DNA of 64,000 nt from Salinicola socius. Its GTDB lineage: Bacteria > Pseudomonadota > Gammaproteobacteria > Pseudomonadales > Halomonadaceae. The notes under the pieces were generated by a model. The model ran no database searches, was not told the origin of the DNA, and worked only from the letters and a program-made list of their open reading frames with translations. The translations under genes were made by a program, and so were the position numbers. Each line of letters begins with the position of its first letter. The stretch's first letter is position 1. Shown piece after piece: positions 1 to 64,000 of this stretch. The stretch lies in contig NZ_MSDO01000001.1 of the NCBI RefSeq assembly GCF_001937195.1, forward strand, positions 1 through 64,000, read 5' to 3'.

Positions 1-465
1 GGCAGCGTGACCGCCGGCAACGCCTCATCGCTCAACGATGGCGCCGCCGCCCTGCTGATCATGAGTGCCGAGCGGGCCGCGAAGCTCGGTCTTCCAATCC
101 TGGCGACCCTCCGTGCCTACGCCAATGCCGCCGTCGATCCGGCGACCATGGGTATCGGGCCGGTACCGGCGACCCGACGCTGCCTGAGACGGGCCGGCTG
201 GAAGATCGACGACCTGGACCTGATCGAGGCCAACGAGGCGTTCGCTGCCCAGACGCTGGCCGTAGCCCAGGATCTGGGCTGGAGCCAGGACAAGGTCAAC
301 GTCAACGGCGGTGCCATCGCCCTGGGGCATCCGATTGGCGCCTCCGGCGCGCGCATTCTGGTAACGCTGTTGTACGAGATGCAACGCCGCGACGCCAAAC
401 GCGGCCTGGCGACACTCTGTATCGGTGGCGGTCAGGGCGTGGCGACGGCAATCGAGCGGAACTGA
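1..465 (+). CDS. Acetyl-CoA acetyltransferase (thiolase), C-terminal part
   Basis: This is the last 154 residues of a thiolase; the 5' end lies outside the window and the reading frame is open from base 1. The thiolase family condenses two acyl-CoA molecules or cleaves 3-ketoacyl-CoA. The fragment carries the C-terminal signatures: [16 protein letters not shown] near the start, NEAFAAQ, the catalytic His in [10 protein letters not shown] (codon 110 of the fragment) and the catalytic Cys in CIGGGQG (codon 140). The short C-terminal tail after the Cys loop is normal for biosynthetic-type AtoB/PhaA enzymes. It converges on eda, with a shared hairpin between them. Whether it serves acetoacetyl-CoA formation, PHB synthesis or beta-oxidation cannot be told from the fragment. 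Confidence 0.93.
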
Positions 466-523
466 TGCCCGCCTTTGCATCGCCCACCTCGGCGCTGCCG
501 GATTGAAACCCTGAAAACACGAA

Positions 524-545
524 AAGGCGCCGTGGACGGCGCCTT
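524..545. terminator. Bidirectional hairpin terminator between thiolase and eda
   Basis: A 9-bp GC-rich stem (524-532 pairs with 537-545) has a 4-base loop. An A-run just before it gives a TTTTC tract on the minus strand, so it should end eda transcription well. On the plus strand the following T-tract is weak. Confidence 0.7.
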
Positions 546-570
546 CCGGTATGACGAGACCGAACCGCGT

Positions 571-1233
571 TCAGCGTGGATAGCGCTGCGTCGCGGCTCT
601 TGTCAGTTCGGTGATTCCTGCCCAGTCCTCGTTGTCGATCAGCGACTTCGGCGCCATCCAGGAGCCGCCGACGCACATCACGTTGGGCAGTGCCAGATAG
701 TCGGCGGCGTTGTCCACGGTGACGCCGCCGGTGGGGCAGAACTGCGCCTCCGGCAGCGGGCCGCCGAAGGACTTCAGTGCCTTGGCGCCGCCGTTGGATT
801 CTGCCGGGAAGAACTTGAAACGGCGATAGCCATACTCCCAGCCGGTGACGACTTCGGAGACGGTGGCGACGCCCGGCAACAGCGGCACATCGCTGGCGAT
901 CCCGTACTCGAACAGCGCCGGGGTGGTGCCGGGCGTGACCACGAAGTCGACGCCGAGCTCCTCGGAAATCCGATACTGGTCGATACTGAGCACGGTGCCT
1001 GCGCCGACGATCGCGTCCGGCAGGGCTTCTCGAATGCGCTTGATCGCATCGACCGCACAGTCGGTGCGCAAGGTGATCTCGAGAACGTCGAGACCGCCGT
1101 CGACCAGTGCCTTGGCCAGCGGGACGGCATGCTCGAGACGTTCGATGACCAGCACGGGAATGATGGCGCTGGAGCGACAGATCGCATCCAGGCGATCGAT
1201 ATGAGACTGAGGCAGTCGTTGTTCGGATGACAT
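571..1233 (-). CDS. eda: 2-dehydro-3-deoxy-phosphogluconate aldolase (KDPG aldolase)
   Basis: Class I aldolase that splits 2-keto-3-deoxy-6-phosphogluconate into pyruvate and glyceraldehyde 3-phosphate, the last step of the Entner-Doudoroff pathway. The 220-residue product matches the family length. Visible features are the catalytic Glu in LEITLRT (E52), GAGTVL (77-82), the Schiff-base Lys in RFKFFPAE (K140) and PTGGV (167-171). The ATG at 1233 is chosen over the upstream in-frame ATG at 1326 because AAAGGAG sits about 10 bases before it and family similarity begins there. It is the third gene of zwf-pgl-eda and lies 80 bases after pgl. edd is not in the window. Confidence 0.95.
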   Translation of the reverse strand: MSSEQRLPQSHIDRLDAICRSSAIIPVLVIERLEHAVPLAKALVDGGLDVLEITLRTDCAVDAIKRIREALPDAIVGAGTVLSIDQYRISEELGVDFVVTPGTTPALFEYGIASDVPLLPGVATVSEVVTGWEYGYRRFKFFPAESNGGAKALKSFGGPLPEAQFCPTGGVTVDNAADYLALPNVMCVGGSWMAPKSLIDNEDWAGITELTRAATQRYPR

Positions 1234-1313
1234 ATCGAGATGGCTCCTTTGAAGGGTTTCGGCGCCTCTCCCGGCTTCGATCAGGCACGGGAATCGGGCA
1301 GCCGCGAGCGGCG

Positions 1314-1988
1314 CTAAGGCGCCCAATAGAGGGTCAACGGGCAGGTCAGGAAGGCTCGAATCGGCAGCTCGCGAGCATCGTCGCCACTGAGAGCCTGGGC
1401 CAGCACCGCCTTCTTGGCATCACCGACCAGATGCAGCGCGTGACGACGGGCATCGTGCAGGCGGGCCGCGCTCAACGTGATGCGCGGCTGGGAGACGCTG
1501 GGCGCTCTAACGGCGACGACGCTGTCATCGGTGCTCAAGGCCAACGAGAGCTCGCCGCTGTCGGGGAATAGTGATGCCGTATGCCCATCGTTGCCCATGC
1601 CCAGCACGACCAGACTGGCCGGCCACGGTAACGTTGCCAGGCGAGCGGCAACTGCCGCCACGCCCTGCTCCGGCGTCGCATCGGACGTTGTCAGCGAATG
1701 AAAGGTCGCGGCAGCGGCCGGCCCGACCAGCAACGTGTCCCGAATCAGGCGCGCGTTGCTGTCCGGATGGCTCTCTGCCACCCAGCGCTCATCGGCCAGC
1801 GTGATATCGACCCGCGACCAGTCCAGCGGCTGTTCGGCAAGCCGCTGCAAGAACGGTAGCGGTGTCGAGCCCCCGGAGACGACCAGCAGCGCCCGTGGCT
1901 GGCTGGCGAGATCCGCCGTCAATGCCTGAGCGGCGGCGACGGCCAGCTGCGCGCCGATCTGCTCGCGGGCGTTCTCAGTAGTCTTCAT
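1314..1988 (-). CDS. pgl: 6-phosphogluconolactonase
   Basis: Cytosolic lactonase that hydrolyses 6-phosphogluconolactone, the product of Zwf, to 6-phosphogluconate. The 224-residue protein has the sugar-phosphate isomerase-like fold signatures: VSGGSTP near residue 40, [10 protein letters not shown] near 60-70 and [14 protein letters not shown] around 130. It overlaps the 3' end of zwf by 14 bases, indicating translational coupling, and is followed by eda. Context and motifs agree, so the call is firm. Confidence 0.95.
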
Positions 1989-3459
1989 ACCAGGAACGAC
2001 CGTCCTGCGTGATCATCGCGATCGAAGCCACGGGCCCCCAGGAGCCCGCCGGATAGCGACGCGGCGGGATATCGCGCTTTTCCCAACCGGCGATCAGTTG
2101 ATCGACCCATTTCCAGGCGTATTCGACCTCGTCGCGGCGCACGAACAGGTACTGCTGCCCCTTCATCACTTCTAGCAGCAGGCGCTCGTAGGCGTCAGGA
2201 ATCCGCTCCTTGGGAAAGGCGTGATTGAAATCCAGATGCAGCGGACCGGGGCGCAGACGCATGCCCTTGTCGAGCCCGCCGTCCTTGGTCAGTACCTGCA
2301 GCGCAATGCCTTCCTCCGGCTGCAGCCGGATCACCAGCTTGTTGGCGGCGAGATTGCGCTGGTCCGGATCGAAGATGTAGTGAGGCTGCTGACGGAAGTG
2401 GATCACGATCTGCGACAGCTTCTCCGGCATGCGTTTGCCGGTACGCAGATAAAACGGCACCCCGGCCCAGCGCCAGTTGGCCACTTCGAGCCGCATCGCA
2501 ACGAAGGTTTCGGTGGTGCTGGACGTATTGGCGTCCTCTTCGTCGAGATAGCCCGGCACGCTCTCGCCTTCCATGGTGCCGGCGACGTACTGCCCGCGGA
2601 CCACGTGGCGGTTGAGATCCTCGCCCTCCAGCGGCTTGAGTGCCTTGAGCACCTTGACCTTCTCGTCACGAATGGCATCCGCATCGAGATTGGCCGGCGG
2701 ATCCATGGCGAGCATGGTCAACAGCTGCAGAAGATGGTTCTGAACCATGTCGCGCAGCTGGCCGGCCTTGTCGAAATAGCCCCAGCGCCCTTCGATCCCC
2801 ACCTGCTCGGCCACGGTGATCTCGACGTGGGAGATCTGACTCTGGTTCCACTGATTGCCGAACATGGGGTTGGCGAAACGCAACGCGATCAGGTTCTGGA
2901 CCGTTTCCTTGCCCAGATAGTGATCCATGCGGTAGATCCGAGATTCCGGGAACACGGCACCGATGGCATCGTTGATCTCGTGCGAGGACTCGAGGTCGTA
3001 ACCGATCGGCTTCTCGACCACCACGCGCGATTCGCTGTCCAGGCTGCCGCTGCGCTCGAGATTGGCGCAGATCGCGCCGTAGATGCTCGCGGGCACGGCC
3101 AGATAGATCGTCAGCGGACATTGGGAATCCGGGCTCTGGCCGTGCCAGTCCCTGATCTTCTCGTAACCGTCGACGGTATCGAAATCGAGTTGCGTGTAGT
3201 CGAGTCGCGCCAGAAAGCGATCAAGACACGCCTGTTCCAGCTCCTTGCCCTTGATCCGCTTCTTGAGCGTGGCGAGCACCGCACTGCGAAAACTGTCGGC
3301 GTCGTGCTCGCGCCTTGCCAGTCCCAGAATGCGCGTATCGGTACCCAGCAGACCATCGCGATCCAGATGATAGAGCGCCGGGTAGAGCTTGCGCAGTGCC
3401 AGATCGCCAAGCGCACCGAACAGCGCCAGATCCACGTTGGGCGTTGCCTCTCGAGTCAT
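1975..3459 (-). CDS. zwf: Glucose-6-phosphate 1-dehydrogenase
   Basis: Oxidises glucose 6-phosphate to 6-phosphogluconolactone with NAD(P)+ and feeds both the Entner-Doudoroff and pentose phosphate routes. The 494 residues match the usual length. Visible are the N-terminal nucleotide-binding loop [11 protein letters not shown] (about residues 15-25), the VVEKPIGYD segment and the substrate-binding [13 protein letters not shown] motif. The ATG at 3459 is preceded by GGAGGG at good spacing. It is the first gene of the zwf-pgl-eda operon, divergent from hexR, with operator-like sequences in between; HexR proteins repress zwf and edd in Pseudomonas and Shewanella. Confidence 0.97.
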
Positions 3460-3485
3460 TGCCTCCCTCCGCCAAAGTCGTTAAC

Positions 3486-3492
3486 TTACGAA
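3486..3492. promoter_or_regulatory. Candidate HexR half-site, zwf side
   Basis: TTACGAA at 3486-3492 is the exact inverse of TTCGTAA at 3529-3535, with 36 bases between them, in the zwf-hexR intergenic region. It lies 27 bases before the zwf start codon, where a bound repressor would block zwf. Assignment to HexR is an inference. Confidence 0.35.
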
Positions 3493-3528
3493 CAAAATAC
3501 GCCATCCAGGCATGGTTTGACATTCAAC

Positions 3529-3547
3529 TTCGTAACTAAATTACCGC
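3529..3547. promoter_or_regulatory. Candidate HexR operator
   Basis: The stretch reads TTCGTAACTAAATTACCGC. Positions 3531-3545 (CGTAACTAAATTACC) closely resemble the HexR consensus known from Shewanella and related bacteria, TGTARTTAAATTACA. It sits in the divergent zwf/hexR promoter region, the usual position for HexR control. Confidence 0.6.
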
Positions 3548-3694
3548 CACCATCTCAGTATACCGCGCGAAAGATGACCGAGCGTGCCTGGCCCGGTTCC
3601 GACGCGGCTTGGCGCTGCTGTCGCCAGAGGCTAGGATGCAGGGCTTGTGTCATGAATCACCCGTCATTCCGCCGCAAGGAGATGCCCCGCAACC

Positions 3695-4555
3695 ATGGCA
3701 ATGCACGATCTCATCGACCGCATTCGTTCGCGGGTCGACGACCTGAATCGCTCGGAGCGCAAGGTCGCCGACGTCATCCTCCAGGACCCCAATGCGGCGA
3801 TTGGCATGAGCATAGCCACTCTGGCACAGGCTGCCACGGTGAGCGAACCCACGGTCAACCGTTTCTGTCGTAATTTCGAAACTAAGGGCTATCCGGATTT
3901 CAAGATCCAGCTGGCCCAGAGTCTGGCCGGCGGAACGCCCTACGTCAGCCGCAGTGTCGAGAGTGACGATAACGCGACGGCCTACACCGACAAGATCATC
4001 GGCGCGACCATCGCCGCGCTGGACGGCGCCCGCCGCCAGATCGATCCCAAGCGGATCGAACGCATCGTCGACCATCTGTCTCAGGCGCGTCAGATCAGCT
4101 TCTTTGCCCTGGGTGCTTCGGCGCCGGCCGCATTCGATGCGCAGAACAAGTTCTTTCGCTTCAACCTACCGGTCGGCGCTTACAACGATGTGTTGATGCA
4201 GCGAATGATCGCGGCGGCGTCCCATACCGGCGACGTCATCGTCGTGATCTCCTATACCGGGCGTACTCGCGAGCTGGTCGAGGTCGCCAAGGTCGCGCGT
4301 GACAGCGGTGCGCTGGTCATCGGCATCACTCGCGACGGCTCGCCGCTGGCCGAGGTCTGCACCGAGATACTGCCGGTCGATCTGCCTGAAGACACCGAAG
4401 TCTACATGCCGATGAGCTCGCGCATGATCCACATGGCGTTGATCGACGTCCTGGCAACCGGTGTGACGCTCCGCCGCGGCGAGTCGTTCCTGCCCCATCT
4501 CAAGACGATAAAGGAGAGCCTGCGGCCGACCAAATTTCCGCCGAAGGAAAAGTGA
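3695..4555 (+). CDS. hexR: HexR family transcriptional regulator (RpiR type)
   Basis: RpiR-family regulator expected to sense KDPG and control central sugar metabolism genes such as the adjacent zwf operon. The 286 residues show an N-terminal HTH_6 domain (about 1-80, with the helix-turn-helix near 38-62 containing [20 protein letters not shown]) and a C-terminal SIS sugar-phosphate-binding domain (about 125-255, with [14 protein letters not shown]). The start at 3695 is chosen because AAGGAG precedes it; an ATG six bases later is a possible alternative. Gene position, divergent from zwf, supports HexR over other RpiR paralogues. Confidence 0.93.
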
Positions 4556-4681
4556 CGGCGGCAAGGCTTCGGCCGTCGACTGGCCCGGTGTCGGCTTCAG
4601 CCTACAACCAACGCGCGGCTTAAAACCCAAGCCGGAAAGCGGTTATCATGAGCGCCTTCAAAAATATCGAGGCCTTAACCC

Positions 4682-5536
4682 ATGCGCTGGCTGCTTGCCC
4701 TGGTTCTGTTGGTCGCCTGCTCGGCCGCCAATGCCGCCGAGACCTTCCGCTTCACTGCCATTCCCGATGAAGACCAGTCACGCCTGGTCGAGCGCTTCTC
4801 CAAGGTGGCCGATTATCTCTCGGAGCAGCTCGGCGTCGATGTCGAGTACGTTCCCGTCACCTCCTACGGCGCCGCGGTCACCGCCTTTCGCAACGATCAG
4901 GTGCAGCTTGCCTGGTTCGGCGGGCTGTCGGGCGTCCAGGCACGCCAACTGGTGCCCGGGTCGCAGGCCATCGCCCAGGGCAAGGAAGACGCCGCGTTCG
5001 TGAGCTACTTCATTGCCAATACCGCGACCGGCATCGAGCCGGAGCAGGACGAACTGCCGGAATCGGTCAGCGGCCACTCTTTCACGTTCGGCGCCAAGAC
5101 CTCGACGTCCGGACGCCTGATGCCGGAACATTTCATCCGTCAGCGCTTCGACAAGGCCCCTGAAGAGGTCTTCTCCCGCGTCGGATTCTCCGGCGATCAC
5201 TCTCGCACCATCGCACTGGTCGAGTCCGGCACCTATGACATCGGCGCCGTCAACTTCACCGTATGGCAGGCTGCCGTCGAGGAAGGCCGCGTCGATACCG
5301 ACAAGGTCGAAGTGGTCTGGGAGTCGCCGACCTACCCGGATTACCAGTGGACGATACGCGGCGACGCCGATGCGCGTTACGGCGAGGGCTTTACCCAGAA
5401 AGTGCAGAAGGCGCTGCTCGACATGACCGACCCGGCGCTGCTGGAGAGTTTTCCGCGCTCGGGCTTCATACCCGCCAGCAACGATGACTACGCCCCGATC
5501 GAGTCGGTGGGAAAATCCATCGGCGTACTGCGCTGA
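4682..5536 (+). CDS. PhnD-like oxyanion ABC transporter substrate-binding protein (putative selenate/phosphonate)
   Basis: Periplasmic binding protein of the PhnD family, first gene of a three-gene importer. It has 284 residues and a signal sequence ending near ANAAE. A possible lipobox, LVAC with Cys13, would make it a lipoprotein, but the hydrophobic core before it is short, so either processing route is possible. Family features are FTAIPDEDQSRLVERF at the mature N-terminus, a VQLAWFGGLSGVQARQ segment and KTSTSGRLMPEHF. The sequence resembles proteins annotated as putative selenate ABC transporter binding proteins; phosphonate or phosphite are alternatives. No C-P lyase, phosphite dehydrogenase or selD gene is nearby to settle the substrate. 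Confidence 0.82.
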   Translation: MRWLLALVLLVACSAANAAETFRFTAIPDEDQSRLVERFSKVADYLSEQLGVDVEYVPVTSYGAAVTAFRNDQVQLAWFGGLSGVQARQLVPGSQAIAQGKEDAAFVSYFIANTATGIEPEQDELPESVSGHSFTFGAKTSTSGRLMPEHFIRQRFDKAPEEVFSRVGFSGDHSRTIALVESGTYDIGAVNFTVWQAAVEEGRVDTDKVEVVWESPTYPDYQWTIRGDADARYGEGFTQKVQKALLDMTDPALLESFPRSGFIPASNDDYAPIESVGKSIGVLR

Positions 5537-5542
5537 GGCTCC

Positions 5543-6268
5543 ATGCCGTTACTGACGTTCGATAGCGTCGACCTGGGTTACGGAACCCAGGTCGTGCTTC
5601 CAGGGCTGACGCTATCGCTGGAAGCCGGCGAGCGCGTGGCGCTACTGGGTCAGAGCGGTGCCGGCAAGTCGACGCTGCTCGCCGAGATTCGCCGCCGCCT
5701 GGGCAACGCTGCCGCCTGGTGTCCCCAGGGGCACGGGCTGGTGCCACTATTGTCGGTGTATCACAACGTCTATATGGGGCAGCTGGAGCGCCACGCCGCG
5801 CTGACCAACCTCGTCAACCTGCTGAAACCCCGACGCGAGGCGTGGCAAGCCATCGACGCCGTGACGCGCGAACTGGGTCTCGAAGGCCTGCTCCGCCGCC
5901 CGGTAGCGCAGCTCTCGGGTGGGCAGCGCCAGCGCGTGGCGATCGCCAGAGCCTTCTTCCAGGGACGCGAGATATTCCTTGGTGACGAGCCGCTGGCCAG
6001 CGTCGACCCTCATCAGGCGCTGCGGCTGCTGGACCGCATTCAAGCACGGCACACTTCCAGCATCATTGCGCTGCATCAGCACCGGTTGGCGCTGGAATAT
6101 TTCGACCGAATCATCGGTCTGCGCGACGGCCACGTCGTGCTGGACGCGCCGGCGCGCGAGCTGACACTCGCACAGCTCGATGCGCTCTACCCCGATGCCG
6201 GGAAAAATGCCGGTACCAGCCCCCCCGGACATTCTGACCGCGAGGCCAGGCTAGAGACCTCGCCATGA
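5543..6268 (+). CDS. PhnC-like ABC transporter ATP-binding protein
   Basis: ATPase subunit of the importer, 241 residues, expected on the cytoplasmic face of the inner membrane. All ABC motifs are present: Walker A GQSGAGKST (36-44), signature LSGGQRQ (124-130), Walker B IFLGDE (about 144-149) followed by a D-loop SVDP, and a switch His in ALHQHRL. It starts 6 bases after the binding-protein stop and overlaps the permease by 4 bases (ATGA), so the three genes are one operon. Confidence 0.9.
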   Translation: MPLLTFDSVDLGYGTQVVLPGLTLSLEAGERVALLGQSGAGKSTLLAEIRRRLGNAAAWCPQGHGLVPLLSVYHNVYMGQLERHAALTNLVNLLKPRREAWQAIDAVTRELGLEGLLRRPVAQLSGGQRQRVAIARAFFQGREIFLGDEPLASVDPHQALRLLDRIQARHTSSIIALHQHRLALEYFDRIIGLRDGHVVLDAPARELTLAQLDALYPDAGKNAGTSPPGHSDREARLETSP

Positions 6269-7761
6269 GCGCAGCACCCGGCCTGCTGCGGGGTGACAGC
6301 CCCGGATTGACACTCGCGCGCCGTTCGCTGGCGCTGATCGGGTTGTGTCTACTGCTGCTGCCCTTCGCCGATCTGCGAATCATTGCCGTCGATCCCTGGG
6401 GCGAATTATCGCGCATGGCCCAAGGCTTCGCCTGGCCTGACTTCCTCGCGTTGGAAAACCCGTTACGCGCGATTGCGCTGACCGTGAGCGTCGCGCTGTG
6501 GGGGACCTGCATCGGTGCCATGCTGGGCTTTCCGCTGGCACTGCTGTTCCATCGTTCACGCCTGATACGCAGCTTCTGCGCGTTCGTGCGCGCCATTCAC
6601 GAACTGTTCTGGGCGCTGCTGTTCATTCAGGTATTCGGGCTCTCCTCGATCACCGCTCTCGCGGCGCTGGCGATTCCCTATGCCGGCATTTTCGCCAAAG
6701 TCTATGCAGAGATTCTGGAACTTGCGCCGAAATCCCCGACCGATGCGCTGCCTGCCGGCACCGATCGCCTGTCCCGATTTCTCTACGCCGAGCTGCCGCT
6801 GGTCTGGGAGCGCCTCGCCAGCTATACCCGCTACCGGTTCGAATGTGCCATGCGAGCCAGCGTGCTGCTCGGCTTCGTCGGACTGCCGACGCTCGGCTTC
6901 TATCTCGAGAGCGCTTTCCGCGAGGGCCGTTTCTCCGAAGCCGGCGCGCTGCTGTGGATCTTCTACGCGCTCGTCGCCACCTTGCAGTGGTGGGGAGATC
7001 GCCGCCTGCTGCTGCCGCTGTTGATCGGCGCGCTGTTCTTTCTCGGGCCATGGCCTGATGTCGATGGCAACCTGCTGTGGCGCTTCGTCAGCCACGATCT
7101 ATGGCCTGCACCGCTACTCGATGGAGATCTGGTCGGGCTGGGCTCCTGGCTCGCCAGTCTGCCCGACCTGCTGCCGGCAGTCGGCAACACGCTGCTGCTG
7201 GCACTCATGGGGACCGTCGGCAGCCTGATACTGGCCCTGCTGCTGTGGCCCTTGGCCAGCCACCACTTCGGTCGTCCGTGGCAGCGCATTGGCGGACGAC
7301 TGATGCTGGTCGTGCTGCGCTCGACGCCGGAGCTGATGCTGGCGTTCATCTTTCTGCTGATGCTCGGACCTTCGATGCTACCGGCGTGGCTGGCACTGGC
7401 ACTGCATAACGGTGCCTTGATCGCCTTCCTGGTGGCGCGCCACGCTGACGGTATCAAGGTCGGCATGGCGGATCTTCCGGCTTCCGGGCGCTACGCCTAC
7501 GAACTGCTGCCGCGGCTCTACCCCAATCTGCTGGCGCTGATCTGCTATCGTGCGGAAGTCATCATGCGCGAGACCGCCCTGCTCGGGATGCTGGGCGTCG
7601 CGACGCTGGGCTTCTACATCGATTCGAGCTTCCAGTACCTGATGTTCGATCAGGCCTTTTTCCTGCTGCTGGTCACCGCGGGGCTCAACATCGCCATCGA
7701 CGCGATCTCCCGTCGCTTCCGGCCGCGCGAGGCTCCGCTCGACGATCCGTGCAGCCGCTGA
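6265..7761 (+). CDS. PhnE-like ABC transporter permease, duplicated/fused
   Basis: Inner-membrane permease of the importer. At 498 residues it is about twice the length of a single PhnE/PtxC permease and contains two similar halves. Each half carries the cytoplasmic coupling segment of the family: around residues 150-220 (YAEILELAPKSPTDALPAGT and later GFVGLPTLGFYLES) and around 395-450 (GVATLGFYIDSSF). The repeated GxxxLGFYxxS motif indicates an internal duplication that supplies both permease subunits in one chain. It ends the operon; a gene-free region of 317 bases follows. Confidence 0.87.
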   Translation: MSAAPGLLRGDSPGLTLARRSLALIGLCLLLLPFADLRIIAVDPWGELSRMAQGFAWPDFLALENPLRAIALTVSVALWGTCIGAMLGFPLALLFHRSRLIRSFCAFVRAIHELFWALLFIQVFGLSSITALAALAIPYAGIFAKVYAEILELAPKSPTDALPAGTDRLSRFLYAELPLVWERLASYTRYRFECAMRASVLLGFVGLPTLGFYLESAFREGRFSEAGALLWIFYALVATLQWWGDRRLLLPLLIGALFFLGPWPDVDGNLLWRFVSHDLWPAPLLDGDLVGLGSWLASLPDLLPAVGNTLLLALMGTVGSLILALLLWPLASHHFGRPWQRIGGRLMLVVLRSTPELMLAFIFLLMLGPSMLPAWLALALHNGALIAFLVARHADGIKVGMADLPASGRYAYELLPRLYPNLLALICYRAEVIMRETALLGMLGVATLGFYIDSSFQYLMFDQAFFLLLVTAGLNIAIDAISRRFRPREAPLDDPCSR

Positions 7762-8078
7762 ACCACGCGACGCGATCTCCACGGCTTCGGCCTCTCATGT
7801 ATCTGAACCGTACGCTTCCGAGCCCGTAGATCGGTTTTTCGACCGCTGCCCGCGAGTATTTAATCTGTATCAAGTCCTGTCGGGAAAACCGGCGTTAGGC
7901 TTGTCGGGCCTTCGGGATCGTCCTCCCAGGGTGCGCCGGACCCCGGTTCGGCGCTTTGACGCCCTCCTGTTGGTGAGGGGCGCTACCCTTCAAAATGCAT
8001 AAAGCTTGCACCGCCTGGGGCTTCTTTTTCCGTTATGATGCGTAAAGTTGTGGCAATACGGATCGTTGAAACGACGCA
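7762..8078. other. Intergenic region before the aryl polyene operon
   Basis: No coding potential is evident in these 317 bases. Near 7932-7953 an imperfect 8-bp stem (GCGCCGGA with TTCGGCGC) is followed by TTTGA and may end the transporter operon. Around 7960-7985 a second imperfect GC-rich stem (GCCCTC/GAGGGGC) occurs. Nearer the next gene, TTGCAC (8006-8011) and TATGAT (8034-8039) resemble promoter hexamers but are 22 bases apart, too far for a standard sigma-70 promoter. Confidence 0.4.
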
Positions 8079-8774
8079 ATGACGGACCTTTACCTACAGG
8101 ATTGGCGAGCCTGGACGCCCCATCGGGAGACCGCTGGGGAGTGCCGCCTCGACACCCGTGAAAAACCTGCCGGCGCGGCCGTACCGTCCATGTTGCGACG
8201 GCGTCTCAACCTGCTCGGACGGGCGGTTTGCGACATGCTCGCGACCCTCGATTCCGGTGCCGACAGCATCGTGCTGCACGCTTCACGTCACGGCGACGGC
8301 GAGCGAACGCTGGAGATGCTGTACGGTCTGAACGACGGTGAGCCGCTGTCGCCGGCACGTTTCGGACTGTCGGTGCACAACGCCACGGTGGGGGTCTACT
8401 CCATTGCCAGCGGCAATCGGCGCAGCCAGCAAGCGGTTGCCGCCAGCGGCGGCGAGTGGGCGGCCCTGATGGCAGAGGCGCGCGGCTATCTCGCCGATGG
8501 CCAACCCAGTGTCATCATCGTCTTCAGTGACCAGCCCGTTCCCCGGCGCTTCGCCGCCTACGCTCCCGAGTCGTCTTCCGCCGCCGTCGTTCTTCGCCTG
8601 GGCCGAGATCCGAATCCCGGCGCCCGGCGACTCTCGGAGACCTCTGTCGAGCTCGAGCTCGAGACAGCGACGCTGCAACCCCTCGATATCATCGATTGGC
8701 TGATGGACAGGCGTCGGGTCGTGGCTTGCCCCTTGAGTCGTCGCAGTTGGCAATTTCCAGCCGTTCGGCCATGA
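8079..8774 (+). CDS. Aryl polyene ketosynthase chain length factor (beta-ketoacyl synthase-like, Ketoacyl-synt_2)
   Basis: A short ketosynthase-like subunit (231 residues) of the type used as chain length factor in aryl polyene (APE) synthases. It pairs with the full ketosynthase (here at 18183-19364) to set polyene length. Family features are FGLSVHNATVGVYSIASGN (about 94-112), which replaces the catalytic Cys segment, and the GGEWAALMAEA helix. No active-site Cys is present in that position, as expected for this role. It is the first gene of the operon. Its stop overlaps a short open frame in an ATGA, where other APE clusters have a small acyltransferase. Confidence 0.85.
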   Translation: MTDLYLQDWRAWTPHRETAGECRLDTREKPAGAAVPSMLRRRLNLLGRAVCDMLATLDSGADSIVLHASRHGDGERTLEMLYGLNDGEPLSPARFGLSVHNATVGVYSIASGNRRSQQAVAASGGEWAALMAEARGYLADGQPSVIIVFSDQPVPRRFAAYAPESSSAAVVLRLGRDPNPGARRLSETSVELELETATLQPLDIIDWLMDRRRVVACPLSRRSWQFPAVRP

Positions 8775-8927
8775 TCCGCGGCCTGAGAGGCCATGCGCAT
8801 CGCGGTGGCGTCTCAGGATACCGATATGAGAGTCTCGCCTTCGCCGCAGGTTTGCGGCAACGCGCTCGACACCGGGATCGAGCGTCAGCCATTGATAATG
8901 AATGACAAGGACGATCAAGACAGATGA
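8771..8927 (+). other. Short spacer with two tiny coupled open frames; possible deletion scar
   Basis: Between the chain length factor and the ACP lie about 150 bases. A 44-codon frame (8771-8905) begins at the ATGA of the preceding stop, and a second 44-codon frame (8793-8927) ends in an ATGA with the ACP start. Neither resembles a known protein. In typical APE clusters this place holds a 1-acyl-glycerol-phosphate-type acyltransferase and a first ACP. The overlaps fit a deletion that kept the outer junctions, but chance is possible. Confidence 0.3.
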
Positions 8928-9190
8928 CAACGACAGCGCTGGAACACGAACTCAAAGAGATGATCATCGAGACTCTGGAGCTGGAAGATGTCACACCCGA
9001 TGACATCGACCGCGACGAACCGTTGTTCGTCGAGGGACTCGGGCTCGACTCCATCGACGCGCTCGAACTGGGTCTCGCGCTGCAGAAGCGCTACGGCATT
9101 ACGCTGGAATCCGAAGCGGAGTCCTCCCGCCAGCATTTTGCCAACCTGAAAAGCTTGGCAGCCCTGGTTGAATCGCGTCGCCAGAAATGA
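8924..9190 (+). CDS. Acyl carrier protein of the aryl polyene pathway
   Basis: An 88-residue phosphopantetheine-binding carrier that should hold the growing polyene chain. The attachment Ser is S43 in GLGLDSIDALELG, and the protein is acidic with the four-helix ACP pattern. AAGGA lies about 12 bases upstream of the ATG. It resembles the second of the two ACPs usually found in APE clusters; the first is not present here. No phosphopantetheinyl transferase gene lies in the window, so activation must rely on one elsewhere. Confidence 0.93.
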   Translation: MTTTALEHELKEMIIETLELEDVTPDDIDRDEPLFVEGLGLDSIDALELGLALQKRYGITLESEAESSRQHFANLKSLAALVESRRQK

Positions 9191-9206
9191 AGCCGGGGGC
9201 GTCTTG

Positions 9207-9830
9207 ATGTCGTCAGCTATCAGCTCCGGTCGCCATCGCCTTCTCTGGCTGGCCGTGGGCTTCGTGGGCCTGCTGTGGCCGCTGGTGGTGCATTTTCTGC
9301 TGCCGCATTACGGGGCCTGGCCACTACTGATCGCGCTTGCCGCCATCGCCTGGTGGCGCCTGCCTGCGGGGCAGCGCCGCTGGGGCTGGGTTCTGCTGCC
9401 ACTGACCCTGGTGCTGATGGCCACCGACAGCGCGGAGCTCGGCCTTCGGCTGTGGCCGGTCGTGGTGAATCTCGCGCTACTGCTGGTCTTCGCCCACGGG
9501 CTGCGCCATCCGCCCACGCTGATCGAGCGTTTCGCCCGCCGCCAGGAGCCGGATCTGCCGCCCCACGCCGTGCGCTATACCCGTCGGGTCACCCAGGCCT
9601 GGTGCGTGTTCTTCGTGCTCAACGGCAGTGTCGCCCTGGCGACCGCGATCCATGCCGATCTCGATGTCTGGGCGTGGTACAACGGCGGGATCGTCTATGG
9701 GCTCATGCTCGCCATGTTCCTGGGCGAATGGTGTATTCGCCAACGGGTCAAACGTCGGGCGGAAGAACACCGGGACGGAGCCCTTCAGGGCGGTCATCAT
9801 GAAGAAAAGGCGCGTCATGACGTTTCGTGA
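9207..9830 (+). CDS. Aryl polyene cluster integral membrane protein (COG4648-like)
   Basis: A 207-residue inner-membrane protein with about five hydrophobic segments (roughly residues 13-32, 38-54, 64-80, 85-100 and 145-180), matching the small membrane protein normally found between the ACP and the ligase of APE clusters. Its biochemical role is not known to me. The ATG at 9207 is chosen because family-like sequence starts there and GGGGG lies just upstream. The 3' end overlaps the ligase gene by 14 bases. Confidence 0.8.
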   Translation: MSSAISSGRHRLLWLAVGFVGLLWPLVVHFLLPHYGAWPLLIALAAIAWWRLPAGQRRWGWVLLPLTLVLMATDSAELGLRLWPVVVNLALLLVFAHGLRHPPTLIERFARRQEPDLPPHAVRYTRRVTQAWCVFFVLNGSVALATAIHADLDVWAWYNGGIVYGLMLAMFLGEWCIRQRVKRRAEEHRDGALQGGHHEEKARHDVS

Positions 9831-11565
9831 ATTGACCGAACGCCCCTGGCGTCATCGTTCAGCGGCAGAGGTCTTTGCCTGGATCCCCCCGGCGGGCGCT
9901 GCGCCAGCACGCTGGTTCACCGTCGGCGAGTGGCACGCGCGAATCGGGGCGTGGCAGCAACATCTGCTCGACACACCCAACGAGAGCGGCATCTGGCGGC
10001 TCTTCGAGCCGGACCCGATCGAATTCAGCGCGGCCCTGATCGCAATCTGGGAACGCGGCGAGCGGGTCGTACTGCCGGCGGATAATCAGCCGGAGACACT
10101 GGCGAACCTGCGTGCTACGGGTGTCGCACTGGGAGCACCCCCCCCGGCGCATGAAGACGACGCGCCGACAGAACTGCCGAGTCGCCCCCCTCGCTGGTCC
10201 TCGCGGTCACTGCCCGACATCGCCGTTTCGCTCTACACCTCCGGCTCCAGCGGCGAGCCGCAGAGACTGGACAAGCGCTTCGATCAACTGGATGCCGAAC
10301 TCGCCACCCAGGCATCACTCTGGCCCCTTCGGTCGCAGCTGGTGGTCAGCCAGGTCAGTCATCAGCACATCTACGGGCTGCTGTTCTCGATTCTGCGTCC
10401 ACTGTGCGAGGCGAGCCCATTCGCGGCACAGACCTGCCGCTACCCGGAAACCCTGCGTACCTGGCTGCAGAGCAGCCGGACGGCGGGGCGTCGGATCATC
10501 CTCGTCAGCGCCCCACCCGCGCTGTCACGCCTGCCCGAGGCGCTCGACTGGAAACCGGTGAGCGCCGCGCTGGAGACGATCTACAGCTCCGGCGCGCCAC
10601 TCTCGAAAGGTGCCAGCGATCAGGTCCATGAGCTGCTCGGCAAGCCCGTTCACGAGGTCTACGGCAGCTCCGAGACCGGCGGCATCGCCTGGCGCATTCA
10701 ACGACACGGCCCGGACTGGATCGCCCTTCCCGGCGTCGACGTGCGCCATGACGAGGACAACCGCCTGTGGCTGCGCTCGCGCCATCTGGCGTCGCCGGAT
10801 CAGTGGCAGCGTCAGGCCGACAGGATCGCGCTGACAGAAGCCGGATTCGAGCTGCTGGGCCGAGCCGATCGCATCGTCAAGATCGGCGGCAAGCGGATCT
10901 CGCTGACAGCGATGGATCGGGCGCTTGCCACACTTCCGGGCGTCGAGCGAGCACGAACCTGGACACTGCAGCGGCGAGAACTGCGTCTGGCCGCGGTCAT
11001 CCAGCTGACGCCGGGCACGATGCCCCACGACCACCGCCACCATCGAGCCATGGTAAAACGGCTGCGACGGGCGCTTGCCGCGCATTTCGAAACGCCGGCG
11101 CTACCTCGTTACTGGCGCTTCGTGGATCACTGGCCCACCAACACCCAGGGCAAGTTGAGCGCCGAGATCCGCCAGCGTCTGTTCCGGGATCTGGAGGACC
11201 GACGCGCGCCGCGCTGGCTGGGCGAGCATCCGCACCAAAACGGCTGGAAGATCACGCTGGAAGTTCCGGAGCGCTGCGCTTTCGTCGATGGACACTTCGA
11301 CGGCCAGCCTGTGCTGCCAGGTATTGCCCTGGTGCAATGGGCGATGCAGCAGGCGCGCCGACTGTTCGCGCTGAGATCCGATTTTGCCGGGCTCGAACGC
11401 CTGCGATTTCCCCAGCCCCTGCTGCCCGGCGACCGCTTCGAGATGACGCTCGATCATCGTCACGGCGACGCGAACGAGAGCCTGCGCATCGACTGCGATA
11501 GCCAGCGCGGAAAGCACGTCACCGGGCGCATCGCCCTGGTGACCCGGCAAGAGTGGGAGAGGTAG
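9817..11565 (+). CDS. AMP-dependent acyl-ACP ligase fused to a FabZ-like hotdog dehydratase (aryl polyene)
   Basis: A 582-residue, two-domain protein. Residues 1 to about 460 are an ANL adenylating enzyme: LYTSGSSGEPQRLDK (139-153), YGSSETGG (282-289), GRADRIVKIGGKRI (348-361) and the catalytic Lys in NTQGKLS (K446). It probably activates the aryl starter acid for loading on ACP. Residues from about 475 to 582 are a hotdog domain with GHFDGQPVLPG (492-502). His493 is present, but the position 14 residues on, Glu in FabZ and in my recollection Asp in APE relatives, is Gln507. The start at 9817 has AAAAGG upstream; 9799 is an alternative. These functions are often on separate genes. Confidence 0.87.
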   Translation: MTFRELTERPWRHRSAAEVFAWIPPAGAAPARWFTVGEWHARIGAWQQHLLDTPNESGIWRLFEPDPIEFSAALIAIWERGERVVLPADNQPETLANLRATGVALGAPPPAHEDDAPTELPSRPPRWSSRSLPDIAVSLYTSGSSGEPQRLDKRFDQLDAELATQASLWPLRSQLVVSQVSHQHIYGLLFSILRPLCEASPFAAQTCRYPETLRTWLQSSRTAGRRIILVSAPPALSRLPEALDWKPVSAALETIYSSGAPLSKGASDQVHELLGKPVHEVYGSSETGGIAWRIQRHGPDWIALPGVDVRHDEDNRLWLRSRHLASPDQWQRQADRIALTEAGFELLGRADRIVKIGGKRISLTAMDRALATLPGVERARTWTLQRRELRLAAVIQLTPGTMPHDHRHHRAMVKRLRRALAAHFETPALPRYWRFVDHWPTNTQGKLSAEIRQRLFRDLEDRRAPRWLGEHPHQNGWKITLEVPERCAFVDGHFDGQPVLPGIALVQWAMQQARRLFALRSDFAGLERLRFPQPLLPGDRFEMTLDHRHGDANESLRIDCDSQRGKHVTGRIALVTRQEWER

Positions 11566-11568
11566 CGG

Positions 11569-12324
11569 ATGTCGAACGACAACAGCGCCCGTGTCGCGGT
11601 TCTGGTTCCCGTCTATAACCATGCCGAGGCCATCGGCCACACGCTGGAGCGGCTCCGGCTGCTGAGCCTGCCGTTCATTCTGGTCGACGACGGTAGCGAC
11701 GCGCACTGCGCCGAGGTGCTGGAAAACCTGGCCGAGTCGGACACGGTGGATCTGGTCAGGTTGCCGGTCAATCGTGGCAAGGGCGCCGCCGTGAGAGCCG
11801 GACTGGCGCGGGCTGCCGAGCGCGGGCTGACTCACGTGCTCCAGGTGGATGCCGACGGCCAGCACGAAGCCACCGACCTTCCTCCTTTCGTCGAGGGGCT
11901 TGGTGCCGACGACGAGGTGCTGAAGATCGGCTATCCACGTTTCGACGCCAGCGTGCCACGACATCGATTCTATTCCCGCTATATCACCCATTCGCTGGTG
12001 TGGCTGGCAACGCTCTCTTTCGATCTTCGCGATACCATGTGCGGGGTCAAGCTCTACCCGGTTTCCGCCGTCAATCGATTGGTCGCCGAACAACCCTGCG
12101 GCGACCGCATGGAGTTCGACAGCGAGCTACCGGTGCGCTGGCACTGGTGGGGGGGCGCCATCGCCAATCTGCCGGTACGGGTTCGCTATCCGATCGACGG
12201 CGTCTCCCATTTCAAGCTGTGGCGAGACAACGTTCTGCTCGCCCGCATGCATTTCCGTCTCGTGATCGGCATGTGCCGACGCCTTCCCCATCTCTTGAGC
12301 CGCCGCCAGGAAACGCTTTCATGA
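11569..12324 (+). CDS. Family 2 glycosyltransferase (aryl polyene cluster)
   Basis: A 251-residue GT2 enzyme with a GT-A fold: VLVPVYNHAEAI at the N-terminus, LVDDGSD (about 39-45), NRGKGAAVRAGL and the metal-binding DADGQHEATDL (about 92-102). There is no obvious transmembrane segment, unlike dolichol-phosphate mannose synthases with membrane tails. In APE clusters this gene is thought to help attach the polyene head group to a sugar or lipid anchor; that role is an inference. It lies 3 bases after the ligase gene with GAGAGG upstream, and overlaps the acyltransferase gene by 4 bases (ATGA). Confidence 0.88.
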   Translation: MSNDNSARVAVLVPVYNHAEAIGHTLERLRLLSLPFILVDDGSDAHCAEVLENLAESDTVDLVRLPVNRGKGAAVRAGLARAAERGLTHVLQVDADGQHEATDLPPFVEGLGADDEVLKIGYPRFDASVPRHRFYSRYITHSLVWLATLSFDLRDTMCGVKLYPVSAVNRLVAEQPCGDRMEFDSELPVRWHWWGGAIANLPVRVRYPIDGVSHFKLWRDNVLLARMHFRLVIGMCRRLPHLLSRRQETLS

Positions 12325-13334
12325 CACCGGTCAGCAGCAATCCCAATCACTGGTCGAGAATTCGCGAAACCGGCACTGCCCGTGGCGTCCGCACCATGGT
12401 CTGGATCCGCCGCAAACTGGGCCGTCTGCCGTTTCAGATCATGCTGACGCTGGTGATCGTCTACTACTATATCGCCCACGGTCTGCATCGACGTGCGTCC
12501 CATACCTACCTGACCCGGCTGTGGCAGCACCGGCATGGTCATGCACCCGGCCATCTGACCTGGCTGAGCCTGCGCCATTTCCGCAGTTTCGGACAGAGTC
12601 TGATGGACAAGATCGATGCCTGGAGCGGCATTCCACCGGCGCTCAGCTTCGAGGGCGACACGCGTGAGCGTTTTCGCCAGGCGGTCGTGGGTGGACGCGG
12701 GGGCATCATGCTCGTCTCCCATGTCGGCAACATGGAGATCTGTACCGCCATGAGCGACATGCAGGATGACTTCCAGGCGACACTGCTGATGCATACGCGT
12801 AACGCCAAGCAGTTCGACGAGGTACTGGCGCGCTCGACCCATCGCGAGAATCCGCCAGAGATCATCGAAGTCAGCGAGATCACGCCCTCGACGGCGATGC
12901 AGCTGGGTCGCAGAATTGCCGAGGGCGGCTTCGTCGTCATCGCCGCCGACCGGGTGCCGATCAGCGATAGCGGACGCGCCCGGACGCTGCCGTTTCTGGA
13001 CCATCCGGCACGATTCCCGGAAGGGCCATTCTGGCTGGCTGGCCTGCTGCGCTGCCCGATCTACACCATCGGCTGCTTCCGCGAAGCCACCAGCTACCGG
13101 ATCGATTTCGATCACTTCGACGACACCAGCGAACTGAGCCGACGGGATCGTGCGGCATGGATCGACAGCGCCATGCACCGCTATGTCGACTGGCTGACCC
13201 GTCAATGCGAGAAGACGCCGTTACAGTGGTTCAACTTCTTCCCCTTCTGGCTGGATTGCGATGACGCCCATGCCGACGCCGACCGCGATCAGCAACGCGA
13301 GAACGCCCCCGAAGATCGACACTCCGCCACCTGA
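12321..13334 (+). CDS. LpxL/HtrB-like lipid acyltransferase (aryl polyene cluster)
   Basis: A 337-residue inner-membrane acyltransferase of the lysophospholipid/lipid A late acyltransferase family. One N-terminal membrane segment (about 37-54) is followed by the catalytic HX4E motif in HVGNMEI (His134, Glu139) and by the later ADRVPISDSGRARTLPFL and FPEGPFWLA segments. It likely links the polyene or a fatty acid to the lipid anchor in the outer leaflet; the acceptor is unknown. It starts within the glycosyltransferase stop (ATGA). Confidence 0.87.
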   Translation: MTPVSSNPNHWSRIRETGTARGVRTMVWIRRKLGRLPFQIMLTLVIVYYYIAHGLHRRASHTYLTRLWQHRHGHAPGHLTWLSLRHFRSFGQSLMDKIDAWSGIPPALSFEGDTRERFRQAVVGGRGGIMLVSHVGNMEICTAMSDMQDDFQATLLMHTRNAKQFDEVLARSTHRENPPEIIEVSEITPSTAMQLGRRIAEGGFVVIAADRVPISDSGRARTLPFLDHPARFPEGPFWLAGLLRCPIYTIGCFREATSYRIDFDHFDDTSELSRRDRAAWIDSAMHRYVDWLTRQCEKTPLQWFNFFPFWLDCDDAHADADRDQQRENAPEDRHSAT

Positions 13335-13372
13335 CCCCCGGCCACACAGACATCAAACCGAAGGATTCGAAC

Positions 13373-13930
13373 ATGCCGCTTCGTCGATGGTTGATTACGC
13401 TCCTGGTGCTGGTGCTGGTGCCAATAAGCGCCCAGGCTTTCGATCTGGACGATCTGCAACGTCAGCTCGCCGCTACGCCGTCGGTGGCGGGCCGCTTCGA
13501 ACAGCAGCGCGAACTGGCGGATCTCGACAGCTCGTTGACCAGTACCGGCACCTTCGTCTTCGAGCGCGGCAAGCGCGTCGTCTGGGAGCTGAAAACGCCG
13601 GTTCAGGAGCGCATCGAACTGACGCCCCAGGCCATCACCGATGGCAGCGGCGAGACTGCGCCGCCGGGCGGCGAACAGGTCGCCCAGCTGTTTCTGCAAC
13701 TGCTGGAAGGCGACTGGCAGGCGCTGGAATCCCGCTTCACGCTGCAACTGTCCGGCGATCAGGACGCCTGGCAGGTCGCGCTGAGGCCAAAAGAGGCGGC
13801 ACTGCGTGAGCGCATCGCCGGAATCACCCTTCAGGGGGACCGCACCATCGATCATCTCGACATGCGCACGCCCGATGGTGACCGGCTCAAGGTTCGTCTG
13901 TTCGACCAGCACCCGCTGAACGGCGCATGA
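13373..13930 (+). CDS. LolA-like periplasmic carrier protein (aryl polyene cluster)
   Basis: A 185-residue secreted protein related to the outer-membrane lipoprotein carrier LolA. A Sec signal peptide (residues 1-22, cleavage after AQA) precedes a beta-rich domain that starts FDLDDLQRQLAATPSVAGRFEQQRELADL, the LolA-type opening. AAGGA precedes the ATG. Its cluster position suggests it shuttles the hydrophobic polyene lipid across the periplasm after the MMPL exporter; this is inferred from LolA homology. It overlaps the exporter gene by 4 bases. Confidence 0.88.
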   Translation: MPLRRWLITLLVLVLVPISAQAFDLDDLQRQLAATPSVAGRFEQQRELADLDSSLTSTGTFVFERGKRVVWELKTPVQERIELTPQAITDGSGETAPPGGEQVAQLFLQLLEGDWQALESRFTLQLSGDQDAWQVALRPKEAALRERIAGITLQGDRTIDHLDMRTPDGDRLKVRLFDQHPLNGA

Positions 13931-16257
13931 CCCGCGCCAACTATCACCGCCTGGGCTGGCTCTGGTTCGCGGTACTGACACTCTGCACCCTCTGGCTGGG
14001 CTGGATGCTACGTCAGGGACTGCCCGCGGATACCGATCTGACCGCCCTGCTGCCCGCCGATCGGCAGGCGCCGCTGGTCGAAAGGGCGGATCGCGAACTG
14101 GGGCGCGGTTTCGAGAATCGCTTTCTGCTGCTGCTCGGTGACGACGATCGCGTCGCGACGACCCAGGCACTGGGGAAATCGCTGCAGACGCTGGTCGACG
14201 AAGGCCAGCTTGCCGCGATCGACTGGCGCGAGCTGGATCTGGCCGACGCCGATCCGCACGGCTGGATGGGGCCGTGGCGCTATCGGCTGCTGACGCCGCA
14301 ATGGCAGCAGACCCTCGATGACGGCGATGGCCGCACCCTGGTCGAGCCGGCGCTGCGCCGACTGTTCTCGCCGACGGCCCGTCCGGATCCCGTCGCCGAC
14401 CCTTTCGGCCTGCTGGATGTCTGGCTTTCGCGGCTGCCACAGAGCCCGATTGGCGCCGCCGATGGCCTGTTGACACTGGATACCGGCGATCAGCCCGATG
14501 GCCGGCAGTGGAGCGTGCTGATCGGCGAGCTCAAGGGTTCCCCCTACGATCTACCGATGCAGAATGCCCTGCACAGCACGCTTGCGCAGTTTCAGCAGCA
14601 GCATCCCGAGGCCGAACTGCTGCGCTCCGGTCTGGTCTTTCACGCCGCCGCCGGCGCCCGTCAGGCCAAACACGAGATGTCGACCATCGGCGCCGCGTCT
14701 CTGCTCGGGGTGCTGTTGATCATCGCGTTCGTGTTCCGCTCGCCCCGAGTGTTGCTGCAACTGATGGTCCCGCTGCTGGCCGGATCGCTGTTCGCGTTGA
14801 CCCTGACCCTGGGGCTGTTCGGCCGGCTCCACCTGCTGACGCTGGCCTTCGGTGCCAGCCTGATCGGCATTGCCATCGACTACGTGCTGCACCTGCAGTG
14901 CGATCGCGCCATCGCGGGCCGGGGATTTCGCCTGCGCCGGCTGCTGCCGAGCCTCGTCCTGGGGCTGATCTCGAGCGTCATCGCTTACGTGGCCCAGGCA
15001 CTGACGCCGATGCCGGGATTACGCCAGATGGCCGCGTTCGCCGCGTTCGGACTGATCGGAGCCTGGCTCACCGTGGTGCTGTGGCTGCCTCGCTTCACGC
15101 TGCACGCCAGCCCGTTTACCGACCGCCTGGCCACCCGATGGTGGCGTCTGTGTCAGCCACGCTGGCAGCTACCGCCGTGGCTCGCCTTGATCGGCGCGAT
15201 CGCGCTGGTGATCGTCTGCGCCGTGCGCCTGACCAGCGACGACAGCCTGGAACTGCTCAATCCTTCGCCAGCGGCGCTGATGCAGGACGAGCAGCGCGTA
15301 CAACAGCTGCTCGACCGCGATACCGGTAGCCGCTATTTTCTGGTTCAGGCCGAGAACACCCAGGCGCTGCTGGCCCGGCTCGACGCACTGGATGCCGAGC
15401 TCGACCGGGCCATCGCCGACGGACTCCAGATCGAGTACCAGTCGCTGGCCGGCTCGGTACCGACGATGGCCGAGCAGCAGGCCAATCTGGCAAGGGTGGG
15501 CAAGCTCTATGGCGCGCCGCTGGATGACCTCGTCCAACGCGCCGGGCTGCCGGCCGAAGTCGCCCGGAAAGCCAGAGCCCAGCTCGGGAAGTCGCCGCCC
15601 TTGACTCTCGATGACTGGCTCGGCACACCATTGGGAAAGCTTCAGCAGCGGCTATGGTTGGGCCGGACGCCGGAAGGCGGTGTCGCGGCGACGGTGGTCA
15701 TCTCCGGTGCCCGGGGCGCCGCACCCGACAAGGTCCTGCGCGACCTGGCCGGCGCGCAGGCCGGCGTCGAATATGTCGATCGCGTCGAACGGATCGGCGC
15801 CCTGCTCGGCGAGTTGCGCCGCCATACCGCGGTATGGGTTCTGGCGGCGATGACACTGATGACACTGGCACTGATAGGGCGCTACCGCCGCCACGCCTGG
15901 CGCGTCATCGTGCCACCCTTCGGCGCCACCCTGATCGTGCTGGCCTCGTTTGCCCTCGCTGGCGTCCCGCTCAACATTTTCAACCAACTGGGGCTGCTGC
16001 TGGTATTGGGGATCGGACTGGATGCCGGTATCTTCAACGTGGAGCACGCCAGGAAGCCGTCGGCCTGGCTCGCGATCACGCTGTCGACGCTCACCAGCCT
16101 GCTGGCGTTCGGCATGCTCGCCTTCAGCGCCACGCCCGCGCTGCACTATCTGGGTCTGACCTGCCTGATCGGTCTGGCCAGCGTATGGATGCTGGTTCCC
16201 TGGGTAAGACCAGTCGATCCCAACCGGACGCAACGACAGGAGATCGAACATGAGTGA
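13927..16257 (+). CDS. MMPL/RND family exporter (aryl polyene cluster)
   Basis: A 776-residue inner-membrane transporter of the MMPL branch of the RND superfamily. One N-terminal helix (about 9-28) is followed by a large periplasmic domain (30-235), a block of about five helices (245-390), a second periplasmic domain (430-630) and a second helix block (635-770). The repeated arrangement is typical of RND permeases. In APE clusters it is the presumed pump for the polyene lipid, handing it to the LolA-like protein. It overlaps the next gene by 8 bases. Confidence 0.9.
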   Translation: MTRANYHRLGWLWFAVLTLCTLWLGWMLRQGLPADTDLTALLPADRQAPLVERADRELGRGFENRFLLLLGDDDRVATTQALGKSLQTLVDEGQLAAIDWRELDLADADPHGWMGPWRYRLLTPQWQQTLDDGDGRTLVEPALRRLFSPTARPDPVADPFGLLDVWLSRLPQSPIGAADGLLTLDTGDQPDGRQWSVLIGELKGSPYDLPMQNALHSTLAQFQQQHPEAELLRSGLVFHAAAGARQAKHEMSTIGAASLLGVLLIIAFVFRSPRVLLQLMVPLLAGSLFALTLTLGLFGRLHLLTLAFGASLIGIAIDYVLHLQCDRAIAGRGFRLRRLLPSLVLGLISSVIAYVAQALTPMPGLRQMAAFAAFGLIGAWLTVVLWLPRFTLHASPFTDRLATRWWRLCQPRWQLPPWLALIGAIALVIVCAVRLTSDDSLELLNPSPAALMQDEQRVQQLLDRDTGSRYFLVQAENTQALLARLDALDAELDRAIADGLQIEYQSLAGSVPTMAEQQANLARVGKLYGAPLDDLVQRAGLPAEVARKARAQLGKSPPLTLDDWLGTPLGKLQQRLWLGRTPEGGVAATVVISGARGAAPDKVLRDLAGAQAGVEYVDRVERIGALLGELRRHTAVWVLAAMTLMTLALIGRYRRHAWRVIVPPFGATLIVLASFALAGVPLNIFNQLGLLLVLGIGLDAGIFNVEHARKPSAWLAITLSTLTSLLAFGMLAFSATPALHYLGLTCLIGLASVWMLVPWVRPVDPNRTQRQEIEHE

Positions 16258-17548
16258 AGTCGACCACGATGTCATCGTCATCGGCGCCGGGCCGGCCGGT
16301 GCGACGGCTGCCGCTCGTCTGACGGCGGCCGGGCGGGACGTACTGGTGGTCGAGCGCAGCCATTTTCCACGCTTTTCCATCGGCGAGAGTCTGCTGCCGC
16401 AGTGCATGATCCATCTCGAGGAGGCCTGCCTGCTGGACGCTGTCATGGCCGCCGACTACCAGCCCAAGAATGGCGCCGCATTCACCCGCAACGGTGAAGA
16501 GACGGCAATCGATTTCCGCGAGAAATATACGCCCGGCTGGGGCACGACTTTCCAGGTCGAACGCGCCGACTTCGATCAGCGGCTGATCGAAGGTGCCCGC
16601 GACCAGGGCGCGAAGGTCGAATTCGGCGTTACCGTCACCGCCTTTCGCCCCGACGAGCGCTGTCCGCAGGTCGATCTCGTCGATGAATCCGGCGATGTCC
16701 GTACGCTGACGGCCCGCTTCGTGCTCGACGCCAGCGGCTATGGGCGTGTCCTGGCCCGACTCGAGAATCTCGAGCGCGATGCGCGCCAGGACCCTCGCAC
16801 GGCGCTATTCACCCATGTCGAAGCCTGCCCGGTGGAACCAGGCCACGATCGCGAAAAGATTCTGATTGGTGTCCATCCTGAAGATCCCGGCATCTGGTAT
16901 TGGCTGATTCCGTTTCGAAATCAGCGCGCCTCGGTGGGCATGGTCGGCCAAACCGATCGCATCCATGCCCATGGCGCCACTCCGGCAGCGCGATGGCAAG
17001 CGCTGATCGATGCCGAACCCCGCTTCCGCCAGCTTCTCAATGGGGCCCGCCCGACCCGGCCGGTGGGCGAGCTATGCGGTTATTCCGCCGATGTGACGCA
17101 GCTGCATGGCCCCGGCTATGCGCTGCTGGGCAACGCCGGGGAGTTTCTGGATCCCGTATTCTCCTCCGGTGTCACCATCGCCCTGCGCTCGGCCAGCCTC
17201 GCCGCACCGTTGGTGGAACGGCAATTGGCGGGGGGAGACACCGACTGGCACGCCGAGTTCGAGGCTCCGCTGCGCGAAGGTGTCGAGACGTTCCGTGCCT
17301 TTGTCGATGCCTGGTACGACGGTCGCCTGCAGACGATCATCTTTCATGCCGATGCGCCGAGCGACATCAAGGCCCGCATCAGCGCGATCCTGGCAGGGTA
17401 CGCATGGGACCGAAGCAATCCGTTTGCCAGTGCCTCGCGCCGCCATATCGACACCCTGGCGGCGATCTGCGAGATGCGGACAGCCGCATCGAACCATTCC
17501 GGAACCGACGACCCCGATACCGACCTGCCCGCGGAGAGCCGATCGTGA
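16250..17548 (+). CDS. FAD-dependent oxidoreductase, halogenase/geranylgeranyl reductase-like (aryl polyene cluster)
   Basis: A 432-residue flavoprotein with an N-terminal Rossmann loop, [15 protein letters not shown] (about 9-23), a VVERSHFPRFSIGESLLP segment (about 35-52) and the second FAD motif YALLGNAGEFLDPVFSSG (about 288-305). It resembles flavin-dependent halogenase and geranylgeranyl reductase families. The tryptophan-halogenase WxWxIP motif is not evident (a WYWLIPF segment occurs), so halogenation should not be assumed. AGGAGA lies before the ATG. APE clusters routinely carry such a gene; its reaction is not settled as far as I know. Confidence 0.85.
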   Translation: MSEVDHDVIVIGAGPAGATAAARLTAAGRDVLVVERSHFPRFSIGESLLPQCMIHLEEACLLDAVMAADYQPKNGAAFTRNGEETAIDFREKYTPGWGTTFQVERADFDQRLIEGARDQGAKVEFGVTVTAFRPDERCPQVDLVDESGDVRTLTARFVLDASGYGRVLARLENLERDARQDPRTALFTHVEACPVEPGHDREKILIGVHPEDPGIWYWLIPFRNQRASVGMVGQTDRIHAHGATPAARWQALIDAEPRFRQLLNGARPTRPVGELCGYSADVTQLHGPGYALLGNAGEFLDPVFSSGVTIALRSASLAAPLVERQLAGGDTDWHAEFEAPLREGVETFRAFVDAWYDGRLQTIIFHADAPSDIKARISAILAGYAWDRSNPFASASRRHIDTLAAICEMRTAASNHSGTDDPDTDLPAESRS

Positions 17549-18186
17549 TGCGCCAGTTGTCTCCCCGCCTGCTGGCGTGCTGTCTGATGCCCTGGCTGGC
17601 ACTGATGCTGGCCGCCTGCAGCCTGACGCCACCGGCCTCGCCGTCGCCGACGCTGGCCGCGGCGACGACGTCCGATACCTTGAAGAGTCAGCTGACGTTT
17701 CAGCCCGAGGATGGCGACGCCCGCACGCTGATCGCATTCATCCGAATCACGCCGGAGCAGCTGCGCGCCGTGCTGATCACGCCTTATGGCCAACGGCTGA
17801 CGACACTGATTCGAGATGCCGATGGCGCACGCTTCGAAGCCGGGGATGCGCCGGGAGAATCGCCTCTGCCGATACCCCCAGCGTGGCTGGCGTCGCGTCT
17901 GGAATGGAGCCTGTGGCCACTGGACGCCCTGCGGCAGTCCTTTTCCGGTAGCGCCTGGCAGGTCGTCGACAGCGCCGCGAGTCGCGACATCCGCTACCGC
18001 GGCAAACTCGCCGCGCGCATCACGCCGGTGCCGGACCGCGATCACCCCACCACGCTGGTGCTGGATGATCGGCAGGGCAACTACCAACTGACGATCGCTC
18101 CCATGCAAGACGCCAACGAGAAGCAGAACAACGAGCAGCAGAGCGACGAACAGGACAACGAAGAACAGGAGAATGCCGAGCCATGA
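17548..18186 (+). CDS. DUF3261 family lipoprotein (aryl polyene cluster)
   Basis: A 212-residue predicted lipoprotein with a lipobox LAAC (Cys24) after a hydrophobic signal segment. The central region (about 45-185) resembles the DUF3261 proteins that accompany APE exporters and may form an outer-membrane receptor for the polyene lipid, as LolB does for lipoproteins; that role is an inference. The last 25 residues are low-complexity, almost all Asn, Gln, Glu and Asp. The ATG shares one base with the preceding stop (TGATG) and the 3' end overlaps the ketosynthase by 4 bases. Confidence 0.8.
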   Translation: MRQLSPRLLACCLMPWLALMLAACSLTPPASPSPTLAAATTSDTLKSQLTFQPEDGDARTLIAFIRITPEQLRAVLITPYGQRLTTLIRDADGARFEAGDAPGESPLPIPPAWLASRLEWSLWPLDALRQSFSGSAWQVVDSAASRDIRYRGKLAARITPVPDRDHPTTLVLDDRQGNYQLTIAPMQDANEKQNNEQQSDEQDNEEQENAEP

Positions 18187-19364
18187 GTGCCGCTTTCGCT
18201 TGCCGCCTGTCCCGACCCGGCGTCGTCTGCTCGCTGGGCGACGATCTGGAGACGATCGGTCAGGCGCTTTTCGACGGTGAGCGCGGCCTGACGAGCAGCG
18301 ATGCCTTTACACCAGGCCATCCGCTACCGCTGGGACGCGTCACCGGCGAACTACCCGACGACAGCCAGTGGCCGAAGGATCATCGCAGCCGAAACAATCG
18401 CCTGCTGGCACTGGCACTGAAACGGCTCGAGTCGGAAATCGAGCCGTTGCTGAAACACGTCGCGCGGGATCGGATCGGCGTGGTCATCGGCACCAGCACG
18501 TCGGGGATCGGCGAAACCGAGCAGGCGCTGGCCGTCAGCGGCCGGGAAGGAGCGCTGCCCGAGACGTTCGCCTACGCGCGTCAGGAACTGGGGGCGCCGG
18601 CACGCTTCGTCGCCGAGCGTCTGGGTATTGCCGGCCCCTGCTACGCTCTGTCCACCGCCTGCAGCTCCAGTGCCAGAGCGTTGGCCAGCGCCAGACGACT
18701 GCTCAAAAGCGGCCAGTGTGACGCGGTGATCGCCGGTGGCGCGGACAGCCTGTGTCGCCTGACGGTCAACGGGTTCATCAGCCTGGAAGCCGTCAGCGAC
18801 AAACCTTGCCTGCCTTTCTCCCGGCATCGCGACGGCATCAACCTCGGCGAGGCGGCGGCGCTGTTCGTCATCACGCGAGAAACCGGCGGCATTCAACTGG
18901 CAGGGGTCGGTGAAAGCGTCGATGCCCATCATATTTCGGCGCCCCGGCCTGACGGCAGCGGCGCGGCCGATGCCATGCGCCAGGCGCTGGCAATGGCCGG
19001 ACGCGATCCGGCGGAGATCGACTATCTCAACCTTCACGGTACCGGCACGCGGCTCAACGACAGCATGGAAGCGGCAGCCGTGGCGACGCTCTTCGCCACG
19101 CCGCCCGGCTGCAGCTCGACCAAGGCGCTGACCGGCCATACCCTGGGCGCGGCCGGCGCGCTGGAAGCGGCGTTCTGCTGGCTGGCGCTCGATCAGGGGC
19201 GGCTGCCAAGGCATGTCTTCGACGGTGAGCACGACCCCGAGATCGCGTCGCTGCCGCTGGCAACCACCAGCGCGGCACCGGCGCGTCGGTTGCGCCATGC
19301 GTTGAGCAACAGCTTTGCATTTGGCGGCAACAACGCCAGCCTGCTGCTGAGCCGAACCGAGTGA
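18183..19364 (+). CDS. Beta-ketoacyl-ACP synthase (aryl polyene ketosynthase)
   Basis: A 393-residue condensing enzyme that extends the polyene with malonyl-ACP units. The Cys-His-His triad is complete: Cys160 in LSTACSSSARAL, His285 in LNLHGTGTRLND and His319 in ALTGHTLGAAGA. It should pair with the chain length factor at 8079-8774. It is the only full ketosynthase in the cluster; many APE clusters end with a second one after the ketoreductase. Confidence 0.92.
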   Translation: MSAAFACRLSRPGVVCSLGDDLETIGQALFDGERGLTSSDAFTPGHPLPLGRVTGELPDDSQWPKDHRSRNNRLLALALKRLESEIEPLLKHVARDRIGVVIGTSTSGIGETEQALAVSGREGALPETFAYARQELGAPARFVAERLGIAGPCYALSTACSSSARALASARRLLKSGQCDAVIAGGADSLCRLTVNGFISLEAVSDKPCLPFSRHRDGINLGEAAALFVITRETGGIQLAGVGESVDAHHISAPRPDGSGAADAMRQALAMAGRDPAEIDYLNLHGTGTRLNDSMEAAAVATLFATPPGCSSTKALTGHTLGAAGALEAAFCWLALDQGRLPRHVFDGEHDPEIASLPLATTSAAPARRLRHALSNSFAFGGNNASLLLSRTE

Positions 19365-19413
19365 CGCATCCGAATAGATTGAGCCACGAATACGAGAACG
19401 GAACGTTATTCCT

Positions 19414-19929
19414 GTGATTGCCCCCGACACGGTTTCACCGCCCGGCGCGATGCCATTGCCCGGACCCATCGCGCCGCTGGTCCCCCATGCCCGAGGCATG
19501 TGCCTGCTGGACCGGCTGATCGACGCTCACGTGGACGGCGCCACGGCCGAGATCGTCACCCGGCGCGACGATCTGTTTGCCGAAGCCGATGGCATTCCGG
19601 CCTGGATCGGCATCGAGTGGCTGGCGCAGACCGTCGCCGCCTGGGCCGGCTTTCGCGCTGCCGCGACCCAGGAGCCGCCGCCCCCGGGTCTGCTGCTGGG
19701 CGCCAGGCGCTACCGCGCCCGCGAGCCCGTCTTTGCCTTCGACCAGCGTATCCGCGTCGTCGTGACCATCGACTTCGTCGCCGACAACGGCGTCACCCAG
19801 ATCAACGGTGAGCTGCAGGTCGCCGAAAACGAGGCTTCGACGGCTCTCGCAGGTAGCGAGGCGCCCTTGGCTCACGGCAGTCTGACGCTCTATCGACCCG
19901 ACTCGATGCCAATATCCAACCGCGTCTGA
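19414..19929 (+). CDS. 3-hydroxyacyl-ACP dehydratase, hotdog fold (aryl polyene)
   Basis: A 171-residue hotdog dehydratase that forms the polyene double bonds. The likely catalytic pair is visible: His25 in LVPHARGMCLLDRL and Glu68 in WIGIEWLAQTVAAW, the pattern of APE-type dehydratases. The frame opens with GTG at 19414, preceded only loosely by GGAA; an in-frame ATG at 19450 is less likely because it would leave very little before His25. With the hotdog domain of the ligase fusion this gives two dehydratase domains in the pathway, of which this one has intact catalytic residues. Confidence 0.85.
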   Translation: MIAPDTVSPPGAMPLPGPIAPLVPHARGMCLLDRLIDAHVDGATAEIVTRRDDLFAEADGIPAWIGIEWLAQTVAAWAGFRAAATQEPPPPGLLLGARRYRAREPVFAFDQRIRVVVTIDFVADNGVTQINGELQVAENEASTALAGSEAPLAHGSLTLYRPDSMPISNRV

Positions 19930-19971
19930 CGGCATCGGTTTCATCACTCGCAGCGCTACGCTTGAGGCTCC

Positions 19972-20709
19972 ATGGAAGAACGACATTCCGAGACTGTTCT
20001 GGTTACCGGTGCCAATCGAGGCATCGGCGAAGCGATCGCCAAACGTCTGGCCTGGGACGGCTACGACCTGGTGCTGCACTGCCGGCGCCCGGGCGACGAT
20101 ATCGACGCGGTCAAGGCTGCAGTGGAAAGCGAAGGTCGCCGAGTGCGCCTCGTTCACTTCGACGTCACCGAGAGAGACACGGTCAAGGCGGTGCTGGAGG
20201 CGGACATCGCCGCCCACGGTTGTTACTACGGCGTGATCTGCAACGCCGGCATCACCGCGGACAAGCCTTTTCCGGCCCTGGACGGCGAGGATTGGGATCG
20301 CGTCCTGCGGACCAATCTGGATGGCTTCTACAACGTTCTGCACCCACTGGTCATGCCGATGATCCAGCGCCGCAAGCCAGGACGTATCGTGGCGCTCTCC
20401 TCGATGTCCGGTTTGACGGGCAATCGCGGTCAAGTCAATTACAGCGCAGCCAAGGCCGGAATCATCGGCGCCAGCAAGGCGCTGGCCGTCGAACTCGCCA
20501 AGCGTCGGATCACGGTCAACTGCGTCGCGCCCGGCTGGATCGAGACACGCATGACCGACGAGCTACCGCGCGATGAGATTCGCAAGCTGATCCCCATGCA
20601 GCGCACCGGAACAACCGAGGACGTCGCCGGCACCGTGAGCTTTCTCTGCTCGGCGGATGCCGCCTATATCACACGACAGGTGATCGCGGTGAACGGCGGC
20701 ATGTGCTGA
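19972..20709 (+). CDS. 3-oxoacyl-ACP reductase, FabG-like SDR (aryl polyene ketoreductase)
   Basis: A 245-residue short-chain dehydrogenase that reduces the beta-keto group during polyene assembly using NADPH. The cofactor loop GANRGIGEAIAKRL (about 11-24), the NAG motif (ICNAGIT), the catalytic Ser in LSSMSGLTGNRG and the YxxxK motif YSAAKAGI are all present. It is the last gene of the APE operon; the next gene is on the other strand. It could be mistaken for a housekeeping fabG, but that gene normally lies with fabD and acpP. Confidence 0.9.
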   Translation: MEERHSETVLVTGANRGIGEAIAKRLAWDGYDLVLHCRRPGDDIDAVKAAVESEGRRVRLVHFDVTERDTVKAVLEADIAAHGCYYGVICNAGITADKPFPALDGEDWDRVLRTNLDGFYNVLHPLVMPMIQRRKPGRIVALSSMSGLTGNRGQVNYSAAKAGIIGASKALAVELAKRRITVNCVAPGWIETRMTDELPRDEIRKLIPMQRTGTTEDVAGTVSFLCSADAAYITRQVIAVNGGMC

Positions 20710-20731
20710 CCGCCAGTGGCAGAGAAGACGC

Positions 20732-20917
20732 TCAGTCCGGGGCACGGGGATTCAGCACCGGCGGCAATGCCGCCGGTCGACGGGCCGCCAGTTCGGCAAC
20801 GGCGATCTCCAGCAGCACCACGGCCAGCTCGCTCAAGTTGACGTTGCGTTTGTTGGCTTCGATCGCCAATAGCCGATATGTGGAGTCGCTGAGGTGGTTT
20901 AGCACCAACCGGGCCAT
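20732..20917 (-). CDS. Orphan ribbon-helix-helix DNA-binding protein (antitoxin-like)
   Basis: A 61-residue protein beginning MARLVLNHLSDSTYRLLAIEANKRN, with the strand-helix-helix layout of FitA/Arc-type repressors and TA antitoxins. GAGGA lies 7 bases before the ATG at 20917; an upstream in-frame ATG at 20947 would overlap the palindrome described at 20936-20949. No toxin gene (PIN or RelE type) is adjacent on either side. The C-terminal third is Ala/Pro-rich. The family call rests on pattern resemblance, so it could also be a short regulator of unknown type. Confidence 0.6.
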   Translation of the reverse strand: MARLVLNHLSDSTYRLLAIEANKRNVNLSELAVVLLEIAVAELAARRPAALPPVLNPRAPD

Positions 20918-20935
20918 AGGGAAGTCCTCGAGTGC

Positions 20936-20949
20936 CAGTGTCAACACTG
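20936..20949. promoter_or_regulatory. Palindromic operator candidate for the RHH gene
   Basis: CAGTGT at 20936-20941 and ACACTG at 20944-20949 form a 6-bp perfect dyad with a 2-base centre, 18 bases before the RHH start codon. RHH repressors commonly autoregulate from such short palindromes. The minus strand also reads TTGACA here (20939-20944), a possible -35 hexamer, though no matching -10 fits before the start codon. Confidence 0.45.
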
Positions 20950-21142
20950 TAACGAGTTATCGACGGGCTCTCAGGTTGAAATCACTAGACCTGAGGCATG
21001 ATCCCCACTAAGGCGGAGCGGCCGTCGCCTCGTGCCGTGCTGGACCCAGCCACTGCGTGGTAACCTTGCCCCTCATCGTATGACCCCGGCATCCCGATGC
21101 CCCATCTGTGCCACAAGAATCGACGGAGCTTACCGAGAAACC

Positions 21143-23725
21143 ATGCAGGACGCGGCCTCCAGCAAGAACACTCAGCATACGCCGATGATGGCGCAATACC
21201 TCAACATCAAGCGTGAACATCCGGATGTCCTGCTGTTCTACCGCATGGGTGATTTTTACGAGCTGTTCTTCGATGACGCCAAGCGGGCATCGCGGCTGCT
21301 CGATATCACGCTGACGGCGCGCGGCCAGTCGGGAGGCAAACCCATTCCCATGGCCGGGATCCCCTACCATAGCGCCGAGTCCTACCTGGCACGGCTGGTC
21401 AAATCCGGCGAATCGGTGGCGATCTGCGAACAGATCGGCGATCCGAGCACATCCAAGGGCCCGGTCGAACGTCGCGTCGTGCGTATCGTCACGCCGGGCA
21501 CGCTGCACGACGAGGCACTGCTGGATGCCGGCCGCGACAACCTGCTGGTAGCGCTGCACCAGGCCGGCGAGCGCTGGGGAATTGCCTGGCTCGAGCTCTC
21601 CAGCGGTCGTTTCAGCCTGCTCGAGGTCGATGGAGAAGCCGACATGCTGGCCGAGATCCATCGTCTGCAACCCGCGGAGCTGCTCGCGGCCGAGAGTCTC
21701 GATCTGTCACCGTCGCTGGCCTCGCGGTCCGGCCTGCGCCGCCAGAACGACTGGCACTTCGATCTGGCGACCGCCACCCGGCTGCTGTGCGATCAGTTCG
21801 AGGTCGCCGATCTCAGAGGCTTCGGCTGCACGCATCTCGAATCCGCGCTGATCGCGGCCGGTGTGCTGATCGATTACGCCCGGGATACCCAGCGCTCGCG
21901 TCTGCCACATGTCACGGCGCTGGGCGTCGAGAACCGTGACGACGCCGTGGTGATCGATGCCGCCAGTCGGCGCAACCTCGAGATCGACATCAACCTCGGC
22001 GGCGGCAGCGACAACACCTTGGCCAGCGTGCTCGACACCAGCGTGACACCAATGGGGTCGCGTCTGCTCAAGCGCTGGCTCAATCGGCCGCTACGGGACC
22101 GCACCCAGATCGGCGGACGCCAGGCAGCCGTGCAGCTGCTGCTGGATGATGACCGGTATCTGCTGGTCCGCGAACCGCTCGGCGAGGTCGGTGACGTCGA
22201 GCGGATCCTCGCCCGCGTGGCCCTGCGCAGCGCCCGCCCGCGCGATCTGGCCCGCCTGCGTGATGCGCTCAACGTATTGCCGACGCTAGAGAGCGAACTG
22301 CAGCGGATCGAGGGCGACAGTGCACTAAACGATCTCGCTCGCCACATCCGGCCCTACCCCGAGCTGGCCGAGACACTGACACGAGCGATGATCGACAATC
22401 CGCCGGTGGTGATTCGAGAGGGTGGCGTCATTCGTGAAGGGTTCGACGCCGAGCTCGACGAGTATCGCGGTCTGGCCGAGCACGCCGGCGAGTATCTGGT
22501 CCAGCTCGAGGTGCGCGAGCGCGAGCGCTCCGGCCTGGCTGGCCTCAAGGTCGGCTATAACCGGGTTCATGGCTACTACATCGAAATTCCCCGCGCCCAG
22601 GCGCGGGACGTGCCGGCGGACTACATCCGCCGCCAGACGCTGAAGAATGCCGAGCGCTTCATCATCCCCGAACTCAAGGAGTTCGAGGACAAGGCGCTAT
22701 CCGCCAAATCCCGCGCGCTGGCGCGAGAAAAACTGCTTTACGAAAGCCTGATCGACACACTCAATGCCGATCTCGATGCGCTGCAGGCCACCGGGCGCTC
22801 GCTAGCGGCGCTGGATGTCCTCTGTGCCTTCGCCGAGCGTGCCCAACATCTCGAATTCGTGCGCCCGCAGCTGTCGGAGACCCCCGGATTCAAACTCATC
22901 GGCGGCCGCCACCCGGTCGTGGAGCATGTCAGCCAGCATCCGTTCGTGCCCAACGATCTCGTGCTCGACGAGGATCGCCGCATGCTGGTGATCACCGGTC
23001 CCAACATGGGCGGCAAGTCTACCTACATGCGCCAGGCAGCATTGATCGCCCTGCTCTCGCACACCGGCAGCTTCGTGCCGGCGGACAGTGCCGAAATCGG
23101 CCCGGTGGATCGTATCTTCACGCGTATCGGCTCCAGCGACGATTTGGCCGGCGGGCGCTCCACCTTCATGGTGGAGATGACCGAAACCGCCAGCATTCTC
23201 CATAACGCTACCGCCGAGAGCCTGGTGCTGATGGACGAGATAGGCCGCGGCACCAGCACCTTCGATGGCCTGTCACTCGCCTGGGCCAGCGCCGAACACC
23301 TGGCTAACCGGCGCGCCTTCACGCTGTTCGCCACCCACTATTTCGAGATGACCGCGCTGGCCGAACAGCAGGAAACGGTAGCCAACGTGCACCTGACGGC
23401 AGCCGAGCACAAGGACGGTATCGTCTTCATGCACCGTGTCGAGGAGGGCCCTGCCAGCCAGAGCTACGGCCTGCAGGTCGCCCAGCTCGCCGGCGTGCCG
23501 CAGAGCGTGATCGCGCGAGCGCGCGACAAGCTGGCCAGTCTTGAGCAGCCCACGGCCATGCCTGTCGCGAATGACGCACGCGCTCAACCCGCCAGGCCTC
23601 AGCAGGCAGACATGTTTGCCGCGGTCCCGCATCCAGTACTGGAAGCGCTGGAATCGCTCGACGTCGACTCGCTGACGCCCCGGGCGGCGCTGGACCTGCT
23701 CTATGCCTGGCGCGATCAGCGTTGA
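21143..23725 (+). CDS. mutS: DNA mismatch repair protein MutS
   Basis: An 860-residue mismatch-recognition ATPase, close to the 853 residues of E. coli MutS. The mismatch wedge F-x-E is present as GDFYELF (F38, E40), and the ATPase domain carries Walker [14 protein letters not shown] (about 619-631), a STFMVEM segment and the Walker B region [16 protein letters not shown]. The ATG at 21143 is chosen over the in-frame ATG at 21032 because MutS similarity starts there. fdxA follows on the same strand, as in Pseudomonas. Confidence 0.98.
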
Positions 23726-23965
23726 GACACACGGAAGCTATAACGCCATTCCTCGATGTTCCAGGTAGCGGCTTGCCCGAGCCGGTGCCCGCCGCCTAGA
23801 ATATGGCGCCATTCGAGTAGCGTGCGGCGGCGCCGTGGAAACGGTGGATTCGAGAACGTCTTCCTCTTCCACCTGGACGCGACAATGGGCTGTGGCACGA
23901 AGCCGTAATAAAAGAAGCCGTGATAAAGAAGCCATGACCGGGCCGTCAATCAGGAGAGAACACCC

Positions 23966-24289
23966 ATGACGTTCGTCGTCACCGAGAACTGCATCAAGTG
24001 CAAATACACCGACTGCGTCGAAGTCTGCCCGGTGGACTGTTTCTACGAGGGTCCCAACTTCCTCGTCATCCATCCCGACGAGTGCATCGACTGCGCGCTG
24101 TGCGAACCGGAGTGCCCTGCGGAGGCGATTTTCTCCGAGGACGAACTGCCTGAAGGCCAGCAGCAGTTCATCGAGCTCAACGCCGAGCTCGCCGAAGTGT
24201 GGCCGAACATTGCCGAGCAGAAGGATCCGCCGGAAGATGCCAAGGCGTGGGACGGCAAGCCCAACAAGATCGAGCTGCTCGAACGCTGA
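23966..24289 (+). CDS. fdxA: Seven-iron ferredoxin FdxA (3Fe-4S/4Fe-4S)
   Basis: A 107-residue electron carrier. The N-terminal cluster-binding pattern [17 protein letters not shown] and the second [12 protein letters not shown] give one 3Fe-4S and one 4Fe-4S site, as in Azotobacter FdI-type ferredoxins. The acidic C-terminal half ([14 protein letters not shown]) is typical of the long FdxA form. GGAGAGA precedes the ATG. Its partner enzymes are not evident from the neighbourhood. Confidence 0.96.
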
Positions 24290-24330
24290 TTTGCTATTAC
24301 GCAAATCGGACGCTCGCTGCCGAAGAACGC

Positions 24331-24359
24331 AGGAAGGCCGCTCGATGAGCGGCCTTCCT
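24331..24359. terminator. Bidirectional terminator between fdxA and eno
   Basis: A perfect 13-bp stem (24331-24343 with 24347-24359) with a 3-base loop lies between the convergent fdxA and eno genes. T-tracts on both sides are short (GGTTTAT on plus, CGTTCTT on minus). Confidence 0.75.
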
Positions 24360-24381
24360 GGTTTATCGATCTGCAGCGATC

Positions 24382-27597
<3,216 letters not shown>

Positions 27598-27664
27598 TCA
27601 GATTACCAGAGTCGTTCGAAAGGCTCAATTTTGGATCGCGCGGTCGACGTGCCGAGGAGACCGA

Positions 27665-28387
27665 TCAATCCGCCACGGCGCGCTGCAGCGACTCCAGCCG
27701 ACGATCCCGGATGCCGAGCGCATGGAGGTCGCCCACCGTATTGTCGAGATATTCGCGGCACGATCCCAGCACGCCGCGGCCGGTACGCAACAGGTGCACC
27801 ACCGTCTCGTCGGACTGGCGACCGATATAGCGGTCGTGATGCGGATTGATCACGAAGGCGACGCCCCAGATCGGGCCGACGTCCGTCTTCAGCTTGATCC
27901 AGCGCGGTCGATAGGCGCCGGTCAGCATCTCGCGTCGCCACACCAGCGTCAGCTCCCGCTCCAGATTGTCGCCGGGTACACGCAGCGCAACGCCATGGCA
28001 AGAGCCGCCCGGCGCCAAGGCCAGCATCAGCCCCGGGGTTTCAGGCGTACCGCGGCCATGATCGAGCTTGAGGCAGAAATCGCGATGATAACCGTACAGT
28101 CGGCAGGTATGACGTTCGGCAACCTCGACACACGGATTCCAGATCAACGAACCGTAGGCGAACAGATAGACACCGTCACTGATGCTTACGCCAGGCGGCG
28201 CCGTGTCCAGAACGTGGTGGATGGAGCTGCGAAGCTCCTGATGGCTCTTCAACGCCACCTCGGGATAGACATGTTCGAAGTGACGACGAATCAGATCCTG
28301 CTCCAGCACCTCGCGTGTCATGGCGATCGACTTCTCCGCGGAAGTGTCTTCGTCGGCGCATATGTCGCTGGGCTGCGGCTCACTCAT
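27665..28387 (-). CDS. ChaC-like gamma-glutamylcyclotransferase
   Basis: A 240-residue member of the ChaC branch of gamma-glutamylcyclotransferases, which degrade glutathione to 5-oxoproline and Cys-Gly in the cytosol. The family's substrate loop appears as FAYGSLIWNP, followed by RLYGYHRDFCL and RGTPETPGLMLAL, whose Glu is the likely catalytic acid. The start at 28387 (MSEPQPSD) is chosen; an ATG at 28408 is a possible alternative. The N-terminal 45 residues are not part of the domain. It sits upstream of pyrG on the same strand with a 142-base gap. Confidence 0.88.
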   Translation of the reverse strand: MSEPQPSDICADEDTSAEKSIAMTREVLEQDLIRRHFEHVYPEVALKSHQELRSSIHHVLDTAPPGVSISDGVYLFAYGSLIWNPCVEVAERHTCRLYGYHRDFCLKLDHGRGTPETPGLMLALAPGGSCHGVALRVPGDNLERELTLVWRREMLTGAYRPRWIKLKTDVGPIWGVAFVINPHHDRYIGRQSDETVVHLLRTGRGVLGSCREYLDNTVGDLHALGIRDRRLESLQRAVAD

Positions 28388-28432
28388 TGGGGGCTCTATC
28401 TCGGGCACGATCGGTATGATTCAGCATTGACA

Positions 28433-28466
28433 GGGTGACGACCACGGATGGCTGGCACCGTCACCC
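28433..28466. repeat. 8-bp inverted repeat between uracil permease and chaC
   Basis: GGGTGACG (28433-28440) and CGTCACCC (28459-28466) form a perfect dyad with an 18-base spacer. There is no T-tract, so it is a weak terminator candidate for the permease or a regulatory dyad for chaC. Confidence 0.4.
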
Positions 28467-28582
28467 CAGACTAACGTCCAACGCGCGCAAAGCGAAGCGC
28501 TAGTTCGGCGCCGGCATCAACTCCTGAGCATTGACCCGCGGGCATCAAGCCTAACTGCAAGGCCGGACCGCGAACCCGGCAA

Positions 28583-29884
28583 TCAATCGTGCCGTCGGCA
28601 ACCGGCACCATGACGCAGGACGAGATGCAGAAGGATCGCGCCGAAGGTGGCGGTGCCGATCCCATCGAGGGTGAAGTCGCCGACGGCGATCGAGAAGTTG
28701 CCTGCCCCCAGCACCAGCGTCACCGCCGCGACGATCAGATTGGTGTTGTCACCCAGGTCGACCTCGTTCTGGATCCAGATGCGGGCGCCGGCTACCGCGA
28801 TCAGACCGAACACCACGATCGATGCGCCGGCCAGCACCGGCCCGGGGATCGTCTGGATCAGCGCGCCGAAACGCGGCGAGAACCCGAGCAGAATGGCAAA
28901 TCCGGCGGCCGCGACGAAGATCAGCGTCGAGTAGACCCGCGTCACCGCCATCACACCGATATTTTCGGCATAGGTGGTCACGCCGGTGCCGCCGGACGCC
29001 CCCGACACCATCGTCGCCAGCCCGTCGCCCAGAAAGGCCCGGCCGATGTAGGGGTCGAGATCGCGGCCGGTCATCGCCCCCACCGCCTTGATGTGGCCGA
29101 GGTTTTCCGCCACCAGAATCACCGCGACCGGCGCGATCAGCACCATCGCCTGCGGACTGAAGGTCGGCGCCGTGAATGCGGGCAGGCCGAACCAGGCGGC
29201 ATTCTCGATGATCGAGAAATCGATCGGCGCGCCCCAGCCCAGTCCATTGGTGACCAGCGCATAGATCGCGTAGGCCGCCATCAATCCGACCAGAATCAGC
29301 AGCCGCTGGAGCATGCCGCGAGTCAGCACCGCAGCCAGACCGATGCAGAGAATGGTCACCAGTGCCATCGCGGCATCGAAGTTGGAGCCCTTCACGCTGG
29401 AAACCGCCACCGGGGCCAGGTTGAGCCCGATGGTCATGACGATCGCACCGGTCACCACCGGCGGCAGCAGGAACTCGATCCAGCGCGTCCCCGATGCCAT
29501 CACGACGAGACCGATCAGCGCATAGATCGCACCACAGGCAATGATGCCGCCCAGCGCCAGCCCGATCGAAGGATTGCCGCCGCTCCCGGCATATCCGGTG
29601 GCCGCGATCACCACGCCGATGAAGGCAAAACTCGAGCCCAGATAGCTGGGCACCCGCCCGCCAACCACCACGAAGAACAATAGCGTGCCGATCCCCGACA
29701 TCAGAATGGCCAGATTGGGATCGAACCCCATCAGCAGTGGCGCCAGCACAGTGGAGCCGAACATGGCGACGGCGTGCTGAATTCCCATCAGCAATGTCTG
29801 CGCCGCCGGCAACCTCTCGTCGGGCGCGACCACACCTTGGCGAGCGGCTTCGACGCGGCGCCAGCGGGGAAACCAGGATGACAT
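28583..29884 (-). CDS. NCS2 family uracil/xanthine permease (UraA-like)
   Basis: A 433-residue inner-membrane nucleobase:proton symporter with about 14 hydrophobic segments. NCS2 features are QHAVAMFGSTVLAPLLMGFDPN (about 34-55), the VAENLGHIKAVGAMTGRDLDPYIGRAFLGDG segment with the transport Glu, and GASGGTGVTTYAENIGVMAVTRV. These match uracil permeases (UraA/RutG) better than xanthine or urate transporters. GGAGAA lies about 8 bases before the ATG at 29884. No pyrimidine catabolism genes are adjacent. Confidence 0.9.
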   Translation of the reverse strand: MSSWFPRWRRVEAARQGVVAPDERLPAAQTLLMGIQHAVAMFGSTVLAPLLMGFDPNLAILMSGIGTLLFFVVVGGRVPSYLGSSFAFIGVVIAATGYAGSGGNPSIGLALGGIIACGAIYALIGLVVMASGTRWIEFLLPPVVTGAIVMTIGLNLAPVAVSSVKGSNFDAAMALVTILCIGLAAVLTRGMLQRLLILVGLMAAYAIYALVTNGLGWGAPIDFSIIENAAWFGLPAFTAPTFSPQAMVLIAPVAVILVAENLGHIKAVGAMTGRDLDPYIGRAFLGDGLATMVSGASGGTGVTTYAENIGVMAVTRVYSTLIFVAAAGFAILLGFSPRFGALIQTIPGPVLAGASIVVFGLIAVAGARIWIQNEVDLGDNTNLIVAAVTLVLGAGNFSIAVGDFTLDGIGTATFGAILLHLVLRHGAGCRRHD

Positions 29885-29960
29885 CGTTGTTGTTCTCCAG
29901 AATGAAATGAAGGGGAAAACGGCCGCTACCACGTCGAGCAGCGAACTCCAGACACCAAAA

Positions 29961-29994
29961 CGCCAACGGCGGGAATGAACCCTGGCCATTGGCG
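29961..29994. terminator. Terminator-like hairpin upstream of the uracil permease
   Basis: CGCCAA (29961-29966) pairs with TTGGCG (29989-29994), with an inner GGG/CCC stem. AAAA before and TTTT after make it symmetric, so it could stop transcription from the 77-residue gene on the minus strand. Confidence 0.5.
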
Positions 29995-30086
29995 CTTTTC
30001 CCTATCCGCTGCCTTCAAGCCCGGCACATCCATTCTGACATGTTGGCCTGAGATGACGGACTGACACTCCGGCTTCAGCGATGGTG

Positions 30087-30320
30087 CTATTCGGGCAGCC
30101 GGGCCGCCAGGATCTTGGCGCGACGCTCGATCTCCTCGAGCATCCCTGCACACTCGTCCGACATCCCGCTGTCATTCAATTTGGCGAGTGAGAACAGCGC
30201 CTTGAGCTGCCCACTGATCATGATGGCCTGATGGCCGCCGTCCTGATCCAGCACATGATCTTCCAGCGCTCGCAGTTGGGTGTTTGCCTGGTCGAGAATG
30301 TTGCGTTCAAGCCTGATCAT
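30087..30320 (-). CDS. Hypothetical 77-residue protein
   Basis: A small soluble protein starting MIRLERNILDQANTQLRALEDHVLDQ, largely predicted alpha-helical, with no signal peptide, membrane segment or metal motif. AAAGG lies 8 bases before the ATG at 30320, which supports this start over an upstream ATG at 30377. It stands alone, with a terminator-like hairpin after it. I do not recognise the family and give no function. Confidence 0.65.
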   Translation of the reverse strand: MIRLERNILDQANTQLRALEDHVLDQDGGHQAIMISGQLKALFSLAKLNDSGMSDECAGMLEEIERRAKILAARLPE

Positions 30321-30480
30321 GATGTGACCTTTCTGAGAATTGCGGTTCGTTTCGAGCGCGCCACTGTAAAGGCTCATCGCGCTTTATACCATCGCCCAAG
30401 GGTATCGATCGCCTGAGTGGCAAACGCCAACGGCACCGTCGGCGCCTGCCGGTCATCGACCGATATCGCCTCGGGAAGTC

Positions 30481-31941
<1,461 letters not shown>

Positions 31942-32007
31942 CTAGGATTCCGGCTGATGCCCGCACCCCGGGGCTGAACCCCGGGTCATTCGGGCCATCG
32001 CCGCCTC

Positions 32008-35000
32008 TTACTCAGGCTGGCGCCTGGATTGGGCCAGCAAACCGTTGAGACTTGCGGCCTTGGGCTTCACCAGCCAGAAATGGCGGATGAAGTCGGAGAA
32101 ATCCTCGAGAATCGCATGCCCCCGTGGCGAATCCGTCTCTTCCACGTATTCGGTAATCACTTCGCGCAGATGACGACGATAGGCTTCCATCGATTCGGTA
32201 TTGATTCGATGAATTTCCACCAGCTCGTGGTTGTAGCGATCCACGAAACCGCGATCCTCGTCGAGCACGTAGGCGAAGCCGCCGGTCATGCCCGCACCGA
32301 AGTTGATCCCGGTCTTGCCGAGCACGCAGACCAGACCGCCGGTCATGTACTCGCAGCAGTGATCGCCGGCGCCCTCGATCACCGCATGGGTGCCGGAGTT
32401 GCGCACGCCGAAGCGCTCACCGGCCATGCCCGCGGCGAACAGCTTGCCATCGGTGGCGCCGTACAGGCACGTATTGCCGATGATCGCGGTCTCGTGGCTC
32501 AGGAAACGGCTGGCCTTGGGCGGCACGATCACCACCTTGCCACCGTTCATGCCCTTGCCGACATAATCGTTGGCATCGCCTTCCAGATACAGATTCAGCC
32601 CGCGCGCGTTCCACACCCCGAAACTCTGACCTGCGACACCGGTGAAGCGCGCCGTGATCGGAGCGTCCTCGAGGCCCGCTTCGCCGTAGCGCTTGGCGAT
32701 CTCGCCGGAGACCCGTGCCGCTACCGAACGATCGCAGTTGGTGATCTTGAACTCGAACTCGCCCCCGGACTTCGATTCGATCGCCGGCAGCAGCGCGTCG
32801 AACACTTCCTGATTCTTGGCGCCGGGGTCATGGGGCACGTTGCGGCTGACCTGGCAGAACTGCGGCGCGTCCTTGGGCACGAAGTCGTTGGCAAGCAACG
32901 GGCTCAGGTCGAGCTTGCGCTGTGCCGCCGTCTCGCCTTCCAGCATCTCGAGCAGATCGGTGCGCCCGATCAGATCGGTCAGCTGCCGCACGCCCAGCAG
33001 CGCCATCAGTTCCCGCACTTCCTCGGCGATGAAACGGAAGTAGTGCTTGACCATGTCCACCGTGCCGCGGAAGTGCTCGTCGCGCAGCTCCTGATGCTGG
33101 GTGGCGACACCGGTGGCGCAGTTGTTGAGGTGGCAGATCTTCAGATACTTGCAGCCCAGCGCCACCATCGGCGCGGTGCCGAAGCCGAAACTCTCCGCTC
33201 CCAGAATGGCTGCCTTGACCACGTCGAGGCCGGTCTTGAGCCCACCATCGGTCTGCAGCCGGATCTTGTCGCGCAGGCCGTTGATGCGCAGCGCCTGATG
33301 GACCTCCGGCAGCCCCAGCTCCCACGGGCTGCCGGCGTGGCGGATCGAGGTGATTGGGCTCGCCGCGGTGCCGCCGTCGTAGCCGGAGACCGTGATCAGA
33401 TCGGCGTAGGCCTTGGCCACGCCGGTAGCGATGGTGCCGATACCCGGCTCGGATACCAGCTTGACCGACACCTGCGCGCTCGGGTTGACCTGCTTGAGAT
33501 CGAAGATCAGCTGGGCCAGATCCTCGATCGAGTAGATGTCGTGGTGCGGCGGCGGCGAGATCAGCGTCACGCCGGGCACGGCGTAGCGCAGCCGCGCGAT
33601 CATCTCGTTGACCTTGCCGCCCGGCAGCTGACCCCCTTCGCCGGGCTTGGCGCCCTGGGCCACCTTGATCTGCAACACCTCGGCGTTGACCAGATAGGCC
33701 GGCGTCACGCCGAAGCGCCCGGAGGCGATCTGCTTGATCTTCGACGAGCGAATGGTGCCGTAACGGGCCGGATCTTCGCCGCCTTCACCGGAGTTGGAAC
33801 GACCGCCCGTCTCGTTCATCGCCTGGGCCAGCGCCTCGTGCGCCTCGGGCGACAGCGCGCCCAGCGACATCCCGGCGCTGTCGAAACGCAGCAGCAGGCT
33901 CTCGACCGGCTCGATCTCGTCCAGCGGCAACGGTTCGGGGGCCGGCTTGAGCTTCAGCAGATCGCGGATGGTGGCGACCGGGCGCTCGTTGACCAGCCGC
34001 GCGAACGCCTTCCACTTGGCGTAGTCGCCCTGCTGGACCGCCTGCTGCAGCGTCATCACCACATCGGGATTGTAGGCGTGATACTCGTGGCCGTGGACGA
34101 ACTTGACCAGCCCGCCCTGACGCATGGTCTTGCGCGGGATCCAGGCATCGCGTGCGGCCAGTTCCTGCTGCATCTGCAGCTCGCTGAATCCGGTGCCCTC
34201 GATACGCGACATCATGCCTTCGAAGCACATCTGCATGACCTCGGACCCCAGCCCGACGGCTTCGAACAGCTGCGAGCCGCGGTAGGAGGAGATCTGCGAA
34301 ATGCCCATCTTCGACAGGATCTTGTAAAGCCCCTTCTGCATGCCCTTGCGATAGTTCTCGCGGGCATCCGCCGGGTTGCCGACCAGCTCGCCGGTACGGT
34401 GCATGTCCGCCATCACCTGGTAGGCCAGATACGGATAGACCGCGGTGGCACCGACGCCGAAGAACACCGCCATCTGGTGGGCGTCGCGAGCGTAGCCGGT
34501 TTCGACCACGATATTGACCCGCGGACGCAGCGCTAGCCTTGCCAGGTGATGATGCACCGCACCGGTCGCCAGCAGCGCCTGGATCGGCTGCTTGCCTTTT
34601 TCGAGCTCGGCATCCGACAGGACCAGGATCACCTTGCCATCATGGGTGGCCTGCTCGGCCTGCTGGCACAGCGCCACCAGCGCCTGCCGTAGCGAGGTCG
34701 TCTCGGGATCGTACTGCAACGGCAGGGTGATCGAGGCGAATGCCGGATCTTCCTGGGTCACCAGTGCGGTGAACTTGCGCGGCGACAGCACCGGCGTCGT
34801 CAGAATCAGCCGGTGCGCGTGTTCGGGCGTCGCCTCGAAGACGTTCAGCTCGGCCCCGCAGCAGGTCTCAAGCGACATCACGATCGCTTCCCGCAACGGG
34901 TCGATCGGCGGATTGGTGACCTGGGCGAATTTCTGGCGGAAGAAATCGGTGAGCAGACGATTCTGGCGCGACAGCACCGCCATCGGCGTATCGTCGCCCA

Positions 35001-36459
35001 TCGAGCCCACCGCTTCCTGACCACTCTCGGCCAGCGGACGCAGCAGCTGATCGCGCTCCTCGAACGTCACCGAGAACATCTTCTGATAGACGTTGAGTTC
35101 ATCGGTCTCGAACGGCTGGAAGCGCGCCAGCTCGGTCAGTGCGGATTCCAGGTAGTGGGCGTGCTCCTTCAGCCAGCGACGATAGGGATAGGCGGACTTG
35201 AGCCGCTGATCGATGTCGTCGGTGTGGAGCACCTCACCGGTCTGGGTATCGACGGCGAGAATCTGGCCCGGCCCGACGCGCCCCTTGGCCACCACGGATT
35301 CCGGCTGGTAACTCCATACGCCGATCTCGGAAGAGAGCGTGATGTAGCCGTTATCGGTGATCACCCAGCGCGCCGGACGCAGGCCGTTGCGATCGAGCAT
35401 GCACACAGCGTGGCGGCCATCGGTCATCACGATGCCGGCGGGGCCGTCCCAAGCTTCCATGTGCATGGAGTTGTATTCATAGAAGGCGCGCAGATCGCCA
35501 TCCATGGTCTCGACGTTCTGCCACGCCGGCGGCACCATCATCCGCACCGCGTTATAGAGATCCATGCCGCCGGTCAGCAGCACTTCCAGCATGTTGTCCA
35601 TGCTCGACGAGTCGGAGCCGGTGGTGTTGACGATCTCGTCGAGACCCTCGATATCCGGCAGCAGCTCGTTGACGAAGTTGGCCTTGCGCGCATTGGCCCA
35701 ACTGCGGTTGGCCTCGATGGTATTGATCTCGCCGTTGTGCGCCATGAAGCGAAACGGTTGAGCCAGCGGCCAGCGCGGCGCGGTATTGGTCGAGAAACGC
35801 TGATGAAAGACACAGACGGCGGTCTCGAGACGCTCGTCGCCCAGATCCTGATAGAAGGTGGGCAGATCCGCGGGCATCATCAGACCCTTGTAGGAAACCA
35901 CCTTGGACGACAGCGAGCAGACGTAGAACTCTTCTTCCTGACGCAGTTTCTGCTCGGTCAGGCGACGGGCCATGAACAGCTCGACGTTGAAAGCGGCATC
36001 GGACTGGGAGGCGTCGCCTTCGACGAACACCTGACGAATACGCGGCAGGCACTCGAGTGCCATCGGCCCGCAGACGCTGGGGTCCGTGGGCACATCGCGC
36101 CACCCCTTGACGCTCAGCCCCCGCTCGGCCAGCTCGCCTTCCAGCGTTTCCCGAGCGCTCTGCTCGCGGGCGTCGTCATCGGGAAAGAACACCATGCCGA
36201 CCGCGAAGCGCTCGCCCAGCGTCACGCCCAGTTGATCCTGGGCCAGCGCTCGCATGAAGCTCATCGGCATTTTCAGCAACAGGCCACAGCCATCGCCGGT
36301 CTTGCCATCCGCCGCGATTCCGCCACGGTGGGTCATGCAGGTCAGGGATTCGATCGCCGTCTTGAGCAGATCGTGGCTGGCCTGCCCTTCCATATGAGCA
36401 ATCAGGCCGAAACCGCAGTTGTCGCGGAATTCGCCAGGCTGGTGAAGACCTCTCATCAT
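32008..36459 (-). CDS. gltB: Glutamate synthase large subunit
   Basis: The 1483-residue alpha subunit makes two glutamates from glutamine and 2-oxoglutarate. A short propeptide is followed by the N-terminal nucleophile Cys15 in [15 protein letters not shown], which is exposed by processing. Next come the central domain, the FMN-binding synthase domain ([32 protein letters not shown]), the 3Fe-4S cysteines in [15 protein letters not shown] and the C-terminal GXGXG beta-helix. Two ATGs are adjacent at 36459 and 36456; GAGG is better spaced for the first. The promoter lies in the long gap upstream. Confidence 0.97.
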
Positions 36460-36502
36460 GGGCGTGCCTCACAAAGCAGTGTCTGAATACAAGGTATTGC
36501 AT

Positions 36503-36578
36503 TCGGTCTGATAAAAAGAGATTATTACCGGTTTTCTTATTTTTATGACCGAGTAAATCGCGTCAAAATCGGTCTGAT
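36503..36578. promoter_or_regulatory. Repeated TCGGTCTGAT half-sites upstream of gltB
   Basis: The 10-mer TCGGTCTGAT occurs at 36503-36512 and again at 36569-36578, 66 bases apart. The inverse of its first six bases, GACCGA, is at 36547-36552 and forms a dyad with the second copy. They lie 44-119 bases before the gltB start, a normal place for an activator or repressor of glutamate synthase. The binding protein is unknown. Confidence 0.4.
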
Positions 36579-36744
36579 TTTCATCGCGCAACGCTGACAA
36601 TCTTGCCGCTGGCGCTTGTCAAAAGGCCGGACAGAATAGCCAGTTACCCACCCCAGCGCAATTCGAGCGCCGGCGTTTTTCTCCGTAAACACATTTAAAA
36701 TCGAAGACTTAGCGAGATAATCGCCAAAATACACTGTTGGCACA

Positions 36745-36783
36745 AAGGCTTAGACTTTAGGAGTAGACTAAAGTCTAAGCCTT
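36745..36783. repeat. Perfect 16-bp inverted repeat upstream of gltB
   Basis: Arms 36745-36760 and 36768-36783 are perfect inverse copies (AAGGCTTAGACTTTAG and its complement) with a 7-base loop. It could be a terminator for the aroKB transcript, though the T-tract after it is short (CCTTTGTG on the minus strand), or a large operator for gltBD. Confidence 0.65.
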
Positions 36784-37116
36784 CTGCGCGATGGCCAGAT
36801 CGGGGTGAGATCTCGGCGCGATACCCATACCGATACGGCATGGAGCATACCAATTATATCGATAACGCATCGAAAAGACAGACACCGGCATCGGGTTGTC
36901 GACAAAATTTCCTGGCCACGATGAAGCCTTCTGCCGCCACCCATACGCGAAGCCCGACCGACGGGATGGATGCCCGGACGGGCAGACGGCGTGAAAAGAG
37001 GCCCGGAGCTGGCGCCACCCACTGACGCCAGCGGAAATTGGTTAACTGAAGTGACGAGGATCGGTCGGGCTCGCACTGAGGCCGTGCCGGAGAGCAGAAC
37101 CGGCGACGAGGAAGGA

Positions 37117-38229
37117 TCAGGCTCGCGGAAAATCCGTCAACAGCCGGCCGAGCCGATCGGTATCCGTATCATCGCGGATACAGGCGCGCCCCAGCGTTTC
37201 GAGCAGAATCAGTCGCAGACGGCTGTCGACATTCTTCTTGTCGAGGCGCATGCGATCGAGGAAATCATCCGCTGACATGTTTGCCGGCGCCGTCACCGGA
37301 AGATCTGCCGCTTTCAGAATCTCGGCGACGCGTTCGACATCGGCCTCGCTCAGCCAGCCGCGCTCGGCCGAGAGTCGAGTCGCCATCATCATGCCGGCCC
37401 CGACCGCCTCACCGTGAAGCCAGTTGCCGTAGCCCTGATGCGCCTCGATGGCATGGCCGAAGGTGTGACCCAGATTGAGCAACGCCCGCACGCCCTGCTC
37501 GGTCTCGTCTTCCGCGACCACTTCCGCCTTGATCTCGCAACTGCGGCGGATGGCATGGCGAATGGCCGCCCCCTCCAACGCTCGAAGCGCCGCCAGTTCG
37601 CCCTCCAGCCATTCGAGGAAGGAAAGGTCCCAGATCAAGCCGTACTTGATCACTTCCGCCAGCCCCGCCGACAGCTCCCGCGCCGGCAGTGTTCGCAGGG
37701 TGTCGGTATCGACGATCACCGCTCTGGGCTGCCAGAACGCACCGATCATGTTCTTGCCGCGCGGGTGATTGACGCCGGTCTTGCCCCCGACGGAGGAGTC
37801 GACCTGAGCCAGTAGCGTGGTGGGAATCTGAATGAAAGCGACGCCGCGCTGATAACTGGCGGCCGCATAGCCCGTCATGTCACCGATCACCCCGCCCCCG
37901 AGCGCGATCAGCGTACAGCGCCGGTTGAAGCCCGCGGCCAGCAGGGCGTCCCAGATGCGCTCGACCGACGCCAGCGACTTGGTCGCCTCGCCGTCGGGCA
38001 GGATGACTTCCCGAATTTCCAGCTCGGCGCCGGCAAGCGTCTCCTTGAGTGCCGCGAGATAGTGCGGCGCGATCACCTCGTTGGTCACGATCATGACCTG
38101 ACGGCCGGCCAGATAAGGCAGCAGGTGCTCTCGACTCGAAAGGATGCCCGCGCCGACGTGAATCGGATAGCTGCGATCCCCCAGCGAAACGTTCAGCGAT
38201 TCCACGGGAAGCGACGAGACAGAGGACAT
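37117..38229 (-). CDS. aroB: 3-dehydroquinate synthase
   Basis: Second enzyme of the shikimate pathway; it converts DAHP to 3-dehydroquinate with catalytic NAD+ and Zn2+ or Co2+. The 370 residues are close to the 362 of E. coli. Seen are the NAD-binding GGGVIGDMTGYAAASYQRG segment, PTTLLAQVDSSVGGKTGVNHPRGKN, GLAEVIKYGLI, and the metal His residues in NLGHTFGHAIE and LHGEAVGAGM. It lies 52 bases after aroK in the pilMNOPQ-aroKB transcription unit. Confidence 0.97.
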   Translation of the reverse strand: MSSVSSLPVESLNVSLGDRSYPIHVGAGILSSREHLLPYLAGRQVMIVTNEVIAPHYLAALKETLAGAELEIREVILPDGEATKSLASVERIWDALLAAGFNRRCTLIALGGGVIGDMTGYAAASYQRGVAFIQIPTTLLAQVDSSVGGKTGVNHPRGKNMIGAFWQPRAVIVDTDTLRTLPARELSAGLAEVIKYGLIWDLSFLEWLEGELAALRALEGAAIRHAIRRSCEIKAEVVAEDETEQGVRALLNLGHTFGHAIEAHQGYGNWLHGEAVGAGMMMATRLSAERGWLSEADVERVAEILKAADLPVTAPANMSADDFLDRMRLDKKNVDSRLRLILLETLGRACIRDDTDTDRLGRLLTDFPRA

Positions 38230-38281
38230 GGCAGATTACCTTCGATGTGGGCAAGACAGGACCTTCGAGGTGACAACGATC

Positions 38282-38842
38282 TTACCGCTGATGAGAAAGG
38301 GAGGCAGACTCGCCAAGCGGCTCCGCCAGACGCGACACCCGGCGCAGAATATCCCCCACCACGCTTCGGGGACCTCGACGATCCGTACGGACAACGATAT
38401 CCGCAGTGGCACGATAGAGCGGATCGCGGATCGCGAACAGATCGCGCAGCACCTGCTCGGGATTGGCGGTCTGCAGAAGCGGCCGGTTGCGATCCCGCGA
38501 GGTACGTCGAATCTGCTGCTCGACGGTGGTGGCCAGATAGATCACCGTGCCCCGCTCCCGCAGCAGCTGGCGATTGATTTCGCGCATGATCGCGCCGCCA
38601 CCCGTGGCCATGACGATCTCGCTGCACCGAGTCAGCTCGTCGATCATCGCCGTTTCGCGGTCCCGAAAGCCCTGCTCGCCCTCGACATCAAAAATCCATG
38701 GGATATTCGCCCCGCAGCGACCTTCGATTTGATGATCGCTATCCAGGAATTGGCGCTGCAATTCGGCCGCCAGGAGGCGGCCGATTGTACTCTTGCCGGC
38801 CCCCATGGGGCCGACCAGGAAAAGATTGGGAAGCGACCGCAT
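38282..38842 (-). CDS. aroK: Shikimate kinase
   Basis: Phosphorylates shikimate with ATP. The 186-residue P-loop kinase shows Walker [13 protein letters not shown] (about 11-22), the shikimate-binding DSDHQIE (Asp near 35), [10 protein letters not shown] and [10 protein letters not shown]. Its start codon shares one base with the pilQ stop (TGATG), so translation is likely coupled to pilQ. Confidence 0.97.
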
Positions 38843-40929
38843 CAGCGAATGGCCAGTCCGTCCTCGATGATCTTGGGGGTGATGAATATCAGCAATTCTA
38901 CCTTCTCGTTGCTTTCCTGGGTATAGCGGAACAGATTGCCGATCACCGGAATGTCGCCGAGGAACGGCGTCTTGAACAGCGTTCGCAGCTGCTCGGAGGT
39001 CAGAATGCCGCCCAGCACCACGGTTTCACCGTTGTTGACCAGCACCTGAGTCTGAATCTCGTTGGTGTCGATGGCCGGTGCACCGTCGTAGCGGGTGTCG
39101 GAGATATCATCGTTATTGACGCGCAGATCCATGATGATGCGGTCATCGGGGGTAATCTGCGGCGTCACCTCGAGCGACAGCACGGCTTCCTTGAACTCGG
39201 TAGTGGTGGCTCCGCTGGACGACGCCTCCTGATACGGCACCTCCTGTCCCTGCTTGATCACAGCGGTACGCTGGTTGGCGGTAATCACCTTGGGCTGGGA
39301 GATGGTTTGGCTCTTGCCCTCGCTCTCCAGCGCCCGGAGCTCCAGGTCGATCAGAATGTCGCCGGAAAGATAGCCGAAGCTGAACGCGCTGGCGGGGTTG
39401 GTCGCATTGCCCAGATCGACCGCCAGACCGCCGCCATAGGAGGCAGGATCGTCCGACGTCGTGGGCACCGTCGAGGCATCGCCGTCTGCCGCGCCGCCAA
39501 GATCGAAGTGGCGCCCGCCATTGGCCGACATGCCCCAGTTGACCCCGAGCTCGCGGGTCGCGCTGTCTCGGGCGATCACGATCCGCGCTTCGATCTGAAC
39601 CTGACGCACGGGGACGTCGAGATGATCGATGGTGCGCCGGATGGCATCGAGCTGGTCGCGCGTGTCCTGGAGAATCAGCGTGTTGGTACGCGGATCGACG
39701 GTGACGCGACCGCGCGCCGACATCATGCCGACGCCCTCCCCCCCCTGCAGCAGCGTGGCCAGGGACTCGGCCTTGGCGTAACGAATCTGCAGAAATTCCG
39801 TGGTCAACGGCGCCAGCTGCGCCGACTGCTCGCGCGTTTCCAGCGTCTGGCGCTGCAGGCTGGCCAGCTCGCCGGTCGGCGCCACCATCATCACGTTACC
39901 TTCCCGGCGGGCCGACAGACCATGGTTGCGCAATACCAGATCGAGCGCCTGGTCCCACGGCACGTCGGTCAGATTGAGGGTCACGTTGCCCTGCACACCG
40001 TCGCTGGCGACCACGTTGAGCCCCGACTCCTCGGCGATGATCGACAGCACGTCCCGTACTGGAATGTCCTGAAAATCGAGGGTGATGCGGTGACCGGTAT
40101 ACTCGGGTCGATTCTCGGCCTGGGGGCGTTCGACACTACCCGCGGGCGCCAGCTCTATCGTCAAACGGCGGCCGTTCTGGGTCACCAACGGCTCCACCGC
40201 CTCGGAGGCTACGATGTCGAAGACGATGCCATCGGCGCTGCGACGCGGCACGATACGCGACACACGGGTGCCGAAATCGCTGACGTCGAGCGTCTGGTAC
40301 TGCTCGTCAGGCAAGCGGGTGCCGGGGAGCGAGACCGAAACCTGGCGTCCCTGCCCCGACACCTCGGCGGCGATACCGGCACGATCGAGCACGAGCTCCA
40401 GTTGTCCGGCACCATCCGCGCCGCGTCGAAAGTCGATCGAGGTCACCTCGGGTGGCGTCGACACCGCCGCCATCCCGGACTCGCCAGCAGGCGCGCTCGC
40501 GACGGCCGAATCGGTCGCGGCCGACCCAGCGGCCTTGTCGCCGAAATGAACCACGACCTTGCCGTCGAGACGCTCCAATCGGTAGTCGGCAGGCGATGCC
40601 AGCTCGAACACCAGCCGGGTACGTGTCCCCGCTCCCAGCACTCTGACCGAATCGACGCCGGCACTGCCGATGGCGAAGCTCGACTGCGACAGGCCGCTCT
40701 GGGCCTGCAGCAGATCCAGCGCCAGCCGCGGGGGTGCATCGGTGCGATAACCGCGAATGTCCGGCACGCCGCCGACGAAATCGAGACCGACGTCCAGGCG
40801 GCCAGCACCCCGGTCGGTGAAGGTCATCGCCGTCAGCGTCGTCACTGCCGGTGCCGCCCAGGCGGCGAACGCCAGCGCCCACAAGGTCAGTGCTGCTGCG
40901 CATGCGACCAAGCACCGTCGAGAAGTCAT
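38842..40929 (-). CDS. pilQ: Type IV pilus secretin PilQ
   Basis: Outer-membrane secretin through which the type IV pilus exits. The 695-residue precursor has a signal peptide (about 1-26), two AMIN peptidoglycan-binding domains in the first 260 residues, an STN/N0 domain (about 290-360, [26 protein letters not shown]), an N1 repeat and the C-terminal secretin pore (about 430-690) with [23 protein letters not shown] and [11 protein letters not shown]. The ATG at 40929 is chosen because the signal peptide begins there. It lies 11 bases after pilP. Confidence 0.96.
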
Positions 40930-40940
40930 AGTATCCCCTG

Positions 40941-41492
40941 CTACCGTTGCCGCCGGCTGCCACCGTCGGATTCTTGTTCTGCCATGTCCAGGCGCTGGAG
41001 ACGCTCGCTCCAACCCCCTTCGGGAGTGCGGACGGTCTCTACCAGCACCAACCCTCGCGGCTCGACGCTGATGATCCGGCCATAATCCCGGCCCAGATAA
41101 TCGCCCTTGAAGAGGCGATGGATGGCGCCATCCGGCGCGGAGACCAGCCCCGACAGGGTGTTCCCCACCGTCAACGTGCCCACCAGGCTCAGACTGTCCA
41201 GCTCAAAGGCTTCCAGTGGCTGACGTGGACGCTCGGCATCCGGCAGTGGCGTGACATCGGCAGGCTTGACCTCTTCAATCGCTTCAGCCACGAAGGGACT
41301 CCGGCGATACGCCTGGTCGTAGCTGGCGGTGGCGTACCGAGGCATCTCCGGTAGCGCCGCAATCTGTCCCTGGGGCTTGTGACGCAGGGTGTCCAGGTGC
41401 GCCTGCAGCGCTCCCAGGTTGGCGTCTTCGCAGCCGGCGAGCAGGGCGCCGATGACCAGCCACCCGACGAGGAGAATGCGGCTCGACTTCAC
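40941..41492 (-). CDS. pilP: Type IV pilus lipoprotein PilP
   Basis: A 183-residue inner-membrane lipoprotein (lipobox LAGC, Cys21) that binds PilNO and the PilQ secretin. The beta-domain in the C-terminal half contains LVGTLTVGNTLSGLVSAPDGAIHRLFKGDYLGRDYGRI, typical for PilP. It overlaps pilO by 4 bases. Confidence 0.95.
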   Translation of the reverse strand: MKSSRILLVGWLVIGALLAGCEDANLGALQAHLDTLRHKPQGQIAALPEMPRYATASYDQAYRRSPFVAEAIEEVKPADVTPLPDAERPRQPLEAFELDSLSLVGTLTVGNTLSGLVSAPDGAIHRLFKGDYLGRDYGRIISVEPRGLVLVETVRTPEGGWSERLQRLDMAEQESDGGSRRQR

Positions 41493-42175
41493 GATTTCCC
41501 TCTCCGCTTCTGTGAATCGACAGCCGGATCGCGATCCTCTCGATAGCGGTAGGTCTTCGCCAGCATCGCCAGCTTGAGATGGTCACCCACCGGCATCAGC
41601 GTGAAATCGTGAAGCGTGACGATCCTCGGCATCGCGGCGACGCGGGCCAGAAAAGCCGATATCTGATGAAAGTCGCCGCGCACCTGAATATCGAAGGGCT
41701 GTTCGATGTAGAACTCCTGCTCCACTGCAGGGCGCAGCGTGATGCTATCGATGTCGAGCTGTTGCTCGCGTGCCGCGTCGCTGATGGCGTCCAGCAACGC
41801 GGGCACTTCCGCGTCGCTTGGCAACATCTCGAGAACGCTCTGCATGCGAGCCTGGAGTTCGCCCATCTGGCGCTCCATCGCCGGCAGATTGACCGCCTGA
41901 TAGGAGAGCGTCTCGAAGCGCTGCAACGCCTGCTGCTCCTGCGTGATCAGTCGCTGATGCATTTCCCGCGGCGTCGAGGCCAGCAACCACTGGGTGACCC
42001 ACATCGATCCCAGCAGCACGCTCAGTGCAATCAATCCCTGGAGCGTAACGGGCCAGGTGCCGGCTTCCTTGACGTCGAGTTCGCGCCACTGCAACTCGCG
42101 CAGCTGGCGCCACTGATCTGCGCACGCGCCCCGCCAATCGCTCAGCCATGATCTGTTCGACGCCGGACGCTTCAT
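41489..42175 (-). CDS. pilO: Type IV pilus alignment protein PilO
   Basis: A 228-residue bitopic inner-membrane protein. After a cytoplasmic N-terminus, one membrane segment (about 45-65) leads to a coiled coil (70-120) and a ferredoxin-like periplasmic domain with FYIEQPFDIQVRGDFHQISAFLARVAAMPRIVTLHDF. It forms a heterodimer with PilN. It overlaps both pilN and pilP by 4 bases. Confidence 0.95.
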   Translation of the reverse strand: MKRPASNRSWLSDWRGACADQWRQLRELQWRELDVKEAGTWPVTLQGLIALSVLLGSMWVTQWLLASTPREMHQRLITQEQQALQRFETLSYQAVNLPAMERQMGELQARMQSVLEMLPSDAEVPALLDAISDAAREQQLDIDSITLRPAVEQEFYIEQPFDIQVRGDFHQISAFLARVAAMPRIVTLHDFTLMPVGDHLKLAMLAKTYRYREDRDPAVDSQKRRGKS

Positions 42176-42741
42176 GAACCCGCCTCCGGTTCGATATCGT
42201 CGATGGCGTGCTCATCGACACTCATGTGAAAGCGCTTGGCCGACACCGCGCCCTCGTCGGACTGCACGTCCGACAGCAATGGGATGTCGAACGCGGCGCT
42301 GTTGTCGAGCGCCCTCATCTGGTCGGATACCTGGCGATTCGAGGCCGCGACGCCACTCAGCTCGAGCCTGCTGCCCTTGCGGCGCAATTCGGTGTAGTGG
42401 ACGCCGTCGACCACAGTGGCCGTCAACTGATCGAGAACGCGGATGGTCAGGGGCCTGCTCGACTGCAGCTCGCTGATCACCTCGATCTGTTTCAGCATGC
42501 GTTCGCGCAGCTGGCGGAAATCGCGCATCACCTGGATATCACGCGTGAGCGCGTCGGTATCGCGCTGAATCAATGCCAGCCGGGCCTGCCCCGCTCGCAC
42601 CATGGATTCCTCGTACTGTGCGATGCAAAAACCCACCACCAACCCGAGCAGCAGCGTCAGCAGCAGCCCTTGCTTGAATCGCCGAGTCCGGCGCAGACGG
42701 TGTCGCTCCCGCCACGGCAGCAGGTTGATTTCGATCGTCAT
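42172..42741 (-). CDS. pilN: Type IV pilus alignment protein PilN
   Basis: A 189-residue bitopic inner-membrane protein. The conserved N-terminus MTIEINLLPWRE binds PilM on the cytoplasmic side, a membrane helix spans about 21-40, and a coiled coil plus ferredoxin-like domain follow. It overlaps pilM and pilO by 4 bases on each side (ATGA), indicating tight coupling of the alignment complex genes. Confidence 0.95.
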   Translation of the reverse strand: MTIEINLLPWRERHRLRRTRRFKQGLLLTLLLGLVVGFCIAQYEESMVRAGQARLALIQRDTDALTRDIQVMRDFRQLRERMLKQIEVISELQSSRPLTIRVLDQLTATVVDGVHYTELRRKGSRLELSGVAASNRQVSDQMRALDNSAAFDIPLLSDVQSDEGAVSAKRFHMSVDEHAIDDIEPEAGS

Positions 42742-43793
42742 GACAGCGCCCGCATGGCAAGGCCGCAGGCCGTCAGCATCGCCGGGGCATCCGCGGCCAG
42801 GGCACCGACATCCAGCCGCGAGTGGATCCGCATCTGCGCAAAAGGGTTGGCAAGCGTTGCCTCCAGCCCGCTCTGGGCTCGCAGGCGCTCCGCGAACCCC
42901 GGTAGCGCACTCGAGCCGCCGGCGAGTACCAGGCGCCGAACCTGCTGCTGCCCCGCGGAGGTGTAATAGAGCTGCAGCGAGCGCCCGATGTGCTGAATCA
43001 GGGTATCGATGAACGGCAGCAGGACTTGCTGGCGATAATCGTCGGGCAATCCGCCGCGCTTCTTGGCCCGGCCGGCCGCATCGAAACTCATGCCGTAACG
43101 CTTGCTGATGGCATCGGTTAGCTGCCGCCCGCCGTAGAGATTGTCGCGGCTATAGACGATCCTTCCGCCCTTCAGGACATGGAATGCGCACAGGTTGGCG
43201 CCGATATCCACCAGCGCCGTACTGTCCCCTTCTTCCTCGTGCGAGGTACGCAGATCACGGCAGACGCGCTCGAGCGCGAAACCCTCGACATCCACGGCCA
43301 CCGTCTCCAGACCCACCGCTTCCATGGTCGACACCAGCGTTTCGATATCCTGCTGGCGACAGGCCACCAGCAGAATTTCCTGCTGATCGTCATAGCGTGG
43401 GTGGGGACCTAACCGCTGAAAGTCGAAAGCGACTTCATTGAGGGGAAACGGGATATGCTTGTCGGACTCCATCTGGATCCGCGCTTCGATCTCGTCGTCA
43501 CTGAGCGAGGCCGGCAGCGAAAGCACCCGCGTGATCGCCGCCGAACTAGGCACCGCGACCACGGCGCGCCGGGAGCGAAGCTGGGCATGCTCGACCGCGC
43601 GACGCAACGTATCCTCGACCTCGCGCTTGTCGCGGATGCGCCTTTCGACGACGGCACCCTCACGCAGGGGACGCACCGCGTAGCTGTCGATTCTCAAGCC
43701 GCCGGCGCGACGCTCCAGCTCAAGCAGCTTGACGGTGGCGGACGTGATATCCACGCCCACCAGACCTTGAGAGGATCTTTTCAAGCGCAACAC
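42738..43793 (-). CDS. pilM: Type IV pilus actin-like protein PilM
   Basis: A cytoplasmic actin-fold ATPase that docks on the N-terminus of PilN. The family start appears as LRLKRSSQGLVGVDITSATVKLLELE; further motifs are VDIGANLCAFHVLKGGRIVYSRDN and LVLAGGSSALPGF. I choose the GTG at 43793 (351 residues, normal PilM length) because GGGGTAAG precedes it; the neighbouring TTG is also possible, and the ATG at 43853 would add 20 residues not seen in the family. It is the first gene of pilMNOPQ-aroKB and is divergent from mrcA. Confidence 0.93.
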   Translation of the reverse strand: MLRLKRSSQGLVGVDITSATVKLLELERRAGGLRIDSYAVRPLREGAVVERRIRDKREVEDTLRRAVEHAQLRSRRAVVAVPSSAAITRVLSLPASLSDDEIEARIQMESDKHIPFPLNEVAFDFQRLGPHPRYDDQQEILLVACRQQDIETLVSTMEAVGLETVAVDVEGFALERVCRDLRTSHEEEGDSTALVDIGANLCAFHVLKGGRIVYSRDNLYGGRQLTDAISKRYGMSFDAAGRAKKRGGLPDDYRQQVLLPFIDTLIQHIGRSLQLYYTSAGQQQVRRLVLAGGSSALPGFAERLRAQSGLEATLANPFAQMRIHSRLDVGALAADAPAMLTACGLAMRALS

Positions 43794-43911
43794 TGTCTTA
43801 CCCCGCCGGAACTCGAAAATCCTAATCAGGGTTAACGGCGGCACCGAAACCAACTTGAGACATTTTGTTACACTTATTTCTTGGTGCTTGCAGGAAGCGG
43901 CACGAGTGAAA

Positions 43912-43941
43912 CTGGCCCCGACTCTATCGCATCCATATAAT
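43912..43941 (+). promoter_or_regulatory. Candidate sigma-70 promoter for mrcA
   Basis: A perfect -10 hexamer TATAAT is at 43936-43941, about 85 bases before the mrcA start. The -35 region around 43912-43917 (CTGGCC) is a poor match, so strength is uncertain. Confidence 0.45.
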
Positions 43942-44026
43942 GCCCCGATGCTGAATCATGTCCGACGCCAGGGATAGCGAGCACGCACGCGGCCGGACCG
44001 CCACCAGTCAAGGATCACCCCTTCAT

Positions 44027-46549
44027 ATGAAGCTTTTTACCCGCCTACTGACGACCGCCTTCTGGCTACTGCTGTCGCTTTGCGCCGGCGTGGTGCTGGC
44101 AGTCATTGGCGCTGGGCTCTACTTCGCCCCCGGCTTGCCGGACGTGCGCCAGCTCCAGGATTACGAGCTTCAGACGCCACTGCGTATCTATACCGAAGAC
44201 AACAAGTTGATCGGCGAATATGGCGAAGAGCGCCGCATGCCGGTCAGCTACGACGAAATTCCCAAGCCGCTGATCAACGCACTGCTGGCCGCCGAAGACG
44301 CCAATTTCTACAACCACCCCGGGGTCGATCCCAAGGGACTCGTGCGCGCCGCTGTCGAGCTGGCCTCTTCGGGCAATATCCAGTCCGGCGGCAGCACCAT
44401 CACCATGCAGGTGGCACGTAATTACCTGCTGACCCTGGATCAGACCTTCACCCGCAAGATCCGGGAAATCCTGCTGGCGCTGCAGATGGAGCAGATCCTG
44501 AGCAAGCCGGAAATCCTCGAGCTCTACGTCAACAAGATCTACCTCGGACATCGCTCCTATGGTATCGCCGCCGCGGCCAATACCTACTATGGCAAGCCGT
44601 TGGCCGATCTGACCCTGCCGGAGTACGCGATGATCGCGGGGCTACCCAAGGCGCCGTCGAGCTTCAATCCACTGACCAACCCGGAACGCGCACTGATTCG
44701 GCGCAACTGGATTCTCTACCGGATGCGCCAGCTCGGCTCGATCGACCAGGCCGCCTACGACGAGGCGGTCAAGGCTCCCATCACCGCCAGCCGCCATACG
44801 GCACAGGCGGAAGTCGATGCGCCCTACGTCGCGGAGATGGCCCGCGCCTACGCCGTCGAGCGTTTCGGCGACAAGGCTTACACCGACAACATTCGTGTCA
44901 CCACCACGCTCGATAGTCGGCTGCAGACCGAGGCGCGCGATGCGCTGGTACAGGGCCTGATCGACTACGACACTCGCCATGGCTGGCGTGGGCCAGAAGA
45001 GAAGGACGTCCCGCCGAGCCTCGTCGAGGCGCAGGATCGCACCGAACGTCAGGGCCTGGAAGAAGAGCTGTCGGAATCGCCCGAAGTCATCGAAACCGCA
45101 CGCCAGGCGGCTCAGTCCAGCGAGGCCACGATCGAGGGCGTCGACGGCGACGTCAGCAACTGGCTCAAGGTGCTGCAGCGCACGCCCGCCTATGGACCGC
45201 TCCAGCCCGCCATCGTGACCGCCACCGACGGCAAGCAGATGCGCGTGCTCGACGCCGACGGCAAGGTCATCACCCTTGGCTGGGATGGCCTGAAGTGGGC
45301 GCGCGAGTACAAGAGCGCCAAGTGGCGAGGGGGCGAGCCCGCCAATGCCGCCGCCATCGCCGACCGCGGTGACCTGGTCCGCATCATGCAAGAAGGCGAT
45401 CAGTGGCGTCTGTCACAGCGTCCCGGCGCCGAGGGCGCCATTGTCGTCCTCGACCCGCAGACCGGCGCCATCGATGCACTCCAGGGCGGGTTCAGCTTCG
45501 CCGCCAGCAAGTTCAACCGGGCCATCCAGGCGCAGCGCCAGGTCGGCTCCAACTTCAAGCCCTTCGTCTATCTGGCGGCGCTGCAGGAAGGCGACATGAC
45601 CGCAGCCACCATCATCAACGACGCGCCGGTGGTGATGTCCCAGTACAGCGGCGACGACTGGCGCCCCGAAAACGCGGAGCGCCAGTTCCGCGGGCCGACA
45701 CGCCTGCGGGTCGGGCTTTACACCTCGCGCAACCTGGTGACCATCCGCGTACTGCAGTCGCTGGGGCTCGACAACGCGCTGAACTTCCTCGAACGCTTCG
45801 GCTTCTCGCGGAACCGCCTGCCGCACGGGCTGTCGCTGGCGCTGGGCAGCGCCTCGCTGACGCCGCTGGAGATCGCCAACGCCTATGCGGTGCTGGCCAA
45901 CGGCGGCTTCCAGGTCTCGCCCTGGTACATCAAGGAGGTCACTCAGGGTAGCCAGAACACCGTGGTCGAAAAGGCCAATCCGCTGGTCGCCTGTCGCGAC
46001 TGCGCACCGGATGCGACACAGACCGAAGTCGATGGCGAGCCCCGCCGCATCGCGCCCCGCGTGGTGGATCCGGACGCGCTCTACATCCTGCGTAGCATCC
46101 TGCGCGACGTCATCGAACACGGCACTGGTCGCGGCGCGCTATCGCTCAACCGCAGCGACATCGTCGGCAAGACGGGCACCACCAACGATCAGCGTGATGC
46201 CTGGTTCTCCGGCTTCAACAACTCGCTCGTGACCACGGTATGGGTCGGCAAGGACGACAACACCACGACGGCGGAATACGGTGCTCAGGCCGCCCTGCCG
46301 ATCTGGAAAGCGTTCATGGGCCCGGCACTGGAAGGCACCCCGGAAGTGATTCCCGAAGCCCCCGATGACATCGTTCGGGTTCGCATCGATCCGGATACCG
46401 GCAAGCGCCTGCACGAGGATCAATCCGGCGGCATCAGTGAAATTTTCCGCAAGGACAACCTGCCTGACTATCAGCCACGCGGTATCCGCCCGGAACTCGA
46501 AGATGAGAGCGGTTCGCAAGGCACTGGCACCTACGAAGCTATCTTCTGA
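44027..46549 (+). CDS. mrcA: Penicillin-binding protein 1A (bifunctional transglycosylase/transpeptidase)
   Basis: Class A PBP that polymerises and cross-links peptidoglycan. The 840 residues contain an N-terminal membrane anchor (about 8-30), a GT51 transglycosylase domain with catalytic Glu90 in LLAAEDANFYNHPG, the OB/ODD insert domain near 310-420, and a transpeptidase domain with Ser508 and Lys511 in GSNFKPF and the KTGTT box (Lys715). The ATG at 44027, preceded by AAGGAT, starts with the basic residues before the membrane segment. Divergence from pilM matches the Pseudomonas ponA-pilM arrangement. Confidence 0.97.
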   Translation: MKLFTRLLTTAFWLLLSLCAGVVLAVIGAGLYFAPGLPDVRQLQDYELQTPLRIYTEDNKLIGEYGEERRMPVSYDEIPKPLINALLAAEDANFYNHPGVDPKGLVRAAVELASSGNIQSGGSTITMQVARNYLLTLDQTFTRKIREILLALQMEQILSKPEILELYVNKIYLGHRSYGIAAAANTYYGKPLADLTLPEYAMIAGLPKAPSSFNPLTNPERALIRRNWILYRMRQLGSIDQAAYDEAVKAPITASRHTAQAEVDAPYVAEMARAYAVERFGDKAYTDNIRVTTTLDSRLQTEARDALVQGLIDYDTRHGWRGPEEKDVPPSLVEAQDRTERQGLEEELSESPEVIETARQAAQSSEATIEGVDGDVSNWLKVLQRTPAYGPLQPAIVTATDGKQMRVLDADGKVITLGWDGLKWAREYKSAKWRGGEPANAAAIADRGDLVRIMQEGDQWRLSQRPGAEGAIVVLDPQTGAIDALQGGFSFAASKFNRAIQAQRQVGSNFKPFVYLAALQEGDMTAATIINDAPVVMSQYSGDDWRPENAERQFRGPTRLRVGLYTSRNLVTIRVLQSLGLDNALNFLERFGFSRNRLPHGLSLALGSASLTPLEIANAYAVLANGGFQVSPWYIKEVTQGSQNTVVEKANPLVACRDCAPDATQTEVDGEPRRIAPRVVDPDALYILRSILRDVIEHGTGRGALSLNRSDIVGKTGTTNDQRDAWFSGFNNSLVTTVWVGKDDNTTTAEYGAQAALPIWKAFMGPALEGTPEVIPEAPDDIVRVRIDPDTGKRLHEDQSGGISEIFRKDNLPDYQPRGIRPELEDESGSQGTGTYEAIF

Positions 46550-46582
46550 TACATTGGTCGAGGCCCGGTCAATCAAGACCAA

Positions 46583-46610
46583 GGCCGTCGGGGCTGGCGC
46601 CCCGACGGCC
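46583..46610 (+). terminator. GC-rich hairpin after mrcA
   Basis: A perfect 12-bp stem (46583-46594 with 46599-46610) with loop TGGC follows mrcA by 33 bases. The downstream tract TCGTTCC has few Ts, so termination may be partial and read into the next gene. Confidence 0.65.
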
Positions 46611-46681
46611 TCGTTCCAGATGGCTGTTCCAATCCGCTCTTCACCGCAACAGGACGTCGCAGCGACGTTGAGAGAGATGTC

Positions 46682-47464
46682 ATGCCCCTGCCCAGTTGCC
46701 GATGGTGGCTACTGATCACCTGTCTGATGGCTTCGCCGTCCTACGCCGAGCTTTTCTACGCACCGCCGGCGCCCGATGAAAATGCGCCCAACTTCAGCGG
46801 CAACGCCGAACTCGGCTACACCAAGCTGACCGGCAATACCGATACCCAGACGCTGCTCGCGAAGGCTCGCCTGACCTGGCTGACCGGGCGCAATACGCAT
46901 ACGTTTCGGGCCGAGACCCGCAGCGTCCAGGACAATGACAACACCACTTCGGAGCGGTATCTGGTCGGTGCGCGCGAACGCTACGAGCTCGAGAACAACA
47001 ACTATCTGTTCGGCTTCGCGCGCTGGGAGCGCGATCGATTCAGCGGCTACGACTCGCAGTTCACGACCATTGCCGGTTACGGGCGCCAGCTGTTGAACGG
47101 ACCCACGCACACGCTGTCTGCCGAAGTCGGCCCAGGCTATCGTCATGACGTCTATGCCGACGACAGCGACGATGACGATGACGACGCTTACGAAGGCGGC
47201 AGCAGCGACGATCTGGCGCTGGCCTACGCGGCGCTGGACTACACTTACAACTTCAGCGACGACATCTCCTTCGATCAGGAGCTGTCGGCGGAAGCGACTC
47301 ACATCAGTGTCACTACCCGTTCACTCTCGTCGATTACCTCGCAGCTCAACTCTCACCTTGCGCTGCGGGTCTCCTACGATGCCAGGAGCAACACTCATCC
47401 GCCGCCGGGCGCCGAAGCCCGCACCGACACCACGACCTCGGTCTCGATTCTCTATGGCTGGTAG
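46682..47464 (+). CDS. DUF481 family outer-membrane beta-barrel protein
   Basis: A 260-residue secreted protein with a signal peptide (about 1-22, SYA cleavage) and alternating beta-strands with aromatic girdles, ending in ...LYGW. The pattern NFSGNAELGYTKLTGNTDTQTLLAKARLTWLTGRNTHTF is split here as a description of the DUF481/YdiY opening (salt-induced outer-membrane protein type). Residues 160-168 form an Asp-rich loop (two Asp, Ser, six Asp), likely on the surface between strands and possibly calcium-binding. Function is unknown. Confidence 0.85.
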   Translation: MPLPSCRWWLLITCLMASPSYAELFYAPPAPDENAPNFSGNAELGYTKLTGNTDTQTLLAKARLTWLTGRNTHTFRAETRSVQDNDNTTSERYLVGARERYELENNNYLFGFARWERDRFSGYDSQFTTIAGYGRQLLNGPTHTLSAEVGPGYRHDVYADDSDDDDDDAYEGGSSDDLALAYAALDYTYNFSDDISFDQELSAEATHISVTTRSLSSITSQLNSHLALRVSYDARSNTHPPPGAEARTDTTTSVSILYGW

Positions 47465-47532
47465 CCCCGCCGACGGCTCTGGGTCGCTGTAAAAAGACGG
47501 CCACGGGTCGCCATACAAGATCTTTGAAAAGC

Positions 47533-47560
47533 ACGATGCCGCCTCTCGGGGCGGCATCGT
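47533..47560. terminator. Bidirectional terminator between DUF481 gene and maeB
   Basis: A perfect 11-bp stem (47533-47543 with 47550-47560) with a 6-base loop lies between convergent genes. The minus strand has TTTTC soon after the stem, so it should end maeB transcription. Confidence 0.8.
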
Positions 47561-47579
47561 CATATTCCACGACCAACCG

Positions 47580-48851
47580 TTATCGGCCGTAGATCTCCTT
47601 GACGCTTTTCAGCGGATAGTGAGAGGGGTAGGGCTTGCCCGCCACGCCGGATTCCACTGCGGCCTGTGCCACTGCTGCCGGGATTCGTTCAAGCAGACGT
47701 GAATCCACCGGTGTCGGGATAATGTAACCGCGCCCGAACTCCAGCGAGTCGACGTCGTAGGCATCCAGCACTTCCTGGGTCACCGGCTCTCTCGCCAGAT
47801 CTTTCAGCGCATGTACGGCAGCGATCTTCATCTGCTCGTTGATCGCCGAAGCCCGAACGTCCAGCGCTCCGCGGAAGATGAACGGGAAGCCGAGCACGTT
47901 ATTGACCTGATTGGGATAGTCCGAACGCCCCGTCCCCATGATCACGTCGCTGCGCGTCTCCCGCGCCACGTCAGGATGGATTTCCGGGTCCGGATTGGAA
48001 CAGGCGAAGACCACCGGATTCGCCGCCATCTTCGCGAGCTGCTCGGGCTTGAACAGGTTCGGCCCGGACAGACCGACGAAGACGTCGGCGCCGTCGATCG
48101 CGTCATCCAGCGTACGCAGTGGCGTCTCGGTCGCGAACTGCGCCTTGTAGCTATTGAGATCGCTGCGGCCACTGTGGATGACGCCGTTGCGGTCCAGCAT
48201 GAAGATGTTCTCGGCCTTGGCACCGCATTCGATCAGGAGCTTCATGCAGGCGATGGCAGCAGACCCCGCGCCAAGACAGACGATGCGGGCCGTCGCCAGC
48301 GTCTTGCCGGCGATATCCAGCGCGTTGAGCAGTCCCGCCGCGGTCACGATCGCGGTGCCATGCTGGTCGTCGTGGAACACCGGGATGCTGCAGCGCGCCT
48401 TGAGCGCCGCCTCGATCTCGAAGCACTCCGGCGCCTTGATGTCCTCCAGATTGATACCGCCCCAGGTATTGGCAATGCTGGCTACGGTATCGATGAAGGC
48501 CTGGGGCGAATCGGCCTCGACCTCGATATCGACGGAGTTGATGCCGGCGAAGCGCTTGAACAGAACCCCCTTGCCTTCCATCACCGGTTTGCTTGCCAGC
48601 GGGCCAAGATTGCCCAGACCAAGAATCGCGCTGCCGTCGGAAACCACGGCCACCAGATTGCCTTTACCGGTATAGAGATAGGCATTTTCCGGGTCCAGGG
48701 CGATTTCCCGGCACGGTTCCGCCACCCCGGGACTGTAGGCCAACGACAGGTGCTTGGCGGTTTCTGTCGGTTTGGTCAATTCGACCGACAGCTTGCCGGG
48801 GATCGGCTTGGCATGATAATCGAGCGCCGCCTGTCTTCTATCGTCACTCAT
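47580..48851 (-). CDS. NAD(P)-dependent malic enzyme, short form
   Basis: Oxidatively decarboxylates malate to pyruvate, supplying NAD(P)H. At 423 residues it corresponds to the malic-enzyme core alone, lacking the phosphotransacetylase domain of E. coli MaeB. Seen are LAYSPGVAEPCREI, GKGVLFKRFAGINSVDIEVE, the metal-site segment NLEDIKAPECFEIE, FHDDQHGTAIV and the nucleotide loop CLGAGSAAIAC. I use the ATG at 48851 (MSDDRRQAALDYH), where similarity starts, although its ribosome-binding site is weak; ATGs at 48890 and 48941 are upstream. Cofactor preference is not determined. Confidence 0.93.
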   Translation of the reverse strand: MSDDRRQAALDYHAKPIPGKLSVELTKPTETAKHLSLAYSPGVAEPCREIALDPENAYLYTGKGNLVAVVSDGSAILGLGNLGPLASKPVMEGKGVLFKRFAGINSVDIEVEADSPQAFIDTVASIANTWGGINLEDIKAPECFEIEAALKARCSIPVFHDDQHGTAIVTAAGLLNALDIAGKTLATARIVCLGAGSAAIACMKLLIECGAKAENIFMLDRNGVIHSGRSDLNSYKAQFATETPLRTLDDAIDGADVFVGLSGPNLFKPEQLAKMAANPVVFACSNPDPEIHPDVARETRSDVIMGTGRSDYPNQVNNVLGFPFIFRGALDVRASAINEQMKIAAVHALKDLAREPVTQEVLDAYDVDSLEFGRGYIIPTPVDSRLLERIPAAVAQAAVESGVAGKPYPSHYPLKSVKEIYGR

Positions 48852-49173
48852 GGGAAATTGTCCAGAGATGAAGGTGGGATGTTTCGGCATCGACGTGCCG
48901 TGAGGTGGCGCCAGACTATCGAAAAAGAACAACGCGCACAAATCTTTCCCCTTTTTCGGCTTTCACGACTTTTAAGCGCCTGTTTGAATCACTTAGATGC
49001 ATTTGGCGACACTTATACCTGGACACCCAGCCATAAAACATCCCTTATCCTGCGTTGCCGGAAGGGAGCTCCTATCGCAACTCGTCTCGTGCCAGGCACA
49101 TCGAAGCCGATTGATCGCCCACAAAAAAGCCCGCCTTGGTGGCGGGCTTTCTGACAACCGGTCGGTTCCGACG
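48852..49173. other. Intergenic region between maeB and rpmE
   Basis: These 322 bases hold the maeB promoter region, more AT-rich around 48930-49030, and the rpmE terminator at 49126-49150. I see no gene in it. Confidence 0.6.
49126..49150 (-). terminator. Rho-independent terminator of rpmE
   Basis: AAAGCCCGCC (49126-49135) pairs with GGCGGGCTTT (49141-49150) around a 5-base loop. On the minus strand it is followed by TTTTTT, a strong intrinsic terminator 24 bases after the rpmE stop. Confidence 0.9.
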
Positions 49174-49398
49174 TTACGCGTTCTTGGCCGGTCGTACTGC
49201 AGCGCCGAAGCGCTTGTTGAAACGCTCGACACGGCCACCGGTGGTCGCTTGCTTCTGCTTGCCGGTGTAGAACGGGTGGCACTGAGAGCAGACGTCGACG
49301 TGAAAATCTTCGTTAGCCGTGGTGCCGATCGAATGGGTCGCGCCACAGGAACAAGTCGCCGTGACCTTCTTGTATTCGGGATGAATAGACTGTTTCAT
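49174..49398 (-). CDS. rpmE: 50S ribosomal protein L31, zinc-binding type
   Basis: A 74-residue ribosomal protein of the large subunit. It is the zinc-containing form, with four Cys in TCSCGATHS and [11 protein letters not shown]. The ATG at 49398 begins [11 protein letters not shown], the conserved start. The organism probably also has the zinc-free paralogue elsewhere, controlled by zinc status, but that is not visible here. It is divergent from priA. Confidence 0.97.
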
Positions 49399-49600
49399 CG
49401 TGAAGCCTCGCTTTGCGGTGTACCGCCACCTGATCTCTCGCCAGGCACCGTACACGGATAGGGAATCGCGGTTCACTCCCGCGCGACCGGCCCGCCTGGA
49501 ATCCCGAAGCGCACCGTTTCAAGACGATGACACCACGGATAAAAGACGCACCCTACGTCGGAAGGCGACGTATTTTAGCAGAACTCTTCATGGAGGCCAA

Positions 49601-51850
49601 TTGGCAGATTCCCGTACCGACCCCGATAGCAGCCCGCCGGTCCCTCGGGTTCTTCGTATCGCCGTTCCCACGCCGCTGAGGCGCCTCTTCGATTATCGCC
49701 CCGCCGGCCGGCCCCCTGTCGGCGGCTGGCGCCCCGGGCTGCGGGTCAAGATACCGTTTGGCCGGCGTCATCTGGTGGGAATCGTGATGGAGTGCGCGGC
49801 CAGCAGCGAGCTGCCCGCACATCAATTGAAGCCGATCACCGAGCGCCTCGACGACGAGCCGTTGCCGGCGGACTGGCTGTGGCTGTGTCAATTCACCGCC
49901 CGCTACTATCAACACTCTCTGGGCGATACGTTGCAGCACGCGCTGCCCGGACCGCTCCGCCAGGGGCGGCCCCTGGAAGCCAGGATCCGCGAACGCTGGC
50001 AGCTGAATACCCGCGAAGCCCTCGCCCTCGACGCACTCGGCCGGGCGCCGCGCCAACGGGAACTGGTTCAACTGTTGGCGCAACATCGCCACGGCATGAT
50101 CACCTCCGCGATCACCGCACAGGGATATACCCGCGCCCAACTGCAGGGGCTGCTCGACAAGGCGCTGATTACCCGCAGCAGTGAACCGCTGATGGCCAGC
50201 GAGGGCTGGTCGGGCGCGCTGCTGGCCGAACCGTCGCTGCCGCTCAACCGGGAGCAGGCGGTGGCACTGGCCGCACTCCACGAAGGTCTGGACCGCTTTC
50301 ATCCCTGCCTGCTGCATGGCGTAACCGGCAGCGGCAAGACCGAGGTCTACCTGCAGCTGATCGAGGGCGTGCTCGGCCAGGGCCGCCAGGCACTGGTGCT
50401 GGTGCCCGAGATCGGCCTGACACCGCAGACGCTGTCACGCTTCCGCAAGCGCTTTCGCGCCCCGGTCGTGGCGCTGCACTCAGGGCTGACCGATCTGGAG
50501 CGGCTGGATGCGTGGGAAGCCGCCCGCAGCGGACGCGCGCCGATCGTCATCGGCACGCGCTCGGCCATCTTTACACCGCTGGCCCGCCCCGGCGTGATCA
50601 TCGTCGACGAGGAGCACGACGGCTCGTTCAAGCAGCAGGACGGCCTGCGCTACCATGCTCGTGATCTGGCCATGGCGCGAGCGCACCGCGACGGCGTGCC
50701 GATCCTGCTGGGAAGCGCGACGCCGTCGCTGGAAACGCTGGCTCAGGCACGCAGCGGCCGTTACCGGCATCTGCGCTTGACCCAGCGCCCGAGCCGCCAC
50801 GCGCCGGCCAAACTGGAGCTGGTCGATCTGCGTGGACGCCTGCGCCAGGGCGGCTTGGTTCCCCCAGCGATCGATGCCATCCGTCAGGCACTGAAAGCCG
50901 AAGGCCAGGTTCTGGTATTCATCAACCGACGCGGATTCTCGCCCTCGCTGGCGTGCCATCAGTGCGGCTGGATCGCCGAGTGCCGTCACTGCGACTCGCG
51001 CATGACCCTGCATCGCCAGCCCCCGCGCCTGGTCTGTCACCACTGCGAACACCAGACGCCCCAGCCGGACGCCTGTCCCGGCTGCGGCAGCGCCGACCTG
51101 AGACCGCTCGGCGCCGGTACCGAACGCACCGAAGAGACGCTGACCACACTGTTCCCGGACGTGCCGGTCTATCGTATCGACCGCGACAGCACCCGGCGCA
51201 AGGAAGCGTTCGACCAGTTGCTGACCGAGATCCGCCGTGGCGAACCCAGCCTGCTGGTGGGTACCCAGATGCTAGCCAAGGGGCATCATCTCCCTCACGT
51301 GACGCTGGTCGTGGTGGTCAACGCCGACGCCGGGCTCTACGCCAGCGATTTCCGCGCGCTCGAGCAGAGCGCTCAGCTGCTGGTCCAGGTCGCCGGCCGC
51401 GCCGGGCGGGCGGATCGCGCGGGTCGGGTGCTCGTCCAGACCCTGCATCCCGACGACCCCAACCTGCGCCTGCTGGCGGATGACGGCTACGATGCGCTCG
51501 CCTATCAGATGCTCGAAGAGCGTCGTGTGGCCGGCCTGCCGCCCTATCGTTATCTGGCGCTGACGCGTTTCGAGGCGACACGCGAGGAGGATGCCCGCCA
51601 GATGGCGGAGGCCGCCGGCGATGCCGTGCGCGAATGGCTCGCCACACGCCAACTGCCGGTACACTGCCTGGGCCCCGTCCCCGCCCCCATGGAACGTCGT
51701 CAGAACCGCTACCACCTGCAACTGATGCTGTCGTCGGAAAAGCGCAGCGCTCTGCATGAGGCCGGCGCCTGGCTGGTCGGCTGGCTGGAAAGCAGCGCCA
51801 CGCGTCGCGTGCGCTGGTCGCTGGATATCGACCCGATGACGCTGAGCTGA
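49601..51850 (+). CDS. priA: Primosomal protein N' (replication restart helicase PriA)
   Basis: A 749-residue 3'-5' superfamily 2 helicase that restarts collapsed replication forks. The N-terminal DNA-binding domain begins RVLRIAVPTPLRRLFDYRP. The helicase core has Walker A GVTGSGKTEVY (about 237-247), DEEHD in the Walker B/DEAH position and GSATPS. The zinc-binding insert has paired CxxC motifs (CHQCGW, CRHC, CHHC, CPGC). No in-frame ATG fits; TTG at 49601 is chosen because GGAGG precedes it closely. An in-frame ATG at 49400 overlaps the divergent rpmE and is unlikely. Confidence 0.93.
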   Translation: MADSRTDPDSSPPVPRVLRIAVPTPLRRLFDYRPAGRPPVGGWRPGLRVKIPFGRRHLVGIVMECAASSELPAHQLKPITERLDDEPLPADWLWLCQFTARYYQHSLGDTLQHALPGPLRQGRPLEARIRERWQLNTREALALDALGRAPRQRELVQLLAQHRHGMITSAITAQGYTRAQLQGLLDKALITRSSEPLMASEGWSGALLAEPSLPLNREQAVALAALHEGLDRFHPCLLHGVTGSGKTEVYLQLIEGVLGQGRQALVLVPEIGLTPQTLSRFRKRFRAPVVALHSGLTDLERLDAWEAARSGRAPIVIGTRSAIFTPLARPGVIIVDEEHDGSFKQQDGLRYHARDLAMARAHRDGVPILLGSATPSLETLAQARSGRYRHLRLTQRPSRHAPAKLELVDLRGRLRQGGLVPPAIDAIRQALKAEGQVLVFINRRGFSPSLACHQCGWIAECRHCDSRMTLHRQPPRLVCHHCEHQTPQPDACPGCGSADLRPLGAGTERTEETLTTLFPDVPVYRIDRDSTRRKEAFDQLLTEIRRGEPSLLVGTQMLAKGHHLPHVTLVVVVNADAGLYASDFRALEQSAQLLVQVAGRAGRADRAGRVLVQTLHPDDPNLRLLADDGYDALAYQMLEERRVAGLPPYRYLALTRFEATREEDARQMAEAAGDAVREWLATRQLPVHCLGPVPAPMERRQNRYHLQLMLSSEKRSALHEAGAWLVGWLESSATRRVRWSLDIDPMTLS

Positions 51851-51859
51851 TGCCGAGGG

Positions 51860-51888
51860 TTTAAAGCCATGCCGCAATCACTGATAAT
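51860..51888 (+). promoter_or_regulatory. Candidate sigma-70 promoter for argS
   Basis: TTTAAA (51860-51865) and GATAAT (51883-51888) are separated by 17 bases and match the -35 and -10 consensus at 4 and 5 of 6 positions. They lie about 120 bases before argS. Confidence 0.45.
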
Positions 51889-51905
51889 GGCCGCCCTTTT
51901 TCCCG

Positions 51906-51929
51906 CGTCGTGACGACAGTTTCACGACG
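51906..51929. repeat. Perfect 8-bp dyad in the argS leader
   Basis: CGTCGTGA (51906-51913) and TCACGACG (51922-51929) are inverse copies with an 8-base spacer. The dyad lies just after the predicted argS transcription start, where it could be an operator or a leader hairpin. Confidence 0.5.
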
Positions 51930-52003
51930 TTCAGATCCGCGGCGCCCCGCGCCGGGCCAGACAGCGCATGCCAGGCCCAGGCCCCACGACGACGAAGTAG
52001 CCA

Positions 52004-53689
52004 ATGAAAGAGACGATCACACAACTGCTCGAAGCCGCCATCGCCAAGCTGCAGCAGTCAGGCGATCTACCGGCGGACGTGAATCCGGCGATCAAGGTCG
52101 ATCCGACCCGCGACAAGGCCCATGGCGACTACGCCAGCAACCTGGCGCTGATGCTCGCCAAGCCGGCCGGCTGCAAGCCCCGCGAGCTCGCCGACAAGCT
52201 GGTAGCCGCCATTCCCGCCAACGAGGTGATCCGCAAGACCGAGATCGCCGGGCCGGGATTCATCAACTTCTTCGCCGCTACCGACGCCATTGCCGGCATC
52301 GTCAGCCAGATCCTGGATGCCGGCGACACGTTCGGTCGCAGCATGATCGGGGCGGGAGAGAAAGTTCAGGTCGAGTTCGTTTCCGCCAACCCGACCGGGC
52401 CACTGCACGTCGGTCATGGCCGTGGCGCCGCCATCGGCGACTGCCTGTGTCGACTGCTGGAAGCGACCGGCTTCGAGGTGACCCGCGAGTTCTACTACAA
52501 CGATGCCGGCGCTCAGATCAACAATCTGATGCGCTCGGTGCAGGCCCGCGCCCGCGGCCTCGGCCCCGATGACGAAGGCTGGCCCGAAAACGGTTATCGC
52601 GGCGACTACATCGGCGATGTCGCGGCATCCTATCTGGCCGGCGAGACCGTGACGGCCGATGACCGCGAGGTCACCGCCAAGGGCGATCCCGACGACGAGG
52701 CGGCCATTCGCGCGTTCGCCGTGGCCTATCTGCGACGCGAGCAGGATCTCGATCTCAAGGCATTCGGGGTCGAATTCGACGTCTATTTCCTGGAGTCCTC
52801 ACTGTATGCCGAGGGTCGGGTCGAGGAGACCATCGAGGCACTGGTCTCCGGGGGGCACACCTACGAGGCGGACGGCGCGCTGTGGCTTCGCACCACCGAT
52901 TTCGGAGACGACAAAGACCGCGTGATGCGCAAGCGCGACGGCGACTACACCTACTTCGTGCCCGACGTCGCCTACCACTACAACAAGTGGCAACGCGGCT
53001 TCACCACCGTGATCGACGAACAGGGGGCCGATCACCATTCGACCGTCACCCGTGTTCGCGCCGGCCTGCAGGCCCTCGAGGTCGGGATCCCGCAGGGCTG
53101 GCCGGACTACGTGCTGCATCAGATGGTGCTGGTGACCCGCTCCGGCGTCGAGGTCAAGCTCTCCAAGCGCGCCGGCAGCTACGTCACGCTGCGCGACCTG
53201 ATCGACGAGGTGGGCCGTGATGCCACACGTTACTTTCTTGCCGCCCGCCGCGCCGATTCCCAGATGACGTTCGATATCGATCTCGCGCGCTCGCAGACCA
53301 ACGACAACCCGGTCTACTACATCCAGTACGCCCACGCCCGCGTCTGCAGCGTGCTGCGCAAGGCCGAGAGCGACGACCTTGCCTTCGACCACTCGACCGC
53401 GATGGCCAATCTGGAGCGTCTCGACGCCCCTCAGGAGAAGGCATTGATGAATCGGCTGGCACGCTATCCCGATGTCGTCGAGCGTGCCGCCCGCGCCCGC
53501 GAAGCGAATCAGATCGCGCAGTATCTGACCGAACTCGCCAGCGATTTCCACACCTGCTACAACGCCCAGAAAGTCATGGTCGACGATGCCGAGCTGCGCA
53601 ACGCGCGGCTGGCACTGGGTCTGGCAACGCGCCAGGTCATCGGCAATGGATTGGCGCTACTCGGCGTCAGCGCCCCGGAGGAGATGTAA
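52004..53689 (+). CDS. argS: Arginyl-tRNA synthetase
   Basis: Class I synthetase that charges tRNA-Arg. The 561 residues match the family. The N-terminal additional domain (about 1-110) is followed by the HIGH-type motif HVGH in [20 protein letters not shown] and by the KMSKS-region equivalent [16 protein letters not shown], then an anticodon-binding DALR domain. The SPOR-domain gene follows after 3 bases, as in Pseudomonas. The ribosome-binding site before 52004 is weak. Confidence 0.97.
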
Positions 53690-53692
53690 ATC

Positions 53693-54397
53693 ATGGCACG
53701 CCGCCCCGATCAGAACAGCCGCCCCTCGACCTCTCGTTCTTCACCCAAAGGCGCGACGACGAAGTCTCGCTCCAGCCGATCCAACAACAGCCAGGGCGGC
53801 GGTCTCGGTGGCATTCCGGGCTGGCTGTGGGCGATTGCCGGCCTGATTGCCGGCTTCGCACTGTCGCAATACCTGGATCGATCTTCTCCGGAGCCGGTGG
53901 CCGCAGTGGTGCCGCGGCCGACCTCCAATCAGGCCGCCAGCGGGGGGGGAAGCAGCGCGCAAAATGGTGGTGCGGGCGCCGGCGAGAACACCGCCCAGCC
54001 GCCAGCGACGCCAACGTTCGAGTTCTACACGCTGCTGCCGGAAACGGAGGTCATCGCCCCCAACAGTGACAGCTCGGCGCCGGAGCCCACCGCCAAGACG
54101 ACCCAGGAAGCCGCTGCCGACGATGCCGCGAATCAGACCAAGCAGCCGACGCCCAGCGGCGGTCGCTACGTCTTGCAGGCGGCCTCCTTTCGCGATCTTG
54201 GCGACGCCGAACGCCTTGCCAACCGACTCAAGGACTTCGGCCTGCTGGCCAAGATCACCGACGTGCGCGCCAATGGCGATCAGCTATGGCACCGCGTCCA
54301 GGTCGGACCCTACGAGGACAAGCGCGAGCTGTCGCGCGCTCAGGATCTGATGGTGACCCAGGGCATCGAGCCGTTGCTGCTGCGCTTGCAGAACTGA
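53693..54397 (+). CDS. SPOR domain protein (FtsN-like)
   Basis: A 234-residue bitopic inner-membrane protein. A basic, Ser-rich cytoplasmic tail (1-37) is followed by one membrane helix (about 40-62, in GGIPGWLWAIAGLIAGFAL), a Pro/Ala/Ser-rich linker and a C-terminal SPOR domain (about 155-230) starting GGRYVLQAASFRDLGDAERL. SPOR domains bind septal peptidoglycan lacking stem peptides. The position between argS and hslV is that of the FtsN-type protein in Pseudomonas. It is probably a division protein, but no essential FtsN motif beyond the layout is certain. Confidence 0.88.
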   Translation: MARRPDQNSRPSTSRSSPKGATTKSRSSRSNNSQGGGLGGIPGWLWAIAGLIAGFALSQYLDRSSPEPVAAVVPRPTSNQAASGGGSSAQNGGAGAGENTAQPPATPTFEFYTLLPETEVIAPNSDSSAPEPTAKTTQEAAADDAANQTKQPTPSGGRYVLQAASFRDLGDAERLANRLKDFGLLAKITDVRANGDQLWHRVQVGPYEDKRELSRAQDLMVTQGIEPLLLRLQN

Positions 54398-54483
54398 GTC
54401 CTCGAATCCGAAACCCCGGGATCGTCCCGCCCTGAACGCCCGACGTCATCCCGTGGACGGCGCCTCGTCGCTGCAGCTCACCT

Positions 54484-54524
54484 CATTACAGCACTTTCAT
54501 TACAGCACTTTCATTACAGCACTT
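54484..54524. repeat. 14-bp tandem repeat, nearly three copies
   Basis: CATTACAGCACTTT occurs at 54484-54497 and 54498-54511, and a third copy lacking its last T at 54512-54524. The copies are identical. This is a small intergenic minisatellite between the SPOR gene and its terminator. Confidence 0.9.
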
Positions 54525-54528
54525 CAGG

Positions 54529-54553
54529 ACGGCCGGCATCCCTTGTCGGCCGT
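54529..54553 (+). terminator. Rho-independent terminator after the SPOR gene
   Basis: ACGGCCG (54529-54535) pairs with CGGCCGT (54547-54553) and is followed by TTCTCTTT. It should end the argS-SPOR transcript before hslV. Confidence 0.75.
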
Positions 54554-54584
54554 TTCTCTTTCCGGGACCCGCAAAAGCCCGCGG

Positions 54585-54613
54585 CTTGATTTCCCCGTTA
54601 CCCGCCCACATTT
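54585..54613 (+). promoter_or_regulatory. Sigma-32-like heat-shock promoter for hslVU
   Basis: CTTGATT (54585-54591), 13 bases, then CCCACATTT (54605-54613) resembles the sigma-32 consensus CTTGAAA-N13-15-CCCCATNT. hslVU is a sigma-32 regulon member in E. coli, which supports the reading. Confidence 0.5.
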
Positions 54614-54727
54614 GATGAGTCATGCTGCATCGCGTCATTCATCACCTCGTTCAATGCTGACGCGATCGCACCCGTTTTTCCGTGCCTCCGGTGACACTGG
54701 GCGGCGCGCCATTGGGAGTTAAACTGC

Positions 54728-55246
54728 ATGACCACAATCGTATCCGTGCGCCGTGGCGACCAGGTGGCTCTGGCCGGCGATGGCCAGGTTTCGCTGGGCA
54801 ACACGGTGATGAAAGGCAACGCCAGCAAGGTTCGCCGTCTTTACCGCGGCCAGGTCCTGGCCGGTTTCGCTGGCGGTACCGCCGACGCCTTCACCCTGTT
54901 CGAGCGTTTCGAAGCGCAGCTGGACAAGTACCAGGGGCATCTGACCAAGGCTGCGGTCGAGCTGGCAAAAGAGTGGCGTACCGATCGCGCGCTGCGTCGT
55001 CTCGAGGCGATGCTGGCCGTGGCCGACAAGACGGCTTCGTTGATCATCACCGGTAATGGCGACGTGGTCGAACCGGAACGCGGCATCATCGCCATCGGCT
55101 CCGGCGGCCACTTTGCACAGGCTTCGGCGCGAGCGCTGCTCGAGAATACCGAGCTCGGTGCCCGCGAGATCACCGAGAAGTCGCTCAACATCGCCGCCGA
55201 CATCTGCGTCTTTACCAATCACCAGATTACGCTCGAAGAGCTGTAA
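54728..55246 (+). CDS. hslV: ATP-dependent protease proteolytic subunit HslV
   Basis: The 172-residue peptidase of the HslUV (ClpQY) protease. After Met removal the catalytic N-terminal Thr is exposed ([25 protein letters not shown]). The remaining sequence has the proteasome beta fold with [17 protein letters not shown]. hslU follows after 15 bases. Likely heat-inducible from the promoter at 54585-54613. Confidence 0.98.
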
Positions 55247-55261
55247 CGAGGCCGCATACCC

Positions 55262-56671
55262 ATGTCTCAGAATATTTCGTCTCACAGCGCCACGACCGAT
55301 AACGGCGTCACTCAGGAGAGCGCCAACGCTCGACCGGCGCTGACCCAGTCGGCGATGACGCCGCGGGAGATCGTGCATTCGCTCGATCAGTACATCATCG
55401 GCCAGCACGATGCCAAGCGCGCCGTCGCCATTGCCCTGCGCAATCGCTGGCGTCGGATGCGTCTCGACGAGGACATGCGCGGCGAGATCGTACCCAAGAA
55501 CATCCTGATGATCGGTCCCACCGGCGTCGGCAAGACCGAGATCGCGCGACGTCTGGCCAAGCTCGCCGGGGCGCCCTTTCTCAAGGTCGAAGCGACCAAG
55601 TTCACCGAAGTGGGCTATGTCGGCCGCGACGTCGAGTCGATCATTCGCGACCTGATGGAAATGGCGATCAAGATGGTCCGCGAGCAGGCCAAGGTCGAGG
55701 TGCGCCACAAGGCCCAGGATGCCGCCGAAGACCGCATTCTCGATGCGCTGCTGCCGCGTCCGCGGGGTAGCGAGTATGACGCCGGCCGCGATGACTCCTC
55801 GACCCGTCAGGTGTTCCGCAAGAAACTGCGCGAAGGTCAGCTCGACGACAAGGAGATCGATATCGAGGTGACGCCCGCCAGCCAGGGCGTGGATATCATG
55901 ACGCCGCCCGGCATGGAGGAGATGACCAATCAGCTCCAGAGCCTGTTCGCCAACATGGGCAAGCAGAAGTCCGAAAACCGCCGCGTGACGGTCAAGGATG
56001 CCTGGAAGCTGTTGCAGGACGAGGAAGCCGCCAAGCTGGTCAACGAGGAAGAGATCAAGCAGCGCGCGCTGGAAGCGGTCGAGCAGAACGGCATCGTGTT
56101 CCTCGACGAGATCGACAAGGTCGCCAAGCGCGGCGAGTCCGGCAGCGGCGGCGACGTCTCTCGCGAGGGCGTGCAGCGAGACCTGCTGCCGCTGATCGAA
56201 GGCTCCACCGTTTCCACCAAGCACGGCATGGTGCGGACCGACCACATCCTGTTCATCGCCTCAGGGGCCTTCCACCTCTCCAAGCCTTCGGATCTGATCC
56301 CGGAACTGCAGGGTCGTCTACCGATCCGGGTCGAACTCACTGCGCTGACGCCGGACGACTTCAAGCGCATCCTGACCGAGCCTTCGGCGGCACTGACCAA
56401 GCAGTACCGGGCCTTGCTCAATACCGAAGGTCTGGACGTCCAGTTCACCGACGACGGGATTTCCCGTATTGCCCAGATCGCCTGGCAGGTCAACGATGGC
56501 ACCGAGAACATCGGGGCGCGTCGCCTGCACACGGTGATGGAGCGACTGCTCGAGGAAGCCTCTTTCCAGGGCAGTGACTTCGCGAGTCCGCTGGTGGTCG
56601 ACGCGGACTACGTCAACGACAAGCTGGGCGAACTGGCGGTGGACGAAGATCTGTCGCGGTATATTCTCTAA
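55262..56671 (+). CDS. hslU: ATP-dependent protease ATPase subunit HslU
   Basis: The 469-residue AAA+ unfoldase that feeds HslV. Walker [16 protein letters not shown] (about 82-96) and Walker [15 protein letters not shown] are present, with the intermediate domain between them and the C-terminal tail ending DEDLSRYIL that activates HslV. The family core begins at [17 protein letters not shown] (residue 32). The first 31 residues are an extra Ser/Asn-rich extension, retained because GAGG precedes the ATG at 55262 and none precedes the ATG at 55355. Confidence 0.96.
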
Positions 56672-56742
56672 GGCACGAGCCGCGAAACGCGTCGGTCGCT
56701 CGCCGTCATGGCGGGCGATCGGCCCGAAGCCAGGAGTCCGTC

Positions 56743-57126
56743 ATGTCCGTCCCGATTCCCACCCGTGTCCACTACCACAAGGGCGATCGCGAGCTCGAGC
56801 TGGGTTATCCCGATGGTCAGAGCTATCGCCTGCCGGTGGAGTTGCTGCGCGTCTACTCGCCCTCGGCGGAAGTCCAGGGCCATCATCCCAGCGAGGCCGT
56901 GTTGCAGACCGGAAAGCGCCACGTCGGGCTGCTGGATATCTCCCAGACCGGCCGCTACGCGCTGAAGCTGCACTTCGACGACGGACACGATACCGGGCTT
57001 TATACCTGGGAGTACCTTCACGACATGGCGATCCACCGACAAGCGTGGTGGGAAGATTATCTCGCTCGGCTGGCACGCGCCGGCGCCTCGCGCGATGCCA
57101 GCGTGATTCGGATTCACCAGGTCTGA
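56743..57126 (+). CDS. DUF971 domain protein
   Basis: A 127-residue protein of the DUF971 family, which resembles the N-terminal domain of gamma-butyrobetaine hydroxylase. Seen are [27 protein letters not shown] and the C-terminal [19 protein letters not shown]. It lies downstream of hslU, a conserved place in Pseudomonas, and is followed by a strong terminator. DUF971 proteins have been linked to Fe-S protein assembly in some organisms; the role here is unknown. Confidence 0.87.
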
Positions 57127-57181
57127 AGCCGCACGAGCGACGCCAGGAAATCCCGGGCGAGAGATCTCGAGCAGGAAATCG

Positions 57182-57214
57182 AAAAGGGCGGCGACCGCAA
57201 GGTGCCGCCCTTTT
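57182..57214 (+). terminator. Rho-independent terminator after the DUF971 gene
   Basis: An 11-bp stem (57182-57192 with 57204-57214) continues inward as ACC/GGT around a GCAA tetraloop, and the stem ends in TTTT. Its A-rich left side makes it usable in both directions. Confidence 0.85.
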
Positions 57215-57409
57215 GCGTGCGTGAAGCGCAAAGACAAGTTTGCGACCAGACGCTACAATGCGGACTCGATCGATTCACATCGTTTTGGCCCTGACCTTCA
57301 GCGCGTCACCCACATCGGCTCGGTCCGCTCGACAGCTCATCGCCGGACAGCGACAACATCGCCTCGATGGCGATACGATCGCCGCTCGCGTCATCTCGGA
57401 GAAAAGCAC

Positions 57410-58156
57410 ATGGATAAGCGCACCACCGACTTCGGCTACGAAAAGGTCGCGGTCGACGAGAAGGCCGCCCGCGTGGCCGACGTCTTTCACTCGGTGGCCG
57501 CGCGCTACGATGTCATGAACGATCTGATGTCATTCGGCATTCACCGCCTCTGGAAACAGCTGGCACTTGAGCGCAGCGGTGTTCGCCAGGGCCACAGCGT
57601 TCTCGACATCGCCGGCGGCACCGGTGACCTGACCCGCCAGTTCGCCAAGCGCGTCGGCCCGAAAGGCCGGGTCATCCTGGCCGACATCAACGAATCCATG
57701 CTGCGTGTGGGTCGTGACAAGCTGATCGATCACGGCGTCGGCGACAACGTCAAGTACGTTCAGGCCAATGCCGAAAGCCTGCCGTTTCCGGACAACAGCT
57801 TTCACTGCATCACCATCGCCTTCGGCCTGCGCAACGTGACCGACAAGGACGCTGCATTACGCTCGATGACACGGGTACTCAAACCCGGCGGACGCCTGCT
57901 GGTGCTGGAGTTTTCCAAGCCGGTCAACGGCCTGCTGTCGAAAGCCTACGATCAGTATTCTTTCCGCCTGTTGCCGCAGATGGGCCGACTGGTGGCCAAC
58001 GATGCCGACAGCTACCGCTACCTGGCGGAATCGATCCGCATGCATCCCGACCAGGAAACGCTCAAGACCATGATGCAGGCGGCCGGTCTGGAGCGCGTCG
58101 AATATACCAACATGACCGGTGGAATCGTCGCGCTACACCGCGGCATCAAGCTCTGA
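57410..58156 (+). CDS. ubiE: Ubiquinone/menaquinone biosynthesis C-methyltransferase UbiE
   Basis: A 248-residue SAM-dependent methyltransferase that acts on the benzoquinol ring during ubiquinone synthesis and on demethylmenaquinol where present. The SAM-binding motif is [17 protein letters not shown], with [13 protein letters not shown] and [16 protein letters not shown] after it. The ATG at 57410 ([14 protein letters not shown]) is chosen over an in-frame ATG at 57221 because similarity starts there and GGAGAA precedes it. It is the first gene of ubiE-ubiJ-ubiB. Confidence 0.97.
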
Positions 58157-58167
58157 GGGCTGGCGTC

Positions 58168-58791
58168 ATGCTGGATACTTTCGCCCTGGTCGCCCTGGAG
58201 CGCTCGCTGAACACGCTGCTGCGTCGTGACCCCGCATCGCCCGCACGTCTGGCAGCGCTGGCCGGCCATACCTTGCGGCTGACCTTCGTCGACGCGGAAC
58301 TCGGACTGCGCGTGGCTTTTCATGCCGAAGGCGTCACGCTCGGACGCGTCCATGACTGGCACGATTCAGACGATCTCGAAATCACCGTCACTCGCCACGT
58401 CATGACTCGCCTCGTGGCCGGCGACTCGCCCGAACGTCTGCTGTTCAGCGGGCAATTGCCGGTCACCGGCCAAACGGGGCTGCTGTCTCCGATCCAGGCG
58501 CTGTTCATGGAGCTTGATGTCGACTGGGAAGGCGCGTTATCCCGGGCGATGGGCAACGCGACGGCTCATGGTGTCGCCAGCGGCATTCGCCACCTCGACC
58601 GCCAGGCCCGTTTCCTGGTCAGCGAATGGCATCAGGACATGCGCGACTATCTGTTCGAGGAACGGCGCTGGCTGGCCGGACGCGACCAGCTCGCAGTGGC
58701 GCGCGACCATCTCACGGCACTTCAGCAATCCGTCGACCGCCTCGGTGCCCGAGTGGCTCGGCTACAACGTGGCCAGGAGTCGCATTCATGA
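58168..58791 (+). CDS. ubiJ: Ubiquinone biosynthesis accessory factor UbiJ (SCP2 domain)
   Basis: A 207-residue protein with an N-terminal SCP2 sterol-carrier-like lipid-binding domain (about 15-115) and a C-terminal helical part ([29 protein letters not shown]). It belongs to the aerobic ubiquinone assembly complex together with UbiB and UbiK. It sits 11 bases after ubiE and overlaps ubiB by 4 bases (ATGA), the standard ubiE-J-B arrangement. Confidence 0.94.
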
Positions 58792-60410
58792 GCTTGCGGT
58801 TATTTCGCATCGCCTGGACCGTCTCCCGTTATCGCCTCGACAGCCTGGTGCCTCCGGAACGGCTACCGCCGGTCATCCGTTGGCTATGGCGCTTCGCGCC
58901 CGTTCGGCTGATTCCGATCGGCAACGATTCGCGCGGCAAACGGTTACGCCTGGCGCTGGAGTCACTCGGGCCGATCTTCGTCAAGTTCGGCCAGATGCTG
59001 TCGACGCGCCGTGATCTGCTGCCGCCGGATATCGCCGACGAGCTCAAGCGTCTTCAGGACCAGGTTCCGCCCTTCCCCGGCGAGACCGCTCGTGCCATGG
59101 TCGAAGTCGAACTCGGCAAGACCGTCGAGGAAGCTTTCGCGGCCTTCGACACCGAACCGCTGGCCTCGGCGTCGATCGCCCAGGTTCATGCCGCCGAGCT
59201 GCACAGCGGCGAGCAGGTCGTGGTGAAGATCATTCGTCCCGGGATCGATCGCATCATGCGCGAGGATATCGGGCTGCTCTATACCTTCGCGCGCCTGATG
59301 CGACGAATTCCCGAAGCGCGCCGCCTGCGGCCGGTCGAGGTGGTTCAGGACTACGAGGCGACCCTGTTCGACGAGCTCGATCTCAACAAGGAAGCCGCCA
59401 ATACGTCGCAACTCAAGCGTAACTTCCTGAGTTCACCGCTGCTCTATGTGCCGGCCATCCACTGGTCGCTGACCCACCGCCAGGTCATGGTCCAGGAGCG
59501 CATCAACGGCATCCCGGTTGCCGATATCGACGCCCTGCGCGCCCAGGGCACCGACCTCAAGAAGTTGGCCGAGCGTGGCGTCGAGATCTTCTTTACCCAG
59601 GTCTTTCGCGACAATTTCTTCCATGCCGACATGCACCCGGGCAATATCTTCGTGTCGCGGGACAATCCTGCCGAACCTCGTTACATCGCCATCGACTGTG
59701 GCATCGTCGGCAGCCTGACCCGTGAAGATCAGGACTACCTGGCCCGGAACCTGCTCGCCTTCTTCCGCCAGGACTACTACGAGGTCGCGGTGCTGCACAT
59801 CGAATCCGGCTGGGTCGGGGAAGGCACGCGGGCCAACGAGTTCGCCTCGGCGATCCGGGCCGTCTGCGAGCCGATTCTGGAGAAACCGCTCAAGGACATC
59901 TCTTTCGGCCAGGTGCTGCTGGGCCTGTTCCAGACGGCTCGCCGCTTCAATATGGAAGTCCAGCCACAGCTGGTGCTGCTGCAGAAGACCTTGCTCAATA
60001 TCGAAGGCCTGGGTCGTCAGCTCTATCCCGATCTGGATCTGTGGAGCACCGCCAGACCGTATCTCGAGCGCTGGATGCGCGAGCGCGCCGGCCCCAAGGG
60101 GTTCTGGAAAGCCCTGCAGAAGCACGCACCCGAACTGGCTCACCAGATTCCAGAGCTGCCGGTGCTCGCCTATCAGGCGCTATCCGATCGCGAACAGCAG
60201 CGTCGGCTCAACCGCCAGCAGACGGAGGCGCTGACGGGCCTCGAAGCCCGCTTCCAGCGAGCCGCGCCTCGGGCCAGGCGCCTGCGTCTGGGCGCCGTTC
60301 TGCTGGCCGTGGCGCTGGCCTGGCAACCGATGCTGGAATGGGCCGAACAGCAACCCTGGCCGGTACTGGTCGCCGCCGGACTGGGCTTGGTGCTGCTCGC
60401 CTGGCGCTGA
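58788..60410 (+). CDS. ubiB: Ubiquinone biosynthesis kinase-like protein UbiB
   Basis: A 540-residue ABC1/ADCK family protein required for ubiquinone synthesis. The family's KxGQ motif appears as [16 protein letters not shown], followed by the Ala-rich loop [14 protein letters not shown], the conserved Lys in VVVKIIRPG, and the metal-binding [10 protein letters not shown] and IDCGIVGSL motifs. Two C-terminal hydrophobic helices (about 490-540) anchor it in the membrane. Length is close to the 546 residues of E. coli. Confidence 0.97.
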
Positions 60411-60413
60411 GTC

Positions 60414-60419
60414 TATAAT
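60414..60419 (+). promoter_or_regulatory. -10-like hexamer before hisE
   Basis: A perfect TATAAT lies 4 bases after the ubiB stop and 73 bases before hisE. A matching -35 is not evident, so its strength is uncertain. It could drive hisE-tatABC. Confidence 0.35.
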
Positions 60420-60491
60420 GGTGGCCCGAGCCACGACGTCGTCGAGCGCCTCGCCGGGCCAAATTCGCTATACACGCAGGAATGTCATCTG

Positions 60492-60833
60492 ATGAGTGAT
60501 ACCCTCGAGCAACTGGCAGCGGTACTGGACGCCCGTCGCAGCGCGGACCCGGACAACTCCTATGTCGCGCAGCTGCATCACCGAGGCCTCAACAAGATCC
60601 TGGAAAAGGTCGGCGAGGAAGCCACCGAAACGCTGCTTGCCGCCAAGGATTTCGAGGTAGATGATGCACGAAGCCGTCAGGATCTGGTCGGCGAAGTGGC
60701 CGATCTCTGGTTTCACAGTCTGGTCATGCTGTCGCATCTCGATATCGATCATAGGGAAGTGCTGGCGGAACTGGCCCGGCGTGCCGGCGTCTCGGGGCTG
60801 GACGAAAAAGCCTCGCGCCAACGAGATTCATGA
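60492..60833 (+). CDS. hisE: Phosphoribosyl-ATP pyrophosphatase
   Basis: A 113-residue MazG-like pyrophosphohydrolase, second step of histidine synthesis (PR-ATP to PR-AMP). Metal-binding Glu/Asp motifs are visible in [15 protein letters not shown] and [16 protein letters not shown]. Unlike E. coli it is a separate protein from HisI. In Pseudomonas hisI lies directly upstream between ubiB and hisE; here no hisI is present. The tat genes follow. Confidence 0.96.
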
Positions 60834-60872
60834 ATCATCATCGCGCCAACGCGCATCGGTAAGGAGAGAGTT

Positions 60873-61175
60873 ATGCTGGGCGGGATTAGTATCTGGCAGC
60901 TGTTGATCGTCCTCGGGATCATCATCCTGATTTTCGGCACCAAGAAACTGCGCAACGTGGGCAGCGACCTCGGCGGCGCCGTCAAGGGCTTCAAGAAAGC
61001 CGTTGGGGAAGATGAAGAGGAGAAGAAGGGGAGCAACACGCAGCAGAGTATCGACCACTCCCAGGACGCGACTCGCAACACGACGCCCCATGACACGACC
61101 AGCCAGGACAGCAACTTCGACAGTCGTCCCGACGAGACGAAGACAACGTCCGGCGACAAGGTCGAGCGCCAGTAA
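60873..61175 (+). CDS. tatA: Twin-arginine translocase subunit TatA
   Basis: A 100-residue pore-forming Tat component. One N-terminal membrane helix ([18 protein letters not shown], about 5-22), the FGTKKLRN hinge and an amphipathic helix ([14 protein letters not shown]) are followed by an acidic, Asp/Thr/Ser-rich tail. AAGGAGAG lies before the ATG. It starts tatABC, which exports folded proteins. Confidence 0.96.
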
Positions 61176-61180
61176 CCGAC

Positions 61181-61612
61181 ATGTTCGATATCGGCTTCTT
61201 CGAACTTCTGCTGATCGGCATCGTCGGCCTGCTGGTGCTGGGCCCCGAGCGACTGCCCAAGGCGGCACGAACCGCCGGCCTGTGGGTCGGTCGGATCAAG
61301 CGCAGCGTCTCGACCATGCAACGGGAAATCACCTCCCAGCTGGAAGCCGAAGAGCTGCGCCAGAAGCTCGCCGAGCAGCAGAAAAAACTGGATGAAGGCA
61401 TCAATCAGGCGCGGCGCGGCGTCGAAAGGAGCTTCGAGAGCGAGTCGAAAAACGACTCGCCCGCTTCGACGTCAGCATCCGCGGCCGGCGGCGATCGCGA
61501 GCAGACCGCCCTGCCTTCCGATACCGACCTGCCCTCGTCGTCTTCCGCGCCGGGCTCGCCGCCTTCCACGCCCTCCTCCTCACCTGCGGACAAGGATTCG
61601 GCTCCCCGATGA
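61181..61612 (+). CDS. tatB: Twin-arginine translocase subunit TatB
   Basis: A 143-residue substrate-receptor subunit. The typical opening [26 protein letters not shown] contains the conserved Glu and Gly-Pro turn, then an amphipathic helix and a coiled region to about 85. The last 45 residues are a Ser/Pro-rich low-complexity tail. It lies 5 bases after tatA and overlaps tatC by 4 bases. Confidence 0.96.
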
Positions 61613-62382
61613 GCGATGCCTCCTCTCCACCGCCAGATGACAAGCAGCCACAGGCACCGTTGATCGAGCACCTGATCGAATTGCGCTCGCGCCTGCTCAA
61701 GGCGGTAATCGTCGTCGTGGTGATTTTTCTCGGGCTCTACGCTTTCTCCAACGACATCTACCGTTTCGTGGCCAACCCCCTGGTGGCATTGCTGCCGGTC
61801 GGGTCGAAGATGATCGCCACCGAGGTCACGTCGCCCTTTCTGGCACCGTTCAAGCTGACCATGGTGGTCGCCGTCTTCGCGGCGATCCCGTTCATTCTCT
61901 ATCAAGCGTGGGCGTTCATCGCACCGGGGCTCTACAAGCACGAGAAGGCACTGGCATTTCCGCTACTCGCCTCCAGCATTCTGCTGTTCTACTGCGGCGC
62001 GGCTTTCGCCTACTACGTGGTGTTTCCGCTGTTGTTCAGCTTCTTCGTGCATACCGGGCCTCAGGACGTCACGGTGATGACGGACATCAACGCCTACCTC
62101 AATTTCGTGTTGAAGATGTTCTTTGCTTTCGGCGTCGCCTTCGAGATCCCCATCGCCACGTTTCTGGTGATCTGGACCGGGATCACCGACGTGAAAAGTC
62201 TGAGCCAGAAGCGCCCCTACGTGATTCTGATCTGCTTCATCGTCGGCATGCTGCTGACCCCGCCGGACATCATCTCGCAAAGCCTGCTGGCCGTGCCCAT
62301 GTGGCTACTGTTCGAGGTAGGCATCATCTTCGGCCGTATCGTCCAGCGGCGACGCGCGGAAGAGCCGACCGAGGCTGGCTGA
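61609..62382 (+). CDS. tatC: Twin-arginine translocase subunit TatC
   Basis: A 257-residue, six-helix membrane protein that binds the twin-arginine signal peptide. The N-terminal [15 protein letters not shown] motif, the conserved [11 protein letters not shown] equivalent ([12 protein letters not shown]) and the [16 protein letters not shown] loop are all present. It is the last gene of tatABC. Confidence 0.97.
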
Positions 62383-62439
62383 GCCGCTTGCTTGTCGAAC
62401 TGCTGCGACAACCGCCCTCAACCTGGCGTTCGCCACGGT

Positions 62440-62448
62440 TGTTATACT
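62440..62448 (+). promoter_or_regulatory. Extended -10 promoter candidate for hemB
   Basis: TGTTATACT contains the extended -10 TGN followed by TATACT (62443-62448). It lies 109 bases before the hemB ATG; the -35 region is a poor match. Confidence 0.45.
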
Positions 62449-62499
62449 GAGGCGTCGAACCCACTGTCATCGTTCTGTCACTCGCCGTCGGTAAGTTAG

Positions 62500-63564
<1,065 letters not shown>

Positions 63565-63603
63565 GGACCGCGGGCGTGTCTACCCCGGTACCGGAGACTT
63601 CTC

Positions 63604-64000
63604 ATGACAGACTCAGGCACACCCGACACGCCCGACACCTCTACCGATACCGATATCCCGCTGGCGGTTATCGGTGACGAGATGAACACGGCACCCTTGC
63701 GCGTCAACCGCACGCGCAAGGGCATTCACGCCAAGCAAACGCCTTCCTCCCATGCGGATCTCGATGACCCGGCGCTCTATTTCAACCGGGAACTGTCACA
63801 TCTGCAGTTCAATATCCGCGTGCTCGAGCAGTCACTGGATGCCTCGCACCCGCTGCTCGATCGCCTGATGTTCCTGTTGATCGTCTCTTCCAATCTCGAT
63901 GAATTCTTCGAAATTCGGGTCGCCGGGCTCAAGCATCAGCTGGCCTCGTTCCACGAGGAGACCGGCGCCGACGGCATGCCGCCCATCCGCGTGTTGCAGG
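63604..64000 (+). CDS. ppk: Polyphosphate kinase, N-terminal part
   Basis: The first 132 residues of a Ppk1-type polyphosphate kinase; the gene runs past the window end. An acidic Asp/Thr-rich N-terminus of about 40 residues precedes the conserved N domain: [18 protein letters not shown] and [25 protein letters not shown]. The enzyme makes polyphosphate from ATP. It lies 39 bases after hemB; hemB and ppk are neighbours in Pseudomonas too. Confidence 0.95.

What the first reader, a model, noticed from the sequence alone, without database searches (positions are those of the whole stretch)
8079..20709. Reduced, rearranged aryl polyene pigment cluster
The operon carries the hallmark APE genes in order, but lacks several that I know from described clusters: the small acyltransferase and first ACP after the chain length factor, the second ketosynthase after the ketoreductase, a phosphopantetheinyl transferase, a thioesterase and an ammonia-lyase. 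It keeps a full export set (MMPL, LolA-like, lipoprotein). It may make a polyene with a different head group, length or anchor, or depend on unlinked genes.
Basis: partly seen in the sequence, partly recalled or inferred. Interest (0 to 1): 0.7.

Follow-up and report, generated by a model that had tools for sequence, protein, structure and literature searches.

The report
Streamlined aryl polyene pigment operon
This is an intact, slimmed-down version of a common bacterial gene set for yellow protective pigments, shared by its close relatives, and comparison with other bacteria suggests that two pigment genes of unclear role are kept or lost together.

Summary
The operon is real: 13 genes at 8079-20709 (+), all open, with the catalytic motifs that were checked present. 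It is collinear with the E. coli CFT073 aryl polyene (APE) cluster, so "rearranged" is wrong. ApeA, B, D, F, K and R are absent; a halogenase-like flavoprotein is extra; ApeH/I are fused and ApeJ is split. The carrier kept is ApeE, the essential one; the one missing is ApeF. The genus is Salinicola, and 16 of 17 other genomes searched carry the same 13 genes (the 17th is cut by a contig end). The genes are under purifying selection. Reduction is therefore old and maintained. Across 88 other clusters of the family there is a graded series of gene sets. ApeF and ApeR, at opposite ends of the operon, are both present (29) or both absent (59), never one alone, while D, K and an ammonia-lyase vary separately. 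A tree does not prove more than one co-loss in the family. An ammonia-lyase of the missing type sits unlinked in this genome, with one phosphopantetheinyl transferase and chorismate lyase (UbiC). Verdict: most likely a working, minimal APE variant. The ApeF-ApeR link is the interesting part.

The parts
8079..8774 (+). ApeC-like chain-length factor (KS N-terminal-like half)
   Evidence: PF13723 E 2.5e-43; 26% to E. coli ApeC
8924..9190 (+). acyl carrier protein, ApeE-like, GLDSI attachment site
   Evidence: PF00550; 57% to E. coli ApeE, 31% to ApeF; motif
9168..9830 (+). ApeG-like membrane protein (COG4648 type)
   Evidence: 50% to E. coli ApeG over 107 residues; no Pfam match
9817..11565 (+). 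acyl-ACP ligase (ApeH) fused to ApeI-type dehydratase
   Evidence: PF00501 + PF22818; 29% to ApeH, 32% to ApeI; translated from 9820 in the searches
11569..12324 (+). glycosyltransferase family 2, N-terminal half of ApeJ as a separate gene
   Evidence: PF00535; 47% to ApeJ 9-242
12321..13334 (+). LpxL-type acyltransferase, C-terminal half of ApeJ as a separate gene
   Evidence: PF03279; 31% to ApeJ 248-549; HVGNME motif
13373..13930 (+). LolA-like periplasmic carrier (ApeL)
   Evidence: PF19574/PF03548; 26% to ApeL
13927..16257 (+). MMPL/RND-type transporter (ApeM)
   Evidence: 33% to ApeM over residues 190-770; no Pfam match
16250..17548 (+). flavin-dependent halogenase-like oxidoreductase, no match in the E. 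coli cluster
   Evidence: PF04820; closest solved chain 3nix, E 3e-95, then halogenases; GxGxxG, WYWLIP and KNGAAF motifs
17545..18186 (+). DUF3261 lipoprotein (ApeN position), lipobox LAAC
   Evidence: PF11659; LAAC; no BLAST match to E. coli ApeN, which is annotated DUF3261 too
18183..19364 (+). ketosynthase ApeO, catalytic Cys-His-His motifs present
   Evidence: PF00109/PF02801; 48% to E. coli ApeO; best solved chain 6qsp_A; motifs
19414..19929 (+). ApeP-type dehydratase
   Evidence: PF22817; 26% to ApeP
19972..20709 (+). ketoreductase ApeQ (FabG-like)
   Evidence: PF13561; 56% to ApeQ; YSAAK motif

Best explanation
This is an intact, single-carrier, single-ketosynthase aryl polyene operon of Salinicola (Halomonadaceae), a stable streamlined form of the widespread E. 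coli-type cluster. Proposed working (inferred from homologues): UbiC makes 4-hydroxybenzoate (the unlinked ammonia-lyase may supply another aryl acid); the ApeH domain loads it on ApeE; ApeO-ApeC extend it with malonyl units, carried by ApeE or by the fatty-acid carrier AcpP; ApeQ and the ApeI domain/ApeP reduce and dehydrate each unit, giving the conjugated polyene; the flavoprotein may halogenate or oxidise the product; the two halves of ApeJ join it to a lipid anchor; MMPL, LolA-like and DUF3261 proteins carry it to the outer membrane. ApeR, ApeF, ApeD and ApeK are steps that this lineage does without. Shown here: gene content, motifs, conservation, purifying selection, and where the missing functions are or are not in the genome. 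Not shown: pigment, product structure, expression.
For: 13 open genes with diagnostic domains or matches to E. coli ape proteins and the catalytic motifs searched for present. Collinear with E. coli CFT073 ape. Same 13 genes in the same order in 16 of 17 other Salinicola genomes, the 17th cut by its contig end. dN/dS 0.035-0.323 for the 13 genes against two relatives. In E. coli, deletions of apeF, apeD and apeK leave partial pigment, the apeR mutant still makes the main APE lipid, and the apeE mutant is APE-negative (PMC8253772, passages, Discussion part 1). ApeO-ApeC alone gives fully elongated polyene in vitro (PMC8358021, abstract and passages). UbiC, one Sfp-type PPTase and AcpP are in the genome.
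Against: No chemistry or expression data. The same E. coli paper concludes that, except perhaps apeR, all genes of that cluster seem needed for full assembly or proper attachment; its apeB and apeK mutants give immature acids and its apeD, apeJ and apeR mutants late intermediates. So the product or its anchor here may differ. No promoter was found above chance (1 found, shuffles mean 2.0).
Confidence: 0.85

Rival explanations
1. The cluster is decaying: genes were lost recently and no pigment is made.
For: Six E. coli genes have no counterpart here; the unlinked ammonia-lyase match of one relative (G017) is partial and holds a stop.
Against: Same gene set across the genus, all frames open, dN/dS 0.035-0.323 in the 13 genes, motifs present.
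Confidence: 0.04
2. The cluster needs unlinked partners: the stand-alone ammonia-lyase at G000:C99:180298-181839 makes its aryl starter, so the head group differs from the 4-hydroxybenzoate type.
For: It is 62-67% identical to four in-cluster lyases of sister genera but about 30% to this genome's other lyase, which lies near a urocanase gene. Its YTFHGCGLG and NQDKVSM segments recur in in-cluster copies (NQDKVSM in 35 of 41 by pattern, the first by eye). At E <= 1e-100 this lyase type is found in 57 of 201 family genomes, all with an APE cluster: 41 in the cluster, 16 unlinked, none with both.
Against: 3 of 18 Salinicola genomes with the same cluster show no match, and a fourth (G017) only a partial one with a stop. 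The 16 unlinked copies are 15 of Salinicola plus one other genome, so few independent events; the minimal clusters of two other genera have no such lyase match. UbiC is present.
Confidence: 0.35
3. It is a xanthomonadin-type cluster rather than a reduced E. coli-type one.
For: Single carrier, single ketosynthase and a halogenase-like gene, as reported for Xanthomonas or Azoarcus (PMC8253772, PMC3691225, PMC3949708; passages).
Against: Gene order is E. coli-like with ApeC first and ApeO near the end; in Lysobacter and Azoarcus the two are adjacent. Sister-genus clusters of the same order carry F and R and share a tree with it (which held no Xanthomonas row). A XanB2-type chorismatase was not searched for in the genome.
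Confidence: 0.07

Closest known systems
E. coli CFT073 APE cluster (apeA-R)
   Same: Same order of C, E, G, H, I, J, L, M, N, O, P, Q; same export set
   Different: Window lacks A, B, D, F, K, R; H and I fused; J split in two; extra halogenase-like flavoprotein
Full APE clusters of other Halomonadaceae (25 of 88 loci, e.g. L061, L068, L071)
   Same: Core 13 genes, same order, including the flavoprotein
   Different: They add D, F, an ammonia-lyase, K and R
Xanthomonadin-type clusters (Xanthomonas, Lysobacter, Azoarcus)
   Same: One carrier, one ketosynthase with a half-size CLF; halogenase in some
   Different: ApeC/ApeO adjacent in Lysobacter and Azoarcus, XanB2-type chorismatase in the cluster, other order
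Flavoprotein 3nix
   Same: Best solved match of the 16250-17548 protein
   Different: Deposited as flavoprotein/dehydrogenase; its function is not established by these calls. That it comes from a flexirubin maker (Cytophaga) is recalled

Membership tests
Aryl polyene (APE) biosynthesis cluster, E. coli type | ApeO ketosynthase with ApeC half-CLF | tested here: met
   PF13723, 48% to ApeO, 6qsp_A best chain
Aryl polyene (APE) biosynthesis cluster, E. coli type | ApeE carrier and ApeH acyl-ACP ligase | tested here: met
Aryl polyene (APE) biosynthesis cluster, E. coli type | ketoreductase plus ApeI/ApeP dehydratases | tested here: met
Aryl polyene (APE) biosynthesis cluster, E. coli type | export set G, L, M, N | tested here: met
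   G, L and M match E. coli proteins; N by PF11659 only
Aryl polyene (APE) biosynthesis cluster, E. coli type | second carrier ApeF and second ketosynthase ApeR (usual, not essential) | tested here: not met
Aryl polyene (APE) biosynthesis cluster, E. coli type | aryl polyene product | not testable with these tools
   needs extraction and mass spectrometry
Xanthomonadin cluster | XanB2-type chorismatase in the cluster | tested here: not met
   no such domain reported among the 13 products; rest of genome not searched for it
Xanthomonadin cluster | ApeC and ApeO genes adjacent | tested here: not met
   8079-8774 and 18183-19364, more than 9 kb apart
Flavin-dependent halogenase (16250-17548) | GxGxxG, WxWxIP and a K in KxGAxF (motif meaning recalled) | tested here: met
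   WxWxIP in 86 of 86 family copies kept for the profile
Flavin-dependent halogenase (16250-17548) | halogenating activity | not testable with these tools
   assay needed

The most novel reading that the evidence does not exclude
ApeF (second carrier) and ApeR (second ketosynthase) form one functional module of aryl polyene synthesis that is gained or lost as a unit, although the genes lie at opposite ends of the operon; clusters like this one run on ApeE and ApeO-ApeC alone and are natural knock-outs of that module.
Probability: 0.5. Interest if true: 0.6.

Novelty: new variant of a known kind. Interest (0 to 1): 0.42.

Why it matters
A paper seen here calls the precise role of each of the two APE carrier proteins still unclear and treats ApeR as a redundant or boosting ketosynthase (PMC8358021, passages). 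The family shows which genes can be shed and which are kept, and a strict ApeF-ApeR co-occurrence (29 both, 59 neither, 0 one) gives a direct, testable idea about their role. It also offers a compact 13-gene set for heterologous APE production, and an ammonia-lyase that lies outside the cluster yet, in the 201 genomes searched, only in cluster-bearing ones. As a cluster in itself it is an ordinary APE operon.

Tried and rejected
A remnant of ApeD in the gap at 8775-8923: only short frames there (up to about 45 codons); no ApeD profile match in window frames of 50 codons or more; shorter frames were not scanned. Rearrangement: rejected by collinearity. Unlinked ApeR: rejected; at E <= 1e-85 the 29 of 201 family genomes with an ApeR are exactly the 29 with ApeF. 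This genome's other full-length ketosynthases are 35-37% identical to ApeR, partial ones up to 42%. Unlinked ApeD or ApeK: only weak partial matches (33% over 142 residues; E 0.001). Two independent F/R losses in the family: parsimony gives 2 changes each, but the test for one reduced clade does not reject it (p-AU 0.327), so I claim only one or more. In-frame TGA reported in MMPL matches of other genomes: in the five looked at, the alignment ran past the gene's own stop. Promoters and terminators: not above chance. Literature: no held paper has both "Salinicola" and "aryl polyene"; 18 have "Halomonas" and "aryl polyene" (listing only, none opened); ApeE + ApeF + aryl polyene gave 2 papers. 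I saw no statement of ApeF-ApeR co-occurrence (listings, several capped) or in the passages of the four papers opened; subscription journals, including the X. doucetiae in vitro work, were not read.
Full report
WHAT IS THERE. Positions 8079-20709 (+) hold 13 closely packed open genes. Pfam and comparison with the 18 ape proteins of E. coli CFT073 give, in order: ApeC-like half-CLF; one ACP; ApeG-like; ApeH fused to ApeI; glycosyltransferase 2; LpxL-type acyltransferase; LolA-like; MMPL; halogenase-like flavoprotein; DUF3261 lipoprotein; ApeO ketosynthase; ApeP; ApeQ. Catalytic motifs searched for by pattern are present: CSSS, HGTGT and GHT in ApeO, GLDSI in the ACP, YSAAK in the reductase, GHFDGQPVLPG in the fused dehydratase, HVGNME in the acyltransferase (their meaning is recalled). 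A phosphonate-type ABC transporter lies upstream and mutS downstream.

Against E. coli the operon lacks A, B, D, F, K and R, and is otherwise collinear, so it is reduced but not rearranged. The glycosyltransferase and LpxL-type genes together match E. coli ApeJ (47% and 31%), so that acyltransferase is not lost. The ACP is 57% identical to ApeE and 31% to ApeF: the carrier kept is the essential one and the missing one is ApeF. E. coli's cluster also has no phosphopantetheinyl transferase (PMC8253772), and its annotation and gene table list no ammonia-lyase.

GENUS. A search of 18 genomes of the genus (own included) found the MMPL protein in all 18. In 16 of the 17 others all 13 genes occur in the same order with none of D, F, K, R or the lyase in the stretch fetched; the 17th, L039, is cut by its contig end within the DUF3261 gene. 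Named loci with matching contig lengths show the genus to be Salinicola. dN/dS of the 13 genes against two relatives is 0.035-0.323.

FAMILY. Of 201 family genomes (drawn from a larger group), 93 match the MMPL protein. Four of these were weak (E 7e-5 to 7e-4: G019, G132, G162, G186) and were not followed, and one is the window's own, leaving 88 loci, all fetched. Patterns of the optional genes: none, 34; D+F+lyase+K+R, 25; D+lyase, 8; lyase only, 8; K only, 6; D+F+K+R, 4; D only, 3. Profile scores separate presence from absence cleanly for D, F, lyase and K. For R, two presences lie in extension loci L136 and L137, and absent loci score up to 150 bits through ApeO. ApeF and ApeR: both in 29, neither in 59, one alone in 0. 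Genome-wide, an ApeR at E <= 1e-85 occurs in 29 of 201 genomes, the same 29. F is the fourth gene of C-D-E-F and R the last, so one deletion of neighbours does not explain it. On a tree of ApeO, ApeQ, the flavoprotein and the glycosyltransferase (quick method, E. coli as outgroup), F and R each need 2 changes, D 5, the lyase 6 and K 2. But holding all 60 reduced rows as one clade is not rejected (p-AU 0.327), so only one co-loss in the family is safe, and relatedness inflates the 59.

WIDER SAMPLE. PF13723 is found at E <= 1e-8 in 89 of 398 genomes of the phylum, six of them of this family. I fetched loci for 40 of the other 83, chosen by hand for spread of families, each about 4 kb before and 16 kb after ApeC. 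With profiles from the family and E. coli: 28 have F and R; 3 have F but the stretch or contig ends before R could be seen (L145, L146, L169); 9 show neither. Of the 9, eight have another layout with ApeO beside ApeC, and the stretch need not hold their whole cluster; the ninth, L174, lacks F and K and has, before ApeC, a ketosynthase scoring only 249 bits for ApeR (0.61 per residue, against 1.3 or more per residue in the 28). L174 can be read either way. Among 47 named loci, most of which do not show both ends of the cluster or are other ketosynthases, Duganella L211 and L218, Treponema L217 and the myxococcal L219 show both F and R; Treponema L215 shows neither within its 21 kb. L215 against L217 is a further concordant pair.

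MISSING FUNCTIONS IN THIS GENOME. Carrier domains: three places, a large multidomain protein, AcpP beside FabF, and this ACP. Ketosynthase matches: eight places; the other full-length ones are 35-37% identical to ApeR, partial ones up to 42%. PPTase: one, Sfp-type with a 4PPT_N domain. UbiC: one. ApeD and ApeK: weak partial matches only. Ammonia-lyase: two. One is near a urocanase gene, so taken as the histidine lyase. The other, at C99, is 62-67% identical to four in-cluster lyases; its YTFHGCGLG and NQDKVSM segments recur in in-cluster copies (NQDKVSM in 35 of 41 by pattern). It lies beside purL here, in one other Salinicola genome and in G067, but not within the 6-kb stretches of two more Salinicola genomes. 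Over 201 genomes this lyase type (E <= 1e-100) is found in 57, all with an APE cluster, 41 inside it and 16 elsewhere, never both. 15 of the 16 are Salinicola (own included); three Salinicola genomes have no match and G017 has a partial one with a stop.

MECHANISM. The in vitro and deletion work seen here (PMC8358021, abstract and passages; PMC8253772, passages and first part of Discussion) says ApeO-ApeC suffices for full-length polyene, ApeR raises throughput, ApeE is essential, and apeF, apeD, apeK and apeR mutants keep pigment in part or whole. The same paper also says that all genes but perhaps apeR seem needed for full assembly or proper attachment in E. coli. The window's gene set is thus one that should still make the polyene acid, while its anchoring may differ. 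Product, anchor and halogenation are inference. Lysobacter, with one ACP and one KS-CLF pair, makes a related pigment with a light- and peroxide-protective role (PMC3691225, passages).

JUDGEMENT. A stable streamlined variant of a known system. The new element is the strict ApeF-ApeR co-occurrence with free variation of D, K and the lyase, which is suggestive but rests on few independent events.

Noticed in passing
16250-17548: Halogenase-like flavoprotein in the operon (WYWLIP, KNGAAF); a copy is found in 87 of 88 other family loci (all but L095) but no match in E. coli's cluster.
   Followed up: partly
4682-7761: Phosphonate-type ABC transporter (binding protein, ATPase, 498-aa protein with no Pfam match) next to the APE operon; also next to it in many other family loci, on the other side in L068 and L073.
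   Followed up: partly
L139:8296-9840 (G000:C99): Stand-alone aromatic amino-acid lyase beside purL; an 88% identical copy, also beside purL, in G067, a genome of another genus code, which may mean transfer.
   Followed up: partly
G000:C45 end and G000:C88 start: A FabB-like ketosynthase gene may be cut over two contig ends (L004, L006).
   Followed up: no
L174: APE cluster of another family without ApeF and ApeK but with a ketosynthase of low ApeR score just before ApeC.
   Followed up: partly
L182: Cluster with ApeO-ApeC adjacent, two ApeE-like carriers and a second, partial ApeO-like match; layout unlike the rest.
   Followed up: no
20732-20947 (-): Small 71-aa open frame between the operon and mutS, antitoxin-like by eye only; no Pfam match.
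   Followed up: no
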